A stretch of 60,968 nucleotides of DNA from Magnetococcales bacterium (GTDB lineage: Bacteria; Pseudomonadota; Magnetococcia; Magnetococcales; UBA8363): the NCBI GenBank assembly GCA_015660855.1, contig JACSDG010000045.1:1-60968 (forward strand). Reading direction: 5' to 3'. The notes below the pieces were generated by a model, which had not been told where the DNA came from, searched no databases, and saw nothing but the letters and a program-made list of their open reading frames with translations. Position 1 is the first letter of the stretch. The number at the start of each line of letters is the position of its first letter. Below, in pieces: positions 1 to 60,968 of this stretch. A program made the translations under genes and the position numbers.

Positions 1-115
1 TTTTGACTTTGATTTTGATTTTACTGCCCCCCAAGGGGGATCTAGGGGCGCAGCCCCAGGGTTTTGATTTTGTTTTTTTGCCCGCAGGGCATCATGTTCT
101 TTTTCTTCGCGGCAT
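1..115. repeat. Dispersed GC-rich repeat, left window end
   Basis: A run of TTTTGA/ATTTTG units is followed by a C-rich/G-rich palindrome, an 'aggggcgcagcccc' hairpin and a 'gcccgcagggc' hairpin. The reverse complement of the last ~97 bases of the window matches it almost exactly. Related copies occur near 4.0, 47.4, 48.4, 53.3, 56.7 and 57.9 kb. No gene is visible in the first 183 bases. Confidence 0.85.
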
Positions 116-183
116 TGCGTTTTCGCTTTTGATCCCTACCTGTTGTACAGGCATTTCAAAGGTTGATTACAGGGAGAACGTCC

Positions 184-2717
184 ATGCGGGAAGATCGTTT
201 GACCACCAAATCACGCGAAGCCATTCAACAAGCCATGGGTTTGGCGGCGGGTTTCGGACATCAGCATCTGGAACCGGAACACCTGTTGCTGGCATTGGTG
301 GAACAAAAGGATGGCCTGGTCCGTCCCATTCTCGACCAGGCCGGCTTGCCTGCCGACCGCCTGTCAGGTCAACTCTCCCCCCTTTTGCAACGAATTCCCA
401 AGGTCGCCGGATCTGGGGTGGGGCAGATTATTTTTTCCCGCCGCATGCAGGGGTTGTGGGCCGATGCCGAAACCATCGCCGCCGGCCTGCGTGATGATTA
501 TATATCCACCGAACATTTTCTCCTGGGCATGACCAGGGAAAAAGAAGGGGAACTGGCCCCCCTGTTGACCCAACAGGGGATCAACTTTAAAGGGTTGCAG
601 GCCACCATATTAAAACTTCGCTCTGGACAAAGGGTAGTCAATCCCGATCCCGAAACGGGATTTCAAACTCTGGAAAAATACACACGGGATTTGACCGAAT
701 TGGCGCGGAAGGGAAAATTGGATCCGGTCATTGGACGGGATGAAGAAATTCGCCGCACCATTCAGGTTTTGTCACGGCGCACCAAAAACAATCCGGTGTT
801 GATTGGTGAACCAGGGGTGGGAAAAACCGCCATTGTTGAAGGATTGGCCTTGCGGGTGATTCGGGGCGATGTTCCCGACGCATTGAAACACATTCGCATA
901 GCGGCCTTGGACATGGGAGCACTCATTGCCGGTTCCAAATTTCGTGGGGAGTTCGAGGAACGTCTGAAAGGGGTGTTGCGCGAAGTTGTCGAATCGGAAG
1001 GGCGGGTTATTTTGTTTATCGATGAGATGCACACGTTGGTGGGGGCTGGAAGGGCCGATGGTGCCATGGATGCGTCTAACCTGTTGAAACCGGCTCTGGC
1101 GCGTGGAGATCTTCATTGCGTGGGAGCCACCACTCTGGATGAATATCGCAAACATGTGGAAAAAGATCCCGCTTTGGAACGGCGTTTTCAGCCGGTATTG
1201 GTGCGGGAACCCGGGGTTGAAGACACCATATCCATACTGCGCGGCCTCAAGGAAAAATATGAATTGCACCATGGGGTGCGTATCACCGATGCCGCCATTG
1301 TCGCGGCGGCCACCCTTTCGGAGCGTTATATTTCCGACCGGTTTTTGCCCCCAAACCCCAGGAGATTGACGAGATTGACCGCAAGGTGCTGCAACTGGAA
1401 ATCGAACGCATGGCCTTGTCCAAGGAGAGCGATGCCGGTGCTAGGGAACGCTTGTTGAAGGTGGAACGGGAGTTAGCCAACCATAAGGAGAGTTCCCGGG
1501 GATTGACAGCCCGTTGGCAACAGGAGAAAAACGCCCTCGAAGGTTTGCGTGAGATTCAGGAACATCTGGAGAAAGCCAGACTTGAATTGGCAGAGGCAGA
1601 GCGTAAGGGTGATCTGGCGCGGGCCGGGGAGTTGAAATATGGTTCCATTCCTGAACTGGAACGGCGGATGAGCGATGAAAACCGGGCCAACGGTACTCTT
1701 TCGCAGCCGCAACCTCAGCCACGTTTGTTGCGGGAACAGGTCGGTGAAGAGGATGTGGCCAACATTGTGTCACGTTGGACCGGCGTGCCGGTTGCGCGCA
1801 TGTTGGAGGGGGAACGGGCCAAACTGTTGGATATGGAAAAGCGTTTGGGGCAGAGGGTGGTGGGGCAGGAGTTGGCGTTGGCGGCTGTTTCGCGGGCGGT
1901 GCGGCGTGCCCGTGCCGGTTTGGGCGATCCCAACCGTCCCATAGGGGTGTTTTTGTTCTCGGGTCCTACGGGTGTGGGTAAAACCGAATTGGCGCGTGCG
2001 TTGGCGGAATTTTTGTTTGATGATGAAAACGCCATGGTACGCCTGGACATGTCGGAATACATGGAAAAACATGCCGTATCGCGTCTGGTGGGTGCCCCTC
2101 CGGGATATGTGGGATATGAGGAGGGGGGGCAATTGACCGAATCGGTGCGCAGAAAACCCTATTCGGTGGTGTTGTTGGATGAAATTGAAAAAGCCCATGC
2201 CGATGTGTTCAACATATTGTTGCAGGTGATGGACGATGGCCGTTTGACCGATGGTCAGGGGCGGACGGTCAATTTTAAAAATGTGGTGGTGATCATGACC
2301 TCCAACCTGGGGTCCGATCTCCATGGCCACGGGGGGGTCGAGGGTTTGCAGATGGCGGCCATGGAAAGTTTGCTCAAGCGGCATTTTCGTCCCGAATTTC
2401 TCAACCGCTTGGATGAGGTGATTCATTTTCACCCTCTGCAACGGGAGCACATGGGTGCGATTGTGGAGGTGCAGTTGCGGCGTTTAGAATCCTTGCTGGC
2501 CAGCCACAGCGTGACTCTGGAATTGAGTGCGGAGGCCAGGGATTTTCTTGCGCAAACGGGTTATGACCCCGAATTTGGTGCTCGCCCCCTCAAACGGGTT
2601 ATTCAACGTTTGATCCAGGACCGTTTGGCAGAGGCGATGTTGTCTGGTCATTTGTGCGAAGGTCAGCACGCAAAAATGGTGCGGGTGGGGGATGGTATTG
2701 GAATTGAGGGGGTGTGA
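184..2717 (+). pseudogene. clpB: ClpB disaggregase, disrupted by internal deletion
   Basis: Encodes an AAA+ ClpB/Hsp104 chaperone, which with DnaK resolubilises protein aggregates in the cytoplasm. The start chosen is ATG 184, giving [10 protein letters not shown] as in typical ClpB; an in-frame upstream ATG would only add residues from non-coding sequence. The N domain, the first AAA module (Walker [10 protein letters not shown] near 805, Walker [10 protein letters not shown] near 1010), the coiled-coil M domain and the second AAA module (GPTGVGKTE near 1963) are all present, but in two frames. Frame 1 is collinear up to RYISDRFLP (about 1347). The other frame resumes at [11 protein letters not shown] (about 1353). 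About 20 conserved residues expected between them (DKAID...DEAA...) are missing, so some 60 bases not divisible by three have been lost. The second frame then runs intact to 2717. Either a real inactivating deletion or an assembly error; the rest of the gene shows no decay. Confidence 0.85.
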
Positions 2718-2776
2718 TTGGATGATACCATGGCCAGCAACAATAGTTGCTTGCGTTGCCGGGGGTTTCCGCCCGC

Positions 2777-3892
2777 TCAATCGACAAGTTCGTAAGCCGT
2801 GCTTCGCCCACCACGGATCATTTTGCGCAGCATGCCAAGTGCGATCAATTCGTTGATGTCGCGCAGTGCCGTATCGGGCGAGCACTTGGCGATGGTTGCC
2901 CATTTGCTGCTGGTAAGCTTGCCCTGGAAACCATCGACAAGTCGGTTGAGCAGCTTCACCTGCCGCTCGTTCAACGGTGTACCTGCCCAACGTTGCCAAA
3001 AACGCGTTTTCACCAAAACAGCGTCAAGCGTATGCTGGGCACCTTCTACAGATCGGAGCAACGCATCTAGGAACCACGCCAGCCAGCCGGTGACATCCAG
3101 CGTGCCTTTCTGAGTCTGCTCCAGGATATCATAGTAGGCTTTGCGCTCACGCTGAATCTGCGCCGACAGGCTGTAGAAACGCTGCGGGCTGCCATCGGCG
3201 CGAGCCAGGAACAGGTCGCCCACCGCCCGGGCAATACGACCATTGCCGTCCTCGAAAGGGTGCAGCGTCACAAACCATAAATGTGCCAGCCCTGCCTTGA
3301 TCAAGGCGGGTTCGGGGGTATCGTCATTCGCCCATACCAGGAAGTGGGCCATTTCGGCCTCCAGTTGCGTCGCTGGTGGTGCTTCGTAATGGACGCATTG
3401 TCGATGTATCGGCCCCGACACCACCTGCATCGGCCCGGAGGCGTCGTTGCGCCACACCCCGACACAAATCTTGGTCAGCCCGCTGTACCCAGTGGGAAAC
3501 AAAGCCGCATGCCACCCAAACAGTCGTTCAATGGTCAGAGGTGCCGCACTGTGGGCGGTGGCGTCGAGTACCATTTCGACGACTCCCTCGATGTGTCGGT
3601 CAATCGGTGCCAAAGCACCGATTTCTACACCGAGGCGGCGGGCAATAGAGGAACGCACCGAATCGACGTTGAGCCGTTCGCCCTCGATCTCGCTGGACTT
3701 GACCACATCCTCCGTCAACACAGTCAGACTGGCTTGGTCACGTAGCGGCATGCCGACATCCGCCAGTCTGCCCAACAGCAGCCCCTGAGCGCGACTGACC
3801 GCACACAGCGGACGCATCAGCACCGTGAGGTCGTAACGCATCGTCGGCCAATCGGCCAACTGCCAGATGAAATATTTATCTCCGCTATTCAT
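2777..3892 (-). CDS. Fic domain protein (AMP-transferase type), class II
   Basis: Fic proteins usually transfer AMP (or another phosphate-containing group) from a nucleotide to a hydroxyl side chain of a target protein. The catalytic loop HPFEDGNGR is complete (residues about 211-219 from ATG 3892), with the catalytic His and the phosphate-binding GNGR. An N-terminal SSEIEGE (about 66-72) fits the inhibitory (S/T)xxxE(G/N) helix, and its position before the Fic fold makes this class II, self-inhibited. The first ~110 residues resemble the DUF4172/Fic_N region and the C-terminus ends in a winged-helix-like segment (NELIALGMLRK). The frame is open upstream to 3961, but the conserved N-terminus begins near MNSGDKYF, so I prefer 3892; no strong ribosome site decides it. 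It stands alone, convergent with clpB, next to a dispersed repeat. It could be a toxin, a housekeeping regulator or a defence gene. Confidence 0.9.
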   Translation of the reverse strand: MNSGDKYFIWQLADWPTMRYDLTVLMRPLCAVSRAQGLLLGRLADVGMPLRDQASLTVLTEDVVKSSEIEGERLNVDSVRSSIARRLGVEIGALAPIDRHIEGVVEMVLDATAHSAAPLTIERLFGWHAALFPTGYSGLTKICVGVWRNDASGPMQVVSGPIHRQCVHYEAPPATQLEAEMAHFLVWANDDTPEPALIKAGLAHLWFVTLHPFEDGNGRIARAVGDLFLARADGSPQRFYSLSAQIQRERKAYYDILEQTQKGTLDVTGWLAWFLDALLRSVEGAQHTLDAVLVKTRFWQRWAGTPLNERQVKLLNRLVDGFQGKLTSSKWATIAKCSPDTALRDINELIALGMLRKMIRGGRSTAYELVD

Positions 3893-3969
3893 GCGGAGAT
3901 TGTGGCGCACATTCACCGCAAGGGCAAGATGTTCAGGTATCGGAAAAATAAATTTTCCCAATTATTGAA

Positions 3970-4093
3970 AGAAAAAAGGTCTCTGGGGGATGCAATCCCC
4001 AAAGGTTATATTTTTTAATTTAAACAAAAAGCTACATTGCCTGTGGGGGGGTGGGGGCGAATCCCCCAAGGTTTTTGTTTTGCCCGAAGGGCA
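3970..4093. repeat. Dispersed GC-rich repeat copy
   Basis: Contains the family landmarks: a 'ctgggggatgcaatccccaaagg' palindrome, 'ttaaacaaaaagct.cattgcctg', a G-run followed by 'gaatcccccaaggttttt', and the closing 'gcccgaagggc' hairpin. It fills the gap between the Fic gene and the M24 peptidase gene. Confidence 0.8.
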
Positions 4094-4099
4094 AGAGAT

Positions 4100-5239
4100 T
4101 CAATCCAGGATTTCCAAAAATTTTTCCTGAACTGTCAGGTTGCGGCAACCATTCGACTCAACAACAACAACATCCTCGATGCGTACCCCCCCCATATCGG
4201 GGTAATAGAGTCCAGGCTCGACGGTAACCACATGACCCGCAACCAGGAATTGATCTTTTTGGCCAATGCGGGGGGTTTCATGGATTTCCAATCCCAGGCC
4301 GTGGCCGGTGCCGTGGAAGAACCCTCCCTGACGCCCATCGGGGAGCGGTCCGGTGGCAAAACCGGCATCGGTAAGGTGTTGGGTGACGGCATCGTGGACC
4401 ATCCTGCCGTCCACACCGTCACGGATCAAGGCAAAGGCGACCTCCTGGGCTTGGCGTACGGCTTCCCAGGCCCGACGAACCCGATCAGGGGCCTGTCCAC
4501 GACACACCGTGCGGGTCATGTCGCCCCAATAGCCGGTGGCTTCCACCCGTGGAAAGACATCCAGAATAATGGGGGCGTGGGCGGAAAGGGGCCCGTGGCC
4601 TTTCTCGTGGGGATCCGCCCCCTGAACACCACCGGTGACAATGGTATGATTGGGCATGGCCCCCTCCCGCACCAATTGGGCGTTGATTTCTCCACGAACC
4701 CGCTCACTGGTCAAAGGGGCACCATCAAGGTGTAACATGTCCTGTGAATCAATGGATGCCCGGCGAATCATTTCAATGCCATGATTCATGGCACGGGCGG
4801 TCATTCCAAGGGCGGACTCGATATGGGCAATTTCTTCGGGGGTTTTGATCGCGCGCTGCGGCCAGAAAACCTCATAGAGCGGCTCCACATCAATCCGCAA
4901 TTCTTTAAGCCGGCTCGCCAAACCCAGGGGAAATGTAAAAGGTACTTCGACCTTGTGAATGCCTAATTGTTTGAGAAAATGGGCAATCAAGACCGCTTCA
5001 TCGACAATTCTATGAGGAAAGAATTCCTTGAAATGGGCGCGAATGCCGGCCCAATCGTGCACATGATCCACCCGCGCACACCGTCTGGCCCGGTCTATTT
5101 CGAGGGAAGATGTCAGCAGATGGGTTTTTCCCGCATTCGCTTCCTGAAGGTAGAGAAAGGGGTCCGGGGCAAAAAAACGGGTGGCGTAGAATAAATCCGC
5201 CGAAGTTTCCGAGGAGGCGTGAATGAGCCGGGCTTTCAC
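4100..5239 (-). CDS. M24 family metallopeptidase (Xaa-Pro aminopeptidase-like)
   Basis: A 379-residue pita-bread-fold peptidase, probably cytoplasmic, cleaving the bond before proline at the N-terminus of peptides. The C-terminal half holds the metal-site pattern of the family: two Asp in ILDVFPRVEATGYWGDMTR, a His in GTGHGLGLEIHE, and two Glu in VTVEPGLYY and VRIEDVVVV. The N-terminal half is the creatinase-type domain. The start is a GTG whose GTGA overlaps the TGA stop of elbB by four bases, so the two are probably translated as a coupled pair. Known M24 members include aminopeptidase P, prolidase and inactive relatives; the full ligand set argues for activity, but substrate choice cannot be read from the sequence. 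Confidence 0.9.
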   Translation of the reverse strand: MKARLIHASSETSADLFYATRFFAPDPFLYLQEANAGKTHLLTSSLEIDRARRCARVDHVHDWAGIRAHFKEFFPHRIVDEAVLIAHFLKQLGIHKVEVPFTFPLGLASRLKELRIDVEPLYEVFWPQRAIKTPEEIAHIESALGMTARAMNHGIEMIRRASIDSQDMLHLDGAPLTSERVRGEINAQLVREGAMPNHTIVTGGVQGADPHEKGHGPLSAHAPIILDVFPRVEATGYWGDMTRTVCRGQAPDRVRRAWEAVRQAQEVAFALIRDGVDGRMVHDAVTQHLTDAGFATGPLPDGRQGGFFHGTGHGLGLEIHETPRIGQKDQFLVAGHVVTVEPGLYYPDMGGVRIEDVVVVESNGCRNLTVQEKFLEILD

Positions 5240-5901
5240 TTAGAAACCATTTCCATGATTTTAGCTACCAGCTTTTCGATTCCTTGTCCCGCCTCGCCGA
5301 TGGAGGAGGCACACATATAGGCGGCGGTGGTTACGATACGGTTGTCGGCATCGACGACGATTCCATCATAACCGCTTTCCTGGTGTTTGTTGCCCATTTT
5401 TTCGATGGCTCCGGCCACACCGGCATCGTCGCCGATGGTCAGTACCACCCCTTTCCCCGACAAAACCTTGGAGAGGACTGCTGGGGTAATGCACAAGGCA
5501 CCGATGGGCTTTTTGGCCTTGACCATGTCCAACAGCAATCGGGACACGTCCGGGTTTACTGTCGCATTGGGTCCGTCGAAGGCAACGCTGGAAAGGTTTT
5601 TGGCTGCGCCAAACCCGCCGGGGAGGATAATGGCGTCCAACTCATCGGCTTTGACACCGGCCATGTCGCGCACTTGGCCACGGGTGATGCGGGCCGATTC
5701 CACCAGGCAATTGCGGGTTTCGTTGGTGACTTCGCCGGTCAAATGGTTGATAACATGGTGCTGGGGGATGTTGGGGGCCATGGCGATAATTTGGGCCGAA
5801 GCGCGATCCAAAAAGAAAAGGGTCAGAGTGGCTTCATGAATTTCGCTACCGTCATAGACTCCGCACCCAGACAACACAACCCCGATGCGCTTACCGGCCA
5901 T
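5236..5901 (-). CDS. elbB: ElbB, DJ-1/PfpI-family glyoxalase-like protein
   Basis: 221 residues, the usual length of ElbB (also called isoprenoid biosynthesis protein with amidotransferase-like domain; glyoxalase III-type activity has been reported for the family). The N-terminus has VLSGCGVYDGSEIHEA, diagnostic for ElbB, then the nucleophile elbow LCITPAVLS with the conserved Cys in a DJ-1 fold. LPGGFGAAKNLS is also strongly conserved. It is the first gene of a two-gene unit with the M24 peptidase. The biological role of ElbB is still vague (small-aldehyde detoxification or isoprenoid metabolism), and the peptidase neighbour does not clarify it. Confidence 0.95.
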   Translation of the reverse strand: MAGKRIGVVLSGCGVYDGSEIHEATLTLFFLDRASAQIIAMAPNIPQHHVINHLTGEVTNETRNCLVESARITRGQVRDMAGVKADELDAIILPGGFGAAKNLSSVAFDGPNATVNPDVSRLLLDMVKAKKPIGALCITPAVLSKVLSGKGVVLTIGDDAGVAGAIEKMGNKHQESGYDGIVVDADNRIVTTAAYMCASSIGEAGQGIEKLVAKIMEMVSK

Positions 5902-5928
5902 GTCATGTCTCCTTGCATCTTTTCCTGA

Positions 5929-6099
5929 TTATTTAAGGTTGGCGTTGGGGATGCCAAAAAAATTGCGAAACTTAACGCCAGTCTTCTTTTTGTGCACTTT
6001 AAAATAATTTTCCGTATATGAATGTCGATGGCCACGACGAATAGCATTAAAAACGACCCACCCCAAGAATCCTAGTGGAATCAAGTTAAAAATTTCCAT
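5929..6099 (-). CDS. Possible 56-residue small protein
   Basis: An open frame of 56 codons from ATG 6099 to TAA, in the gap between groEL and elbB. The predicted product starts MEIFNLIPLGFLGWVVF, a short hydrophobic stretch that could sit in the membrane, followed by a basic tail rich in Arg, His and Lys. The ribosome site is weak. It reads in the same direction as elbB and ends 27 bases before the elbB start, so it could be the first gene of that unit. I recognise no family. It may be a chance frame. Confidence 0.3.
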   Translation of the reverse strand: MEIFNLIPLGFLGWVVFNAIRRGHRHSYTENYFKVHKKKTGVKFRNFFGIPNANLK

Positions 6100-6197
6100 G
6101 GACGCTGACCTTTTCGGGTTACAAGAGAAGCCTAGGGGGGAGGGTAAACATCTATTAGAAGAATTGCAACAGCGAATATGCGAAAGTCCAAGACCAT

Positions 6198-6230
6198 CAA
6201 AAAGATCCGGGGGGGATGACTCCCCCCCGG
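6198..6230 (-). terminator. Rho-independent terminator after groEL
   Basis: On the minus strand a GC-rich hairpin (CCGGGGGGGA / TCCCCCCCGG arms at 6207-6230, 3-4 base loop) is followed by ATCTTTTT. It lies about 100 bases beyond the groEL stop and has the right orientation to end groESL transcription. The stem resembles the G/C-rich palindrome of the dispersed repeats. Confidence 0.6.
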
Positions 6231-6330
6231 CGAATGTCTGAAGGCAGCAGCCTCCAAAGTTTGTGTTTCGACAATTATTTTACATTTTTCAAAGGGGCAG
6301 GACGAAAGCCCCAGGGCTTGATTTTGAAAC

Positions 6331-7995
<1,665 letters not shown>

Positions 7996-8049
7996 TTACC
8001 TTTTCGTTTCGATGAATTTGTCCCAACAAACCAGAATGTTTCAGACCAT

Positions 8050-8343
8050 CTATTCAATGATGCCCATGACATCTGATTCCCGCATGATCAGCAATTCTTC
8101 GCCATCGAGCTTGACCTCGGTACCGGCATATTTGGCAAACAACACCTTGTCACCTGTTTTGACTTCCATCGGGCGCAGCTTGCCCTCTTCGTTGACGGCC
8201 CCTTTGCCAACGGCCAAAACCTCACCCTGAATGGGTTTTTCTTTGGCGGTGTCGGGAATGATGATGCCTCCAGAACTCTTTTGATCTTGATCGAGCCGTT
8301 TGACCACAATGCGGTCGTGCAATGGACGAAATTTCGTATTCAT
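8050..8343 (-). CDS. groES: GroES co-chaperonin
   Basis: 97 residues; the heptameric lid of GroEL. Begins [16 protein letters not shown], has the mobile loop [15 protein letters not shown] (about residues 23-37) that binds GroEL, and the GEVLAVGKG and [13 protein letters not shown] strands. It is first in the groESL operon. About 90 bases upstream of its start lie a CIRCE operator and a sigma-70-like promoter, so expression should rise on heat shock when HrcA releases the operator; no hrcA gene is in the window. The leader between CIRCE and the start is ~90 bases, and 'ggaggttt' just before the ATG is a good ribosome site. Confidence 0.99.
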
Positions 8344-8433
8344 CGCCTGTTTAAACCTCCAGTATCATCTATTGGTTGGTGCATTTAAAGTTTGGTTATC
8401 TGCCAAAAACGGTAAAAGCATGAATTGCCCGGA

Positions 8434-8460
8434 TTGGCACTCTACCACATCGAGTGCTAA
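8434..8460 (-). promoter_or_regulatory. CIRCE operator (HrcA binding site)
   Basis: TTGGCACTC, nine bases, GAGTGCTAA. This matches the CIRCE consensus TTAGCACTC-N9-GAGTGCTAA with one mismatch. It lies between the groESL promoter and groES, the usual position for HrcA repression. Confidence 0.95.
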
Positions 8461-8487
8461 ATGTAGGCCTTTATCGCCCACTGTCAA
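8460..8487 (-). promoter_or_regulatory. groESL promoter, sigma-70 type
   Basis: On the minus strand TTGACA (8482-8487) is followed after 16 bases by TACATT (8460-8465). The -10 box abuts the CIRCE operator, so bound HrcA would block transcription start. No sigma-32 type promoter was seen. Confidence 0.75.
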
Positions 8488-8519
8488 GGCTTGGTGGCGC
8501 ACTTTTTTAAAAAAGCAGT

Positions 8520-9827
8520 TTATTGGACCAAAAGAGGTTCGATGGTTTTTTTGATTCTTCCGGCGGCGACCGGAGCGAAGGAGACGGTTAGGCGAATGTG
8601 ATCGTCCTGGTCTTGGCGATCAATGATATGGCCTTCGCGACATAGCCGCGCCAAAAGGGCACCGTCGGAGGCGGGGATGCACAGATGGAACACTTCAGCT
8701 TTGAGGCTGGCGGCTTTTTGCAGTGCTTGGATTAAATTTTCTTCACCTTGTCCGGTTTTGGCGGAGATGACCAGACTGTGGGGGCGTTCGGTAAAACGTT
8801 GAATATTGGCCTGATGTTCTTCGCTGAGGCGGTCGCATTTGTTGTAGAGGGTCAACATGGGTTTTTGGCCGGCCCCCAGTCCTTCAAGGACATCCATGAC
8901 CACGCGATGCTGGTCGGAACATTCGTTATCGGCAAGATCGACGACATGCAGCAACAGGTCGGCTTCCAGCACCTCTTCCAGGGTGGCCCGGAAGGCGGCG
9001 ATGAGTTGGTGGGGCAGATCACGGATGAAACCTACGGTGTCGCTGAGGATGATACGCTGGCCATCGGGGAGTGTCAGACCGCGCATGGTGGGATCCAAGG
9101 TGGCGAACAATTGATCGGCTTCATACACCCCGGCCTGGGTCAAGCGGTTGAACAGGGTTGACTTTCCGGCGTTGGTGTACCCTACCAGGGAAACGGTAAA
9201 GTAAGGGACATCCCGGCGGGCGTGACGTTGCAGTGAACGGGTGCGTTCGACCTGGACAAGTTGTTTTTTCAGACGATGGATGCGGTCGCGGATGAGACGA
9301 CGATCAACTTCGATTTGGGTTTCACCCGGTCCACCCCGCAATCCCACTCCGCCGCGCTGACGTTCCAGATGACTCCAGGTGCGAACCAGTCGGGATTGTT
9401 GATAAAGCAGCATGGCCAAGCGGACTTGCAGGTTACCTTCACGGGTACGGGCGCGGGCGGCGAAGATTTCCAGGATCAACCCCGTTCGGTCGATCACTTT
9501 GCAATCCAGGGTCTTTTCAAGATTACGTTGTTGTACAGGAGTCAGCGCGTGGTTGAAAACCACGACCTCGATTTCCAGAGCCTCGACTTCCTCCCCAAGG
9601 TTTTCTACCTGACCCTTGCCCAGATAAGTCGCCGGGTGCACGCGCCCGACCGCCAAAATTCTCCGCCCCTTTTCCACGAGGTCGGCACTTTGGACCAAGT
9701 GGCTGAGTTCCACACAATAACCCTCTGCCAGTTCGCGTCCCTCCTCCCGGGTAAATGTTTGTACGAGAAGGGCTGAGACAGGTTCAGGCCTGGAAGAATG
9801 GGAGGCGTTAGTCGTCACCTTGACCAA
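8520..9827 (-). CDS. hflX: HflX GTPase, ribosome rescue/splitting factor
   Basis: A P-loop GTPase of the HflX family; in E. coli HflX splits stalled or stressed ribosomes. The N-terminal nucleotide-binding-like domain ([14 protein letters not shown]) leads to the glycine-rich linker [16 protein letters not shown] and then the G domain: G1 [10 protein letters not shown]3 [11 protein letters not shown]4 NKCD, G5 ISAKTG. Length (about 435) is normal. The start is uncertain: TTG 9827 gives [10 protein letters not shown], and GTG 9818 gives a three-residue shorter protein. Both lie inside the end of hfq, so translation is coupled to hfq. The hfq-hflX pair is widespread in proteobacteria. Confidence 0.97.
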
Positions 9828-10041
9828 AATCTATGTTGCGGGATGGCATGACTGTGGAGATGGCGTGTTTGAAAACCAATTGGGTGACGCTGTTTTTCAG
9901 GAGCAGGCAATAGTTGTCAAAGGAGGTGATGACCCCTTGTAACTTGATGCCGTTGATCAAAAAAACAGTGACGGGAACTTTTTCTTTGCGCAGAGTGTTC
10001 AGAAAAGGATCCTGAACGCTGTGAATGGTCTGACCGGCCAT
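9808..10041 (-). CDS. hfq: Hfq RNA chaperone
   Basis: 77 residues, Sm-like hexamer that pairs small RNAs with mRNAs. The Sm1 motif ([27 protein letters not shown] region, about 25-50) and Sm2 motif [11 protein letters not shown] (about 54-64) are intact, as is the proximal-face segment SVQDPFLN near the N-terminus. The C-terminal tail is very short, as in many alphaproteobacteria. A strong 'aagggagggg' ribosome site sits before the ATG. It overlaps hflX downstream. Confidence 0.98.
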
Positions 10042-10230
10042 GGCGCACCCCTCCCTTTGATATTTTGATTATTGAAAGAACCGGATATTGGTTTTATTTA
10101 TTTTCTCAAGGCATGCGCCCCGGACGAACGACAGCCCCCATGCTGTCAGTTCCAAGCATAAGGACTCCGGTACGCTTGACGCAAGCGCAATCTTGAAGTG
10201 TGTTCAAGAAAATTTTCGTCTGGTGAGATT
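10042..10230. other. Gap between hfq and the LysR gene
   Basis: About 190 bases holding the hfq ribosome site and presumably its promoter. No convincing gene, hairpin-plus-T terminator or repeat was seen. Confidence 0.5.
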
Positions 10231-11148
10231 TCAGACGCCGGCATGCAGGACGGCGCAGCGTTGTTTGGCATAATTTAAAAATTCTTCCACTGCTTTGGAG
10301 CGAAATTTTTGCTTTTGAAACACAAAATTTAAATGGCGCTTGAATTTGATTCCCTTGACGCGGCCAACCCGAAGGCTTTGCAATTGCAGCTCCTTACGCA
10401 AGGCAACGCTGGAGATGATGCTGAAGCCTACTCCCCCTTCCACGGCGGCCTTCACCGACTCGGTCGTCCCCAGCTCCAGGATCATGTCCAGGTGCTCGTA
10501 GGAGATTCCAGACTTGCCCAGGTGTTCGCTGATAACCATGCGGGTACCGGAGCCTTCTTCACGGGAGACAAAGGGGTGGTCTTTAAGTTTGGCAGGAGGA
10601 ATTTCTTCCATGGATTCAAACGGGTGGCCTGGGGGAAAAATGACGACCAACTCGTCTTCAAAGCAGGGGGCTACGGTGATGTTTTTATTGGCAATCGGCC
10701 CCTCTACCATACCCATGTCGATGGTGGCATCTTCCAGTTTGCGTACAACCAGCCGGGTGTTGTCCACCGACAGACGAACTTGCACCCTGGGAAATTTTTC
10801 GTGGTATCCGCTAAGAATCGGGGGTAGAAGATATTCGCCGATGGTGGTAGAGGCTCCCAGTTTGATGATGCCCCGGGTCTCGCCGGTCATTTCGCTGATG
10901 GCTTTTTCTGTTTCACGATACAGTTCAAGAATTCTTTCGGAATAGCTAAATACCATCTCTCCCGCTTCGGTCAGGGAGATGCGGTTGTGGTGGCGGTCAA
11001 AAAGGCGGGTGTTGAAGTGTTCTTCCAGTTGGCGTATCTGAAAGGTGACGGCAGGTTGTGTCAGGTAGAGTTCTTCGGCGGCCCTGGTGAAGGACAGGTG
11101 TTTGGCTACAGCATGGAATACACGAAGTCGGGTGTCGGAGAAGCTCAT
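10231..11148 (-). CDS. LysR family transcriptional regulator
   Basis: 305 residues. The winged helix-turn-helix at residues 1-62 (RLRVFHAVAKHLSFTRAAEELYLTQPAVTFQIRQLEE) is followed by the linker helix and a two-lobed periplasmic-binding-protein-like effector domain (IKLGASTTIGEYLLPPIL onward). The effector part resembles the CysL/CbbR-like branch, regulators of sulfur or carbon assimilation genes, but the ligand cannot be assigned. It has no obvious divergent partner operon: the next upstream gene, a HAD hydrolase, starts 166 bases away on the other strand and could be a target. Start ATG 11148 fits the family's usual first residues. Confidence 0.93.
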   Translation of the reverse strand: MSFSDTRLRVFHAVAKHLSFTRAAEELYLTQPAVTFQIRQLEEHFNTRLFDRHHNRISLTEAGEMVFSYSERILELYRETEKAISEMTGETRGIIKLGASTTIGEYLLPPILSGYHEKFPRVQVRLSVDNTRLVVRKLEDATIDMGMVEGPIANKNITVAPCFEDELVVIFPPGHPFESMEEIPPAKLKDHPFVSREEGSGTRMVISEHLGKSGISYEHLDMILELGTTESVKAAVEGGVGFSIISSVALRKELQLQSLRVGRVKGIKFKRHLNFVFQKQKFRSKAVEEFLNYAKQRCAVLHAGV

Positions 11149-11314
11149 GAATGGGTCCGGGCGCCAGGGGTTTGAGTGTTGGCTGGATGGAGGATTTTCT
11201 TTTGCGTCGACGCAGCCACGAATCCTTGCAGTGTAAAAAAAATATTGATGGAAGAAAAGGGTAAAAAAATTTTTGATAGGCCAATCATAACCGTATATCG
11301 AAGAAACTATTAAA

Positions 11315-12280
11315 ATGCGAAAACCACCGCTTCCTGATTTTCAGCGTCTGCAAGTTCATATCGCCCGCTATCGCCAGGCTCTCTGCCGGGAGGTGGCGGG
11401 GTTGGACCAACGGTTGCGCCAAGGGAAAATGCATGCGGTGGCTTTTGCCGAACTCGCGGCACAGTATTCCTGGATATGGTTTGACGCTTACGGGGTATTG
11501 AATCGAGGCTCCGAGCCGGTTCCAGGTGCGGGTGATACGCTCAATCGCCTGCGTGCGGCGGGGATTCCCTTTTGCATGGTCAGCAACAACGCCAGCTTTT
11601 CGCCGGAGGACATTCAGACCAGACTGGGTGCCATGGGGATACACATGGCCATGGAGGAGATTGTTACTGTCGGTATGGCCGTCAAAGATTTTGTCCGGGA
11701 AAACAATCTGGATGATCAACCTTATCTGTGGGTGGGAGACCAGGACAGTGCCCGATGTTATGCCCCCCAACCCCAGCGGCTGATGGTCAACCATCCCCAA
11801 TCTTCTTGGCGCCAGGAGGATGCCCGGTATGTTCTGTTCAGTGGCAATCAGGAATATTATGGTGGCATCCAGGAAAAAATTTTGCTGGCATCTGCCCAAA
11901 AACGATCTTTGACATTTTTGTTGGCCAATGCCGATCTGGTTGCCCCTGAGGCGTTGGGTTCCCTGAATATGGTGGCGGGGTTTACCGCCTGTGAGGCCAA
12001 TATCGACGGTCGGTTTTCTGTCATGGGGGTAGGGAAGCCTTTTCGTCCGGTTTTTGAGTTGGCTTGGAAGCGTTGCGGTTGTCCGCCGTGGCACCAAGTG
12101 TTGATGGTGGGAGATGCCCTGGAAACCGATATCCTTGGGGGGGGGGCCTTGGGCATGGCGACTTGTTTGACTCTCACCGGGTTGTATGGCCCCATGGAAG
12201 GTGAACTGGAGCAGGTGTGTGACCGCGTGGGCATCCGGCCAGATTACGTCGTGCGCAGCATCGGTATGGAAGGGCAATGA
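11315..12280 (+). CDS. HAD superfamily class IIA hydrolase
   Basis: 321 residues. Motif I is FDAYGVLNRG (nucleophile Asp about residue 60), motif II MVSNNAS, and motif III/IV VGKPFRPVF...MVGDALETDILGG, with a class IIA cap domain between. This fits the NagD-like branch, usually cytoplasmic phosphatases of small sugar or nucleotide phosphates. In motif I the second Asp of the DxD catalytic pair is replaced by Tyr, as in a subgroup of class IIA proteins. That position normally acts as general acid/base, so activity may be reduced or altered. The start ATG 11315 follows a gap of 166 bases shared with the LysR gene. Confidence 0.85.
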   Translation: MRKPPLPDFQRLQVHIARYRQALCREVAGLDQRLRQGKMHAVAFAELAAQYSWIWFDAYGVLNRGSEPVPGAGDTLNRLRAAGIPFCMVSNNASFSPEDIQTRLGAMGIHMAMEEIVTVGMAVKDFVRENNLDDQPYLWVGDQDSARCYAPQPQRLMVNHPQSSWRQEDARYVLFSGNQEYYGGIQEKILLASAQKRSLTFLLANADLVAPEALGSLNMVAGFTACEANIDGRFSVMGVGKPFRPVFELAWKRCGCPPWHQVLMVGDALETDILGGGALGMATCLTLTGLYGPMEGELEQVCDRVGIRPDYVVRSIGMEGQ

Positions 12281-12282
12281 TG

Positions 12283-12346
12283 GTCATAGGCTGCGGGGGT
12301 TGAGGGGGAGATCATTCCCCCTGTGCGGTGGTTTGGAGGCGGCATT
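12283..12346. repeat. Short dispersed repeat fragment at thiE remnant
   Basis: 'tgcgggggttgagggggagatcattccccctgtgcggtggtttgg' matches the core of the dispersed palindrome seen at 46.2, 48.4, 56.6 and 57.8 kb ('ttgcgggggttaagggggggatcatcccccc'). It directly abuts a broken thiE fragment. Confidence 0.7.
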
Positions 12347-12352
12347 TGCCGC

Positions 12353-12524
12353 AATTTTGACCGGCCAGTCCTGGCCCTGGGCGGCATCAACGCCGATAAT
12401 ATCCACCTTGCCATGGTCGCCGGTGCCAGCGGTGTCGCACTTATCCGGGGAATCCTTGACTAAGGAAAATCTACGCGCCTGTGCAGAAAAAATTTCCTCT
12501 TTAATAGAAAATTTTATAGACTGA
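12353..12524 (+). pseudogene. Remnant of thiamine-phosphate synthase, C-terminal end
   Basis: In one frame the sequence from about 12353 reads NFDRPVLALGGINADN, then AGASGVALIRGILD and a stop. This is the C-terminal phosphate-binding part of ThiE (LALGGI... and GASGVALI). In the next frame it continues KENLRACAEKISSLIENFID to a stop at 12524, which looks like the natural C-terminal helix. So a one-base frameshift lies near 12460, and everything upstream of the barrel end is gone, replaced by a dispersed repeat. Not functional as a synthase. Identification rests on motif recognition by eye. Confidence 0.65.
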
Positions 12525-12560
12525 TGACAAATTACAATGGCTCTGGATGCAATTTTTTTA

Positions 12561-12588
12561 TTGATTCGTAGCCGTTCTGATATAGAAT
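12561..12588 (+). promoter_or_regulatory. Possible promoter of the chemotaxis operon
   Basis: TTGATT (12561-12566), 16 bases, TAGAAT (12583-12588), 112 bases before the STAS gene start. It is the best sigma-70-like match in the 176-base gap; sequence only. Confidence 0.4.
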
Positions 12589-12700
12589 CCACCCTAGAAG
12601 TGGACCTGAGGCGTTGGCCTGTCGGTTAATTCGCCGCGAAACATTCCAACGACCGGGCAGGATTTTGGTGGTCTAACCTTTCAGCTTTGACGGAGCTTGG

Positions 12701-13039
12701 ATGATCGACTTTTCGGTAAATGATTCCGGCGATACCGGCACGCTGGTTCTATCCGGCGGCGTGACCATCCAGCATGCCGTTCAGCTCAAGGAAACCCTTC
12801 TGGAGGGAATCAGCGTAGCCAAACGCCTCGTTGTCAACCTGAGCGATCTGGAAAAGGCCGATCTTACGGCCGTCCAGCTCCTGTGTGCCGCCCATCGCAG
12901 TCTCAATGACAAAGGCAAATCCCTGGATATTGAAGGCAACATTGCCGATGCTTGGCATTCTGCGGTCAAGGATTCGGGATATACGGGTTGCATCAATACA
13001 AATGATCGAAGCGGACTGTGGACTGGAGAGGGGAACTAA
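12701..13039 (+). CDS. STAS domain protein (anti-sigma antagonist/MlaB-like)
   Basis: 112 residues forming a single STAS fold: LVLSGGVTIQHAVQLKETLL (first strands and helix), then VVNLSDLEKADLTAVQLL, where the regulatory Ser of phosphorylated STAS proteins is replaced by Thr (about residue 56). Such proteins are phospho-switches for partner kinases or scaffolds in signalling arrays. Its stop TAA is immediately followed by the cheY ATG, so it is the first gene of the STAS-cheY-cheA unit. STAS proteins often accompany alternative chemotaxis clusters. Partner and phosphorylation state are inferred only. Confidence 0.85.
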   Translation: MIDFSVNDSGDTGTLVLSGGVTIQHAVQLKETLLEGISVAKRLVVNLSDLEKADLTAVQLLCAAHRSLNDKGKSLDIEGNIADAWHSAVKDSGYTGCINTNDRSGLWTGEGN

Positions 13040-13405
13040 ATGGGCAAAAAAATCATGACTGTGGATGACTCGTCCAGCGTACGGCAAATGGTCGGTCTGA
13101 CCCTCAAGGGAGCCGGCTACGAGGTTGTGGAGGCCGTGGATGGACAGGACGCCCTGACCAAACTTAAGGCCGCGCCGGTGGACATGGTCGTCACCGACCT
13201 CAACATGCCCAACATGGACGGCATCACCCTGATCAAAGAACTGAGGGCGCTGCCCAGCTTCAAGTTCATACCCATCGTCATGCTGACGACCGAATCCCAG
13301 GCTGGTCGCAAACAGGAAGGGAAATCCGCCGGGGCGACGGGGTGGATTGTCAAGCCCTTCAAACCTCCCCAGCTTCTTGAGGTTATCAAGAAAGTGCTCG
13401 GCTAA
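13040..13405 (+). CDS. cheY: CheY-like single-domain response regulator
   Basis: 121 residues, receiver domain only. The acidic pocket D9/D10 (VDDS), phospho-acceptor D53 (VVTDLNMPNMDG), T83 (MLTTES) and K105 (VKPF) are all present. It should accept phosphate from the CheA just downstream and bind a target such as the flagellar switch, a pilus motor or another effector. It starts directly after the STAS gene and 24 bases before cheA. No cheW, cheR or cheB lies in the window, so the set is incomplete here. Confidence 0.96.
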   Translation: MGKKIMTVDDSSSVRQMVGLTLKGAGYEVVEAVDGQDALTKLKAAPVDMVVTDLNMPNMDGITLIKELRALPSFKFIPIVMLTTESQAGRKQEGKSAGATGWIVKPFKPPQLLEVIKKVLG

Positions 13406-13429
13406 ACCATCCAGGCAAGGGGAACGGGT

Positions 13430-15538
13430 ATGTCGGTGGAAATCGATACCAGCGCATTCACAGAAGAAGCCTACGAGTTGCTGAGTGAGCTTGAAGCCTC
13501 ACTCCTTGAGCTTGAAGAATCTCCGGCCGACCAGGATCTTATTGGGCGTGTCTTTCGGGCCATGCATACCATCAAGGGTTCGGGGGCCATGTTTGGCTTT
13601 GATGAGGTGGCTGAGTTTACCCACGAAGTCGAAACGGTCTTCGACATGGCCCGCAACAAGACCATTTCGGTTACCAAGCCCCTCATCGACCTGACCCTTG
13701 CGGCACGGGATCAAATCCGCTCCATGCTTGATGCTGCGGCGGGTGGCGAGCCAGCCGATAAGGAAAATGCCCAAAAGATCATCCAGGGGTTGCGTGCCCT
13801 GGTTCCGGGCGCGACCGGTGCGAAAGACACGGAGGCTTCCGCAAAGAAACCCCCGGCCCAGGCTTCTGATAACGAACCCCATGTCTATCGTATTCGCATC
13901 AAACCCAATGCCGACATTTTCGCCAACGGTACCAACCCTTTGCTGTTGCTGGGGGAATTGCGTGATCTTGGGGAAGAGTGCCAGATTATAGCCCAGTACG
14001 ACGATTTGCCTCCCCTGGACAGCCTGGATCCGGAGCGTTGCTATACCTCCTGGGAGGTGTTTCTCACCACCAAGCAAAGTGAAAACGCCATTCGGGATGT
14101 CTTTATCTTTGTCGATGACCAGTGCGATCTTAACATTCGCCTCCTCGACAGAGAGGAAGTTTTGGGCAATGAAGTCCAAAAGTTGGGGAATATTTTGGTG
14201 CAAAGGGGAGACATTCCCGAGGCAGAGTTGGAAAAGGTTCTCAAGCCTATTGGTGATCGCTTGGTAGAGTCGGGGGCCGTCAGCTCCAGCCAGGTCAAGG
14301 CGGCCCTGGCAGAACAAAACGCCATCAAGGCCAAGCGTGACAAAAAAGTTCAGGCCGAGTCGGCAACTTCGGTGCGCGTCCCTTCGGAAAAACTGGACGG
14401 TCTTGTGGATCTGGTTGGCGAGTTGGTGACTGTCCAGGCCCGACTGAATCAGACCGCCAGCAGCCGACAGGACCACGACCTGCAACTTATCGCCGAAGAG
14501 GTCGAAAGATTGACCGGAGAGCTTCGCGACAACACCATGAGCATCCGGATGCTCGCCATCGGCACCACCTTCAACAAGTTCAAGCGGTTGGTGCGCGATC
14601 TGTCTACCGAGCTGGGCAAAAAAATTGAGATGACCACCGAAGGGGCGGATACTGAGTTGGATAAGACCGTCATAGATCAGCTTAATGATCCTTTGGTGCA
14701 TATCATCCGCAACAGTATCGACCATGGTATTGAAACCCCCGATATTCGCATCGCCAATGGTAAAAATCCCGAGGGGTTGATCCATCTTTCCGCCATTCAT
14801 TCCGGTGCCAGCGTGCTGATTCGGGTGGAGGATGATGGCAAGGGGCTCGATCCCGTCGCTCTGACCCGTAAAGCCATCGAAAAAGGTCACCTGCCTCCCG
14901 ATACCCAACTGACCGACAGGGAGGCTTTTCAATTAATCTTTGGTGCCGGTTTTTCCATGGCGGAAAAGATTACCAACGTGTCTGGGCGTGGGGTGGGAAT
15001 GGATGTGGTGCGTAGATCCATTGATGCCTTGCGTGGCAGTATTGATGTCATTAGCGAGTTGGGAAAAGGGACGACCATCACATTGAAACTGCCGCTGACT
15101 TTGGCGATCATCGAAGGTTTGTTGGTTCAGGTGGCCGATGAGTTGTTTGTTCTCCCCTTGGCGGCGGTCGAAGAGTGTGTGGAGCTGTCACGCCAGGATG
15201 TCACCAATGCCCATGGTCGTCATGTCATCAACGTTCGTGATGAAATTGTCCCCTATATTCGCATCCGTGATCGTTTCGGTATCGAAGGGGATTCACCGGA
15301 AATTGAACAAATCGTTATTTCCGATGTGGATAGCAAACGCACCGGATTTGTCGTGGACGCGGTCATCGGTCAGCATCAGACCGTCATCAAGAGCCTGGGA
15401 AAAAACTTTGAACATTCGGAAGAGTTTTCCGGCGCGACCATACTGGGTGACGGCACGGTGGCGTTGATTCTCGACCTGAGTAAAATGGTACGTTATGTCG
15501 AGGCCGAAGAAGATCTCAATGAGCCTGCTGCCGCCTGA
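13430..15538 (+). CDS. cheA: CheA chemotaxis histidine kinase
   Basis: 702 residues. P1 phosphotransfer domain with HTIKGSGAMFGF (phospho-His H46). A middle region of about residues 150-300 contains two copies of a short domain in the P2 position (YRIRIKPNADIFANG... onward). P3 dimerisation begins RVPSEKLDGLVDLVGELV. The P4 ATPase has the N box HIIRNSIDHGIE, G1 DDGKGLDP and G2 GRGVGMDVV. The P5 CheW-like domain starts at LPLTLAIIEGLLVQV and runs to the end. All catalytic motifs are intact. 'gcaaggggaacgggt' before ATG 13430 is a ribosome site. It lies between cheY and a membrane receptor-like gene, which suggests one signalling pathway. Confidence 0.97.
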   Translation: MSVEIDTSAFTEEAYELLSELEASLLELEESPADQDLIGRVFRAMHTIKGSGAMFGFDEVAEFTHEVETVFDMARNKTISVTKPLIDLTLAARDQIRSMLDAAAGGEPADKENAQKIIQGLRALVPGATGAKDTEASAKKPPAQASDNEPHVYRIRIKPNADIFANGTNPLLLLGELRDLGEECQIIAQYDDLPPLDSLDPERCYTSWEVFLTTKQSENAIRDVFIFVDDQCDLNIRLLDREEVLGNEVQKLGNILVQRGDIPEAELEKVLKPIGDRLVESGAVSSSQVKAALAEQNAIKAKRDKKVQAESATSVRVPSEKLDGLVDLVGELVTVQARLNQTASSRQDHDLQLIAEEVERLTGELRDNTMSIRMLAIGTTFNKFKRLVRDLSTELGKKIEMTTEGADTELDKTVIDQLNDPLVHIIRNSIDHGIETPDIRIANGKNPEGLIHLSAIHSGASVLIRVEDDGKGLDPVALTRKAIEKGHLPPDTQLTDREAFQLIFGAGFSMAEKITNVSGRGVGMDVVRRSIDALRGSIDVISELGKGTTITLKLPLTLAIIEGLLVQVADELFVLPLAAVEECVELSRQDVTNAHGRHVINVRDEIVPYIRIRDRFGIEGDSPEIEQIVISDVDSKRTGFVVDAVIGQHQTVIKSLGKNFEHSEEFSGATILGDGTVALILDLSKMVRYVEAEEDLNEPAAA

Positions 15539-15661
15539 CCTGGGACGCCCCATCGGACACAACTGGTTTCGGAGCGATGACAGTAAATCCGGGATGGGGG
15601 GGTGCTGCCAGGGGGGGTGTTTCCCAGGGTGTGGGCTAGGCCGCTGGGAAAGCCAACTTCC

Positions 15662-18370
15662 ATGAATGTCCCTGGATCCCACACAAAAACAATCACCTTT
15701 GCTTTGGTTTTGGGTGCCTGTCTGGTGCCTTTGGCTGTGTGGCTCTGGATGGGGGTGTTGCATGTCTCTTCTGCGGCTTGGATCAGCAAGAGCCAACAGG
15801 TTCAGCACCTTGCCGAGGTCAAAAAAAAATTATTGCAGGATTATACCGCCGGACTGTTGGCCGACGTGCGGTTGCTTGCTCTGACAACCGATACCAAAAC
15901 GACGGTCGCCACCGTACCCCCACCCCCCGAAGAAAAAAAATGTACTCCGGTTCCTGTCTTGCCAGTTCCCATAACCACGGTCGTGGATGACAGACAGATC
16001 AACGCCCTGCGCAATGGTTTCGTGGGACTTACCCGTTTTTTTCTGCAACGGCAACTGGACAACGTTAAATCGTTGGCTTTAAACGACCAGTTGGCTTCCA
16101 AGTTTGTCGGTCTTGACTGGTTGTTTCGTCAAAATGATCGCAAGGCCAGTGGTGACAAATGGCAGCAGTTTACCGAAAAATTCACCCCCAGACTCGACAC
16201 TTTCAGAAAATCCAGAAGGTATGATGATCTGTATCTGATATCAGCGAGGGGGGACATTTTTTATACGTCTACCCGAGGATGGGAATTGGGTGCCAACATT
16301 ATGGATCCCGGCATCAAGGATTCTGGCTTGCATCGATTGTTTTCCCTGGCGTTAAATCAGGTTTCTTTTGTGGATGTGTCACCTTACGGACCTGAAGGGA
16401 AACGACCGGCAGCCTTCATAGGTGCCCCGGTTCGCCGCGAAGGTCAGACGATTGGCGTCGTCGCCCTGAGGTTTAATCCTCTCGTACTTTTGGAGCCTGT
16501 ATTTTCCGCCCGGTCGGCTCCACCCGGCACGGCCATGGCGATTATCGGTGCCGATCAAGGTTTGCGTTTTGCCGATTCGGCCTGGACAGGGTTACCGGAA
16601 TCGTTGCAAACGTTGCAAAGCCTGCTACAAAACATGGATGACAGACCACACGCAGTGTTCGTGCCGGAAGGATCGGGATTTCAGGTCGCCTGGGGACGTT
16701 TCCATGTGGACCAACTGGAGTGGACCCTCTTGGCGGCACTTCCTGTTCCTCCGCAACCGGACCGCCCCCCCACCCCCCCGCCCGCATCCGAATGTACTTC
16801 AACTCCCAGGATGACGGTCAGTCCGAATCCTTCGCCCACGGACGTTGTCGAAAAAGGGTTTGGCAAGGATTATCTGGAGATCACGGGCTACTACGATTTA
16901 TTTTTGATCCATCCCGACGGCCAGGTGTTTCATACGGCGATGCGACAGGCGGATCATGGAACCAATCTGATTCATGGTCCCTATGCCGACACCAATCTTG
17001 GGCACTTGTTGAAGAGGGTGTTGGAGACCAAAAAACCTGGAATGTCCGACATTGCCCCTTATTCCCCCAGCCGCAATGAACCTGCCGCCTTTGTGGCTTC
17101 CCCTGTCGTTGTCGATGGCAAAGTGGAACGCGTTGTTGCCCTGCAACGTCCTTTGGAAGCGGTTTCGCTGCTGTTGAATCCTGGGTCGTTGCTTGGGCCG
17201 GGGGGAGATGTGGTACTGGTTGGGCCGGATTATCGCATGCGCTCCGACTCGTTTCTTAGCCCGCAAACCCACTCGATTACCGCATCTTTCCGAGGAACAG
17301 TCCCAGACAACGGTATGGACAATCCGGCGGTACGTCAGGCACTGGCGGGGCAACAGGGGCTATTGACGACATTTTTGCCGCATGGTGGGCAACGCATCAC
17401 CGCCTATATCCCGGTAGCCATGGATAATGCAACCTGGGCTTTGCTTGTCAGCGATGAAACGGGTCCGCCTGCGAACGTTCTGTCCCAGGCTGATGAAAAT
17501 TTATGGATCCTTGTCGGTGGCAGTTTTGTTTGGATCGGACTACTGGCCTTTCTGATCGCAAGCTTGGTGGCACGTCCATGGAGACAACTGAGTTTGGTGA
17601 CGATGGAACTGGCCAAAGGTCGGACGGAAATCCTTCAAGGGCGAAATGGGGAAAAATGGCGCGATTCGATGGAGCCTTTGCGCCTGGTCATGGAACGGTT
17701 TTTTCTTCAGGCCAATCGCCTCCATTCTGGCAACGTCAGGCTGTTGGCATTGCTTGCGCAACTGCGAGAACTATTGGACAAGATGTCCCAGGCCAAAGGT
17801 ACGGATGCTGCCACCTCCCCTGACAGTCCGGAAGCGATATTGGAGGCTTTGTTGCGTTGGCAACAGATTCCTGCGTCGGTCATTCCTTCAACCGCAACAA
17901 AGGAGGCGGAGGCCGTAGGCCAAAAACTGGCTGACGGACTCACTCAAATCCAGGAGATCGCAAACCAGGTTGGTCTCCTTGCCGTCAACAGTGCCAGCTT
18001 GGCTGCTCGTGTGTCTACGAAAAAGGCCAACCTTGTTGAGGCATACCAAAGGATTCGGGAATTGTCAGAGACCGTCCGCCACTTGGCAGGCGAGGGTCAT
18101 GACACGGCTCTTTCCTGGAGGGAAAAGCTCGCCCTGACCACCCAAAGGCCCAGGATTGATGATATTCTTGCCGTGCTGCTGCGACGGGTGGAACACATGC
18201 TCAAATGGCATTCCCAAATCATTCAAAACCAGAAGGCAACAGATACAGAAGACTGGAATGCTATTCGCGCCTTGTTGGGGGAGATTTCTCAACAGACAGA
18301 AAAACTGCAACACATCACGGAAGCCCTGCCCCAAAAGAATGGGCATTCCTCTGACAGCTTTCCCGATTAG
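15662..18370 (+). CDS. Membrane sensor with two Cache-like domains, divergent chemoreceptor
   Basis: About 902 residues from ATG 15662 (the frame is open from 15602, but the hydrophobic start and a GGGAAAG ribosome site favour 15662). TM1 lies at about residues 10-35. A long extracytoplasmic region follows with two similar Cache-like segments: DDLYLISARGDIFYTS...VSFVDVSPYG and YDLFLIHPDGQVFHTA...PGMSDIAPYS. TM2 is at about 615-640 (WILVGGSFVWIGLLAFLIAS), then a HAMP-like stretch and coiled coil. The C-terminal ~200 residues hold IQEIANQVGLLAVNSASLAAR, recognisable as the tip of a methyl-accepting chemotaxis signalling hairpin, but the classic AA(E)AAR-type pairing and the EVRxLA signature are altered. 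It follows cheA by 124 bases in the same direction. It probably senses a periplasmic small molecule; whether it still docks CheA/CheW is open. Confidence 0.75.
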   Translation: MNVPGSHTKTITFALVLGACLVPLAVWLWMGVLHVSSAAWISKSQQVQHLAEVKKKLLQDYTAGLLADVRLLALTTDTKTTVATVPPPPEEKKCTPVPVLPVPITTVVDDRQINALRNGFVGLTRFFLQRQLDNVKSLALNDQLASKFVGLDWLFRQNDRKASGDKWQQFTEKFTPRLDTFRKSRRYDDLYLISARGDIFYTSTRGWELGANIMDPGIKDSGLHRLFSLALNQVSFVDVSPYGPEGKRPAAFIGAPVRREGQTIGVVALRFNPLVLLEPVFSARSAPPGTAMAIIGADQGLRFADSAWTGLPESLQTLQSLLQNMDDRPHAVFVPEGSGFQVAWGRFHVDQLEWTLLAALPVPPQPDRPPTPPPASECTSTPRMTVSPNPSPTDVVEKGFGKDYLEITGYYDLFLIHPDGQVFHTAMRQADHGTNLIHGPYADTNLGHLLKRVLETKKPGMSDIAPYSPSRNEPAAFVASPVVVDGKVERVVALQRPLEAVSLLLNPGSLLGPGGDVVLVGPDYRMRSDSFLSPQTHSITASFRGTVPDNGMDNPAVRQALAGQQGLLTTFLPHGGQRITAYIPVAMDNATWALLVSDETGPPANVLSQADENLWILVGGSFVWIGLLAFLIASLVARPWRQLSLVTMELAKGRTEILQGRNGEKWRDSMEPLRLVMERFFLQANRLHSGNVRLLALLAQLRELLDKMSQAKGTDAATSPDSPEAILEALLRWQQIPASVIPSTATKEAEAVGQKLADGLTQIQEIANQVGLLAVNSASLAARVSTKKANLVEAYQRIRELSETVRHLAGEGHDTALSWREKLALTTQRPRIDDILAVLLRRVEHMLKWHSQIIQNQKATDTEDWNAIRALLGEISQQTEKLQHITEALPQKNGHSSDSFPD

Positions 18371-18537
18371 GGATCGCTCAGTCCAGAAGCATGGGATAAA
18401 GCGGCCTTGGCGTATCGGGGAAACAAAGTTTGGCAAAAGCTATTGCGGGGGTTAAGGCGTATTGACATTCGATAATTTATTTATGCCCCTGGAGAATTAT
18501 GCCAATTTTTTTTCTTGATGCCGACGGAAGATCAGGA
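18371..18537. repeat. Convergent gap with MITE-like end sequence
   Basis: Holds a short piece of the dispersed repeat ('attgcgggggttaagg', 18442-18457) joined to 'gtattgacattcgataatttatttatgcccctggagaattatgcc' (about 18459-18503). The latter matches the end of the palindromic element at 53.2 kb ('gtgttgacattcgataatttattgacatcc'). No gene here. Confidence 0.65.
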
Positions 18538-19620
18538 TTATAAAATATTGTGGCTACAGGATTGGCAGAATGGCTGGTTTTCCATGTTGTGCCGATTCAT
18601 GAGTTCAGTCGCCATTTCCCACAATAAAAAAAGTTCGTCTGCTTGAGGTTCAGCTGCTCGGGCGAGGAACGCACCCGGGTCAGCCGTGAAGGGACTGATT
18701 TCCGGCAACACCCCTCGCTGGGCCAGTGCTTCCACACCTTTCAAGGTTTCTTCCATGGGTTCCAGTCCGGCAAGGATCACCGAACGCACATGACCAAGGC
18801 CGAATCGTTCTACCGCCAGTTCCATAAACTCCAGGTACCCATCAATACCGATCTTCGCTTTTTCCGGAATGTGCCTTAAGCGTAGCTCCGTGTTAAAAAT
18901 CTCCAGATTGATGGATAGTCCTGAAAAACCCGCCTTTTTGAGGAAATCCAGAAAGTTGATATATTTTTTTTTCGTCGGGGTCCCGGTGTGGAGAGTGCGC
19001 GGTGCGAGCATCAGATCCCAGGTCAACTCGGGATGAGAACCAGGTAAGGCCTCATAGATTTCGTTGAGGCTTCGGTATTCGGGTTCTTCTGCGCGTGGCG
19101 TTCCGCCACTGACAAGGATATGCGGTGATCCGTGGATGCGATCCTTCAGGGCCATATCGACCCCTTCCAACAATTCCGCCAAGGTATTGCTGCGGTAGAC
19201 CATTCCAGGGTAGTTGCAGTATTGACAGGAGAATCCACAACCATAAAGGGGGGTGAGACGAATGCGGTCGGCGTGGGTGTTTACGACATTACGTACTGGC
19301 CTGCCGTTGGCAAGACGGCGGTTGTTCAGGGCGTAATCGGGTGGTGACAGGACGCGGACCGGCAGGGATTCTTGATTTACACGCAAAAAAAATCCCGTTG
19401 CATCATAGTCCAAGCTCACTGCTTCCCGATGGTCCATACGCAGGGGAAGATTGACAGGGAGGTCGTCAAACAGGCTTACGATCATACCGCTGGTTGTGGG
19501 ATAATCCCGCACCAAAACCTGTCCAAACTTTCCCTGGGGGAGGACTTTAAGGGCGGCATCGGTAGGTTTTATTCCCCGGCACATCAGGTCAATCTTGAGG
19601 CGTTGTCTCTGCGCGTTCAT
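18538..19620 (-). CDS. Radical SAM protein, last gene of the nine-gene cluster
   Basis: 360 residues. CGFSCQYC (C128, C132, C135) is the CxxxCxxC [4Fe-4S]/SAM motif, and SGGTPRAEEP fits the SAM-binding GGE-like strand. A C-terminal CQSC just before the end could bind a metal or a second cluster ligand, but there is no full SPASM or twitch set. Radical SAM enzymes start radical chemistry on peptides, nucleotides or small molecules. The ATG follows the stop of the upstream alpha/alpha-toroid gene with no gap, so the two are translated together. The N-terminal 100 residues (MNAQRQRLKI...) are unfamiliar and may be a substrate-recognition domain. Exact reaction unknown. Confidence 0.85.
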   Translation of the reverse strand: MNAQRQRLKIDLMCRGIKPTDAALKVLPQGKFGQVLVRDYPTTSGMIVSLFDDLPVNLPLRMDHREAVSLDYDATGFFLRVNQESLPVRVLSPPDYALNNRRLANGRPVRNVVNTHADRIRLTPLYGCGFSCQYCNYPGMVYRSNTLAELLEGVDMALKDRIHGSPHILVSGGTPRAEEPEYRSLNEIYEALPGSHPELTWDLMLAPRTLHTGTPTKKKYINFLDFLKKAGFSGLSINLEIFNTELRLRHIPEKAKIGIDGYLEFMELAVERFGLGHVRSVILAGLEPMEETLKGVEALAQRGVLPEISPFTADPGAFLARAAEPQADELFLLWEMATELMNRHNMENQPFCQSCSHNIL

Positions 19621-21330
19621 CTAGCCTGAAATCAAGTGGGGGACGGCCTTGAGATAGTTCTGTAACACCTGAATCGCCATCATGGTTGCGGCAGCCAGGG
19701 GTTTGCCTTCCACGGGTTCGTTCCAGTGGCCGTGCTTTGGATGTTGTTCTTGCAGCAGGTTGCCAATCACAATTTCCATGCGATTCCAAAGGGAAGCGTC
19801 AAATGAAATATCCTGCCCCCCCTCTTCCTTGGTCCGGTTGAAGCAGTCCAGAAGAAACTGGACCACGGTGACATCCAAGCGGTTGGCCCACTGTGCCGCA
19901 ACCTCCCGAGGACCGGACGCCATCGGTACCCGAAAGACCACCGGGGCAATCTTTTTGTGATTCACCTGCCAATGTTTTTGGATGCGGGCGACGATATCGG
20001 TAAGCAGTGGCGAAATATTCGGTCTGAGATCTGCGAATCGGCGATGCAGTGCCAATAGTCCCACTCCCAGCCAACAACCGGCACGCATTTGGCTTTCACC
20101 ATCCACGTCTGCCACCTTGTCAGAAAAGAAGGGGGTCCACGTCGTCCACCCATCGCACTGGCTACCGGATTTTAAAATCCAATCCCAGGCTTGGCGTAAG
20201 GCATTCTCGGCATTTTTACCGATTTCTGCCAATTTTTCCTTATCATCGCCATGGGAATCGAAAACATTGGACAGTAGCGTCAAGTGCAGTGCCAACATGG
20301 TCTGAGCGGTGGAAAAGGCGGAGGCCGGGAGGGGCGGGGTATCGTTGGGATAGCGGTAAACCCCCCACCCCCCGCCGGGAAGCTGCATGCGCAGCAAAAA
20401 GCGGGTCGCCCCAATAACAGCCTGGCGTACCTTTTCTTCCCATAAGGTGATGTTGGCACCATATGTTTCCTGAAGGTTTTGCCGCTGATCGTACACCGAA
20501 CCAAGGGCAAGCAGGGCGTCCCAAGTGGCATCCACCGTGGGAAAAGCTGCTTCCGGTTGATCATCATAAGGCCAGAATCCCCCCTGATTCCATGCCCGTA
20601 CAGTATCATTCCATTCCTCGGGAGCGTTTTGGTCAGCCCCGCACGCCATAAGCCAATCGATGGCTTTGTCCAGGATGGGACCATGGTTTCCCGGCACACC
20701 CTTGAGAGTGATGGAGAAATAATGGCTGTCTGCCAAGGCTCCAAGGGCATCGCCCATGCTGGTGACCGCCCGCACAAACCCCATGGGGCGATCCTCCGTT
20801 CTCTCGCACTGCCAAAAGGCGGGCAGTCCCTCCAGGCGATTGCTCAGATCGTAGGCAAACTGAAAGGTCCATGCCAACCAACCATATCCTTTCAGGATGG
20901 CGGAACGAATGGTGCGGAGAGTCCAAGCCGGTTGGATCTCGGGGGGAAACAAAACGGCCCAAATAATTTCCACCGGCCAACTTTTATCCTTGAGGTAACG
21001 GGGCAGATGCTTTTCGGTAGGAAAAAAACTGGCCAAAGGGATCTCAGAACGCAGACGGTAATGCGTGTCATCTTTCGGTTCCAGGAGGGCCAGGGAAAGG
21101 ATAAGCTCCCATTGTCGTTCCCGGCTACGTAAACTGGCAACATCCTCAACGAGGAGCAGAATATCCTCCTGGACCGCTCCCTCTGGACGGCGCAGCTTTG
21201 GACTCCCGAGCAAAAGTTCAACGACCATTCCTTTAAAGATGGTATCAGGAAAGGTGTCGGCCTGAGTAATCAGACCGAAGAGGAGCGGACCCTGGTGTTT
21301 GTGGAAATATTCAAGGGAGGAATTGGCCAT
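19621..21330 (-). CDS. Terpene-cyclase-like alpha/alpha-toroid protein
   Basis: 569 residues from ATG 21330 (AAGGAAG ribosome site; the frame is open to 21408, but that part overlaps the previous gene). The repeating helical pattern has QW-like turns: GGFWPYDDQ, QLPGGGWGVYRYP, and HGHWNEPVEG, each followed by helices such as STAQTMLALHL and AAATMMAIQVL. This is the alpha/alpha-toroid fold of squalene/terpene cyclases and protein prenyltransferases. The catalytic DxDDTA motif of class II cyclases is not intact; the nearest match is PTVDATWDALL. It may be a cyclase, a binding toroid or a peptide-handling protein. No signal peptide. Embedded in the operon, 16 bases after the ATPase gene and touching the radical SAM gene. 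Confidence 0.7.
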   Translation of the reverse strand: MANSSLEYFHKHQGPLLFGLITQADTFPDTIFKGMVVELLLGSPKLRRPEGAVQEDILLLVEDVASLRSRERQWELILSLALLEPKDDTHYRLRSEIPLASFFPTEKHLPRYLKDKSWPVEIIWAVLFPPEIQPAWTLRTIRSAILKGYGWLAWTFQFAYDLSNRLEGLPAFWQCERTEDRPMGFVRAVTSMGDALGALADSHYFSITLKGVPGNHGPILDKAIDWLMACGADQNAPEEWNDTVRAWNQGGFWPYDDQPEAAFPTVDATWDALLALGSVYDQRQNLQETYGANITLWEEKVRQAVIGATRFLLRMQLPGGGWGVYRYPNDTPPLPASAFSTAQTMLALHLTLLSNVFDSHGDDKEKLAEIGKNAENALRQAWDWILKSGSQCDGWTTWTPFFSDKVADVDGESQMRAGCWLGVGLLALHRRFADLRPNISPLLTDIVARIQKHWQVNHKKIAPVVFRVPMASGPREVAAQWANRLDVTVVQFLLDCFNRTKEEGGQDISFDASLWNRMEIVIGNLLQEQHPKHGHWNEPVEGKPLAAATMMAIQVLQNYLKAVPHLISG

Positions 21331-21346
21331 GGCATCTTCCTTGATG

Positions 21347-22375
21347 TCAGGTTTCCGCCCACAACAGCAAAACATGGGAGGGAAAGTAGGGTTCTGGCCA
21401 TCGTTCAAACTGGCCCTCCTCGTCCAACCGGGGGATGCCCCGGGAAAGGATCATCCCGGAACGGCCAAAGGGGATCAGGATTTCTTCCTGAAAGCTGGGC
21501 CATTCCGTATACCCAACCTGTTTTCCCATTAAATACATCTGCTCTTTGCTGATCCCCTGTTCCAAACCAGTTCCACGGGGATGACTTTGTGCAATATAAT
21601 CCAGAAAAAAGTTCAGAAAATTTTCCTGACGGTCCGTGTCTATTTCGGGATCAAACTGGTTTTTGACCCAATCAACAGCCATGGGCAGGGTCAGCAGGCA
21701 GGCGGCATCGTTGTTGGGAAGTTCCTGAACCAACTGGTTGATAAAGGTGAGTACAGAACGAAAGCTGTTGATAGGGCCGTAGGCATCGGGTACCAATACA
21801 TTATAGAGTTCGTCAGAAAGAATTTCGGGGGGATTTTTCTGCTGTAGATACATGGAAAGGCGTTGCTTCAAGACGCCGCGTAAAAATTTTTCATCCAACG
21901 GTTCAAAGGAATTCATGAATTTTGGTTTGGAGAGATGTCGGCTTAGATCTGGATTGCGCAAGGAAAAATCACCAAGGACAAGCCCTATTTTACCTGTATC
22001 CTTGAGATACTTTCCCAATGTTTCCAGTCCACCATGCAAGGCTTTCCACGAAGTTTTGATATCCCCTTCATCGACAAAGACAAAATCTCCCTTGGTTTTC
22101 TTTAAAGTCTTTGGCTCTATTTCCCCCACCAACAGGGGAACCTTTCCTTCGGTCAAACCGAGTAGGCTTTTGATCTGATCTACGAAGAAAGTCTTTCCTG
22201 TGCCCATGGGGGCAGAAATAATAAGGGCCGATCCGCGCCAAGGTTCCAGATTGGCAAAATGATCCGCCACTTCTTTTTTGGAAATGTCTCGATTATAGAA
22301 AGGCGTCTCGTAGCCCCGGCTGGAAGCAAATACCTGGCGGGCGGCACGTTTGATTTCGCTGTTACTTATGGCCAT
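21347..22375 (-). CDS. P-loop ATPase (AAA/STAND-like), 342 aa
   Basis: Walker A is APMGTGKTF (K61, T62), and Walker B is DFVFVDEGD (D102, E103). The following LGDFSLRNPDLSRHL may be the sensor-1 region (GDF...) and LDEKFLRGVLKQRL a winged-helix-like lid. The protein starts MAISNSEIKRAARQVFASSRGYETPFYNRD, which resembles the lead-in of ORC/STAND-type ATPases that hold a target near the nucleotide. It is 9 bases downstream of the 414-residue protein that has a damaged P-loop, suggesting an active/inactive ATPase pair. No known family name comes to mind. Confidence 0.7.
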   Translation of the reverse strand: MAISNSEIKRAARQVFASSRGYETPFYNRDISKKEVADHFANLEPWRGSALIISAPMGTGKTFFVDQIKSLLGLTEGKVPLLVGEIEPKTLKKTKGDFVFVDEGDIKTSWKALHGGLETLGKYLKDTGKIGLVLGDFSLRNPDLSRHLSKPKFMNSFEPLDEKFLRGVLKQRLSMYLQQKNPPEILSDELYNVLVPDAYGPINSFRSVLTFINQLVQELPNNDAACLLTLPMAVDWVKNQFDPEIDTDRQENFLNFFLDYIAQSHPRGTGLEQGISKEQMYLMGKQVGYTEWPSFQEEILIPFGRSGMILSRGIPRLDEEGQFERWPEPYFPSHVLLLWAET

Positions 22376-22384
22376 GATTTAAAC

Positions 22385-23629
22385 TCAGCTCTTGTTACGG
22401 ACAAAGCGTTTTTTAACCGGAGATGGATTCGATTCCAGATGGGCGACGGCGGCCTCGTCCAATCCTGGCGGCACACCCTTTTGCACAGAACCATCCCCGT
22501 GTCCGACGGTGGCTTCGGATTCTGGAACCTCTGCTTCTGGGGAGCTTGAACGACGAAAGCGACGACGTTTCACTCCCGGGGGAGGGTTGGAATGAGGCAC
22601 TGTTACCGCTTCGGGTTGGGGAAATTTTGGTGTCAGCTTGAAGGAAACCATCTCTTCGGGACAATCCAGTCGCTGACGCACGGCTTCCTTGATCCCTTTA
22701 ATGACTTCAATCAGGGAGCTTCCTGTCTGCCAAGCCTCCTTAACAAAGGCTTCATCAAAAACTGCATCCAGGTTTAAGGTTCTCCCCCCATGCAGACTGG
22801 GTACGCAGGGGGTGTAACGTTTAACCAGCATGGCGTAAATTTGCGCGTAGGTGTATCGGGGATAGATGATCGTCTCAAAGGGACGCACCCAATCCCGGTC
22901 AACCTCGCGACTTTGCCTGGGCGTGCAAAAATAGACTTCTCGCAGGGCCGCGAAATCCACCGCTCCAATTTCATGAATGGTCTTAAGAGAACGAATCAGG
23001 TCACGGATGGATTGGTTATCCAGATGCGTGGGAAAGTGGAAGAAAATCATGGTTTGTATGCGAAAATTGGCCAGCAGGAAGCCCAATATTTGGGGTAGGT
23101 CTTCCTTGAGCCAGGGAAACTGAGCCATAAGCTTGGTTAAGGAGGGGGGGTGATCTGCGAACAAAAATTGAGACATGCGCCCCTTGTAGGTTGCCAAATC
23201 CGTGGCGTGATCATAATGGATGGCATGGAAATAATAATCCCGGTTAAGCACCTGCTCCCAGGGATTGTCGATGAGCAACCCGACAATCTGACGTTTGATG
23301 GTTTCTACCAAACGAGCATGTGTAACCGTTTCTCCCCGAAACATGGTTTCAAGATCAATTTTTATGGGGAGGATCAGCCCGCTCATGGCGCGTTGCAGGG
23401 CATCATGGAAGATAAAATTAAACAGGGTGCTGCAACCCCACCCGGGTTCCACGATCACCTGGATCCATTGATGGCTGCCAATGCCGGAACGGACAAGATC
23501 AACCTGCGCCGGGTCGGTGACCATGAGTGCCGCCAATTTATTCTCTTGGATGGGGGGCAAGTCTGGAAACGGCTCCTCCAGACCCACCAAACCTTTCCAG
23601 AACATCAGGTTTTTTTCTACTCTGTCCAT
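22385..23629 (-). CDS. Unrecognised protein with degenerate P-loop, 414 aa
   Basis: The N-terminal half has the layout of a P-loop ATPase: VIVEPGWGCSTLFNFIF (about residues 58-74) occupies the Walker A position, but the invariant Lys of GxxxxGK(S/T) is replaced by Cys. Further on, MIFFHFPTHLDN is in the place of Walker B with no acidic pair, and VYFCTPRQ fits a sensor-1 strand. So this is probably a nucleotide-binding-deficient or non-hydrolysing relative of the neighbouring ATPase. The last ~80 residues are basic and disordered (KRRRFRRSSSP, VKKRFVRNKS), possibly for nucleic acid or acidic-partner binding. It is separated from the upstream NACHT gene by 248 bases containing a large palindrome, the only sizeable gap in the cluster. 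Confidence 0.65.
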   Translation of the reverse strand: MDRVEKNLMFWKGLVGLEEPFPDLPPIQENKLAALMVTDPAQVDLVRSGIGSHQWIQVIVEPGWGCSTLFNFIFHDALQRAMSGLILPIKIDLETMFRGETVTHARLVETIKRQIVGLLIDNPWEQVLNRDYYFHAIHYDHATDLATYKGRMSQFLFADHPPSLTKLMAQFPWLKEDLPQILGFLLANFRIQTMIFFHFPTHLDNQSIRDLIRSLKTIHEIGAVDFAALREVYFCTPRQSREVDRDWVRPFETIIYPRYTYAQIYAMLVKRYTPCVPSLHGGRTLNLDAVFDEAFVKEAWQTGSSLIEVIKGIKEAVRQRLDCPEEMVSFKLTPKFPQPEAVTVPHSNPPPGVKRRRFRRSSSPEAEVPESEATVGHGDGSVQKGVPPGLDEAAVAHLESNPSPVKKRFVRNKS

Positions 23630-23704
23630 CGCGAGTTCCCGTGCAGCAGATTCAACTTTTTTCTAACTTAAACCTCAACCAGCTTGGGATACACAGTTTT
23701 CAAA

Positions 23705-23784
23705 CGTCATCCCCGCGAAAGCGGGGATCCAGGGCGTTGATCGGTAGCTTCGAGTTCTGGATCCCCGCTTTCGCGGGGATGACG
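23705..23784. repeat. Perfect 28-bp inverted repeat (REP/MITE-like)
   Basis: Arms 23705-23732 and 23757-23784 are exact reverse complements, starting CGTCATCCCCGCGAAAGCGG, with a 24-base loop. Each arm itself folds (CCCCGC gaaa GCGGGG). This sequence type is widespread as a dispersed repeat in many bacteria and, when translated, gives VIPAKAGIQ-like peptides. It sits between the NACHT gene and the 414-residue gene and may affect mRNA decay or read-through. Confidence 0.85.
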
Positions 23785-23877
23785 GAAACTACACATGCAG
23801 CCACGAGCACCTGCCATTCTAACGGGCCACAGCCCCACTCTACAGGATACTTGGTAAGGGCTTGCTTGTAAAGAATT

Positions 23878-26859
23878 TCATGCCAACGCACCTCTATTTT
23901 TAAACCAGTCCTTTTTTTCCGGGCTTAACCCTGCATTGTCCAGCAAAATAAGCCCTTTGCAGTTCATGCGTACAGTTTCACGCAAAACCTCGTCGGGTCC
24001 TGAACTCCCAAGGTGCCAGACGATAAGATATTCCCCACCAACCGCAACAAAGCGACCGTCGGCGGAACATACCAGTATCTCGGGATCTGTTTTTTCTGTA
24101 ATCTCCAACCAAACTCTTGGTCGTTCACTTCCCTCTGCCATCACCATGACCCTCTTGTTTTCAAGCCAAAAAATCTCTTTGCTCTTTGTTGCATAACAAG
24201 CTTTTGTCATGGCGTGATCGATAAAACGGTGATTGGCCACGGCTACCCCATGGTTATTGATAAAGTGGGGTCGATGGCCGTCAAGAATGGCCAATAACAT
24301 TCCACCAGCAAGGGCAATTAATTGGGAGATGGCACCAGGAAGTGGGGATATCCAGGGTGATACATCACTGTTTTGCTTCCAGTCGGAAATCCGAAAGATC
24401 TCACCATCTTTATTGCCTGCCAGGAGGTTATGGCCATCAGGGGTGAACGTCAGGGCGGTAATCATGGGGTGTGCAACCATGCCTCGTGGCTGCGGTTGAG
24501 AATTTTCTGCGGAGGAATTCAACTTAATGGAGTTCCACTGGGCACGCCCCAATTTCCGGACCATGACCACGGGGCGGTCCCCCGCCACCGCCTGCCATTG
24601 TTCGTCGGCGGAAATGGCCATGGTGTGCAAACTGCCCATACCCAAAGGATAACGTTGGATGGTGTTGGGGACAGCGACATCGATTTCGGCGACACTGCCG
24701 TCCCGGGAGATAGAGTGGATCCGGTTTGCCTGTTTAGCCAGATCCAGGGCGGTAATCGCTTGTCGATGCGGGGTTTCACGTCGCGGATAACGAGGACGGT
24801 GACTCTCCCACACCATCACTATGCCATTTTCCGTCCCACCCGCCAAGTGCCAACATGGGTCGCACGCCTCCCGGTCACCGATGAAGGCTGCTGTCAACAG
24901 GCCGCCAACTTCGTTAAAGAGGACGTTTTCCAGATTGGCTTTGGCAAAGTTGACGTTTTGTAGGACAGCGAAGGAAAAATCGCTGTCTCTCAAATCGCTG
25001 GCAGAAAAATCAAATCCGGTCAAGTCTGCGGTGCGGGCGTCCACACAGCGCAAAATGTTTCGATCCAGGGGCAAACTATCCAGCAAACCTTTCCACTGTT
25101 CACGCTCCGTTGCAGGCAGATCGGGCAGTCGTACCAAGTCCAGGATCAGGGTCAATGAATTTCCCCCCAAATATTCCACATCCTTGGCATGTTTATACTG
25201 GCATCCATCGATCATTTTTTTAAGAACAGGACCATGCAGTTCCGAGTCAAGTTTTTCCACCACCAAGTCCCGAGTTTCCCGGGTCAAGGGTCGACTTTTG
25301 AGGAAGGAGGAATCTGCCGCTCCCTCACACAGTTCATTGATGACAAATTTGGCTGTCAAAAATTCTAAAAACACATTGAATCGGAACAGAATAAGGGGGT
25401 TAACTTCCTCCAGGGCCGAGGTGTCCAGGAGGGGGAGGCGGGTAAAGTCTTTGCGGATGGCTTCTACCATCTCATCGTGATCCCGTTCAGACCTTGCAGC
25501 ACATTCTCCAATAAAACTATTGGCCCAGGGAATAAACAAATTGCCAACATTCATCCCTTCCACACTGGCGTACCGAACAATATTCCGGCACGCGCCTATC
25601 GCTTGCTGTTGATCAAGAAATCCCTCCATTGTTCCTTGTAGCCATTCCTTGAAGAGCAAATCGAACAGGTCGTATTCCCGAATCGGCTGGTTATTTTTCT
25701 TGTTGGTGGTCCACAGACGCAGAAACGTCTCTGCATGTTGTGCCATAACCCGTAGTGTCAATGGCTTTCGCAAAACAGAATTCAGCAAAAGTTGATTGTC
25801 TGGTTGGGTAACAATAGCCAACAGTGCATCATGGTTCCTCAATGCTTCCTTGATCTGATTGTTTTCAAACCCTTTAAGAAAGAGTACACTAGAAACAAAG
25901 TTGTCATCTTCCCTGCTGCGATTATTTCTTAGAGATTTTAAAAATTTATCATAATAACCCTGCCTGCAGGTTGCAACAACGACCCCCTGTTGTTGCGAAA
26001 AACTACTGAGCAGATGGGAGTCTTGGATCACCGCTTGGGGGTTGGAACTTTGACCCATCTGGTCAAAAGCGTCCAGATAAGGGATGAAAGTACCATCAAG
26101 GCAAAGGTTGCGAAATCCATCCAAGCTCAGGGCTATGCCATAATCCACCATAAGACGATGGGTGATAAAAACCTCCAGGGATCCGGCGCGACATTCATTG
26201 AGAAAAAAGAGTAACGGTATCCCTTGATCTCTCTGACCTTCTTCCCATTGCTTGAGCCAGGAGAAGGCCATTTCATAACAAAATGTGGTTTTTCCCTCCC
26301 CATACTCCGCCACCAGGTGTACGACGCCACGTTCGTTTTGCACAAAGTTTTCAATCCAGGGGGTCAATTGGACACTTTCCCGTCGCTCTTCGTTGATAGC
26401 GATGGGGTCCAAATAAAAGTAACCCACCCCCTCCGCTTTTTCATGGCGTTGTTTAAGTTTTTTGTAGCGGGAAATGATTTTTTCGACCCCAATCAATCCG
26501 AGGACGAATTCCTGCGCCACGCGAAATCGGACGCTGCGTTGGCGAATCTTAGATTTCTTTGCCAGTTTCTTGACAACAGCTTCGTCTTGGTCACTTTGTC
26601 CCAAAAACAACCAGCCCCGCGTTGGTGGGTCTGCATCGAGCAATGTTGTGAGGTTCTTTTGATTATGCACAGGCAGGAAGATAACCCGCAATTCCCTTTT
26701 TTCACCCGTTAGCACATCTTCTTCTTCTGACGCCACAAAGCTGCATGAGGGCGGATGGATCGGCTCACACTGCCATTTTTTTACATAAATGAGAAGATCG
26801 CGAACAGAAATGAGCCGCGCGGGCGGCGTCAAGGATGATTTGGTCGTAGAGTCCGGCAT
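23878..26859 (-). CDS. NACHT/STAND NTPase with pentapeptide and WD40-like repeats
   Basis: About 993 residues from ATG 26859; in-frame sequence extends to 26874. Residues about 1-140 are an unfamiliar N-terminal domain, possibly the effector or a recruiting domain. NACHT core: Walker A AEYGEGKTTF (K190), Walker B FIPYLDAFDQM (D263/D266), sensor VVVATCRQGYY. A helical arm follows. At about 600-640 are pentapeptide repeats (ADLTGFDFSASDLRDSDFSF... FAKANLENVLFN), then a beta-propeller-like region with WD40-type turns (GSVAEIDVAV, ALTFTPDGHNLLAGNKDGEIFRIS, CSADGRFVAVGG). Such proteins act as intracellular sensors that oligomerise after the repeat part detects a trigger. The start overlaps the HD gene by about 95 bases, unusually long, so a later non-ATG start is possible. 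Ends at GALA, 23878. Confidence 0.85.
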   Translation of the reverse strand: MPDSTTKSSLTPPARLISVRDLLIYVKKWQCEPIHPPSCSFVASEEEDVLTGEKRELRVIFLPVHNQKNLTTLLDADPPTRGWLFLGQSDQDEAVVKKLAKKSKIRQRSVRFRVAQEFVLGLIGVEKIISRYKKLKQRHEKAEGVGYFYLDPIAINEERRESVQLTPWIENFVQNERGVVHLVAEYGEGKTTFCYEMAFSWLKQWEEGQRDQGIPLLFFLNECRAGSLEVFITHRLMVDYGIALSLDGFRNLCLDGTFIPYLDAFDQMGQSSNPQAVIQDSHLLSSFSQQQGVVVATCRQGYYDKFLKSLRNNRSREDDNFVSSVLFLKGFENNQIKEALRNHDALLAIVTQPDNQLLLNSVLRKPLTLRVMAQHAETFLRLWTTNKKNNQPIREYDLFDLLFKEWLQGTMEGFLDQQQAIGACRNIVRYASVEGMNVGNLFIPWANSFIGECAARSERDHDEMVEAIRKDFTRLPLLDTSALEEVNPLILFRFNVFLEFLTAKFVINELCEGAADSSFLKSRPLTRETRDLVVEKLDSELHGPVLKKMIDGCQYKHAKDVEYLGGNSLTLILDLVRLPDLPATEREQWKGLLDSLPLDRNILRCVDARTADLTGFDFSASDLRDSDFSFAVLQNVNFAKANLENVLFNEVGGLLTAAFIGDREACDPCWHLAGGTENGIVMVWESHRPRYPRRETPHRQAITALDLAKQANRIHSISRDGSVAEIDVAVPNTIQRYPLGMGSLHTMAISADEQWQAVAGDRPVVMVRKLGRAQWNSIKLNSSAENSQPQPRGMVAHPMITALTFTPDGHNLLAGNKDGEIFRISDWKQNSDVSPWISPLPGAISQLIALAGGMLLAILDGHRPHFINNHGVAVANHRFIDHAMTKACYATKSKEIFWLENKRVMVMAEGSERPRVWLEITEKTDPEILVCSADGRFVAVGGEYLIVWHLGSSGPDEVLRETVRMNCKGLILLDNAGLSPEKKDWFKNRGALA

Positions 26860-28252
26860 AATCCAGATATCCAAAATTACTGTGGAAAAAATTGGCCTGG
26901 GCCTCGGGGTTAAACTTTGCCATTTGCAAGAAGAATGCCCCAGTATGATCTGGATCGTAGATCATGGTTAATTTGAGAAAGTCCCCGTCGTCAGAGCTTT
27001 GCACACAGCAGCCGCTAATGGCTTGATCCGGCTCCCAACGGACGGATTTTTTGGATGAATCGAAAAACTTGGCACTGAAGCGGCCATAATTTTGAATTTG
27101 GTCCGCCAGGGTAACGATAAACGAGACGGGATCCCGGAGAAATTCAACCCGCAGGTAGGGGCGCAAGGGAGGACGGGCTTGTCCAGGATAGGCCGGTTTA
27201 TCATCACGGTTGAGAAAAACTTGTTGCATGTCGTGCATGACGATGGCGGTAGCGGCCATCTCCAACACCAAGCGACCCCTGGCCAAGGTTCGGGGCGAAC
27301 GATGGGCCATGACGTGATGGTTGAGATCCAAAAAGGTGATCGCTCCAGGCAGGCCATGGGAATCTTTTAGTGCTGCTTGCAGGGCTTCCCTCTCTTCCGC
27401 ACTGGCATGGTGGTTCAGGGGCAGACTGCGTTGGGATCGATAGCCCCGAAAGGGAAAACGGAACAGGGGATCAGCGAAACGTTGATCCAGGAGGGTCATG
27501 TCGTCTCCCCCCGTCAACAGACTGGAAATCCGCCCTTTGTTTACCCCCTTGGCTACGGTACGGAGAAATTGAACGGGGTAGCCGATGTCATGGAAGAGGG
27601 CGGCGGTGATTGCCGCATCGTAAACCACCCCGCGCCAAAAGCGAAAGGCCATGGGCGTCTGCGGTTTGATAAACAGCGGATCCACATCCAAATCCCGGGC
27701 ATAATCGATCAGATAGCGAACCTTTTCACCTCCCCTGGAAAGCACGAAGGCGGATAGATCCCAAAGTGAAACAGATGCTGTGGGCTTTGTCTTTTTGCTC
27801 CCGCTTGGGTGAAGCCATGTGGCTGACAACATCTCCTTGGAAAGAGGATGGTTGATACCGTCAAACTCAAGACCTTGCAACAGTTTTTTAACGACCAAAG
27901 CTTCCTGGGGCTGGTGAACCACATGATCGCGATGAAAATCTTTGTGGTAGCCCATCAAACTTAACCATTCATCCCGAACAAATTCACCGTAGACGCAGGC
28001 AAAGCCCGGAAACAATTTTTTCCCATAACCAAGCAGGACATGCAACCCGGCCAAAACTGGCCAAAATGCGGCATCAGGCATGCGCTTTCTTAATTTTTTC
28101 AGGGACTCGGCGTCTTTTTTAACGGGACACTCAGCGAAAAGTTGTCTGAATTTGACCGGATCCACAGGGAAAAGGTTTGGTGCCACCCCATTCGGCCACA
28201 GGGTGGCCAATTCTTTAAAATCTTCACAAAGAATGATGGATTTCACGCTCAT
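26765..28252 (-). CDS. HD-domain phosphohydrolase-like protein
   Basis: About 495 residues from ATG 28252, chosen because its ATGA overlaps the ParA-like gene's TGA by four bases. Candidate HD-superfamily metal ligands are HRDHVVHQ (about 107-114), ALFHDIGYP (H221/D222), a histidine cluster NHHASAEE, NHHVMAHRS, and LADQIQNYG (Asp about 390). HDIGYP is typical of HD proteins acting on nucleotides or phosphodiesters. No second domain was recognised; the first 100 residues are of unknown fold. It may degrade or make a nucleotide signal that controls the NACHT protein, or be an effector that depletes nucleotides. That role is inferred from the neighbourhood only. Confidence 0.75.
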   Translation of the reverse strand: MSVKSIILCEDFKELATLWPNGVAPNLFPVDPVKFRQLFAECPVKKDAESLKKLRKRMPDAAFWPVLAGLHVLLGYGKKLFPGFACVYGEFVRDEWLSLMGYHKDFHRDHVVHQPQEALVVKKLLQGLEFDGINHPLSKEMLSATWLHPSGSKKTKPTASVSLWDLSAFVLSRGGEKVRYLIDYARDLDVDPLFIKPQTPMAFRFWRGVVYDAAITAALFHDIGYPVQFLRTVAKGVNKGRISSLLTGGDDMTLLDQRFADPLFRFPFRGYRSQRSLPLNHHASAEEREALQAALKDSHGLPGAITFLDLNHHVMAHRSPRTLARGRLVLEMAATAIVMHDMQQVFLNRDDKPAYPGQARPPLRPYLRVEFLRDPVSFIVTLADQIQNYGRFSAKFFDSSKKSVRWEPDQAISGCCVQSSDDGDFLKLTMIYDPDHTGAFFLQMAKFNPEAQANFFHSNFGYLDYAGLYDQIILDAARAAHFCSRSSHLCKKMAV

Positions 28253-30498
28253 AAAGTTACCATCCACCGTGAAATAACATCGTCCAACTGGGCTGCCATG
28301 CGCCGTGGTCCTGCCAGGGTGGTCGCAGTATTAGTATTGCTAATAAGATTACTTATTTCCGTTACCACCGCCTCGGTGTCATTTCGCCATCCGTTCAGCA
28401 AAGATGTTAAGGAATTGATTAAATAAAACTCAGTCATTGGGCCCATGGTAACGGAATTATCTCGCAAGTAAAACCAAATCCGTAAAAACAAATCGTCTTG
28501 GGGAGAAAAAATTTTATCGCTTGTCAAGGAATTCTCAGTTGCCCGCATTGAAAGCAGCAAAGACATGACAGCCATTTGGTAGATGTCCACTCTATCAAGA
28601 TTGTGGTCCTGTAAATCCAACACTTTTGCCAAGGTAGACCGAAACGTCGGCCAGTTATGCGTGTCTGGATTGTTGTAAAGCGACAAGAGCTTGATGGCCA
28701 AAGCCCAGAACCTCTTCAAGGATTTCTTGATCTCATCTTCGTGAGGGGCAGGAGTCCGAGAATCTTCGTCTATTTGGAACAATGCAAAGATAGGGAACAA
28801 GGATCGAGCTAACTTGGGGACCATCCCATTCGCATTGCTCAATGTTTCTGCCTCTCTGCGGGCCCAATCAAGATGTTGAAGCATGTCTATGTGAGTCTTA
28901 AGCTGGTCAATCTGCGATATGGTGTCGATGAAAAAACGGCCCAGTTGGAGCGGTTCCTCAGTAATAAAATCGCGCAAATATTTGGCCTCGTCTTCTTCAA
29001 ATCGTCGTTGGCAGACAGACAAAACTGCGTCCTGAAATTGCCTATGCGGCGGTGTTTCTACCAACTCGTGATGATCTTCGGTATTGATCATACATGAACA
29101 AAGATGAAATAAATTTAATACCACCTGTGCACCCCGAACAAAATGGAGCCCCTCCTGTGGAGTGAGATTACGGAGCAGAATCTGTTGTTTGGAAGTGGCC
29201 TCAAATCGCTTTTTGCCGTTGAATAGAGGCAGAAAGGTATAAGCATCTCGGTTAATCAAGCGGATCCAGGCGTTATACTCTTCAGAAAATGTTTTCTGAG
29301 TGCCTTCGTCCACGGATGCTACCGTGGGAATTTCTTCTTTAGGAAGCACAAAATCTTTAAAAGATGTAACATTCTCCTTGGGAGATACGGATGCTGGCGT
29401 GTTGCGGGTTAGAAAGGCCTCCTGAAATATCACGGTCAGTGCCGGTTCAAAAGGTAATGGAGTAAGGGAAAGTGAGGAAAGAAAAGGTTTTATGTCTTGT
29501 CCTATTTCTTTTGATTCATTTGCCAGATTTGTCAGGATTTGATTAAACAACACCTTTCCCACATGAGCCAAATCTACAGTCGCAGAAATACGGTTAAAGA
29601 CCAGGAAAAGATATTTTCCCGCATCAGAAAGATCAACGTCATCCAGGGAAATATGGAACCCCCGTCCCTTGCCTGGTTCCTCCTCCTGAATCCAGGCCTC
29701 CAACAGATCCCAATCAAAATTTTTCGACCTGGATTTCCCTTCTTCGCATAACAGCTCAGACAAAGTATCTTCCTTGCCGGCGTCCCGTATTCTTTGCAAC
29801 ACCTCCTTGGTGGCTCGGATCATTTTGCGCTGGTTGTGAATCTTCCACAAAACCAAAACGCACGCTTGCACATCCATGGTGTCAAGCGTGGTTATTTGAA
29901 GAAAACGGGCGCGATGCACCCCCCATTGCAATAATTTTTCCTGAATTTGTCGGGTTAGTTCCGATTGTCCTGGGGGGTGGTCAAGGATAATGTGGAGGGG
30001 GTTGTCTGGGCTTGATTTAAAACCTTTTTCCAAAGCCAGGAACAGATCGAAAAGAAAATCACAAAACCACACGGCGTGATTGGCATCGGACAACAACGTT
30101 TCCGAAATTCCATCACCGTAGGCTAGACCCGAAGTAAAGTGGATGACATGATGATCAGGGGCTTTTAAGCTTCTGATAAATTCTGCTGATATTCCCTCTC
30201 CGGCGGCTTGCAACCGTTCTTGATAGAGTTCCAATAGCTTCACATTTTTTTTTCTTTTCCGAACAACATGAACCGGCACATGCTGCAGGGCAGTGTTGCC
30301 GTCCGCATCACACATCATCAAATCGGCCGCCGAGGTGCCGGTAAAATCCAGATCCAGGACGACAGCCCGTCCCTTGGGGTAGCGTTTTCGCAACTGATCG
30401 GCCAAGAGGAAAGAGATCAGGGTTTTACCTGCGCCACCCTTGGCCGATTGGACAGAGATACACTGCACGGCGTCCGGTTTTGGATTGGTTGTGGGCAT
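28249..30498 (-). CDS. ParA/MinD-type ATPase with long C-terminal extension
   Basis: 749 residues. Deviant Walker A SAKGGAGKTL (K20, K25), Walker A' region VVLDLDFTGTS, and Walker B-like IILDHPPGQSE. These mark the ParA/MinD/SIMIBI group, which dimerises with ATP. The ATPase part takes only about the first 350 residues; the remaining 400 are helical, with no recognised domain (FLPLFNGKKRFEA..., SLLNGWRNDTEA...). Typical ParA proteins are 200-400 residues long, so this is an extended, non-plasmid-type member, and no ParB or parS is adjacent. It follows the ATP-grasp gene after 32 bases with a strong 'aggaggggg' ribosome site, and overlaps the HD gene. Confidence 0.8.
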   Translation of the reverse strand: MPTTNPKPDAVQCISVQSAKGGAGKTLISFLLADQLRKRYPKGRAVVLDLDFTGTSAADLMMCDADGNTALQHVPVHVVRKRKKNVKLLELYQERLQAAGEGISAEFIRSLKAPDHHVIHFTSGLAYGDGISETLLSDANHAVWFCDFLFDLFLALEKGFKSSPDNPLHIILDHPPGQSELTRQIQEKLLQWGVHRARFLQITTLDTMDVQACVLVLWKIHNQRKMIRATKEVLQRIRDAGKEDTLSELLCEEGKSRSKNFDWDLLEAWIQEEEPGKGRGFHISLDDVDLSDAGKYLFLVFNRISATVDLAHVGKVLFNQILTNLANESKEIGQDIKPFLSSLSLTPLPFEPALTVIFQEAFLTRNTPASVSPKENVTSFKDFVLPKEEIPTVASVDEGTQKTFSEEYNAWIRLINRDAYTFLPLFNGKKRFEATSKQQILLRNLTPQEGLHFVRGAQVVLNLFHLCSCMINTEDHHELVETPPHRQFQDAVLSVCQRRFEEDEAKYLRDFITEEPLQLGRFFIDTISQIDQLKTHIDMLQHLDWARREAETLSNANGMVPKLARSLFPIFALFQIDEDSRTPAPHEDEIKKSLKRFWALAIKLLSLYNNPDTHNWPTFRSTLAKVLDLQDHNLDRVDIYQMAVMSLLLSMRATENSLTSDKIFSPQDDLFLRIWFYLRDNSVTMGPMTEFYLINSLTSLLNGWRNDTEAVVTEISNLISNTNTATTLAGPRRMAAQLDDVISRWMVTL

Positions 30499-30530
30499 GG
30501 ATCCCCCTCCTAAATATTAAAATATAAATT

Positions 30531-31745
30531 TCATGTGTTCATGGCATCATAAGGCTTTCTCTCTTTGCTGTAAAAGGTCAGCAACGCATCCCGGGGGACT
30601 TTATAACCAAAAAATTTTCCGGCCAGTCCGACAAAATGGGCTTCACCCACCACGAAAGGCTCGGAAAAAAAGAATTGCCGAAAAGCGTCGTGTTTACCCG
30701 ACAGGAAAGATTCGAGTGGGTGTTGAACCCTTGGAGGAATAAGACAAGATCCCGTCTGGGGACGGATTTTTGTGACCACCAAACGTTTTTCGGGTGGCGT
30801 CGCCGCTACTCGTTCGATCGGCAGGTGATCATTCATCAAATCGAACGGATTGCCCCCCATCCAGCGGGACAATAAACCACTTTCACCGGCAAAACGTGGA
30901 TTAATCTCGTGAAGCAAAAGTTTTCCATCCGTGGTACGAATAAAATCAGCGGCAAACCATCCCCAATATCCCCGGCAGGCCAGAATCTCACCCACTTGCA
31001 GCGTCAGACGGCGTATTTTTATCGCAACATCCGCGTCCTGCATCAGTGGCCAAATAAAGCCATCAAAGCGAAAACCATCCAGCAATAACTCCACGGCGGT
31101 AATAAATCCTACCCGACCACTGCGTGTCACCATTCCATGACCGGAAAGACTGATGACATTGTGATAAAAGCGGGTGACCACAAAACCGCCATTCTGCGAT
31201 CCAGGGGGCGGCACCCATCGCTCCCCCTGGTCGACCCGCCGAGCCAATTCTCCCCCCGCAGATCGGTTGGGTTGAACAAAGGCGGAACCATGGCGGACCA
31301 AAAAATCGCTCAGTCCCGCATGAACTTCCCTCAATGAGGAAAATAACAGGTGCGGCGGCAGTGGAAGGTGATCATTGGCCATCAGCCGATATTGATTTAA
31401 TTTGTCATCAAGTTGGTCAACCAATGCCGGATTGGCACAAAAAAGCTTTAACCCCGGACGCTCGGAAAGCCCTGCGGCACTAAAGGGGACAACGAACACA
31501 GGCTCTACCCAATCGGGTCGCGGATTCTCATCCCACAAGGCCATGAAGCGACGATTGATCGCCTCCGGGGTGATTTGTCGCAGGAGGGGTAAACCAATAC
31601 CCAAAGAACGCAAACAACCAAGCTCTCGATAACCATCCCATGGCCTGCCCCTTTTTTCCGTGACCAAAGAAAAAAAACCACGAAGGATGTCGAAACGTCC
31701 ATCCATGAGCCAAATAAAATCGGGTTGTTGCTTGGGAAAACTCAT
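30531..31745 (-). CDS. ATP-grasp family protein
   Basis: 404 residues. The C-terminal half has the ATP-grasp signature: FAADFIRTTDGKLLLHEINPRFAGESG, with the metal-binding Glu and Asn of ExNPR. The middle has FVQPNRSAGGELARR, likely the adenine/phosphate-binding loop. ATP-grasp enzymes activate a carboxylate as an acyl-phosphate and join it to an amine or thiol, for example making a peptide-like bond. It lies 8 bases behind an amidinotransferase gene, so both may build or modify a guanidine-containing compound. No biotin- or glutathione-type motifs were seen. Function inferred from fold. Confidence 0.75.
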   Translation of the reverse strand: MSFPKQQPDFIWLMDGRFDILRGFFSLVTEKRGRPWDGYRELGCLRSLGIGLPLLRQITPEAINRRFMALWDENPRPDWVEPVFVVPFSAAGLSERPGLKLFCANPALVDQLDDKLNQYRLMANDHLPLPPHLLFSSLREVHAGLSDFLVRHGSAFVQPNRSAGGELARRVDQGERWVPPPGSQNGGFVVTRFYHNVISLSGHGMVTRSGRVGFITAVELLLDGFRFDGFIWPLMQDADVAIKIRRLTLQVGEILACRGYWGWFAADFIRTTDGKLLLHEINPRFAGESGLLSRWMGGNPFDLMNDHLPIERVAATPPEKRLVVTKIRPQTGSCLIPPRVQHPLESFLSGKHDAFRQFFFSEPFVVGEAHFVGLAGKFFGYKVPRDALLTFYSKERKPYDAMNT

Positions 31746-31753
31746 GATTCAGA

Positions 31754-32905
31754 TCACGAATTCATACTGGAAAAACCATAAGATTCAAGCCCCCCAGAGC
31801 GGTGCAAATCACAGGTGGCGCAATGAAAACCACCACCCATGGAATAGACGTGGCGAAAGGGCAATGGTATAGGCTCAAAGCCTAAAGATTCCAGCAATCG
31901 CAGGGTGGCGTGTTCTCCCGCTTCAACCAAGACCCGGCGTTGATCGATCACCAAAAGGTTCATACTCAACCAGGCACTGGACAGGTAGAGTGGCCAATCG
32001 TCTGGAAGTGCTGGCAAAGGTGCTTCAACCATGCGCCATCCCGCATCCAAAAAAAACTGCGCTTGGTGACATCGCCGCTGCGGGTTGACCAAAAGAAGGC
32101 CTGGTCGCAAAGGCATGATGGTGGAGTCCAAGTGCATTGGATTTGGATCGTCAAAGACCAACCGATGCATCCGCATTCCTTTGGGCAGCGTGGAGCCAAT
32201 CCAGGCGATGCCGGCCAGATTGGTCACTTGGCTGCGCTGCACAAACACATCTTGACCGCAACGGATCATGTCTGCAGCATCAAAACAGGGTTTAAACTCA
32301 GTGGTGGCAAAATGACCAGGTCCCGACGGTTGAAAATGCCAATCGTAGAGTTTATCCGACATGCACGGCTTGGGTGCCGTACGCCACACCCCCCCGGATT
32401 TTACCAAGGTTTTTTTAATTTTTTCGTAGGCCAGATACTCAAAAAAACGTGCGCGCCACGCCATAGGGGCTTGTAAAAGTTCTGCACCAAGGGTAATGAG
32501 GGAATCCCTGGGCATGGCGGCGTAGAGACCTTTGGAGGAAAAATGCGGCGTTGTGAATGTCCTGGTAAAATCAACGCTCTCTGGGCGAAACACTTGGATT
32601 CCCCATCGAACCAGCAGAGAGGCCAGATTATCCAGTTCACCGTTGGCAGCATCAACAAGGGTACTGGGAAAGGGTTGTTCCTTGTAGCGTCGTAACAATT
32701 CAAGGTTACGTTCAGAAACACAGGCCCTGACCATGGGATCGTCCGGAGAAGGCACGCATGCACCCCCGGCCCGTCCAACGACTACCGCTTTAAGTGGACT
32801 CCACTCGTCAAAACTATGGATGGGGTTCGTTGTACCACCTCCATCACCCCCAAGAATGGTGGCAGATTTTTCCCTGAAACAGGAAAAGCCATGCTGCGGC
32901 TGCAT
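31754..32905 (-). CDS. Glycine amidinotransferase-like enzyme
   Basis: 383 residues. Motifs of the amidinotransferase/GATM family: FDAADMIRCGQDVFVQRS (aspartate and substrate loop), MHLDSTIMPLRPGLLLVNP (catalytic His/Asp), and GGGFHCATCDLHRSG near the C-terminus (nucleophilic Cys). GATM moves an amidino group from arginine to an amine acceptor, and related enzymes work in natural product pathways. A strong AGGGAG five bases before ATG 32905 fixes the start. It is the most upstream clear gene of the nine-gene minus-strand cluster. The acceptor is unknown; the ATP-grasp next door and the radical SAM at the far end suggest a small-molecule or peptide product. Confidence 0.85.
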   Translation of the reverse strand: MQPQHGFSCFREKSATILGGDGGGTTNPIHSFDEWSPLKAVVVGRAGGACVPSPDDPMVRACVSERNLELLRRYKEQPFPSTLVDAANGELDNLASLLVRWGIQVFRPESVDFTRTFTTPHFSSKGLYAAMPRDSLITLGAELLQAPMAWRARFFEYLAYEKIKKTLVKSGGVWRTAPKPCMSDKLYDWHFQPSGPGHFATTEFKPCFDAADMIRCGQDVFVQRSQVTNLAGIAWIGSTLPKGMRMHRLVFDDPNPMHLDSTIMPLRPGLLLVNPQRRCHQAQFFLDAGWRMVEAPLPALPDDWPLYLSSAWLSMNLLVIDQRRVLVEAGEHATLRLLESLGFEPIPLPFRHVYSMGGGFHCATCDLHRSGGLESYGFSSMNS

Positions 32906-33367
32906 CGATACTCCCTACTATTGGTTATATTTGTTCCCTCGGCATCAATATTCTTAGATCCGTGTTTTCCCTCGCTAAAATCAACTTCAAGAGCTTTGGC
33001 TTGAACCCGATTCTCCACCGAATCATGAGCACTGTCCAGATGCGCTAACAATGGATGTTTTGTCAATCTTTGTTGCCTTGTGAATGACGCACTGAAAAAA
33101 ATGCCGGAAAATTATTCTGGCTGTGCTGACTTACTTTACGAAATTCACATCCTAAAGTCGAAAGCGACATGACTGTTGCCAAAGGGGTAACCGTCATCCC
33201 AGCAAACTTCAAAACACTTTCAATCATTTAAGGTTTGGCGCGAATAATGCTTGCAAGCTGCTTGAAATCAGGTTTGAGCGGACCTGTATTGGCAGAGTTC
33301 AACGTCATGGCTCTGCCAAGTGTGAGTTGGTTGGTTAATTGACGAATTGACAAATGGAAAGAATATC
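32906..33367. other. Divergent control region with possible leader ORFs
   Basis: About 460 bases between the amidinotransferase gene (minus) and the secretin gene (plus). On the minus strand a 54-codon ORF runs from ATG 33227 to a TGA at 33063-33065, overlapping a TTG at 33066 that opens a 94-codon frame running into the amidinotransferase gene. Neither has a clear ribosome site, so both are doubtful. A 7-bp hairpin (GGCAGAG/CTCTGCC, 33293-33319) is on the plus side. Promoters for both directions should lie here, but none could be picked with confidence. Confidence 0.4.
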
Positions 33368-35902
33368 ATGCCAATTCAATTTGAAAAACACCGAATGACC
33401 TCTTCGATCTGGAAGGGGCGTCGCCGGGGTGCGTGGATTCTGGGGACGATTCTTGGGGGTGTGTTGATTGCATCCTGTCAAACCACCGACATCAAGGCAT
33501 CCAAATCCCACTTTTTGCGTCCTACCGATCCGCCGGCGCATATCACCGGAGGGACCGACATTCCACCGGAAGTGGTCGCCGAACTCAAGGATGGAATAAA
33601 GCCGGGCAGCCGTGACGAGGTTTACACCATCACCGTTACGGAAATGCCGGTGCGCGACCTTCTTTTTGCCCTGGCCAGGGATGCCAACAAAAACATTGAT
33701 GTTTATCCGGGGATTTCCGGACGGGTGACCTTGAGTGCCATCGACCAAACCTTGCCGCAAATTCTTGACCGGGTGGCCAAACAGGTGGGAATTCGCTATG
33801 AGATCGATGGGGAAACCGTCATTGTTTCACCGGATCGTCCCTATCTGAAGATATATCAGGTGGATTACATCAATGTTACGCGGGATTCGGTGAGTGCCAA
33901 CAAGGTTTCCACCCAACTGGATACTTCCAATCTGGTCAATCCCGACATGTCGGGTGCGGATGCCAATCAATCTTCGTCCAGCTTAACGACGCACTCGACC
34001 AACCGTTTTTGGCGCACCCTGACCCAGAACATTCAATCCATCATCGGGAGCGAAAAGAATAATGCTTTTGCCGATGGCGGTTCGTCTGCGGGATCTGGTG
34101 GTGTGGGTTCCATTTCAGGAACTTCTTCTTCGGTGATCCCGGCAGCAGGGGCTGATGGTGGTGTGGGGGCCATTGTCCCTCCCGATGGGGGCGGTGCCAT
34201 GGATGTCAGCGGTTCGTCTGGCGTAGGAGACAAGGAGGGGATCGTCGCTGTCAATCCGGAGGCCGGGTTGATCTCGGTTTATGCCTCTTCCACGCAGCAT
34301 GAGAGGATCCAAAGGTATCTCGATACGGTGTTGGACAATGTGCATCGTCAGGTCTTGATCGAGTCCACGGTTGTGGAAGTGGAATTGGGGGATGGTTTCC
34401 AGGAGGGGGTGGACTGGAACAAGGTGTTCAGTCCTGCGGGCATTGCGGTCAAGGGTGTGTTTTCTACCATGAATCCTATCGACAAGCCGCTGGACTTTTT
34501 CACCATTCAGCGTACCGGCGGTTCCGATGGAACCGTCAGTGCCGCTTTGAAGGTTTTGGAAACTTTTGGCAACATGAAGGTGCTGTCGTCGCCGAAGATC
34601 ATGGCACTCAACAATCAGTCGGCCTTGCTCAAGGTTGTGCAAAACAAGGTTTTTTTCACCCTGGAGTCCAGTACCACCGCCCCTTCGACGGCGGCGACGA
34701 CTACGCCCTCGACCGCAACGGCCCAGATTCCGGTGTTCAATACCAAGATTCATACCGTGCCGGTGGGGTTGATCATGTCGGTGACCCCGCAGATTTCCGA
34801 CAACGACATTGTCAGTCTTAATGTTCGACCGACCATTTCCCGTATCACCTCCTGGATCAACGATCCCAACCCGGCATTGCAAAGAAATACCCTGACTACG
34901 GGTTTGGAGGAGGCGGTGATCAGCAGGATACCCGAGATTGAGGTCAAGGAAATGGAAACCATGATGCGGGTGCATTCCGGGCAGGTTGCGGTCATGGGTG
35001 GTTTGATGCAGGATCGTACCGATGAGAAAAGCAATGGAATTCCGGTGCTTGGGCGTTTGCCTGGGATAGGGTTTCTTTTCGGTAACCAGGAGAGGGATAC
35101 GCACAAGTCGGAACTTGTCATCTTTCTGCGACCGGTGGTTATGAGCCAGGGCAAGCCCAGGAACGTCAAGGATGTTTTGGTGCAGCAGTCGAAAAAACCC
35201 CAGGCGATGGTACAGAGTGAGAAGCCGGGACAAAAGTCGGCTCCTGTGGCTCCTGCGGCCAAGGATGTTCCCGCGCTGGACAAGGGGGAAACTCTGGAGA
35301 ATGGCCAGGGAGATGGGGCTATACCTGAGCCGGTGGAAACTCAGGAAGTTCCTGCCCCGGCCGCGATGGCTCCAGGGGGATCGTATCTTGATTTCACCAT
35401 GCCGGGTGGTGTGGTGAGCGTCGATGCCAATCCCGGTCCCGCCGGTGCTTCCGGTACCAAAGCAGCTGCCAATGCGGGTGATGCCAACGCCTCGGCGCAC
35501 ATTGCCCCACCACCAGCGCAACCGGCGTTGCTTCCCGATGAGGAGGAAGAGGGTCCCGCCTTGCCTATGGATTATCCAGGCCATGAAGCCTACGACAGGT
35601 GGCCTGACAGGAGGCCGGTTTCCGGGATGGCGCGTGGGGGTGCTCCGGGAATGGCCAAGGCACCGGCTCAAGGGGGTGTTTATCTGGAACTGGGTTCTTT
35701 CAGACAGCAGGCCCTGGCAGACAATGTGCAATCGCAGGTCAGTGCCATGGGTCTGCCGATTTCCCGGGAACAGGCGATGGTGGCGGGAACGCCCTATCAG
35801 CGGGTTCGGTCCGGCCCCTATGGCAATCGCAAGGAGGCCAGTCAGGCACGCGACCGTATTTCCAGTTTGACGGGTATTCAAGCCAAACTGGCTGCCAACT
35901 GA
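33368..35902 (+). CDS. MshL/PilQ-type secretin with C-terminal SPOR domain
   Basis: 844 residues from ATG 33368 (preceded by GGAAAG; the frame is open from 33347). A lipoprotein signal ends at IASC (C37). Next come an N-terminal secretin/TonB-like domain (DLLFALARDANKNIDVYPGISGRVTLSA), a Ser/Gly-rich loop around residues 220-300, and the secretin core QVLIESTVVEVELGDGFQEGVDW... MRVHSGQVAVMGGLMQDRT. VPVLGRLPGIGFLFG-like sequence is present, closest to MshL of MSHA-type pili. The core ends near residue 600. A Pro/Ala-rich linker and then a SPOR domain follow (YLELGSFRQQALADNVQSQV...), which would bind peptidoglycan denuded of side chains. Probably an outer-membrane channel for type IV pilus assembly or export of the giant protein just downstream. 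Confidence 0.92.
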   Translation: MPIQFEKHRMTSSIWKGRRRGAWILGTILGGVLIASCQTTDIKASKSHFLRPTDPPAHITGGTDIPPEVVAELKDGIKPGSRDEVYTITVTEMPVRDLLFALARDANKNIDVYPGISGRVTLSAIDQTLPQILDRVAKQVGIRYEIDGETVIVSPDRPYLKIYQVDYINVTRDSVSANKVSTQLDTSNLVNPDMSGADANQSSSSLTTHSTNRFWRTLTQNIQSIIGSEKNNAFADGGSSAGSGGVGSISGTSSSVIPAAGADGGVGAIVPPDGGGAMDVSGSSGVGDKEGIVAVNPEAGLISVYASSTQHERIQRYLDTVLDNVHRQVLIESTVVEVELGDGFQEGVDWNKVFSPAGIAVKGVFSTMNPIDKPLDFFTIQRTGGSDGTVSAALKVLETFGNMKVLSSPKIMALNNQSALLKVVQNKVFFTLESSTTAPSTAATTTPSTATAQIPVFNTKIHTVPVGLIMSVTPQISDNDIVSLNVRPTISRITSWINDPNPALQRNTLTTGLEEAVISRIPEIEVKEMETMMRVHSGQVAVMGGLMQDRTDEKSNGIPVLGRLPGIGFLFGNQERDTHKSELVIFLRPVVMSQGKPRNVKDVLVQQSKKPQAMVQSEKPGQKSAPVAPAAKDVPALDKGETLENGQGDGAIPEPVETQEVPAPAAMAPGGSYLDFTMPGGVVSVDANPGPAGASGTKAAANAGDANASAHIAPPPAQPALLPDEEEEGPALPMDYPGHEAYDRWPDRRPVSGMARGGAPGMAKAPAQGGVYLELGSFRQQALADNVQSQVSAMGLPISREQAMVAGTPYQRVRSGPYGNRKEASQARDRISSLTGIQAKLAAN

Positions 35903-36007
35903 GGCGACGTGCACGACGAGCGAACGTGGACTTTGTTACAATAGGGGATCTCGCGAACACAAGTCCTGGGTGATCTTTCCACTTCCAGGCCTGTTATCGG
36001 TCAAGGG

Positions 36008-36045
36008 GGCGGTCATGAAAAGCATGACAGGCCGCCTCTTTGGCC
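36008..36045 (+). terminator. Possible terminator after the secretin gene
   Basis: Hairpin GGCGGTCATG-aaaag-CATGACaggCCGCC followed by TCTTTGG, about 105 bases after the secretin stop. The stem is good but the T-run is poor, so termination is uncertain. Confidence 0.45.
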
Positions 36046-36061
36046 GGTTTTCCATCCTGCC

Positions 36062-36133
36062 TTGACAAAATGCTTGTGCGGTTACGATATTTTACCGAAT
36101 AATCGTAGTATTTTCAGGACATTCAGGTATAAT
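36062..36133 (+). promoter_or_regulatory. Promoter region of the giant FecR/cadherin gene
   Basis: TTGACA (36062-36067) with 18 bases to GATATT (36086-36091), and a perfect TATAAT at 36128-36133 without a good -35 box. Either or both could drive the 10 kb gene that starts at 36216. Confidence 0.45.
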
Positions 36134-36215
36134 TAGTACCAGATTGGGGTAGACTGGACCATTTCTAAACAGATGGTTCCCGGTCGCTTTCCATGTTTGT
36201 CAAAGGTATCCGGCA

Positions 36216-39200
36216 ATGCTCAAATTCCTGCAAAACAAATGGCTTGTTGCAATCCTTCTGATCCTTGGCATTGCGGTGGCGGGTGCTTTTTTGTTGATGG
36301 TGCCCCAGACATCGGTGGATCGCAAGGGGATCACCCTGGATCGCGACAAACTGCCGCAACGCCAAAAACAGCCGGGTAGTGCGACCGAAGAAAAAGAACG
36401 GGAAGCAAAAACCGTGGAGACCGCCCCGCAACGCGATCTGGTGGGGTCGGTGACGCAGTTTAAGGGTTTGGCTTTCGCCGAGTTTGAAAAAGAAAAACGT
36501 GTGCTCGAAGAGGGTGCCCCGATTTTTCAGGGCGACCGTATCGTTACCGGCGGCAAGGCTCGCCTGATCCTTAAAATGAAAGACGATGCCGTCATCGCTT
36601 TGGGCGAGGACAGTGAATTTTTGGTGCAGCAGTACACCTTCAAGGTCAGATCGGACAATACCATAAGCGACGACGATGGCAATAAAGGTCAGGTTGAACT
36701 GACAAAGGGTGTGGCCAAGTTTACCTCTGGACGTTTGGGTCAGCTCAAGAAAAAGCCATTCCATCTGGTGACCCCGGTTGCCACCATGGGGGTGCGCGGA
36801 ACCCAGGGATATATCAAGCTCAACGGTTTGGGTGATGATCAGGGGATTGAGGTCGTTACCCTTAAGGATGAGGTTTTGGTTTGGATGGAGGAGTCCAAGA
36901 AAGATCTCAGCTCTTCTTCGGGGGAAATTCATTTTTTGACCGCCCTGATTTCCGAGGCCTTTGCGGCGGATCTCAGCAAAGACCCGACATCGGTCAAGCA
37001 AAATCAAATGTTGGCCGGATCAAGGAAAACGCCTCCTGTGGTGTCGGCGGCACCTCCGGAAAAATTGAATGAAGCCCATACCAGTACCGTGGTGAAAAAA
37101 CTTCCGGGAAAGGCTTTGCAGGCATTGTCTGACAAGGTGGCGCAATCCTTGGTGGAAAAAGGGGCGGCGGCCAATGTCGAGGAGGCGGCAAAACTGCTTT
37201 TGGAAGCTCCGGAGGTCTTGGATAAAATGGTGGAGGCGGCTGAGGAATCCTTGATGGAAGAGACCAAGGCGCAGGTTGCGGAAGAGTTGGAGAAGCAAAA
37301 GGAGCTGGGGAGTATTGAGGAGGAGATTAAGGTGGCTCAGGCCAGTGGTGACGAGGAGACACTGGCGGAATTGAACAAGAAAAAGCAGGCACTGCAAAGC
37401 GAGGTTTTCGGGGTTGGTCCGGTTATTGAGGGTATCGTTGACGAAAAGAGTGCGGACAAGGCACTGGAGAAGACAGCGAGCAAGGTTGAAGCTTTCTCCG
37501 AGGAAGTGACCAAGGCAGTGGCTGAGGGCAAGAGCCTCAAGGAGGTTATTGAAAACAAAGCCCGGGAGGTTAAGGAAGAGAAGAAAGAAAAGGCCAAGGC
37601 TCTTGGGGTGGAGGATCTGGACAGGGCTAAAAAGGCGGGGGAATCTGCCAGGGAGGTTGCTAGGGAGGCCGAGTCCAAATTAATGCAGGAGGGTGGCGGC
37701 AAAAAAACTGGAACCGATGTGGTACCAACAGGCGATGGCGTAACCAAGTCCGACACCAAGGGTGACACGAAACCCGGAACCGAAGGAACGGTCGATCAGA
37801 AGACCGACGGGGAAGCTGGAAAAAAGGGTACGGAAGGGGCGGTTGACGCCAAAACCGATCCGGATTCGGGTAAGGGTGGCGATACAAGAACACCTCCAGT
37901 CGCGGATACCAAAGCGGGGGCCGAAGGGAGGGACCCCAACAGTGTTTTCGCTGAGGCGGCCAAGGGCAGCGTTGCAGTCGATGGAAGTACATCTTCCACA
38001 ACCAGCAGCAGCGGAAACAGCAATACGACCGATAAATCTGCGGCCAAAGCGACGCCTATTGTGTTCAACAAGCCTTCGGTGATGGCGGCGCAGACGTTTA
38101 CCATCGATGAAAACAAGCCCGCCAAGACGGTGGTTGGAACTTTGGTGGCGACCGACCCGGATAAAGGCAATATCCTGGTCTATACCCTGACCCCTGGCGA
38201 TACGTTCACCGTGGATGCTGCAACCGGGACGATTTCCACTGTGGGTTCTTTGGATTTTGAAAAAGCCAATTCCTATGCCCTGAAGGCGACAGTAACCGAC
38301 AATGTCCCCGACAACACCAAAGATAAAAAGGTAACCATCGTAACCGCTGACATCACTATTACCGTGAACAATATCAATGAGGCTCCGACGTTGACGGTCC
38401 CTGCTGCATTGAGTGTGGATGAGGACACTCCGCTATTGATATCGGGTATTACGGTATCCGATCCCGACAGCGTCACTCAGGTGGCGGGTGTGGAAGGGGG
38501 AGAATTGACTGTCAAGTTGGAAGCGGGCAAGGGGGTGTTGTCCTTGGCCGAAGGTTCGGGCACGAAAGTATTGACCGTCAAGAGTAAACTGGCGACCCTC
38601 AATAGTGATTTGGCCAAGCTGAGATACAAGCCCGATCTGGATGTGAATGGCAGTGACACCATCAAGGTGGATGTCGATGATCCGGGTGTTCAAGGTTCAG
38701 GGACGCCGCTGACGGCCTCGGGCAGTGTTGCCATCACCATCAAGCCGATCAATGATCCACCCGTGTTAACCACCAGCGAATTCAAGTTTACCCTGGACGA
38801 AAACGGTCCTGTCGGAACGGTGGTGGGGGCGGTGGTTGCGACCGATCCGGAGAAGGATCCCCTGACCTATGCCATTGCCAAGGGAAATCAAGGCAACGTT
38901 TTTGCCATTGACGCTAAAACGGGGCAGATCACGGTGAACAAGGACGCCAAAATTGATTTTGAAACGGCCTCGGCGTACACCCTGGAAATCTCGGTGACCG
39001 ATGCGGGGACGCCACCGCAAACTCTGGTCAAGGGTAATGTCGTTGTCAACATCCAGATCAACAATGTCAATGAGGCCCCAACGTTGGTCATGCCCGGTGC
39101 CTTGAGCGTGGATGAGGATAACGATTTGCCGATTTCGGGTATCACCCTTGGCGATCCAGACATTACCGCGACGGCGACGACTGCGGAAATGACGGTCAAA

Positions 39201-42200
39201 CTTGCGGCTGCCCAGGGTGTGCTGCGATTGGCCGAGGCTTCCGGTGTGACGCTACCGGCTGGGGCATCGGGGACCAAAACCATGACCCTCAAGGGTAGAT
39301 TGAGTGCCTTGAACAGTGCCTTGGCCACATTGCGCTATGCCCCGGAGCCTCAATTTAACGGTAGCGATGCCATCAAGGTGGATGTTGATGATTTGGGCAA
39401 TCTGGGGTCGGGTGGTTCCGTGACGGCCAGTGGCACGATCGTCATGACTGTCAAGCCGGTTAACGATCTACCGGTGTTTGCAGTCGTTGACAACAGGTTT
39501 ACGGTGGACGAAAACAAAGCGACGGGGACGATTGTGGGATCGGTGAGTGCCACCGACATTGAAAAGGATGTCATTACCTACGACATCACCAAGGGCAATC
39601 TGGGCAACGCCTTTACCATTGACTCCGGCACCGGACAGATTACCGTCAACAAGGATGCCAAACTGGATTTTGAGAAAGACCCGGTCTACAACCTGGAGGT
39701 TGCAGCCAAGGATGGGGGTTCACAGGTCGGGGCGATTCCGGCCAAGGTGCTCATCCAGATTAGCAATGTCAATGAACCACCGGTCCTGAGCCTCCCCCAA
39801 GCCATTAGTGCCCTGGAGGATACGATTAAACCCATCACAGATATTGGCATCAGCGACCCCGATTTGTCCGACACCAGTACCGGAGTCATCAAGCTGACCC
39901 TTTCAGTGGAAAGAGGTACCCTTTCCACCCGTGCTGATCATAGTCTGTCTGAGAAAGCGTTGGTATTGACGGACACTCTGGCCAATGTGCGCAAGGAATT
40001 GGGAAAACTGAACTATCGTGGAGGAGCCAGTTATTTTGGGGCCGATATCCTGACATTGAGGTTGGATGACCAGGGCAACACGGGGTCGGGGACTGCGAAC
40101 ATTGTTACCGGGACGGTGGCCATTACGGTGCTGGCGGTCAACGATATTCCCACCATGACCTCCATTGCCGATGTGACCATCGACGAGGATAAATCGGCGG
40201 GTCCGCTGTCCTTTCAGGTGGGGGATATTGACAATCTTCCCAGTGATTTGACGGTGACCGCCGCATCGTCCAACACCGATCTGGTCCCTGTGGCCAACGT
40301 GGTGTTTTCCGGGAAAGACGCCGATCGGACCTTGACGGTGACTCCGGTTGCCAACCGGTTTGGCACGGCGGTCATCACTTTGACCGTGGCTGACACGAGC
40401 ACTCCCCCCGGGTCAACGACGGCCAGCTTTACGTTGACGGTCAAACCGGTCGCGGACAAACCGGCGGTGACGGCGGCCAGTACGACCGAGGATGTTCAGA
40501 CGGTATCGGGATTGGTCATCAGTCGCAGCAGCGTCGATGGCGATGAGGTGACCCATTGGCGGATTGCCAACATAGTGAATGGCCTGCTTTACAAGAAGGA
40601 TGGCACGACGGCTATCAATGAAGGTGATTTCATTACAGCGGCAGAGGGAACGGCGAGCTTGCGGTTTACGCCGTCGACGGATTTGAATTCCGAAGCCAGT
40701 ACCTTTGGTTTTGATGTGTATGGTGCCACTGCCACCGCCCTAACCAGTACCGGGTCGGAAAAGGCTACGGCTGTCATTACGGTAACCAGCGTTAATGATG
40801 CCCCTGTGATCACCCTGCCGTCCAACCCGGTGGTCAACGAAGACACCAACTTGGAAATTGTGGGATTGCGGATTACCGACGTTGATGCCGGAAGCTCTGC
40901 GGTGCAGGTCACTTTGATGGTGAACAAAGGGATCTTGACCTTGAGCGAAGCTGTCGGAGTCACGATTGATTCCGGTGCCAGTGGTTCCGGGCTGATCGTC
41001 ATGTCGGGCACGGTGACCATGATCAACAACGCTTTGGCCAAGTTGATCTACAAAGGCAACGCCAATGCCTATGGCAACGATTCTCTGAGCGTCAAGGTCA
41101 GTGATAAGGGTTATACGGGAGCCGATGGTGCGGTATTGACCGATGAAGAGACTTTGACGATTTCGGTGGTGGCGGTGAATGATGCCGCAGTGATTACTCC
41201 CGCAACGACCGCGAAAACGTTCACTGAAGGCAATGCGGTGGGTAACAATACCCCTGTTAACGTGGATACGGGTCTTTCAATCAGCGATGTGGACAGTTCC
41301 AATCTGCAAGGTGCCACCATCACCATCAGCAATGGTTATGACGCGGGCAAGGATGTTTTGGATTTTTCCAATACCGCCAGTATTACCAAAAGCTGGGATG
41401 CAGGTACCGGAGTGCTGACGCTTACGGGTTCTGCAGGGGTTTCCGATTATCAGGCGGCTTTGCGGGAGGTCACCTATACTTCGACCAGTGATGATCCGGC
41501 GGCGGGTACCCGAACGATAACCATCAAGGTCAATGATGGTACCGATGACAGCCTCGCCGCCACCTATTCTGTTACCGTGGTGCCGGTGAATGATCCCCCG
41601 ACCCTGACGGCGGGTGTGTCGTTGAGCTATACCGAAAACGATGTGGCAACCTCGTTCGACACCACGTTCACCCTTGCCGACCTGGACAACGCTACGATGG
41701 CAGGGGCGACGGTGGTCATCAGCAGTGGTTATCAGAACGATGCTGATGGTGCCGACATCCTGGCTTTTACCAACACCAGTAGCATTACCGGCAGTTGGAA
41801 TGCCGTCAGTGGTCAATTGACGCTGACCGGGTCCGCCAGTAAAACAGCCTATGTCGCGGCACTCAAGTCGATTACCTATTTTCATAATGGGGATAATCCC
41901 TTGACCCCCGCGCGTACCATTTCCACGACAATCAACGATGGTACGGACAGTTCGACGACCGTGACCAGCACGGTGACCATGACGGCGGTCAATGATCCTC
42001 CGGCAATTACGGCTACGGCCAGTGTTACATACAACGAGGGGATCGATGCCACTCTGAACCAGGCGACGGTGGTGGATGCTGGAGTTACCGTGACCGATGC
42101 CGAACGTAATACCGTCACGGGGGCGTCGATTGCCATCAGCACCAATTATGTCAATGGCGAGGATGTTTTGATCTTTCCCGCGAGTATGGGAGACATTGTT

Positions 42201-45200
42201 GCGGATACGGGCAATGGCAGCGATGGCGGCATTGCCGGATGGAATGCCAGTACCGGGGTTTTAAAATTGACCGGGTCGGCGACTGCGGCGCAATATCAGG
42301 CGGCCCTTGCTACGGTCCAGTACAATAACCTGGACAGTGACAGTCCGACCGCTTCAGCCCGTACCATCTCCTTCTACGCCACCGATACGGCACAAGGTTC
42401 GGCGGCTACGGTGCAGGTGACCGTGGTTCCGAAAAACGATTCGCCGACTTTGACCGGAGGGGGATCGCCGCTGACGACTTACACCGAAGACAGTCCGACC
42501 AGCAAGCATGCCGATCTCATCGATAACGGTATTGTGGTTGCCGATGTGGACAACACCAACATAACCACATTGGACCAGGGAAAGGATGTTTTGGCGTTCA
42601 GCAGCAGTTATTCCTCTTCCAACATCACGGGCAGCTTTAGTTCCAATACCGGGGTGTTTACCTTGAGCGGTTCGGATACTGTGGCCAACTATCAGGCGGC
42701 GTTGCGGGCGGTGACTTATGCCAACAGCAGTGACAATCCAACATCCGGTAGCCGGGCGATTGAATTTGTGGTCAACGATGGTGCCCTTTCCAGCAGCAAG
42801 GTAACGCGAACCATTACCGTGGTGGATGTCAATGATGCACCAACGGTGGTTTCGGGGGGGACCATGACCTACACCGAAAATGCCACGCCAACCGTGGTTC
42901 ACAGTGGTGTCACCGTGGCTGATTTTGATAGCACCAACATGTCGGGGGCTACGGTCAGAGTCACCGGTAGTGATGGATCGACCCTTTATCCCGAGGATCG
43001 TCTCGCTTTTTCCAATGGTCCTGCGATTACCGGCTCCTGGGATGACACCAACAAGATTTTGACTTTATCCGGTACCGCCACGGTGGCCGAATACCAGGCG
43101 GCCCTGGCGACGGTTACGTATGCCAACTACTATGCCGGCACCAACAATTTAAACGACAATCCCACCGCTGGAACACGGACGGTAAGTTTTACAGTCAGCG
43201 ATTCTGCGCCACTGGCAAGCAATACCGCCACCGCCACGGTGACTGTGGTGGCGGTCAATGATCCACCGACGCTGACGGCTCCGACGGCCAGCATCACCTA
43301 TACCGAGGACAGTCCATCGCCGATGGTGGCGATTTCTACCGATCCCAACTCGCAGTTTACGATCTCCGACGCCGAGACCAATAACATCCAGGGGGCGACG
43401 ATTGTTGTGTCTGGGGTTCCCACGACCACCGGCAATGGTCCGGCGGATGAATTGCAGTTTTCCACCCAGAACGGGATTACCGGAACCTGGAACGGTTCTA
43501 CTCGGACTTTGACTTTGACGGGGACGACCACTCTGGCCAACTACCAGACGGCTCTCAGGTCGGTGACCTACATCAACGACAGCCAGGATCCTGGTGACGG
43601 TGCCCGGACCTTGACCTGGACCGTGACCGACGCCGGTGGTGGCAGCGCAACGGCGACCTCGGTGACCAGTACTTTGACGGTGGTTGCTGTCAATGATGCC
43701 CCCACGGTGACGAATGCCGCTTCGTCCATTACCTACATTGAGGACGAGGAGCCGGACAATACCGCCAATGAGAATCATAAAAAGGTGGTGAGTTCCACCG
43801 TGACCGTGGCCGATGTGGACAATGGAAATCTGACGGGTGCTACTGTGTCGGTGACGACCGCTACCTACCAGAACGGGCAGGATGTTTTGGCAGCCACAGT
43901 TCAGGGTAACGTAACCGCTGCGTGGGATGCCACTAACGGAATTTTGACTCTTTCCGGTACCGATACCAAGGCGACTTATGAAGCGGTTTTGCGCACGGTG
44001 ACTTATCAAAACACCAGTGACAATCCTATCACGACCACCCGTAACATTCAGTATGTGGTGAGCGATGGACAGGCTTCCAACAGTACTTCAGCGATCGTTA
44101 CCGGCAACATGCAAAGTTCGGTGGCTATTACCGCGACCAATGATGCTCCGGTGCTTGGGGGGAGTAGCGTTTTGACCTTTACCGAGCAGGCAAGCGCGGT
44201 AACGATTGCCGACCAGGCGTTATTAAGTAAACAACCGGCGGTGTTTTTAGGTTCTGGCGTGACGATTTCGGATGCGGAGAGCAACAATATTCAAGGGGCG
44301 ACGGTCCAGATTACCGGCAACTATAGCAGCAGCGAAGATCTGCTTGCTTTCTCCAACACCGCGTCGATTACCGGTTCCTGGAATTCGACTTCAGGGACGA
44401 TGACGCTGACTGGGAGTGACACCGTTGGCAATTATCAGACGGCGTTGCGTTCCATTACCTATCAAAACACCAACGTCGCTTCACCATCATCTCTGACGCG
44501 CACGGTGATTTGGATTGTTTCAGACGGCCAGGCGGAAAACTCCACCAGTAATTCTTTGTCTTCCTCCGTGATTGTGGTTCCGGTCAACGATTCACCGTTG
44601 TTGGCGGGGGGGGGGGCGGTTTTGGCTTACTCCGAGGACAATCCAAGCGAAAATCATGCGGCCATTATCGATACTTCCGTGACCATGACCGATGCGGAGA
44701 ACAGCAATGTTGCCGGCGCGACGGTGACAATATCCACCAATTATAAAGCGACCGATATTGGTAACAATACCCAGGATCTCCTTTCTTACGCAGGTAACGG
44801 TACGAATATTGGTGCGGGTGCATGGAATGCGACCACGGGTATTTTGACTTTGACTACCACGTCGGGCCAAACCGCCACCTTGGCGGATTACATGACGGCG
44901 TTAGCCAATGTCAAATATACCAACTCAAGCGAGGCGCCGGATATCGGGGCGGGTAATCAGCGCACCATCACCTGGCAGGTGACCGATGTTGGCAGCAGCA
45001 ATGCCAGCAGTTCCACCGTGACCAGTACGATTTCGGTAAGCAAAGTCAATGATATTCCCACCAATATTACGCTTAGCAACAACGGTGTCTATGCGGCTTC
45101 ACCGGTGGGAACGGTGATCGGCAGCCTGACGGTCACCGATCCCGATTTGACCGGGGATACCCATACTTTTTCGTTGCTTTCCGGGACGACTGAGTTTGCC

Positions 45201-46190
45201 GTAGTTGATGGCAAAGACACTTCGCAGTATACGGCTGGAAGTCTCACGGTGAATCTGGCCACATTGAACACCACCGGTGGCAATGGCAGTGGTGTGTATC
45301 CGGTGACGGTGCAGGTGACCGACGGCGGCGGGGCGACCTACAGTAAGGCATTCAGCATTACCGTGGTTTCGGCACCTTTTACGTCTGGCAATATGACGAC
45401 GGTGGGCGATGCTGCGGCTGTGGCCACCCTTGCCACTGGTGCCAAGACTCTCATGACGACGTTGGTGACCAACCTGGCCGGGACGACCACCCAGAGTACC
45501 ACCCTGACCAACGACAATCTCAGAACCATGATTTTGGCCAAGCTTAATCAGCAGTTGACTGGTGGGACATCGGGTTTGGAGCATGTGGGCAAGGTGATTG
45601 ACATGATGGGGGTATCGGTGACTTCGGCACCCAAGATTGAGGTGACGATGCGGGTCAAGGCGTTGAGTACCATGTATTCGCGCTTGCCTGCTTCGGTTCA
45701 GACCAGTTTTAAAAATTTGGTGGATACCATTTCTCCTTATGGGGCCAGTTACACTTTTGACGTTCGGTTGACTGTGGTGCCGAGTGTCAATACTGGCACC
45801 AGGACCATCACTTATGACAATGCCAATTCCAAATTGGAGGTGTTGCACCTGAAAATGTTACCGGACTATCTGTTTCCCACCAGTCCGTATTCGCTGGCTC
45901 TGGATACGCTTGTTTCCAGTTATAATGGTGTTTTGTCCAGTTTGAAAACCGATGGCACCCTGGCGTTTTTCCTGGGTGGTGGCGTTCCCAAGCATGTGGT
46001 TGATGCGGGGTTGGGAAGTAGCGGGGATACGGCCTATCAACAGATGGTGGCGCAGGGGGTTTGGACGGCGGCCACTGGCAATTCAAAGACGGCACCGGCT
46101 TCTGCGACGGGGGTGCGTTTGGATTATTACCTCCCGGGTAAGGTGAGTAACGTCACTTTCAATACGGGCAATATCACGCTGGTGCCGTAG
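36216..46190 (+). CDS. Giant FecR-domain, cadherin-like repeat protein, 3324 aa
   Basis: Starts MLKFLQNKWLVAILLILG with one TM/signal anchor (about 8-30). A FecR-like domain (about 75-225) reads GSVTQFKGLAFAEF...VATMGVRGTQGYI, then an Ala/Glu/Lys-rich coiled-coil stretch (about 260-480) and a low-complexity Gly/Thr/Asp part. From about residue 625 come some 17-18 tandem cadherin/Ig-like domains, each closing with VNDxPxL or VNExP (for example VNDAPTL, VNDPPTL) and often carrying ASITGSWN...LTLTGS and YQAALR.VTYxNTSDNP. The last ~300 residues are unique, ending SNVTFNTGNITLVP. No GGxGxD RTX nonapeptides were seen. Likely a surface adhesin or matrix protein, probably exported by a neighbouring or distant system; the N-terminal anchor is unusual for a type I substrate. 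Its 3' end is duplicated downstream of the dinD-like gene. Start ATG 36216 follows CAAAGG. Confidence 0.9.
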   Translation: MLKFLQNKWLVAILLILGIAVAGAFLLMVPQTSVDRKGITLDRDKLPQRQKQPGSATEEKEREAKTVETAPQRDLVGSVTQFKGLAFAEFEKEKRVLEEGAPIFQGDRIVTGGKARLILKMKDDAVIALGEDSEFLVQQYTFKVRSDNTISDDDGNKGQVELTKGVAKFTSGRLGQLKKKPFHLVTPVATMGVRGTQGYIKLNGLGDDQGIEVVTLKDEVLVWMEESKKDLSSSSGEIHFLTALISEAFAADLSKDPTSVKQNQMLAGSRKTPPVVSAAPPEKLNEAHTSTVVKKLPGKALQALSDKVAQSLVEKGAAANVEEAAKLLLEAPEVLDKMVEAAEESLMEETKAQVAEELEKQKELGSIEEEIKVAQASGDEETLAELNKKKQALQSEVFGVGPVIEGIVDEKSADKALEKTASKVEAFSEEVTKAVAEGKSLKEVIENKAREVKEEKKEKAKALGVEDLDRAKKAGESAREVAREAESKLMQEGGGKKTGTDVVPTGDGVTKSDTKGDTKPGTEGTVDQKTDGEAGKKGTEGAVDAKTDPDSGKGGDTRTPPVADTKAGAEGRDPNSVFAEAAKGSVAVDGSTSSTTSSSGNSNTTDKSAAKATPIVFNKPSVMAAQTFTIDENKPAKTVVGTLVATDPDKGNILVYTLTPGDTFTVDAATGTISTVGSLDFEKANSYALKATVTDNVPDNTKDKKVTIVTADITITVNNINEAPTLTVPAALSVDEDTPLLISGITVSDPDSVTQVAGVEGGELTVKLEAGKGVLSLAEGSGTKVLTVKSKLATLNSDLAKLRYKPDLDVNGSDTIKVDVDDPGVQGSGTPLTASGSVAITIKPINDPPVLTTSEFKFTLDENGPVGTVVGAVVATDPEKDPLTYAIAKGNQGNVFAIDAKTGQITVNKDAKIDFETASAYTLEISVTDAGTPPQTLVKGNVVVNIQINNVNEAPTLVMPGALSVDEDNDLPISGITLGDPDITATATTAEMTVKLAAAQGVLRLAEASGVTLPAGASGTKTMTLKGRLSALNSALATLRYAPEPQFNGSDAIKVDVDDLGNLGSGGSVTASGTIVMTVKPVNDLPVFAVVDNRFTVDENKATGTIVGSVSATDIEKDVITYDITKGNLGNAFTIDSGTGQITVNKDAKLDFEKDPVYNLEVAAKDGGSQVGAIPAKVLIQISNVNEPPVLSLPQAISALEDTIKPITDIGISDPDLSDTSTGVIKLTLSVERGTLSTRADHSLSEKALVLTDTLANVRKELGKLNYRGGASYFGADILTLRLDDQGNTGSGTANIVTGTVAITVLAVNDIPTMTSIADVTIDEDKSAGPLSFQVGDIDNLPSDLTVTAASSNTDLVPVANVVFSGKDADRTLTVTPVANRFGTAVITLTVADTSTPPGSTTASFTLTVKPVADKPAVTAASTTEDVQTVSGLVISRSSVDGDEVTHWRIANIVNGLLYKKDGTTAINEGDFITAAEGTASLRFTPSTDLNSEASTFGFDVYGATATALTSTGSEKATAVITVTSVNDAPVITLPSNPVVNEDTNLEIVGLRITDVDAGSSAVQVTLMVNKGILTLSEAVGVTIDSGASGSGLIVMSGTVTMINNALAKLIYKGNANAYGNDSLSVKVSDKGYTGADGAVLTDEETLTISVVAVNDAAVITPATTAKTFTEGNAVGNNTPVNVDTGLSISDVDSSNLQGATITISNGYDAGKDVLDFSNTASITKSWDAGTGVLTLTGSAGVSDYQAALREVTYTSTSDDPAAGTRTITIKVNDGTDDSLAATYSVTVVPVNDPPTLTAGVSLSYTENDVATSFDTTFTLADLDNATMAGATVVISSGYQNDADGADILAFTNTSSITGSWNAVSGQLTLTGSASKTAYVAALKSITYFHNGDNPLTPARTISTTINDGTDSSTTVTSTVTMTAVNDPPAITATASVTYNEGIDATLNQATVVDAGVTVTDAERNTVTGASIAISTNYVNGEDVLIFPASMGDIVADTGNGSDGGIAGWNASTGVLKLTGSATAAQYQAALATVQYNNLDSDSPTASARTISFYATDTAQGSAATVQVTVVPKNDSPTLTGGGSPLTTYTEDSPTSKHADLIDNGIVVADVDNTNITTLDQGKDVLAFSSSYSSSNITGSFSSNTGVFTLSGSDTVANYQAALRAVTYANSSDNPTSGSRAIEFVVNDGALSSSKVTRTITVVDVNDAPTVVSGGTMTYTENATPTVVHSGVTVADFDSTNMSGATVRVTGSDGSTLYPEDRLAFSNGPAITGSWDDTNKILTLSGTATVAEYQAALATVTYANYYAGTNNLNDNPTAGTRTVSFTVSDSAPLASNTATATVTVVAVNDPPTLTAPTASITYTEDSPSPMVAISTDPNSQFTISDAETNNIQGATIVVSGVPTTTGNGPADELQFSTQNGITGTWNGSTRTLTLTGTTTLANYQTALRSVTYINDSQDPGDGARTLTWTVTDAGGGSATATSVTSTLTVVAVNDAPTVTNAASSITYIEDEEPDNTANENHKKVVSSTVTVADVDNGNLTGATVSVTTATYQNGQDVLAATVQGNVTAAWDATNGILTLSGTDTKATYEAVLRTVTYQNTSDNPITTTRNIQYVVSDGQASNSTSAIVTGNMQSSVAITATNDAPVLGGSSVLTFTEQASAVTIADQALLSKQPAVFLGSGVTISDAESNNIQGATVQITGNYSSSEDLLAFSNTASITGSWNSTSGTMTLTGSDTVGNYQTALRSITYQNTNVASPSSLTRTVIWIVSDGQAENSTSNSLSSSVIVVPVNDSPLLAGGGAVLAYSEDNPSENHAAIIDTSVTMTDAENSNVAGATVTISTNYKATDIGNNTQDLLSYAGNGTNIGAGAWNATTGILTLTTTSGQTATLADYMTALANVKYTNSSEAPDIGAGNQRTITWQVTDVGSSNASSSTVTSTISVSKVNDIPTNITLSNNGVYAASPVGTVIGSLTVTDPDLTGDTHTFSLLSGTTEFAVVDGKDTSQYTAGSLTVNLATLNTTGGNGSGVYPVTVQVTDGGGATYSKAFSITVVSAPFTSGNMTTVGDAAAVATLATGAKTLMTTLVTNLAGTTTQSTTLTNDNLRTMILAKLNQQLTGGTSGLEHVGKVIDMMGVSVTSAPKIEVTMRVKALSTMYSRLPASVQTSFKNLVDTISPYGASYTFDVRLTVVPSVNTGTRTITYDNANSKLEVLHLKMLPDYLFPTSPYSLALDTLVSSYNGVLSSLKTDGTLAFFLGGGVPKHVVDAGLGSSGDTAYQQMVAQGVWTAATGNSKTAPASATGVRLDYYLPGKVSNVTFNTGNITLVP

Positions 46191-46196
46191 GCAGGC
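46104..46196 (+). repeat. 3' end of giant gene, first copy of duplicated segment
   Basis: Encodes TGVRLDYYLPGKVSNVTFNTGN and the stop. A second copy at 47208-47300 differs at scattered bases only. Similarity continues beyond the stop into 'atttttcttcaaaa' and the C/G palindrome. Confidence 0.85.
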
Positions 46197-46228
46197 GATC
46201 ATTCAGCCCCCGCTATTTTTCTTCAAAA

Positions 46229-46269
46229 TTATTGCGGGGGTTAAGGGGGGGATTATCCCCCCCCGGTGG
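46229..46269. repeat. Dispersed palindromic repeat before dinD-like gene
   Basis: 'ttgcgggggttaagggggggattatccccccccggtggg' is the family core. It lies between the giant gene and the dinD-like gene. Similar cores occur near 47.34, 48.39, 56.6 and 57.8 kb. Confidence 0.8.
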
Positions 46270-46298
46270 GCAGTTTTTTCCGTCTGCGGAACCATAAA

Positions 46299-47174
46299 AT
46301 GGCCTTAATCATGGATAAACAACTGCAAAATCTGCAACATAACCTCGAAGCCGCCGTCCAGCGGACGGATGCAGAAGGCATTGAATTCTGGTTTGCCCGT
46401 GATCTGCAAGCCCCCTTGGGCTACGCCCGTTGGGAGAACTTTCAAACCGCCATCAGTCGCGCTACCGAATCCTGCGAGGCTGGTGGTCATGCGGCCTCGG
46501 ACCATTTTCGTGGCGTCACGAAAATGGTCGAACTGGGCAGCGGCTCCGTGCGCGAAATCGCCGATGTCATGCTGACCCGCTACGCCTGCTATCTGATCGC
46601 CCAGAATGGCGACCCGCGCAAGCCGGAGATTGCCTTTGCCCAAAGCTACTTTGCGGTGCAAACCCGCAAGCAGGAGCTGATTGAAGACCGCATGCGCCTA
46701 CAGGCCAGACTGGAGGCCCGCGACCGGCTGAAAGAATCGGAAAAGGCCCTGTCGCAGAATATTTTCGAGCGCGGGGTGGACGATGCCGGTTTTGGTCGGA
46801 TTCGCTCCAAAGGTGACCAGACACTGTTTGGCGGTCACACCACGCAGGCCATGAAAGACCGCTACGGCATTGTCAAAAGCCGTCCGCTGGCCGACTTTTT
46901 ACCTACCTTGACCATCGCTGCCAAGAATCTTGCCACTGAAATGACCAATCACAATGTGGAACTGGCCAATTTGCAAGGCGAAGGTGCCATCACCGTCGAG
47001 CACGTGCAAAACAATGTCAGCGTGCGCGATATGCTGGGGCAGCGCGGCATTCAGCCCGAAAAACTGGCCGCTGAAGAGGATTTGAAAAAGTTGGAACGAC
47101 GGGTGAAATCCGAAGAAAAGAAACTGGCAAAAAATACCAAAGCCTTGCCCCCGCAAGACGACAAGAGCCAGTAA
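46299..47174 (+). CDS. dinD: DinD-like DNA-damage-inducible protein
   Basis: About 291 residues from ATG 46299 (the frame is open from GTG 46266; ATG 46311 is also possible). It resembles DinD of E. coli, an inhibitor of RecA filament function: it begins LQNLQHNLEAAVQ, then WFARDLQAPLGYARWENFQTA, the Bro-N/KilA-N-like region with ARDLQ..LGY..W.NF. A helical middle region and a charged Lys/Glu C-terminus follow. DinD genes are often mobile or linked to prophages and SOS islands. It sits exactly between two copies of the 3' end of the giant gene, so it looks like inserted cargo. No LexA box was convincingly seen. Confidence 0.85.
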   Translation: MALIMDKQLQNLQHNLEAAVQRTDAEGIEFWFARDLQAPLGYARWENFQTAISRATESCEAGGHAASDHFRGVTKMVELGSGSVREIADVMLTRYACYLIAQNGDPRKPEIAFAQSYFAVQTRKQELIEDRMRLQARLEARDRLKESEKALSQNIFERGVDDAGFGRIRSKGDQTLFGGHTTQAMKDRYGIVKSRPLADFLPTLTIAAKNLATEMTNHNVELANLQGEGAITVEHVQNNVSVRDMLGQRGIQPEKLAAEEDLKKLERRVKSEEKKLAKNTKALPPQDDKSQ

Positions 47175-47177
47175 ACG

Positions 47178-47369
47178 ATGAGCAAGCCGATGACTTTCAA
47201 CACTCCGGCGACGGGGGTGCGTTTGGATTATTACCTTTCGGGCAAGGTAAGCAACGTCACATTCAATACGGGCAATATTACGCTGCTGCCGTGGGCAGGC
47301 GGTTCTTTGGCTCTCACCATTTTTCTTCAAAAGTGTTGGTTAGGGGGGGGATCATCCCCCCCGGCTTAG
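47178..47369 (+). pseudogene. Second copy of giant gene's 3' end (fragment)
   Basis: A 63-codon frame reads MSKPMTFNTPATGVRLDYYLSG..., matching the last ~30 residues of the giant protein at residue level (TGVRLDYYLxGKVSNVTFNTGN; the copy has Ser where the original has Pro, and Leu for Val near the end). Where the original stops, this copy reads through because TAG has become TGG. It is separated from the original by the dinD-like gene, about 1.1 kb. It may be the scar of a duplication or of an insertion between a tandem pair. Confidence 0.75.
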
Positions 47370-47503
47370 GTTTGGGGCAGTGCCCCAAGGTTCTTTTTTT
47401 GATAATTTGAACAAAAAGCTTCATTGCCTGTGGGGGGGTGGGGGCGAGAGCACCCAAGGGTTTGGTTTTTACCCGAAGGGCAGGGGGGACTGAATGGTTA
47501 CGG
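47336..47503. repeat. Dispersed repeat left of the toxin-antitoxin pair
   Basis: Contains 'aggggggggatcatcccccccggcttagg', 'ggcagtgccccaaggtt', 'gataatttgaacaaaaagcttcattgcctg' and the 'acccgaagggc' hairpin, then 'aggggggactgaatggttacgg'. That last piece is the reverse complement of the sequence at 48345-48368 on the other side of the PIN-toxin genes. Confidence 0.8.
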
Positions 47504-47566
47504 TGCAACTGCGCATTCCAAGATGATCGTGGTTTAGATTGCCAGGGTGTGAGTGGCAGTGTTGAC

Positions 47567-47971
47567 TTACCGGATCCATTCTACGTGTACCAGCCCTTGA
47601 GCAACCAACGGATCCAGTTCATGGTGATCAGCACTGACCAGTTTGAAACTTCTGGTCTCGGCGATACCCAAGGCGATGGCATCTGCCAGAGAAAGCTTTC
47701 CCTGTGCTTTCCATCGGGCTGAAGCTATCATTTCCGATTCGGTCATGGACCACAATATTTCAATACCCGCAGAGCGAACCAGTCTCAGGACCATCCCCGC
47801 AGCGTTTCCCTGCCGGTTGCGCCTCACAGCGTCGTAAGCGACTTCCAGAACATTGACAATGCTCATGAATATCGGAGATTCGCTGCCGAGCAAGGAGTCT
47901 ACCATATCGGCTCCTGGTTCGTCGTTCAACAAGGCCAACAGGGCGCAGGCATCCAGAAGGTACCCATTCAT
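47567..47971 (-). CDS. PIN-domain toxin (VapC family)
   Basis: 134 residues, the usual VapC size. PIN acidic residues: D at LLDACALLALLNDE (about 7), E in VNVLEVAYD, and D/D in LSLADAIALGIAE and LVSADHHELD. VapC toxins are Mg-dependent RNases that stop translation when their antitoxin is lost. The gene begins 2 bases after the antitoxin stop, as in type II operons. The pair is flanked by dispersed repeats. The target RNA is unknown. Confidence 0.9.
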   Translation of the reverse strand: MNGYLLDACALLALLNDEPGADMVDSLLGSESPIFMSIVNVLEVAYDAVRRNRQGNAAGMVLRLVRSAGIEILWSMTESEMIASARWKAQGKLSLADAIALGIAETRSFKLVSADHHELDPLVAQGLVHVEWIR

Positions 47972-47973
47972 TA

Positions 47974-48189
47974 TCAGCTTTCCAACGCAACTTCAGCGTC
48001 TTTGGACGCAATAAATTCATCGACGTTGGACAACATGCCTTTCATGGCACCGCGAACACGTTGCGGTGCTGCGGTAAATGTCCCCTTTGGCAAACGCAGT
48101 ATCACCAAGTGTTCCGCCTCTTCAAAGACGACTGGCTCCAGGGGTTTGATCGCACCGTTGATACAAACGGCTTCGATGGCTTTGATCAT
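47974..48189 (-). CDS. Antitoxin of the PIN toxin (DUF104-like)
   Basis: 71 residues from ATG 48189, with a perfect GGGAGGTGAATTC ribosome site; the frame open to 48297 lacks that. MIKAIEAVCINGAIKPLEPVVF and HLVILRLPKG match the small DUF104/AF2212-like antitoxin strand pattern (xxIxAVYENGVLKPLEPL). The C-terminus (GAMKGMLSNVDEFIASKDAEV) would wrap the toxin. It probably also represses the operon's own promoter, but its DNA-binding fold is not a classic AbrB. Confidence 0.85.
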   Translation of the reverse strand: MIKAIEAVCINGAIKPLEPVVFEEAEHLVILRLPKGTFTAAPQRVRGAMKGMLSNVDEFIASKDAEVALES

Positions 48190-48344
48190 GAATTCACCTC
48201 CCTTGGTTCCTGTCCTGTGGAATACCCATTGCGCTCCAATCATCCCACATAAGTTTGCCAACGACACGGATATTTCCAAGATCTGGTTCGCTTCCATTTT
48301 GTTCGGAATTGGGGGGCTGGAGTGCCCAGAAGGAACACCTTCGG

Positions 48345-48460
48345 TGTAACCATTCAGTCCCCCTCCCTTTTTTTTTAAGGTTGAAACTATTGCGGGGATT
48401 AAGGGGGGGAATCATCCCCCACGGCTTAGGTTTTGGTTTTTTCCCGAAGGGCATGATATT
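48345..48460. repeat. Dispersed repeat right of the toxin-antitoxin pair
   Basis: 'gtaaccattcagtccccctccc' (inverted relative to 47483-47504) then 'aaggttgaaactattgcggggattaaggggggg' and the 'cccgaagggcatgat' hairpin. The same string 'gtaaccattc.gtccccc...aaggttgaaactattgcggggg' recurs at 57.8 kb just after the PstS-like gene start. Confidence 0.8.
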
Positions 48461-48491
48461 CTGAAAATCCCGAAATTTTGCAAATGGCGCA

Positions 48492-49664
48492 ATGATGAAA
48501 ACTTTTGTGGATGACAAGGATCAAACCAGTGTCAGCCGGATAGTCTATCTGCTCTTCCGCCTGGATGTGGGGGGATTGGAAACGGTCGTCGTCAACCTGA
48601 TCAATCATCTTCCCAGGGATCGTTACGAACATCACGTCATCGCCTTGACCCAATGCGGAACCTTCAAACAAAGGATTCAACATGCGGGTGTGCATTTTTA
48701 CGACCTTGACAAAAAGGCTGGCAAGGATTGGTTAGTATGGTTCAAACTATTAAAACTTTTAAAAAAAATAAAACCCGATTTGGTCCATACCTTCAACATT
48801 GGTACCCTGGAAGGGGTGGTCCCCGCTTTTTTTGCGGGTCGTCCCGTCACCATCCATGCCGAACATGGACGTGACACTTCCGATCCCCATGGAGAAAACC
48901 GTACCTACAGACTGCTTAGAAAAATTCTTAGCCCGTTGGTTGATGTTTTTGTCTGTGTTTCCAGGGATCTGCAATCGTGGCTGATCCATCGGGTTGCCAT
49001 TCCCGCAGCCAAAGTTCACCTGATCATCAACGGCACCGATACCCAACGTTTTATCCCTGGAGCAAAACCCCCTCTGCCGCCTCCCGGTTTTGCCAGCGAC
49101 AGCGACTTTGTTATCGGCAGCGCAGGCAGGCTCTGGCCCATCAAGGATCATGGCAATCTGGTAACGGCCCTGGCCAAACTTGGCCAACACGATCCCGATG
49201 GATTCAAGCGTTGCCGCCTGATACTCATCGGTGACGGTCCTAAGCGTCTTGAAATGGAACAATTGGCCCGGCATCTGGGCGTCGCCGACAAGTTATGGAT
49301 CACCGGCTGGCGCGATGATGTGGCGCAACTCTTGCGGTGTCTGGATCTGTTTGTCCTTCCCTCCCAGGCCGAAGGGACACCATTGACCATCCTGGAAGCC
49401 ATGGCCACCGGGCTGCCGGTGGTGGCCACACGGGTGGGAGGCGTGGCCGATCTGGTCCAGGAGGGTCATACCGGAACCCTGGTGCCGCCAAGTGACCCCG
49501 AAGCCTTGGCCCAGGCCATTTTGCGGCACCTCCACGACCCCCAATGGTCGAAAAACCTGGGGGTTGCAGGGCGCAAACGGGTCATGGCTTTGCATTCGCT
49601 GGAATCCATGGTGGAAAGCTACCATATTTTGTTCCAGAACCACTTGTTACAAAAGATAAAATAA
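48492..49664 (+). CDS. Glycosyltransferase family 4, exosortase/EPS type
   Basis: About 390 residues, GT-B fold. N-terminal RIVYLLFRLDVGGLETVVVNL and HAEHGRDTSDPHGENR look like the sugar transferase family tied to PEP-CTERM/XrtA exosortase and exopolysaccharide loci (TIGR03088-like). The C-terminal donor site has GSAGRLWPIKDHGNLV, WITGWRDDV and the EGTPLTILEAMATGLPVVATRVGG nucleotide-sugar motif. Cytoplasmic or membrane-associated; donor and acceptor unknown. It is the first gene of the plus-strand run to 56.6 kb, but no exosortase gene or PEP-CTERM sorting tail was seen in the window. Confidence 0.9.
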   Translation: MMKTFVDDKDQTSVSRIVYLLFRLDVGGLETVVVNLINHLPRDRYEHHVIALTQCGTFKQRIQHAGVHFYDLDKKAGKDWLVWFKLLKLLKKIKPDLVHTFNIGTLEGVVPAFFAGRPVTIHAEHGRDTSDPHGENRTYRLLRKILSPLVDVFVCVSRDLQSWLIHRVAIPAAKVHLIINGTDTQRFIPGAKPPLPPPGFASDSDFVIGSAGRLWPIKDHGNLVTALAKLGQHDPDGFKRCRLILIGDGPKRLEMEQLARHLGVADKLWITGWRDDVAQLLRCLDLFVLPSQAEGTPLTILEAMATGLPVVATRVGGVADLVQEGHTGTLVPPSDPEALAQAILRHLHDPQWSKNLGVAGRKRVMALHSLESMVESYHILFQNHLLQKIK

Positions 49665-49773
49665 ATTACAATTCTCTTTTTGATTTTTTTCAGTAGAAAA
49701 TGTACCCTGTCAGTGTACAGGGGTGCGTCAGGTTGGCGATTTTAACTGTTTGGGCACGAAGGACAACCAATCC

Positions 49774-50271
49774 ATGGTTGACGGTCAAGACTATCCACGG
49801 GAAGTTTTTCAACCGATCGGCAGCGAGGGTGCCGCTCCGGACACAAACCAAACCGCCCCCGACGCTGCCAGATTGGTGCGACGGCGTTTGCTCCTGAAAG
49901 GGATTGCCGCCGGTGTTCCAGCCATTGTCACCCTGCAAAGCGGTGCCGCCCTGGCCGCTACCAGCATCACCCCCCAGTGCATCACCCCCAACGGACCTTC
50001 GTTTGCAGGCCAACCGCGTTGTCTAACCGCCACCGCCGCCGGAACCAGTGTTTGGGTATATAAAATTGACAACGATACCGTTTGGGGGGGGGGAACTCCT
50101 GACGGGCCATGTGCTGGCGGTCAATACGGGGCTGTTTACGTCGATAATGATGGCGCGATCAACACCTCCTCCCCCAATTATGGCGCAACCAACACGACCA
50201 CCAATACCCAACCTGTGGCTGGATATTACGCCATAACCAAATCCTGCTGGTCTTCCTTTTACTGGCCCTGA
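49774..50271 (+). CDS. Tat-signal secreted cysteine-rich protein, 165 aa
   Basis: From ATG 49774 (GAAGGA ribosome site; the open frame begins at 49723). N-terminus about 45 residues of unknown character, then RRRLLLKGIAAGVPAIVTLQ, a Tat-type signal (RRxLLK) with a hydrophobic core and a likely AxA cleavage site. The mature part, about 90 residues, has four to five Cys, and many Thr/Gly/Asn/Pro (GTSVWVYKIDNDTVWGGGTPDG). No family recognised. It is 12 bases before a PqqD-like gene and shares the direction of the kinase/amidotransferase genes, so it could be their substrate. Confidence 0.65.
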   Translation: MVDGQDYPREVFQPIGSEGAAPDTNQTAPDAARLVRRRLLLKGIAAGVPAIVTLQSGAALAATSITPQCITPNGPSFAGQPRCLTATAAGTSVWVYKIDNDTVWGGGTPDGPCAGGQYGAVYVDNDGAINTSSPNYGATNTTTNTQPVAGYYAITKSCWSSFYWP

Positions 50272-50283
50272 CAACTTGTCCGC

Positions 50284-50622
50284 ATGGTTTACGCAACCTT
50301 TTCCACCAACCCATCCATACCGCCAGATAGCACCGCCGCAGCACCCGTGCCACAAAGATGGAAGCGGGGGGGCGACGTTTCTTTGCTGTTTAAACATTTT
50401 GGTAACAACAGCGTGCTTTTCAATCCCAGGTCGGGATCCACCCACTTGGTCAATGATTTGATTGTTGATATCCTTGATGCCTTGGCCTACGAACCGGCGG
50501 ATCGTCTTGAATTGTCCCGGCGACTGCAACTGGATCCCAATGAGGGCGAAACCATGGCGGAACTGGAACGAATTCTTCGCAATTTGGATCAATTGGGTCT
50601 CATTATGCCGGTAGACATGTGA
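50284..50622 (+). CDS. PqqD-like peptide chaperone (HPr-rel-A type)
   Basis: 112 residues. The first ~35 are Pro/Ala-rich; the rest fits a PqqD/RRE winged-helix fold: VSLLFKHFGNNSVLFNPRSGSTHLVNDLIVDILDALAYEPAD...LSRRLQL...ERILRNLDQLGLIMP. PqqD-type domains bind leader peptides for peptide-modifying enzymes, and a subset is annotated with HprK-related kinases. Its TGA overlaps the next gene's GTG start in GTGA. Assigned from size, fold pattern and neighbours. Confidence 0.75.
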   Translation: MVYATFSTNPSIPPDSTAAAPVPQRWKRGGDVSLLFKHFGNNSVLFNPRSGSTHLVNDLIVDILDALAYEPADRLELSRRLQLDPNEGETMAELERILRNLDQLGLIMPVDM

Positions 50623-51554
50623 ACATTGGCCAACTGTCGCCAAAGGAACTGGGCCACCATCTTCAATCAGGGGGACTCCGATGGGTCATCGGACCATTTG
50701 TCATTCATCTGCGTTCGCATGTTCCCGATTTTCCCGAGTATTTGCACAAGTTCTATGGTGAAAACCAGTTATTGATGCCTCCATGGAATGACATCGCCGA
50801 TTTTCACCTTACCTTAAATCCCCCCTTGGGTTTGCGCCGATATTGGCGACCCAAAGTTCACTTTCGTCTGGATGGCAACGCCTTTTTTACCCCCTTTCCC
50901 CTGGATCACGCCCCACCTTTGTTTGAATGGGGGCTAAACATGGCCATTGCCGCCCGTTGTAACCATTGGCTCCTGCTTCACGCAGCCGTATTGGAAAAAA
51001 ACGGTGTCGCCCTGGTGTTGCCTGGAACCCCGGGGGCGGGAAAAAGTACCCTTTGCGCTGCACTTGCGCTCCAAGGTTTTCGCCTGCTTTCCGATGAATT
51101 TGGACTCTATTGCCCCCAACAAAAATGCTTTCTGGCCAATCCGCGTCCTATTGGACTGAAAAATGAATCCATCGATGTCATCCGCGCTTTCAATTCCCAG
51201 GCGGTGCTTGGTCAGGAGTATCCCAATACCCGGAAGGGGACGGTAAGTTATCTGCAACCACCCGCCTTGAGCGTTCACAACGCCCACATAGGGGCCACAC
51301 CCGCCTGGATCGTGTTTCCCACTTTTATTGACAACCAACCCACCTGCCTGGAAAAACTCCCCCAAGCGGAAAGTTTCATGCGTCTGGCTGCCAATGCCTT
51401 CAACTATGAGACCATGGGAGTTATCGGTTTTGAGTGTGTCACGGATATTGTTCAACATTCTCTGGCGATGCAACTTCGCTTTGGCCGTTTGGAAGAAGCC
51501 GTGACACTGTTGCAGGATTTGACGCAGTCAACCAGACCCATTCCGGAAACATGA
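50619..51554 (+). CDS. HPr kinase-related kinase
   Basis: 311 residues with the C-terminal catalytic domain of HprK: Walker A LPGTPGAGKSTLCAALAL (about 142-158) after HAAVLEKNGVALVL, then the second acidic site RLLSDEFGLYCP. True HprK phosphorylates HPr Ser46; this lineage lacks the N-terminal HprK domain and lies in a PqqD/amidotransferase locus, so its target is probably a peptide, protein or sugar. Start is GTG overlapping the PqqD-like stop; stop TGA overlaps the next start (ATGA). Confidence 0.85.
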   Translation: MNIGQLSPKELGHHLQSGGLRWVIGPFVIHLRSHVPDFPEYLHKFYGENQLLMPPWNDIADFHLTLNPPLGLRRYWRPKVHFRLDGNAFFTPFPLDHAPPLFEWGLNMAIAARCNHWLLLHAAVLEKNGVALVLPGTPGAGKSTLCAALALQGFRLLSDEFGLYCPQQKCFLANPRPIGLKNESIDVIRAFNSQAVLGQEYPNTRKGTVSYLQPPALSVHNAHIGATPAWIVFPTFIDNQPTCLEKLPQAESFMRLAANAFNYETMGVIGFECVTDIVQHSLAMQLRFGRLEEAVTLLQDLTQSTRPIPET

Positions 51555-53215
51555 AACGTTCAACACCCGTGTTGTGGGCCTCCATGGGTTTGGAAAAACT
51601 TTCCAGGGGGGGCATCCATGTATTGATCATCGTCATGCGTGTGGTCCTGTTGTTTTTTCCGCAACATGGCCCAGCATGGTGCCTCCTGGGTCATCTGCTG
51701 GTGAAAAATAAACAATACGCCGATGCCTTGCCGTGTCTGAGACAAGCTTTGGAAAAAGGGTGTACAACCGCCCAGGTTCATGCGGATCTGGCCCAGGTGT
51801 ATACCCACTCCCATCGTCTCATGGCGGCGGAAAAATCATTACGTTGTGCCCTGAATATAAACCCTTCCAACCCAACCTGGTGGCTGGGTCTTGGCATCAT
51901 TCTTTCCAAACGTCAACATCGTGAGTCGGCTATCCATGCCTTTGAAAGGGCCATGCACCTTGATCCCAACAGAGTAGACCCTCTGTTTCACCTGGGATGT
52001 CTTTATCTGGAACCTGCATATGTCAATGCTCTGAAAGCCGAAGCCTTTTTCCGCCAGGCCCTCAGGATTGATCCGCATCATGAAGGTTCTTTGACCTTCC
52101 TGGGCCAGGCACTGGGCCATTTGGGGCGTCTGGATGAGGCGGCATTTCTTTATAAACAAATTCTTACTCTTTATCCCAACAATATCTTCGCCCTGGAAAA
52201 TCTGGCGATGCTTGGACGTATGCCAAAAGAAAACTTAGAGGCAAAACTGCCCGATCCTGCCCGTGGGCAACCCCATGAACTGGCATATAATTATTTTGTT
52301 ATTGCTAAAATTAATACTAAAAATAATAATCCAACGGATGCTTTTGCCTGTTATCAAACGGGCAATGCTATTATGCGCCAAAGCTTTATCTACGATATTG
52401 GCCAGGATGTCGTCCAATTCCAACACACCCAGTCGGTTTTCGACAGCGCGTTTTTCGCTGACCGTCATGAGTGGGGCGATCCTTCGGGTAAACCCATTTT
52501 TATTCTGGGAATGCCTCGTTCAGGAACTACCCTCATTGAGCAAATACTGGCCGCTCATCCCCTTTGCCACGGCGGCGGCGAACGACTCGAAATTCTGGAA
52601 CTTGTTAATTCCATGGGAATTTTTTCCCATACCTACCAGGTTTATCCAGAGGCAGCCCAGGAATTGAATGCTTATACGGTAAGAATTCTGGGACAAAGTT
52701 ATGTTCAAGGTTTGACTTTGATAAACTCCGGGGCCTCCAGAATCACCGATAAAATGCCCCATAATTTTCGTTATATTGGCTTGATTCACCTGCTCCTGCC
52801 CAATGCCCCCATCATTCATTGTCGTCGCCACCCCATGGACACCTGCCTGAGTATTTACCAACAACTGTTCGCCGATCACCATCCTTACGCCTACGACCTG
52901 ACCGAATTGGGGCAATATTATCGGATATATCACCAATTGATGCAGCATTGGCAAAAAACCTTGCCGGGACGTATGCTGGAAATTCAATATGAAGAAGTGG
53001 TAGCGCATCCAGAAAAAATGATTCGCCGCATCCTGGATCATTGCGGCCTCCCCTGGGATGAGCGATGCCTGGATTTTCACACGGTCAACCGTCAGGTGGA
53101 TACGGCAAGCTTTATCGAAGTTCGGCAACCTTTGTACCGAACTTCCGTGGGACGCTGGCAAACTTATGAAAAACAATTGCAACCGTTACGTCAGGCTTTG
53201 GGTGATGTGCTCTAG
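51551..53215 (+). CDS. TPR-repeat protein with sulfotransferase domain
   Basis: 554 residues from ATG 51551 (the open frame starts at 51434 inside the kinase gene). Residues about 1-230 carry TPR repeats (AWCLLGHLLVKNKQYADALPCLRQALEKG, WWLGLGIILSKRQHRESAIHAFERAM). The second half has the PAPS site FILGMPRSGTTLIEQILAAHP (5'-PSB motif) and a later motif IIHCRRHPMDTCLSIYQQLF (3'-PB region). It should transfer sulfate from PAPS to a peptide, protein tyrosine or sugar. The stop TAG lies inside the end of a palindromic element, so the C-terminus (GDVL) may have been set by that insertion. Confidence 0.88.
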   Translation: MKRSTPVLWASMGLEKLSRGGIHVLIIVMRVVLLFFPQHGPAWCLLGHLLVKNKQYADALPCLRQALEKGCTTAQVHADLAQVYTHSHRLMAAEKSLRCALNINPSNPTWWLGLGIILSKRQHRESAIHAFERAMHLDPNRVDPLFHLGCLYLEPAYVNALKAEAFFRQALRIDPHHEGSLTFLGQALGHLGRLDEAAFLYKQILTLYPNNIFALENLAMLGRMPKENLEAKLPDPARGQPHELAYNYFVIAKINTKNNNPTDAFACYQTGNAIMRQSFIYDIGQDVVQFQHTQSVFDSAFFADRHEWGDPSGKPIFILGMPRSGTTLIEQILAAHPLCHGGGERLEILELVNSMGIFSHTYQVYPEAAQELNAYTVRILGQSYVQGLTLINSGASRITDKMPHNFRYIGLIHLLLPNAPIIHCRRHPMDTCLSIYQQLFADHHPYAYDLTELGQYYRIYHQLMQHWQKTLPGRMLEIQYEEVVAHPEKMIRRILDHCGLPWDERCLDFHTVNRQVDTASFIEVRQPLYRTSVGRWQTYEKQLQPLRQALGDVL

Positions 53216-53528
53216 GGTGTGTTGACATTCGATAATTTATTGACATCCTCTAGAAAATTATTAAAAGAAAAAAGGGGTCTGGGGGATTGCCCCCAGGGTT
53301 TTGACTTTGCTTTTGACTTTAAATAAAAAGCTTCATTCTTTGCTTTTGACTTTGTTTTTTATTTTGTTTAAATTCAAAGACAGAGTCAAAAGAAAAATCA
53401 AAAGCGAAGAATGAAGTTTTTTATTTAAATTCAAAAACTAAAGTCAAAATCAAAACCCTGGGGGCAATCCCCCAGACCCCTTTTTTCTTTCAATGATTTA
53501 TTGACATCGAATGTCAACACGCCCTAAG
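53213..53528. repeat. Palindromic MITE-like element, ~315 bp
   Basis: The left end 'ctagggtgtgttgacattcgat' matches the reverse complement of the right end ('atcgaatgtcaacacgcccta'). Between them the two halves are complementary for much of their length: 'aaaaaaggggtctgggggattgcccccagggttttgactt' against 'aaaatcaaaaccctgggggcaatcccccagaccccttttttc', with an AT-rich centre of TTTTGACTTTG-like units. No ORF. It splits the sulfotransferase gene from the nucleotidyltransferase gene. A partial end copy occurs at 18.46 kb. Confidence 0.8.
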
Positions 53529-53578
53529 GATTTGGCCGACCCCTTGAACATTCCAGGCGGGACCATCCCGCAACGACC

Positions 53579-54688
53579 GTGAATCGATCCAACCCGCCAT
53601 TGCTGCTGCGCGTGCTGCGACAGCCGGAACTTTTTCCGGGGCTTCCGGTATCCAGCCAGGATTTGATCCTGCGTCAGGCTCGACGTACCCATCTTTTGGG
53701 ACGGCTGGCGGCTATTTTTCAGGAAAAAGGGTTGCTGGAACATTTGCGTCCGCGCGTCAATAACCATCTTATCAGTGCCTTCAATCTGGCCCAGGAGGAT
53801 CGACGCATGTTGACCTGGGAGGTCAACCGGGTAGGGCGTGCCCTGTGGAACACCGGCCTGAAAATCATTCTGCTCAAAGGGGGGGCCTACGTTTTTCTTG
53901 ATCTGTCCATGGCCAAAGGTCGGCATGTGGCCGATCTGGACATTTTGATGGAGCCAAAGGATTTTCCCCTCATTGAAGCCCGCATGGCCGAACATGGATG
54001 GAAGCAGGCCAACCTGCACCCTTACGATCAGCGTTACTACCGGGAATGGATGCACGAGCTTCCCCCTTTGAGACATCGTATTCGCATGACGGAACTGGAT
54101 ATCCACCATACCATCCTCCCCCGCACCAGTCGTCTGCAACCCGATCCCCGTCTCCTTTTCACGGCGGCACAGGAAGTGCCGGGTAACCCGATGCTCAAAA
54201 CTTTGGCCCCCACCGACCTGGTTATCCATGCGGCGGTCCATTTGTTTCATGACAACGATTTTGACAAAGGGTTACGGGGACTTTTGGATTTGGATGGTTT
54301 GTTGGATCATTGGGCTGGGGATGCCGCATTTTGGGAACAGTTGCTCCCGCGTGCCCGCCTGTTGGACCTGGTCCGTCCTTTGTCTTATGCCTTGTATTTT
54401 TGTCAAACTTTGTTGGAAAGCCCCATCCCCAAGGCGACCATGGAACAAATAGCCGCCGAACCCCAGGCACCGGGCAGAGTTGCCAGGGGGATCATGAAAC
54501 AACTCGTCACCCGGATTATGACCCCGGGCGATCCCGACCGGCTGGAGTTTTCCTCCTGGTTGGCCTGGAGTCTGCTCTATATCCGTTCCCATTGGCTGCG
54601 GATGCCTCCGGGGATGCTCGTCTCCCACCTGACCCAGAAAGGTTTACGCAGATGGCGTTTCGATGTGCGGAATCGTAGGATTGTTTGA
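53579..54688 (+). CDS. Nucleotidyltransferase family protein (NTP_transf_5-like)
   Basis: 369 residues starting GTG 53579. ILLKGGAYVFLDLSMAKGRHVADLDILM (about 99-126) is the characteristic glycine and D-x-D site (VADLDIL) of the nucleotidyltransferase_5 group, and LDIHHTILP lies further on. The same family is found beside lasso-peptide or HprK-like kinases, where it may add nucleotides or phosphates. Its end overlaps the amidotransferase start by 26 bases. No other domain. Start is GTG with a weak ribosome site, just after the palindromic element. Confidence 0.8.
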   Translation: MNRSNPPLLLRVLRQPELFPGLPVSSQDLILRQARRTHLLGRLAAIFQEKGLLEHLRPRVNNHLISAFNLAQEDRRMLTWEVNRVGRALWNTGLKIILLKGGAYVFLDLSMAKGRHVADLDILMEPKDFPLIEARMAEHGWKQANLHPYDQRYYREWMHELPPLRHRIRMTELDIHHTILPRTSRLQPDPRLLFTAAQEVPGNPMLKTLAPTDLVIHAAVHLFHDNDFDKGLRGLLDLDGLLDHWAGDAAFWEQLLPRARLLDLVRPLSYALYFCQTLLESPIPKATMEQIAAEPQAPGRVARGIMKQLVTRIMTPGDPDRLEFSSWLAWSLLYIRSHWLRMPPGMLVSHLTQKGLRRWRFDVRNRRIV

Positions 54689-56552
54689 CCTGACAGGTCA
54701 ACGCGAACCGGATCGTTCTGTTTTGGCCCGTATGAACCAAAGTCAACGGCATCGTGGACCCGATGCCGAGGGTATCCATATTGCCCCGGGGATCGGCCTT
54801 GGCCATCGGCGTCTTTCCATCATCGATCTGGAAGGGGGGAGACAACCCCTTTTTAACGAGGATGGACAGATTGCGGTGGTTTTTAATGGTGAAATCTATA
54901 ATTTCCAGGCCCTGGCCAAAGAATTGACCGCGTTGGGACATCGATTCAACAGTCGCTCCGACACGGAAATCCTGGTCCACGGCTGGGAGGCTTGGGGACC
55001 GGGGTTGACGGAACGCTTACAGGGCATGTTTGCCTTTGCCATTCACGACAATATTAAAAAAAACCTGTTTTTGGCACGCGATCCTCTGGGGATCAAACCC
55101 CTGCACTATGCCATCCTCAAAGATGGCTGGTTGGCATTCGCCTCGGAACTGAAAGGAATAACCACACATCCCAGGTTTGAGCGCATCCTGGATCCCCAGG
55201 CGGTTGAATGTTATTTCGCCTTGGGTTATGTCCCTGACCCCCTGACCCTTTTCGCCGGTGCCCACAAACTGCCGCCGGGGCACCGGCTGGAAATCAAAAC
55301 GGGCCAACCCCTGCGAGCACCCGAATGCTACTGGGATCTGGCCTTTGAACCCTGCCACCGTCTCGGCCGCCAGGAGGCACGGGAAGAATTGCTTCTACGT
55401 TTGCGGCAGTCGGTACAAAGCCATATGGTGGCGGATGTGGAACTGGCCGCCTTTTTGTCTGGGGGTGTCGATTCCAGTGCCATTGCCGTTCTCATGGCCC
55501 AATCCCAGGCGGCTCCGGTCACCGCCTGTACCGTTTCTTTTGCCGATCCCGCTTTTGATGAAACCCGTTGGGCCACCCAGGTGGCCCAACGTCATGGACT
55601 CACCCATGTGGTGGAGCAGGCCGAGCCGCATCATTTTCATCTTATGGATCGTCTGGCCTACCACCATGATGAACCGTTTGCCGACCATTCATCCCTGCCT
55701 ACCTGGATGGTCTGCGCCATGGCAAGAAAGCGAGTCAAGGTGGTTTTGTCGGGTGATGGGGGGGATGAATCCCTGGCGGGTTATGAGCGGTATCGTTTTG
55801 TCCTGGCCGAAGAAAAAATTAAATCTTTTCTTCCGCAGGGTTTACGGCGGATGATCTTTGGTCCTTTGGGCTGGTTTTATCCCAAAGGGGACCGTCTCCC
55901 GCGTTTTTTGCGGGCCAAATCAACCTTGCAATCTTTGGCCAAGGACAGCATTGACGGCTATTTCCAGGCCGTTGCCATCATGCCATGGGAATTGCGAAAG
56001 CGGCTGTATTCCCAGACCTTGCGGACTTCCCTCCAGGGATACCGGGCCGAGGAGGTATTTCGGCAACTGGCCCCTCGCGCCCCCGACCATCCTTTGGCCA
56101 GGATGCAATATTTGGATTTTAAAACTTTTCTGGCGGGACGGGTTCTTACCAAGGTGGATCGTGCCAGTATGGCCCATGGGTTGGAGGTGCGGGTACCCTT
56201 GTTGGATCATGAACTGGTGCAGTGGATGGTCAAGCTGCCTGCGGATTTTAAAATTTTCCACGGTCAGGGAAAAGCTTTGTTCAAGGAGGGGTTGGTTGAT
56301 CTTTTGGGACCGGAGTTATTGAACCGTCCCAAGATGGGTTTCGTCGCCCCTATTGCCCAATGGTTGCGTCAACCTTTGGCAGGGCGTCTTCGGGAACTTG
56401 CGATGGAGCCACGTCTTGTTACTTTGGGGGGGATGGATCGAAAGTTTCTTGAATGGATGATTGGCGAGCATCTTCGGGGAAGGCGAAACTTTAGTCAACC
56501 CCTGTGGGCTGTTATGCAGTTTGATGCCTGTTTAAAAAATGCCTTCCCCTGA
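54663..56552 (+). CDS. Asparagine-synthetase-like amidotransferase
   Basis: 629 residues. Must start at ATG 54663 because the next codon is Cys (MCGIVGLFD), the glutaminase nucleophile. The Ntn glutaminase domain has RHRGPDAEG, VFNGEIYNF and SDTEILVHGWE. The synthetase domain has the ATP motif AAFLSGGVDSSA. The family fits the exosortase/XrtA-associated amidotransferase 1 (TIGR03108-like) or a lasso-cyclase-like AsnB. Predicted role: amide or isopeptide bond formation on a capsule, peptide or protein. It overlaps the nucleotidyltransferase gene. The stop at 56552 is followed by repeats. Confidence 0.93.
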   Translation: MCGIVGLFDLTGQREPDRSVLARMNQSQRHRGPDAEGIHIAPGIGLGHRRLSIIDLEGGRQPLFNEDGQIAVVFNGEIYNFQALAKELTALGHRFNSRSDTEILVHGWEAWGPGLTERLQGMFAFAIHDNIKKNLFLARDPLGIKPLHYAILKDGWLAFASELKGITTHPRFERILDPQAVECYFALGYVPDPLTLFAGAHKLPPGHRLEIKTGQPLRAPECYWDLAFEPCHRLGRQEAREELLLRLRQSVQSHMVADVELAAFLSGGVDSSAIAVLMAQSQAAPVTACTVSFADPAFDETRWATQVAQRHGLTHVVEQAEPHHFHLMDRLAYHHDEPFADHSSLPTWMVCAMARKRVKVVLSGDGGDESLAGYERYRFVLAEEKIKSFLPQGLRRMIFGPLGWFYPKGDRLPRFLRAKSTLQSLAKDSIDGYFQAVAIMPWELRKRLYSQTLRTSLQGYRAEEVFRQLAPRAPDHPLARMQYLDFKTFLAGRVLTKVDRASMAHGLEVRVPLLDHELVQWMVKLPADFKIFHGQGKALFKEGLVDLLGPELLNRPKMGFVAPIAQWLRQPLAGRLRELAMEPRLVTLGGMDRKFLEWMIGEHLRGRRNFSQPLWAVMQFDACLKNAFP

Positions 56553-56574
56553 TTTTTTTGTGCACGAGGGGGCG

Positions 56575-56815
56575 GCAATTTTTCGGGAAAATTATTGCGG
56601 GGGTCCGGGGGGGATCATCCCCCCCGGTGGGGGTTTGGGGGCAAAGCCCCCAAGGTTTTGTCTTTGAATTTAAACAAAAAGCTTCATTGCTTAAGGGGGT
56701 TTGGGGGCGCAGCCCCCAAGGTTTTGGTTTTTGCCCGCAGGGCATCATGTTCTTTTTGTTTAAAATCAAAACCCTGGGGAAAGAATTCCCCAGACCCCTT
56801 CTTTTTTTTAATAGT
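56575..56815. repeat. Dispersed repeat block, two tandem copies
   Basis: 'ttgcgggggtccgggggggatcatccccccggtgggggtttgggggcaaagcccccaagg' is followed by 'aagggggtttgggggcgcagcccccaaggtttt' and 'gcccgcagggcatcatgttc', then 'ttaaaatcaaaaccctggggaaagaattcccca'. These are the full family plus a second partial copy. They fill the gap between the amidotransferase gene and the convergent PstS-like gene. Confidence 0.85.
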
Positions 56816-56854
56816 TTTTCGGCTTCCACGCGCAATCCGTGGCCGAAATGAGGA

Positions 56855-57793
56855 TCAAGGCTTATCGGTTGCCGGTGAGGCGGGAGTGGTGTGGTTATCC
56901 GCAAGGGCAATGAAACCCGATTTGCGTAAAATTTCCTGACCATGGCCTCCCATCACCCATTCGACAAAGGGCCGAACCAGGGGCGCGTGGTTGTCGAGGG
57001 TGTAGAAGAACAAAGGTCGCGCCAAAGGATAAAGTCCCTTGAGGGTGAAATGGGTCGTGGGAGGGACACATGCGGTCCCTTTGGCATCGTCGCGGGCGAT
57101 ACACAATGTTTTAACATCATTGGTGACCGTGGCCATGCTGGTGAAGGCGATGGCGCAGGGGGACATGGCAACCCTTTCCATCAATCTGCTGGCCTCGCGG
57201 ATGGTAATCAGAGCCGGGTGGAAATGGATATGTTCCTCGAAGACGGTTTCGCGAAAGTAGACATAGTCGCCGGAACTGTTTTTTCGCGACATTCGCAGAA
57301 TGGTATTGTCTGGGCAACCGGGAACTTCAACGCCAAGGTCAGTCCATGAGGAAAACCCATCAGCCTTGCCAAAGATGCGTGCCAGTTGCTTCATGGAGAT
57401 GCCATTGATGGGATTGGCCTTATTGACGGTGATGGACAGGGCGTCCTGACCGATGACGTGGGTTTTTGGCAGGGCACCGGAACGCTGCGAAATCAAACGA
57501 TTCTCCCTCTCCCTCAGAGGGCGGGTTGTCACGGCAATATCCACATGACCGTTGATCATGGCAGCGATGCCGTTGCCCGACCCTCCCCCATGCACCTCGA
57601 AAAAAACTCCGGGATTGTTGGTCTGATAGGTTTTTGTCCAGGCCTGCACGACCTCGATCATGGCATTGGATCCCTTGATGTGGATCCGGTTGATGCCACC
57701 CTGTCCCCCCTGGGCGTGGTTGGAGAAAAAAACCAGAATCAGGCTTGCGACCACAAAGTTTACGTATCGGAAAAACAAAGTTTGCGTAACCAT
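56855..57793 (-). CDS. PstS-like phosphate-binding protein
   Basis: About 312 residues from ATG 57793. A signal peptide is at the N-terminus (FVVASLILVFFSNHAQGG). The PBP2 fold has IKGSNAMIEVVQAWTKTYQ, VHGGGSGNGIAAMINGHVDIAV (phosphate loop and GSGxGI motif), DALSITVNKANPI and ARIFGKADGFSSWTDLG. This is the phosphate ABC binding protein branch, though such proteins also act in sensing. The open frame up to 57964 reads through a dispersed repeat (WGLRPQTPTGGDDPP), so I reject that N-terminus. No pst permease or phoU is adjacent. Confidence 0.85.
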   Translation of the reverse strand: MVTQTLFFRYVNFVVASLILVFFSNHAQGGQGGINRIHIKGSNAMIEVVQAWTKTYQTNNPGVFFEVHGGGSGNGIAAMINGHVDIAVTTRPLRERENRLISQRSGALPKTHVIGQDALSITVNKANPINGISMKQLARIFGKADGFSSWTDLGVEVPGCPDNTILRMSRKNSSGDYVYFRETVFEEHIHFHPALITIREASRLMERVAMSPCAIAFTSMATVTNDVKTLCIARDDAKGTACVPPTTHFTLKGLYPLARPLFFYTLDNHAPLVRPFVEWVMGGHGQEILRKSGFIALADNHTTPASPATDKP

Positions 57794-57814
57794 TCCGTCC
57801 CCCCCTCTTTCTTG

Positions 57815-57925
57815 AAGGTTGAAACTATTGCGGGGGTTAAGGGGGGGATCATCCCCCCCGGTGGGGGTTTGGGGGCGAAGCCCCCAAGGTTTTGTTTTCT
57901 GCCCGAAGGGTATGATGTCCAAGGG
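57815..57925. repeat. Dispersed repeat upstream of PstS-like gene
   Basis: 'aaggttgaaactattgcgggggttaagggggggatcatccccccggtgggggtttgggggcgaagcccccaaggtttt' then 'gcccgaagggtatgatg'. Most complete single copy in the window. Confidence 0.85.
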
Positions 57926-57979
57926 GACAGGGAAACCTGGCCGCAGCCGTTTTAAATTGAGCACGTAGGTGAACCCATT

Positions 57980-60196
57980 CTAAGGAGACACCGATTCCAT
58001 GACATCGGTTTCAAGGCGGCAGCGAAGGTTGAGGGCAGCGGAATCCGCCAAGTCTTCGTCGAAGGATTGACTGATGATGAAAATTTGTCGGATGGAATCG
58101 CTGATGTTTCCCAGTGCCTGGAAGGATTCCCGGAACCGGTCGTGGTCATAGTGGGCGAAAGGCTCATCCAATATCATAAACTGGGCTTGGGTTTGGGCAC
58201 GGGCCGTCAAAGCCTGGGCCAGGGCCATGCGCAACGCCAGCATCAATTGTCGCCGAAGACCACGGGAGGTCTCGGACAGATCGACAAAATCATTTTTGAC
58301 TGGAGAGAAGGCGGACAGGTTTAAATTTTCATCGACACGCAGATGCTGGTAGCGTCCACGGGTGAAAAGAGGGGCTGTTTTGGCGATCAGGCGTCTGAGA
58401 TCATAGCTGAAGCCGAGGGCGATTTCCTGGGTGGCTCCCTGGATCAACTGGTGCGCCAGAGCACGGACATCAATACCATGTGCGGTCTGGGTTCGGTTGT
58501 CTGTGAGGGTTTGACTGCGGGTGCGCAAGGTTTTGTCGCGGTTTTGTCGCTCCTGCTCGTTTTGAATTTCTTGTTGCAGTCCCGCTATCTCTGCGGAAAG
58601 GGTAGTGATCTGCTCGTTGATGTGACGCAATTCCTGGTCAGACTTTTGAATCACGGATTCCAATTGCCGTTTCATCTGTCCAAAATCATCGTTCCAACGG
58701 ACGAGAAGGGCGGACAATTGCGTTTCATCGACGAGGCTGCGGCCTTGAGATTGTTGCCATTGTTGCAGGTTTTCACTCCACGGTACCTGTTCGCCCAGGC
58801 TCGACAGGCGGGCGATCTGCTGGCACAGGGGCAACTGTGCGGTTTCGTCGATGATGGCGACAATTTTCTTTTCCGCTTCGGCACGGGTTTGCAGGCTTTG
58901 GCGGGTTTGTTTGTTTTGGGATTTCCGGGAGGCATTTTTGATGATTTTTCCCAGGCTGAGAACGGAAATCAACAGCAACAATCCCCCTGCCCCCATGGCG
59001 GCGAGTAGATGGATGGGTTGAAGATTCGGGATGGTTTGGGCCAGGGTGGTGGAAAGCAGGATGACGCGCGGATCCTGGGGGAAAAAGTTCAGGCCCAGGG
59101 CACCACCACCGATAAGCAGGCCAAAAATTAAAAAGAGCAGGAAATAAAAGGTACTGCGACTGCGGGAGATTTCCGCGTCCGCATCGGCGAGGGTTTGCAT
59201 CTCTCCGGCGAAAGTTTGGGGGTCGGTGGCGGAAAGCCAGTGGGAGCGGCTTTTTCCATCCTGAACGGTTTTATCGACGATGGTTTTGAAAGATTGAAGG
59301 CTCTCAAGGGTGTGCTGGGCTTCTCCCTGGAGTTTGGCGATCTGGGCCGAGGCTTCACCAGGGTTTAAGGATGACAGGGCGGACAGTGCTGTTCGCAGGT
59401 TGGTCAGATTTTGACTCCACAGCGCAAGCGTGGTCTGTTTGCCTTTTTGAATGGTCTCGGTCAGGGCAGCGAAGGCGACTTTTGATTTGACACCGAGGGT
59501 GTCGATTCGCAGGGTGAGGTCTTGGCTTTTGGCCTCCAGCGAACTTTTTTGTTCTGCGTGTCGGTTGAATTTTTGTTGCATTTCGCCCAGCACCCCAGGT
59601 TGCAGGTTCAGGGCGGTCAATTCCTGGTTGATGTTGGTCAGTTCGGTCGCGATTCGGTTGACTTGATCCCGACCGGATTGAATTTCCGCATCCATTTGCG
59701 ATGCCAGTATTTCCAAATCCTCGACCCCGGCGACCATGCGGACAATGGCCTCGGGATCTTCCCCTTCCGGGGAGGTTTGGGAAAGATAGATGGTTTCGAT
59801 AAAATGGTGGAATTCCATCCCGGCTGCCTGGGTGACGGCCAAGTTGACTTGGTCTTCCCCCGTAGCCATGGCATCATCAGCCCCTTGGGTCTTGAGTTGG
59901 GCCTGAGGGGGTTCCTGGCGGCTGAAATGGCGGTAGACGGAGAGTTCCTGGCCGTTCGTGTCGGTAAAATCAAGGGAAATCCAGCCTCTGGCACTGCCCC
60001 AGCGTATGGCTTTTTCGGTTTGGTCATGGTCAAGGTTGGCGGTACGCCCGAAGAGGCCCAGGCAGATGGTTTCGATGATGGCCGTTTTTCCCGACTCGTT
60101 ATCGCCGCTGATCACAATGTTTCCCTGCGGCGGAAACGTAAGGTCCAGGCGGGAGAATTTCAGGATATTTTCGGACTGAAGGCGACGGATGATCAT
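57980..60196 (-). CDS. YhaN/SbcC-like coiled-coil ATPase
   Basis: 738 residues. Walker A GDNESGKTA (about 31-39) at the start of an SMC/Rad50-type ATPase, long coiled coils, two close TM segments in the middle (LLFLIFGLLIGGGALG and LLAAMGAGGLLLLISVLSL, about 350-430), then the signature DLSETSRGLRRQLML and Walker B MILDEPFAHYD near the C-terminus. The TM pair and short length match the YhaN branch, usually partnered with the YhaO metallophosphoesterase. Its ATGA overlaps the stop of a 63-residue upstream ORF. No Mre11-like nuclease was found in this window. Confidence 0.85.
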   Translation of the reverse strand: MIIRRLQSENILKFSRLDLTFPPQGNIVISGDNESGKTAIIETICLGLFGRTANLDHDQTEKAIRWGSARGWISLDFTDTNGQELSVYRHFSRQEPPQAQLKTQGADDAMATGEDQVNLAVTQAAGMEFHHFIETIYLSQTSPEGEDPEAIVRMVAGVEDLEILASQMDAEIQSGRDQVNRIATELTNINQELTALNLQPGVLGEMQQKFNRHAEQKSSLEAKSQDLTLRIDTLGVKSKVAFAALTETIQKGKQTTLALWSQNLTNLRTALSALSSLNPGEASAQIAKLQGEAQHTLESLQSFKTIVDKTVQDGKSRSHWLSATDPQTFAGEMQTLADADAEISRSRSTFYFLLFLIFGLLIGGGALGLNFFPQDPRVILLSTTLAQTIPNLQPIHLLAAMGAGGLLLLISVLSLGKIIKNASRKSQNKQTRQSLQTRAEAEKKIVAIIDETAQLPLCQQIARLSSLGEQVPWSENLQQWQQSQGRSLVDETQLSALLVRWNDDFGQMKRQLESVIQKSDQELRHINEQITTLSAEIAGLQQEIQNEQERQNRDKTLRTRSQTLTDNRTQTAHGIDVRALAHQLIQGATQEIALGFSYDLRRLIAKTAPLFTRGRYQHLRVDENLNLSAFSPVKNDFVDLSETSRGLRRQLMLALRMALAQALTARAQTQAQFMILDEPFAHYDHDRFRESFQALGNISDSIRQIFIISQSFDEDLADSAALNLRCRLETDVMESVSP

Positions 60197-60384
60197 GGCA
60201 GTTTCTCCCCTGAACCGAGGCGGGTGAGGACGAGGGATCGGGCCTTTTCAAACAGGTCGGCGTTGAACGCGGTATCCATGGCTTCAAGGCGTCGGCGTTC
60301 ACGCTCGCAATAGGCCTCGAAAGCGGTGCTTGGCGTTTGGAATCGAAAATTTCGATCGGCTTGGGAAGATGGGTTCTCGTCCAT
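60193..60384 (-). CDS. Small ORF coupled to the YhaN-like ATPase
   Basis: 63 residues from ATG 60384; 'ggtgga' about 10 bases upstream could be a ribosome site. Charged helical end: FEAYCERERRRLEAMDTAFN ...FEKARSLVLTRLGSGEKLP. Its TGA overlaps the ATPase's ATG, evidence for coupled translation. The open frame continues upstream without a start to 60516, so it could also be the 3' end of a partner gene (possibly the missing nuclease) whose front is lost. No family recognised. Confidence 0.5.
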   Translation of the reverse strand: MDENPSSQADRNFRFQTPSTAFEAYCERERRRLEAMDTAFNADLFEKARSLVLTRLGSGEKLP

Positions 60385-60636
60385 AGGGGCATTCCACCAC
60401 GAATGTTTGACCCGCCAGGATGGGGGTCGGGAAAATTTTTCCGGTTTGCGTGTCCACCGGGGCCAAGGGTCGGCACAAAAAATCGCCGACCGGCTTTCTT
60501 TGTTACCACAGTGTACTCAAGCTTGATCCAGGTAAACAGGAATAACATTGCCAAAGCTTAAAAAAACAGGTCCACACCTTGACAAGTCGGGGGCGGAGTC
60601 CGGGAGGTCATTGGAGGGGTTGTTGTCGGTCCGCCA
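60385..60636. other. Gap with open frame but no recognised gene
   Basis: The minus-strand frame of the small ORF stays open from 60385 back to about 60516 with no start codon. The rest up to 60636 shows no convincing gene, hairpin or repeat. Confidence 0.4.
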
Positions 60637-60860
60637 TCAGATGAACCGGGGCGTAACCACTTCCATTTTCACGAAGAGCACCCCTTTGCCCCCGTGGGAG
60701 GTGATGGGTTTGAACACCCAGTGTCGCCGGTTCTGCCACAGAGTGGCTAAATCCAGGTCATCCATGGTTCGGGTCAGGGGCGTGATGGCCAGAAGTAAAG
60801 GTGAAGGCATGCGGCAGTTGACCTCAGGATTAATAATGGCTAGGCCGCATGGTTTTTCCA
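60637..60860 (-). pseudogene. Fragment resembling an ATP-grasp domain
   Basis: The minus-strand frame reads AIINPEVNCRMPS then LWQNRRHWVFKPITSHGGKGVLF and stops at 60637-60639. The WVFKP..SHGGKGV string resembles the lysine/glycine loop of ATP-grasp ligases. There is no start codon; the frame simply continues into the terminal repeat, and it ends just after the loop, so the rest of the gene is missing. Likely a remnant bounded by the repeat. Assignment by eye. Confidence 0.4.
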
Positions 60861-60871
60861 GGCTCCTTGCT

Positions 60872-60968
60872 GAACATGATGCCCTTCGGGCAAAAAAACA
60901 AAATCAAAACCCTGGGGCTGCGCCCCTAGACCCCCCTTGGGGGGCAGTAAAATCAAAATCAAAGTCAA
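60872..60968. repeat. Dispersed repeat, right window end
   Basis: Reverse complement of the repeat at positions 3-99, with only a few differences (ggggga/gggggg; cgcagggc/cgaagggc). Confidence 0.9.

Follow-up and report, generated by a model that had tools for sequence, protein, structure and literature searches.

The window analysed here covers positions 1 to 60,968 of contig JACSDG010000045.1, part of a Magnetococcales-type assembly of 4.5 Mb that is 97.8% complete. A run of genes on the plus strand begins with a context gene for an XrtA-system family 4 glycosyltransferase (stp2; 48492-49664; TIGR03088, 472 bits, cut-off 409). This is followed by the candidate substrate gene (49774-50271; 165 aa) and by genes encoding a putative PqqD-like RRE of the HPr-rel-A system PqqD family (50284-50622; TIGR04353, 43.9 bits, cut-off 35), an HprK-related kinase A (50619-51554; TIGR04352, 345 bits, cut-off 200), an accessory TPR-sulfotransferase of 554 aa (51551-53215; PF13469, 177 bits), an NTP_transf_5 nucleotidyltransferase that is the fourth core gene (53579-54688; PF14907, 168 bits) and an AsnB-like amidotransferase of the XrtA/PEP-CTERM type (54663-56552; TIGR03108, 892.5 bits, cut-off 816.9). 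An initial annotation had named five of these genes, from PqqD to AsnB, after a glycosyltransferase of the exosortase/EPS type, and the profile scores confirm each of them at its stated position, exceeding the curated cut-off in every family for which one exists. It had also described the genes as overlapping. This is true of PqqD and the kinase (4 nt), the kinase and the sulfotransferase (4 nt) and NTP_transf_5 and AsnB (26 nt), but not of the sulfotransferase and NTP_transf_5, which are separated by a gap of 363 nt around a palindromic element (53213-53526). The most likely start of the sulfotransferase is the ATG at 51551 rather than 51434.

The palindromic element is MITE-like and is made up of nested inverted repeats, with arms of up to 60 nt that are 92% complementary and outer arms of 21 nt that are 95% complementary. 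Upstream of the cassette there is a single open frame of 3324 aa (36216-46190) with FecR and cadherin-like repeats, probably encoding a giant surface or secreted protein, and just before the glycosyltransferase, on the minus strand (47567-48297), there is a likely pair of PIN-domain toxin and AF2212-like antitoxin. A gene for a PstS-like phosphate-binding protein (56855-57964) also adjoins the cassette. The cassette adjoins pst genes and glmU/glmS in a sphingomonad locus (L204) as well, and the link with PstS may be due to chance.

The initial annotation had proposed a scan for a precursor peptide, and the search finds a candidate that it had missed, the gene at 49774-50271 in the gap between the glycosyltransferase and PqqD. 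The sequence AAGGA lies approximately 10 nt before the ATG at 49774 (a GTG start at 49723 would give 182 aa) and PqqD starts 12 nt after the end of the gene. The gene is present in a single copy in the genome and its product belongs to no family in Pfam or NCBIfam, both of which were searched. The protein consists of a twin-arginine signal peptide, RRRLLLKGIAAGVPAIVTLQSGAALA, with a conserved PxVxTLxSG motif, a core that begins ATSITPQC and has a variable middle, and a C-terminus (KSCWSSFYWP) that contains CWxSF. The twin Arg, the hydrophobic stretch and an AxA site are all present and the host genome has TatC, and these motifs suggest that the substrate is exported by Tat.

Among 29 Magnetococcales homologues, the residues R5, R6, K10, P17, T21, C37, C126 and S129 (numbered on the aligned window sequence) are invariant. 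As the candidate search required an RR/RK-like pair, the invariance of RR is in part a result of selection; the TLxS motif came out of the sequences themselves. The Ser in CWxSF corresponds to S129. The leader and the C-terminal motif have mean pairwise identities of 0.61 and 0.64, against 0.27 for the core, a precursor-like pattern with a leader much better conserved than the core. In one locus (L064, 5800-6240) the substrate is shortened to 82 aa, in which the leader, ASASTQC, two Cys residues and a C-terminal SCLDSF are retained, and it represents a natural minimal version. The model of the core looks partly folded (pLDDT 74); it is too weak to assign a fold and has no match in the PDB. The substrate could have a periplasmic function of its own.

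We compared 140 loci around the kinase, comprising a phylum set of 60 (59 from genomes of the phylum, plus the window) and 80 named loci. In about 120 of the 140, the gene immediately before PqqD or the kinase is a counterpart of the substrate: it is short, and its product has RR, a hydrophobic stretch and, in most cases, an AxA site. The loci with such a counterpart span the Alpha-, Beta- and Gammaproteobacteria and the Magnetococcales. Most of the 60 phylum-set loci have an upstream gene with RR and a hydrophobic signal; as a control, only 13 of 239 other neighbouring genes of 100-300 aa have a signal of this look (RR plus hydrophobic stretch). A six-frame search of 1.89 Mb with the pattern R[RK]...[IVLM][IVLMF]T[LM]xS[GRQ] gives 80 matches. 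Seventy-five of the matches are within 1.5 kb upstream of the kinase and on its strand, two represent a divergently placed substrate (from one genome that is present twice) and three are by chance; the leader motif is specific enough for finding further members. The cassette is also present on a sphingomonad plasmid and on a Vibrio alfacsensis plasmid, in both cases lacking the XrtA glycosyltransferase and the AsnB of TIGR03108 type; the proteins encoded upstream on these plasmids, which are annotated as hypothetical, bear signals of this kind too.

The substrate profile (A2) was compared with 48 genomes of the order and matches in 35 of the 36 that have HprK_rel_A and in none of the 12 that do not, and the lone exception (G185) is a genome that is 57% complete. 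Fisher's test for this co-occurrence gives p values of 1.9e-10 by genome and 0.0015 by genus, the genomes not being independent. There are four genomes (G022, G065, G077 and G121) with the substrate and the kinase on different contigs. In three of these the unlinked substrate (L190, L192 and L193) is still followed by PqqD, whereas in G077 (L191) it stands alone. PqqD also follows a second copy of the substrate in G181 (L194) and the divergent substrate (L055). Because PqqD mostly stays with the substrate where the kinase is elsewhere, substrate and PqqD are the tighter pair. There is good support for the substrate family, for the cassette and for the association between them, and at the level of sequence the parts, the leader motif and the genome-wide co-occurrence with the kinase are clear.

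The AlphaFold2 model of PqqD (pLDDT 83) has its best PDB matches in the lasso RREs TbiB1 and TfuB1 with leader peptide (TMt 0.71), followed by RRE domains of a sactipeptide enzyme, McbBCD, MccB, ThcOx and NisB. The E-values are modest (0.006 at best), and the predicted fold is that of an RRE closest to those of lasso systems. The kinase, the only HprK-related kinase A in the genome, has a Walker A motif (GTPGAGKS), and H121, K142, D159 and E160 are invariant over 20 homologues. These four are comparable with the His-Lys-Asp-Asp set that PMC9266682 reports for lasso kinases. Only the HprK core is shared with the characterised enzymes.

NTP_transf_5 has a GG...DLD motif at residues 101-121 and no sequence relatives in the PDB. 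It begins just after the kinase in 40 of the 60 loci of the phylum set and in 70 of the 80 named loci, and it is single copy in all 13 genomes tested that have the module and absent from all four tested that lack it. Where it is unlinked from the kinase, AsnB stays joined to it. The sulfotransferase keeps the PAPS motif GMPRSGTT and an R.P.D motif. It is found in 12 of the 60 phylum-set loci, directly after HprK in 11, and only in some Magnetococcales. Replacement of NTP_transf_5 by the sulfotransferase in the genus-mates L066, L067, L072 and L073 was considered and rejected, because genus-mates of that kind have a single-copy NTP_transf_5 elsewhere that is still joined to AsnB. The AsnB of TIGR03108 type is paired with NTP_transf_5 in the Magnetococcales and absent from the cassette outside them, and the XrtA glycosyltransferase is upstream of the cassette in 25 of the 60 phylum-set loci; both belong to the Magnetococcales arrangement. 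The window's own genome (G000) thus has the XrtA-named glycosyltransferase and amidotransferase, yet an exosortase was not found in it.

There are two types of substrate across all unique substrates. Unique sequences were used for the counts of substrate type and leader register, since the locus sets hold some Magnetococcales genomes twice, as whole genomes and as named contigs. A C-terminal C..S[FLIVM] is present behind 35 of 48 TLxSG leaders (0.7 expected from shuffling) and behind all 10 sphingomonad leaders (0.1 expected), but behind none of the 38 TLxSRP leaders of beta- and gammaproteobacteria. These last substrates also lack CWxSF, so one C-terminal acceptor motif cannot be shared by all. 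There is a Ser at mature position +3 in 66% of 51 Pro-anchored leaders, and in sphingomonads a Ser lies at the same distance of 15 residues although the AxA site is shifted by two. A single acceptor site for all substrates was considered and rejected: CWxSF is limited to one leader type, and Ser3 is found in 66% of Pro-anchored leaders, with a Ser at an equal distance in the sphingomonads. A gene for a trypsin-like serine protease (family F12) recurs near the cassette in loci outside the Magnetococcales (L040, L042, L043, L056, L068, L078, L082 and L083) and is possibly a partner of the second substrate type.

Taken together, the data make it probable that the locus is a modification cassette of four genes (substrate, RRE, HprK-type kinase and NTP_transf_5), with an accessory sulfotransferase and an AsnB-type amidotransferase in an exopolysaccharide gene context, and that the substrate is modified and then exported by Tat. 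The protein of 49774-50271 would be made with its twin-arginine signal peptide, and the PqqD-like RRE would bind the PxVxTLxSG of this peptide in the cytoplasm, the Tat signal serving as recognition leader, so that export would wait for modification. The HprK-like kinase would phosphorylate a core Ser, for which the two likeliest candidates are mature Ser3, as in linear polyphosphorylated peptides (LPP), and the invariant Ser of CWxSF, as in paeninodin-type lasso peptides. NTP_transf_5 may then attach a group to this phosphate, just as PsmN attaches a hexose in pseudomycoidin, and the sulfotransferase (in this genus) and the amidotransferase (in the order) may add or prepare further decoration. 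Finally, Tat would export the product and signal peptidase would remove the leader. We infer the use of Tat, the phosphorylation, its site, the later chemistry and any role in exopolysaccharide from these comparisons. The Tat signal peptide would also explain how the system can do without a B2 protease and a dedicated transporter.

Some of the gene context could be read differently. XrtA-type glycosyltransferase and amidotransferase genes flank the cassette in the Magnetococcales, and polysaccharide-type genes lie upstream in some other loci too, as would be expected if the Tat protein were an ordinary periplasmic partner in exopolysaccharide synthesis and PqqD, HprK, NTP_transf_5 and AsnB acted on sugars, lipid carriers or a regulator. 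We consider this unlikely, as sphingomonads have the four genes without such glycosyltransferases, most substrates encoded away from the kinase are still paired with PqqD, conservation is much higher in the leader than in the core and PqqD has a predicted RRE fold. An RRE-type protein encoded beside a protein with a Tat signal might instead be a Tat proofreading chaperone, with the kinase regulating export or stability of the Tat protein and no decorated product being made. HprK relatives can indeed be regulatory, but the constant presence of NTP_transf_5 as fourth partner suggests that a phosphate is elaborated, and makes this reading very unlikely.

The initial annotation had called the locus lasso-like or exosortase-like, while noting that a B2 protease, an exporter and an exosortase were missing. 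Their absence is borne out, with the B2 protease family PF13471 and the exosortase family PF09721 undetected throughout this 97.8%-complete genome and no transporter among the cassette genes, and neither label can be kept. PqqD, an HprK-type kinase, an NTP transferase and AsnB are jointly found in paeninodin-type clusters (PMC9266682, PMC13381572), so that a degenerate or unusual lasso cluster could be imagined, with AsnB as cyclase and a short hidden precursor. This is hardly credible given that the genome has no B2 gene, that the score of AsnB is 219 bits as a lasso cyclase (NF033535, cut-off 525) but 892 as an XrtA amidotransferase, and that the cassette outside the Magnetococcales has no AsnB of this type. 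Two XrtA-named genes over cut-off could also indicate exosortase/PEP-CTERM sorting machinery with borrowed kinase genes; with no exosortase in the genome and substrates that end in CWxSF or other sequences rather than PEP-CTERM, this is highly improbable. The grouping of AsnB with XrtA enzymes was half of what the initial annotation had said would count against it; the other half, a kinase/PqqD pair with no peptide role, is contradicted by strong indications of a protein substrate. Its general suggestion, an unusual set of parts for modifying a peptide or capsule, agrees with the RRE fold, the substrate candidate and the exopolysaccharide-type context.

We lean, by a small measure, towards a broader proposal in which the cassette represents a widespread RiPP-like class of the Pseudomonadota. 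A Tat signal would be the leader read by the RRE, the kinase and NTP_transf_5 (in some lineages with the sulfotransferase and amidotransferase) would build a phosphate-linked group, and Tat would export the product to the envelope or the extracellular polysaccharide. If this is true, the Tat signal peptide also serves as a RiPP leader, export itself becomes the step at which modification is checked, and the RRE-guided phosphorylated products that have been described for Bacillota reach a large part of the Pseudomonadota.

The kinase and PqqD over cut-off identify the locus as the HPr-rel-A system (NCBIfam TIGR04352 and TIGR04353). NCBIfam names this system, but in the sources searched we found no statement of what it modifies, no paper on HPr-rel-A, TIGR04352 or TIGR04353, and no NCBIfam model that matches the substrate. 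The present analysis adds NTP_transf_5 as a fourth core enzyme, the Tat-leader motif, a probable substrate and two candidate acceptor sites. The flanking glycosyltransferase and amidotransferase are shared with XrtA exopolysaccharide loci (TIGR03088 and TIGR03108), but here there is no exosortase, and the kinase, PqqD and substrate lie between the two XrtA genes.

An RRE and an HprK-type kinase acting on Ser are also found in lasso systems of the paeninodin/pseudomycoidin type, as is an NTP-transferase-type protein, PsmN, which in pseudomycoidin was linked to the hexose on phosphoserine (PMC9266682). The cassette differs from these in having no B2 protease, no lasso cyclase and a long protein substrate. 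As in RRE-dependent RiPP systems, what appears from sequence to be a precursor with conserved leader and variable core lies beside an RRE and modifying enzymes.

LPP clusters, described as restricted to Bacillota, contain an RRE, an HprK-like kinase, an NTP transferase, a SipW-like peptidase and a transporter, and are found in polysaccharide loci (Nat Commun 2026, PMC13381572). Their precursors have 35-200 aa with a conserved N-terminus and a variable C-terminus, the kinase polyphosphorylates core Ser3, and deleting LppN had no effect when tested (PMC13381572). The locus described here resembles them in its discrete RRE (TIGR04353, predicted fold), in its HprK-like kinase and NTP transferase in one cluster (LppN being likened by enzyme class name), in the size, conserved N-terminus and variable C-terminus of its putative precursor and in its polysaccharide-type gene context. 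It differs in that the Tat signal would serve as leader, the host belongs to the Pseudomonadota, no MsbA-like transporter is among the cassette genes and the cluster in the window has no archaeal-type signal peptidase (SpI), the closest match in the genome being one of 22 bits, below cut-off and on another contig. Against the LPP leader motif YxxPxVLxHQxIxFETxxS (PMC13381572), aligned by the published consensus only, Pro-13, V/I-11, L/V-10 and often Ser3 match, whereas His-8 and the FET end do not and Tyr-16 is mostly Ala. Since binding by the LPP RRE (LppB) requires Tyr-16 and Pro-13 (PMC13381572), the contacts of the RRE must differ here. Although it departs from LPP clusters in peptidase and transporter and from lasso clusters in B2 protease and cyclase, the cassette would work like an LPP or paeninodin-type tailoring system.
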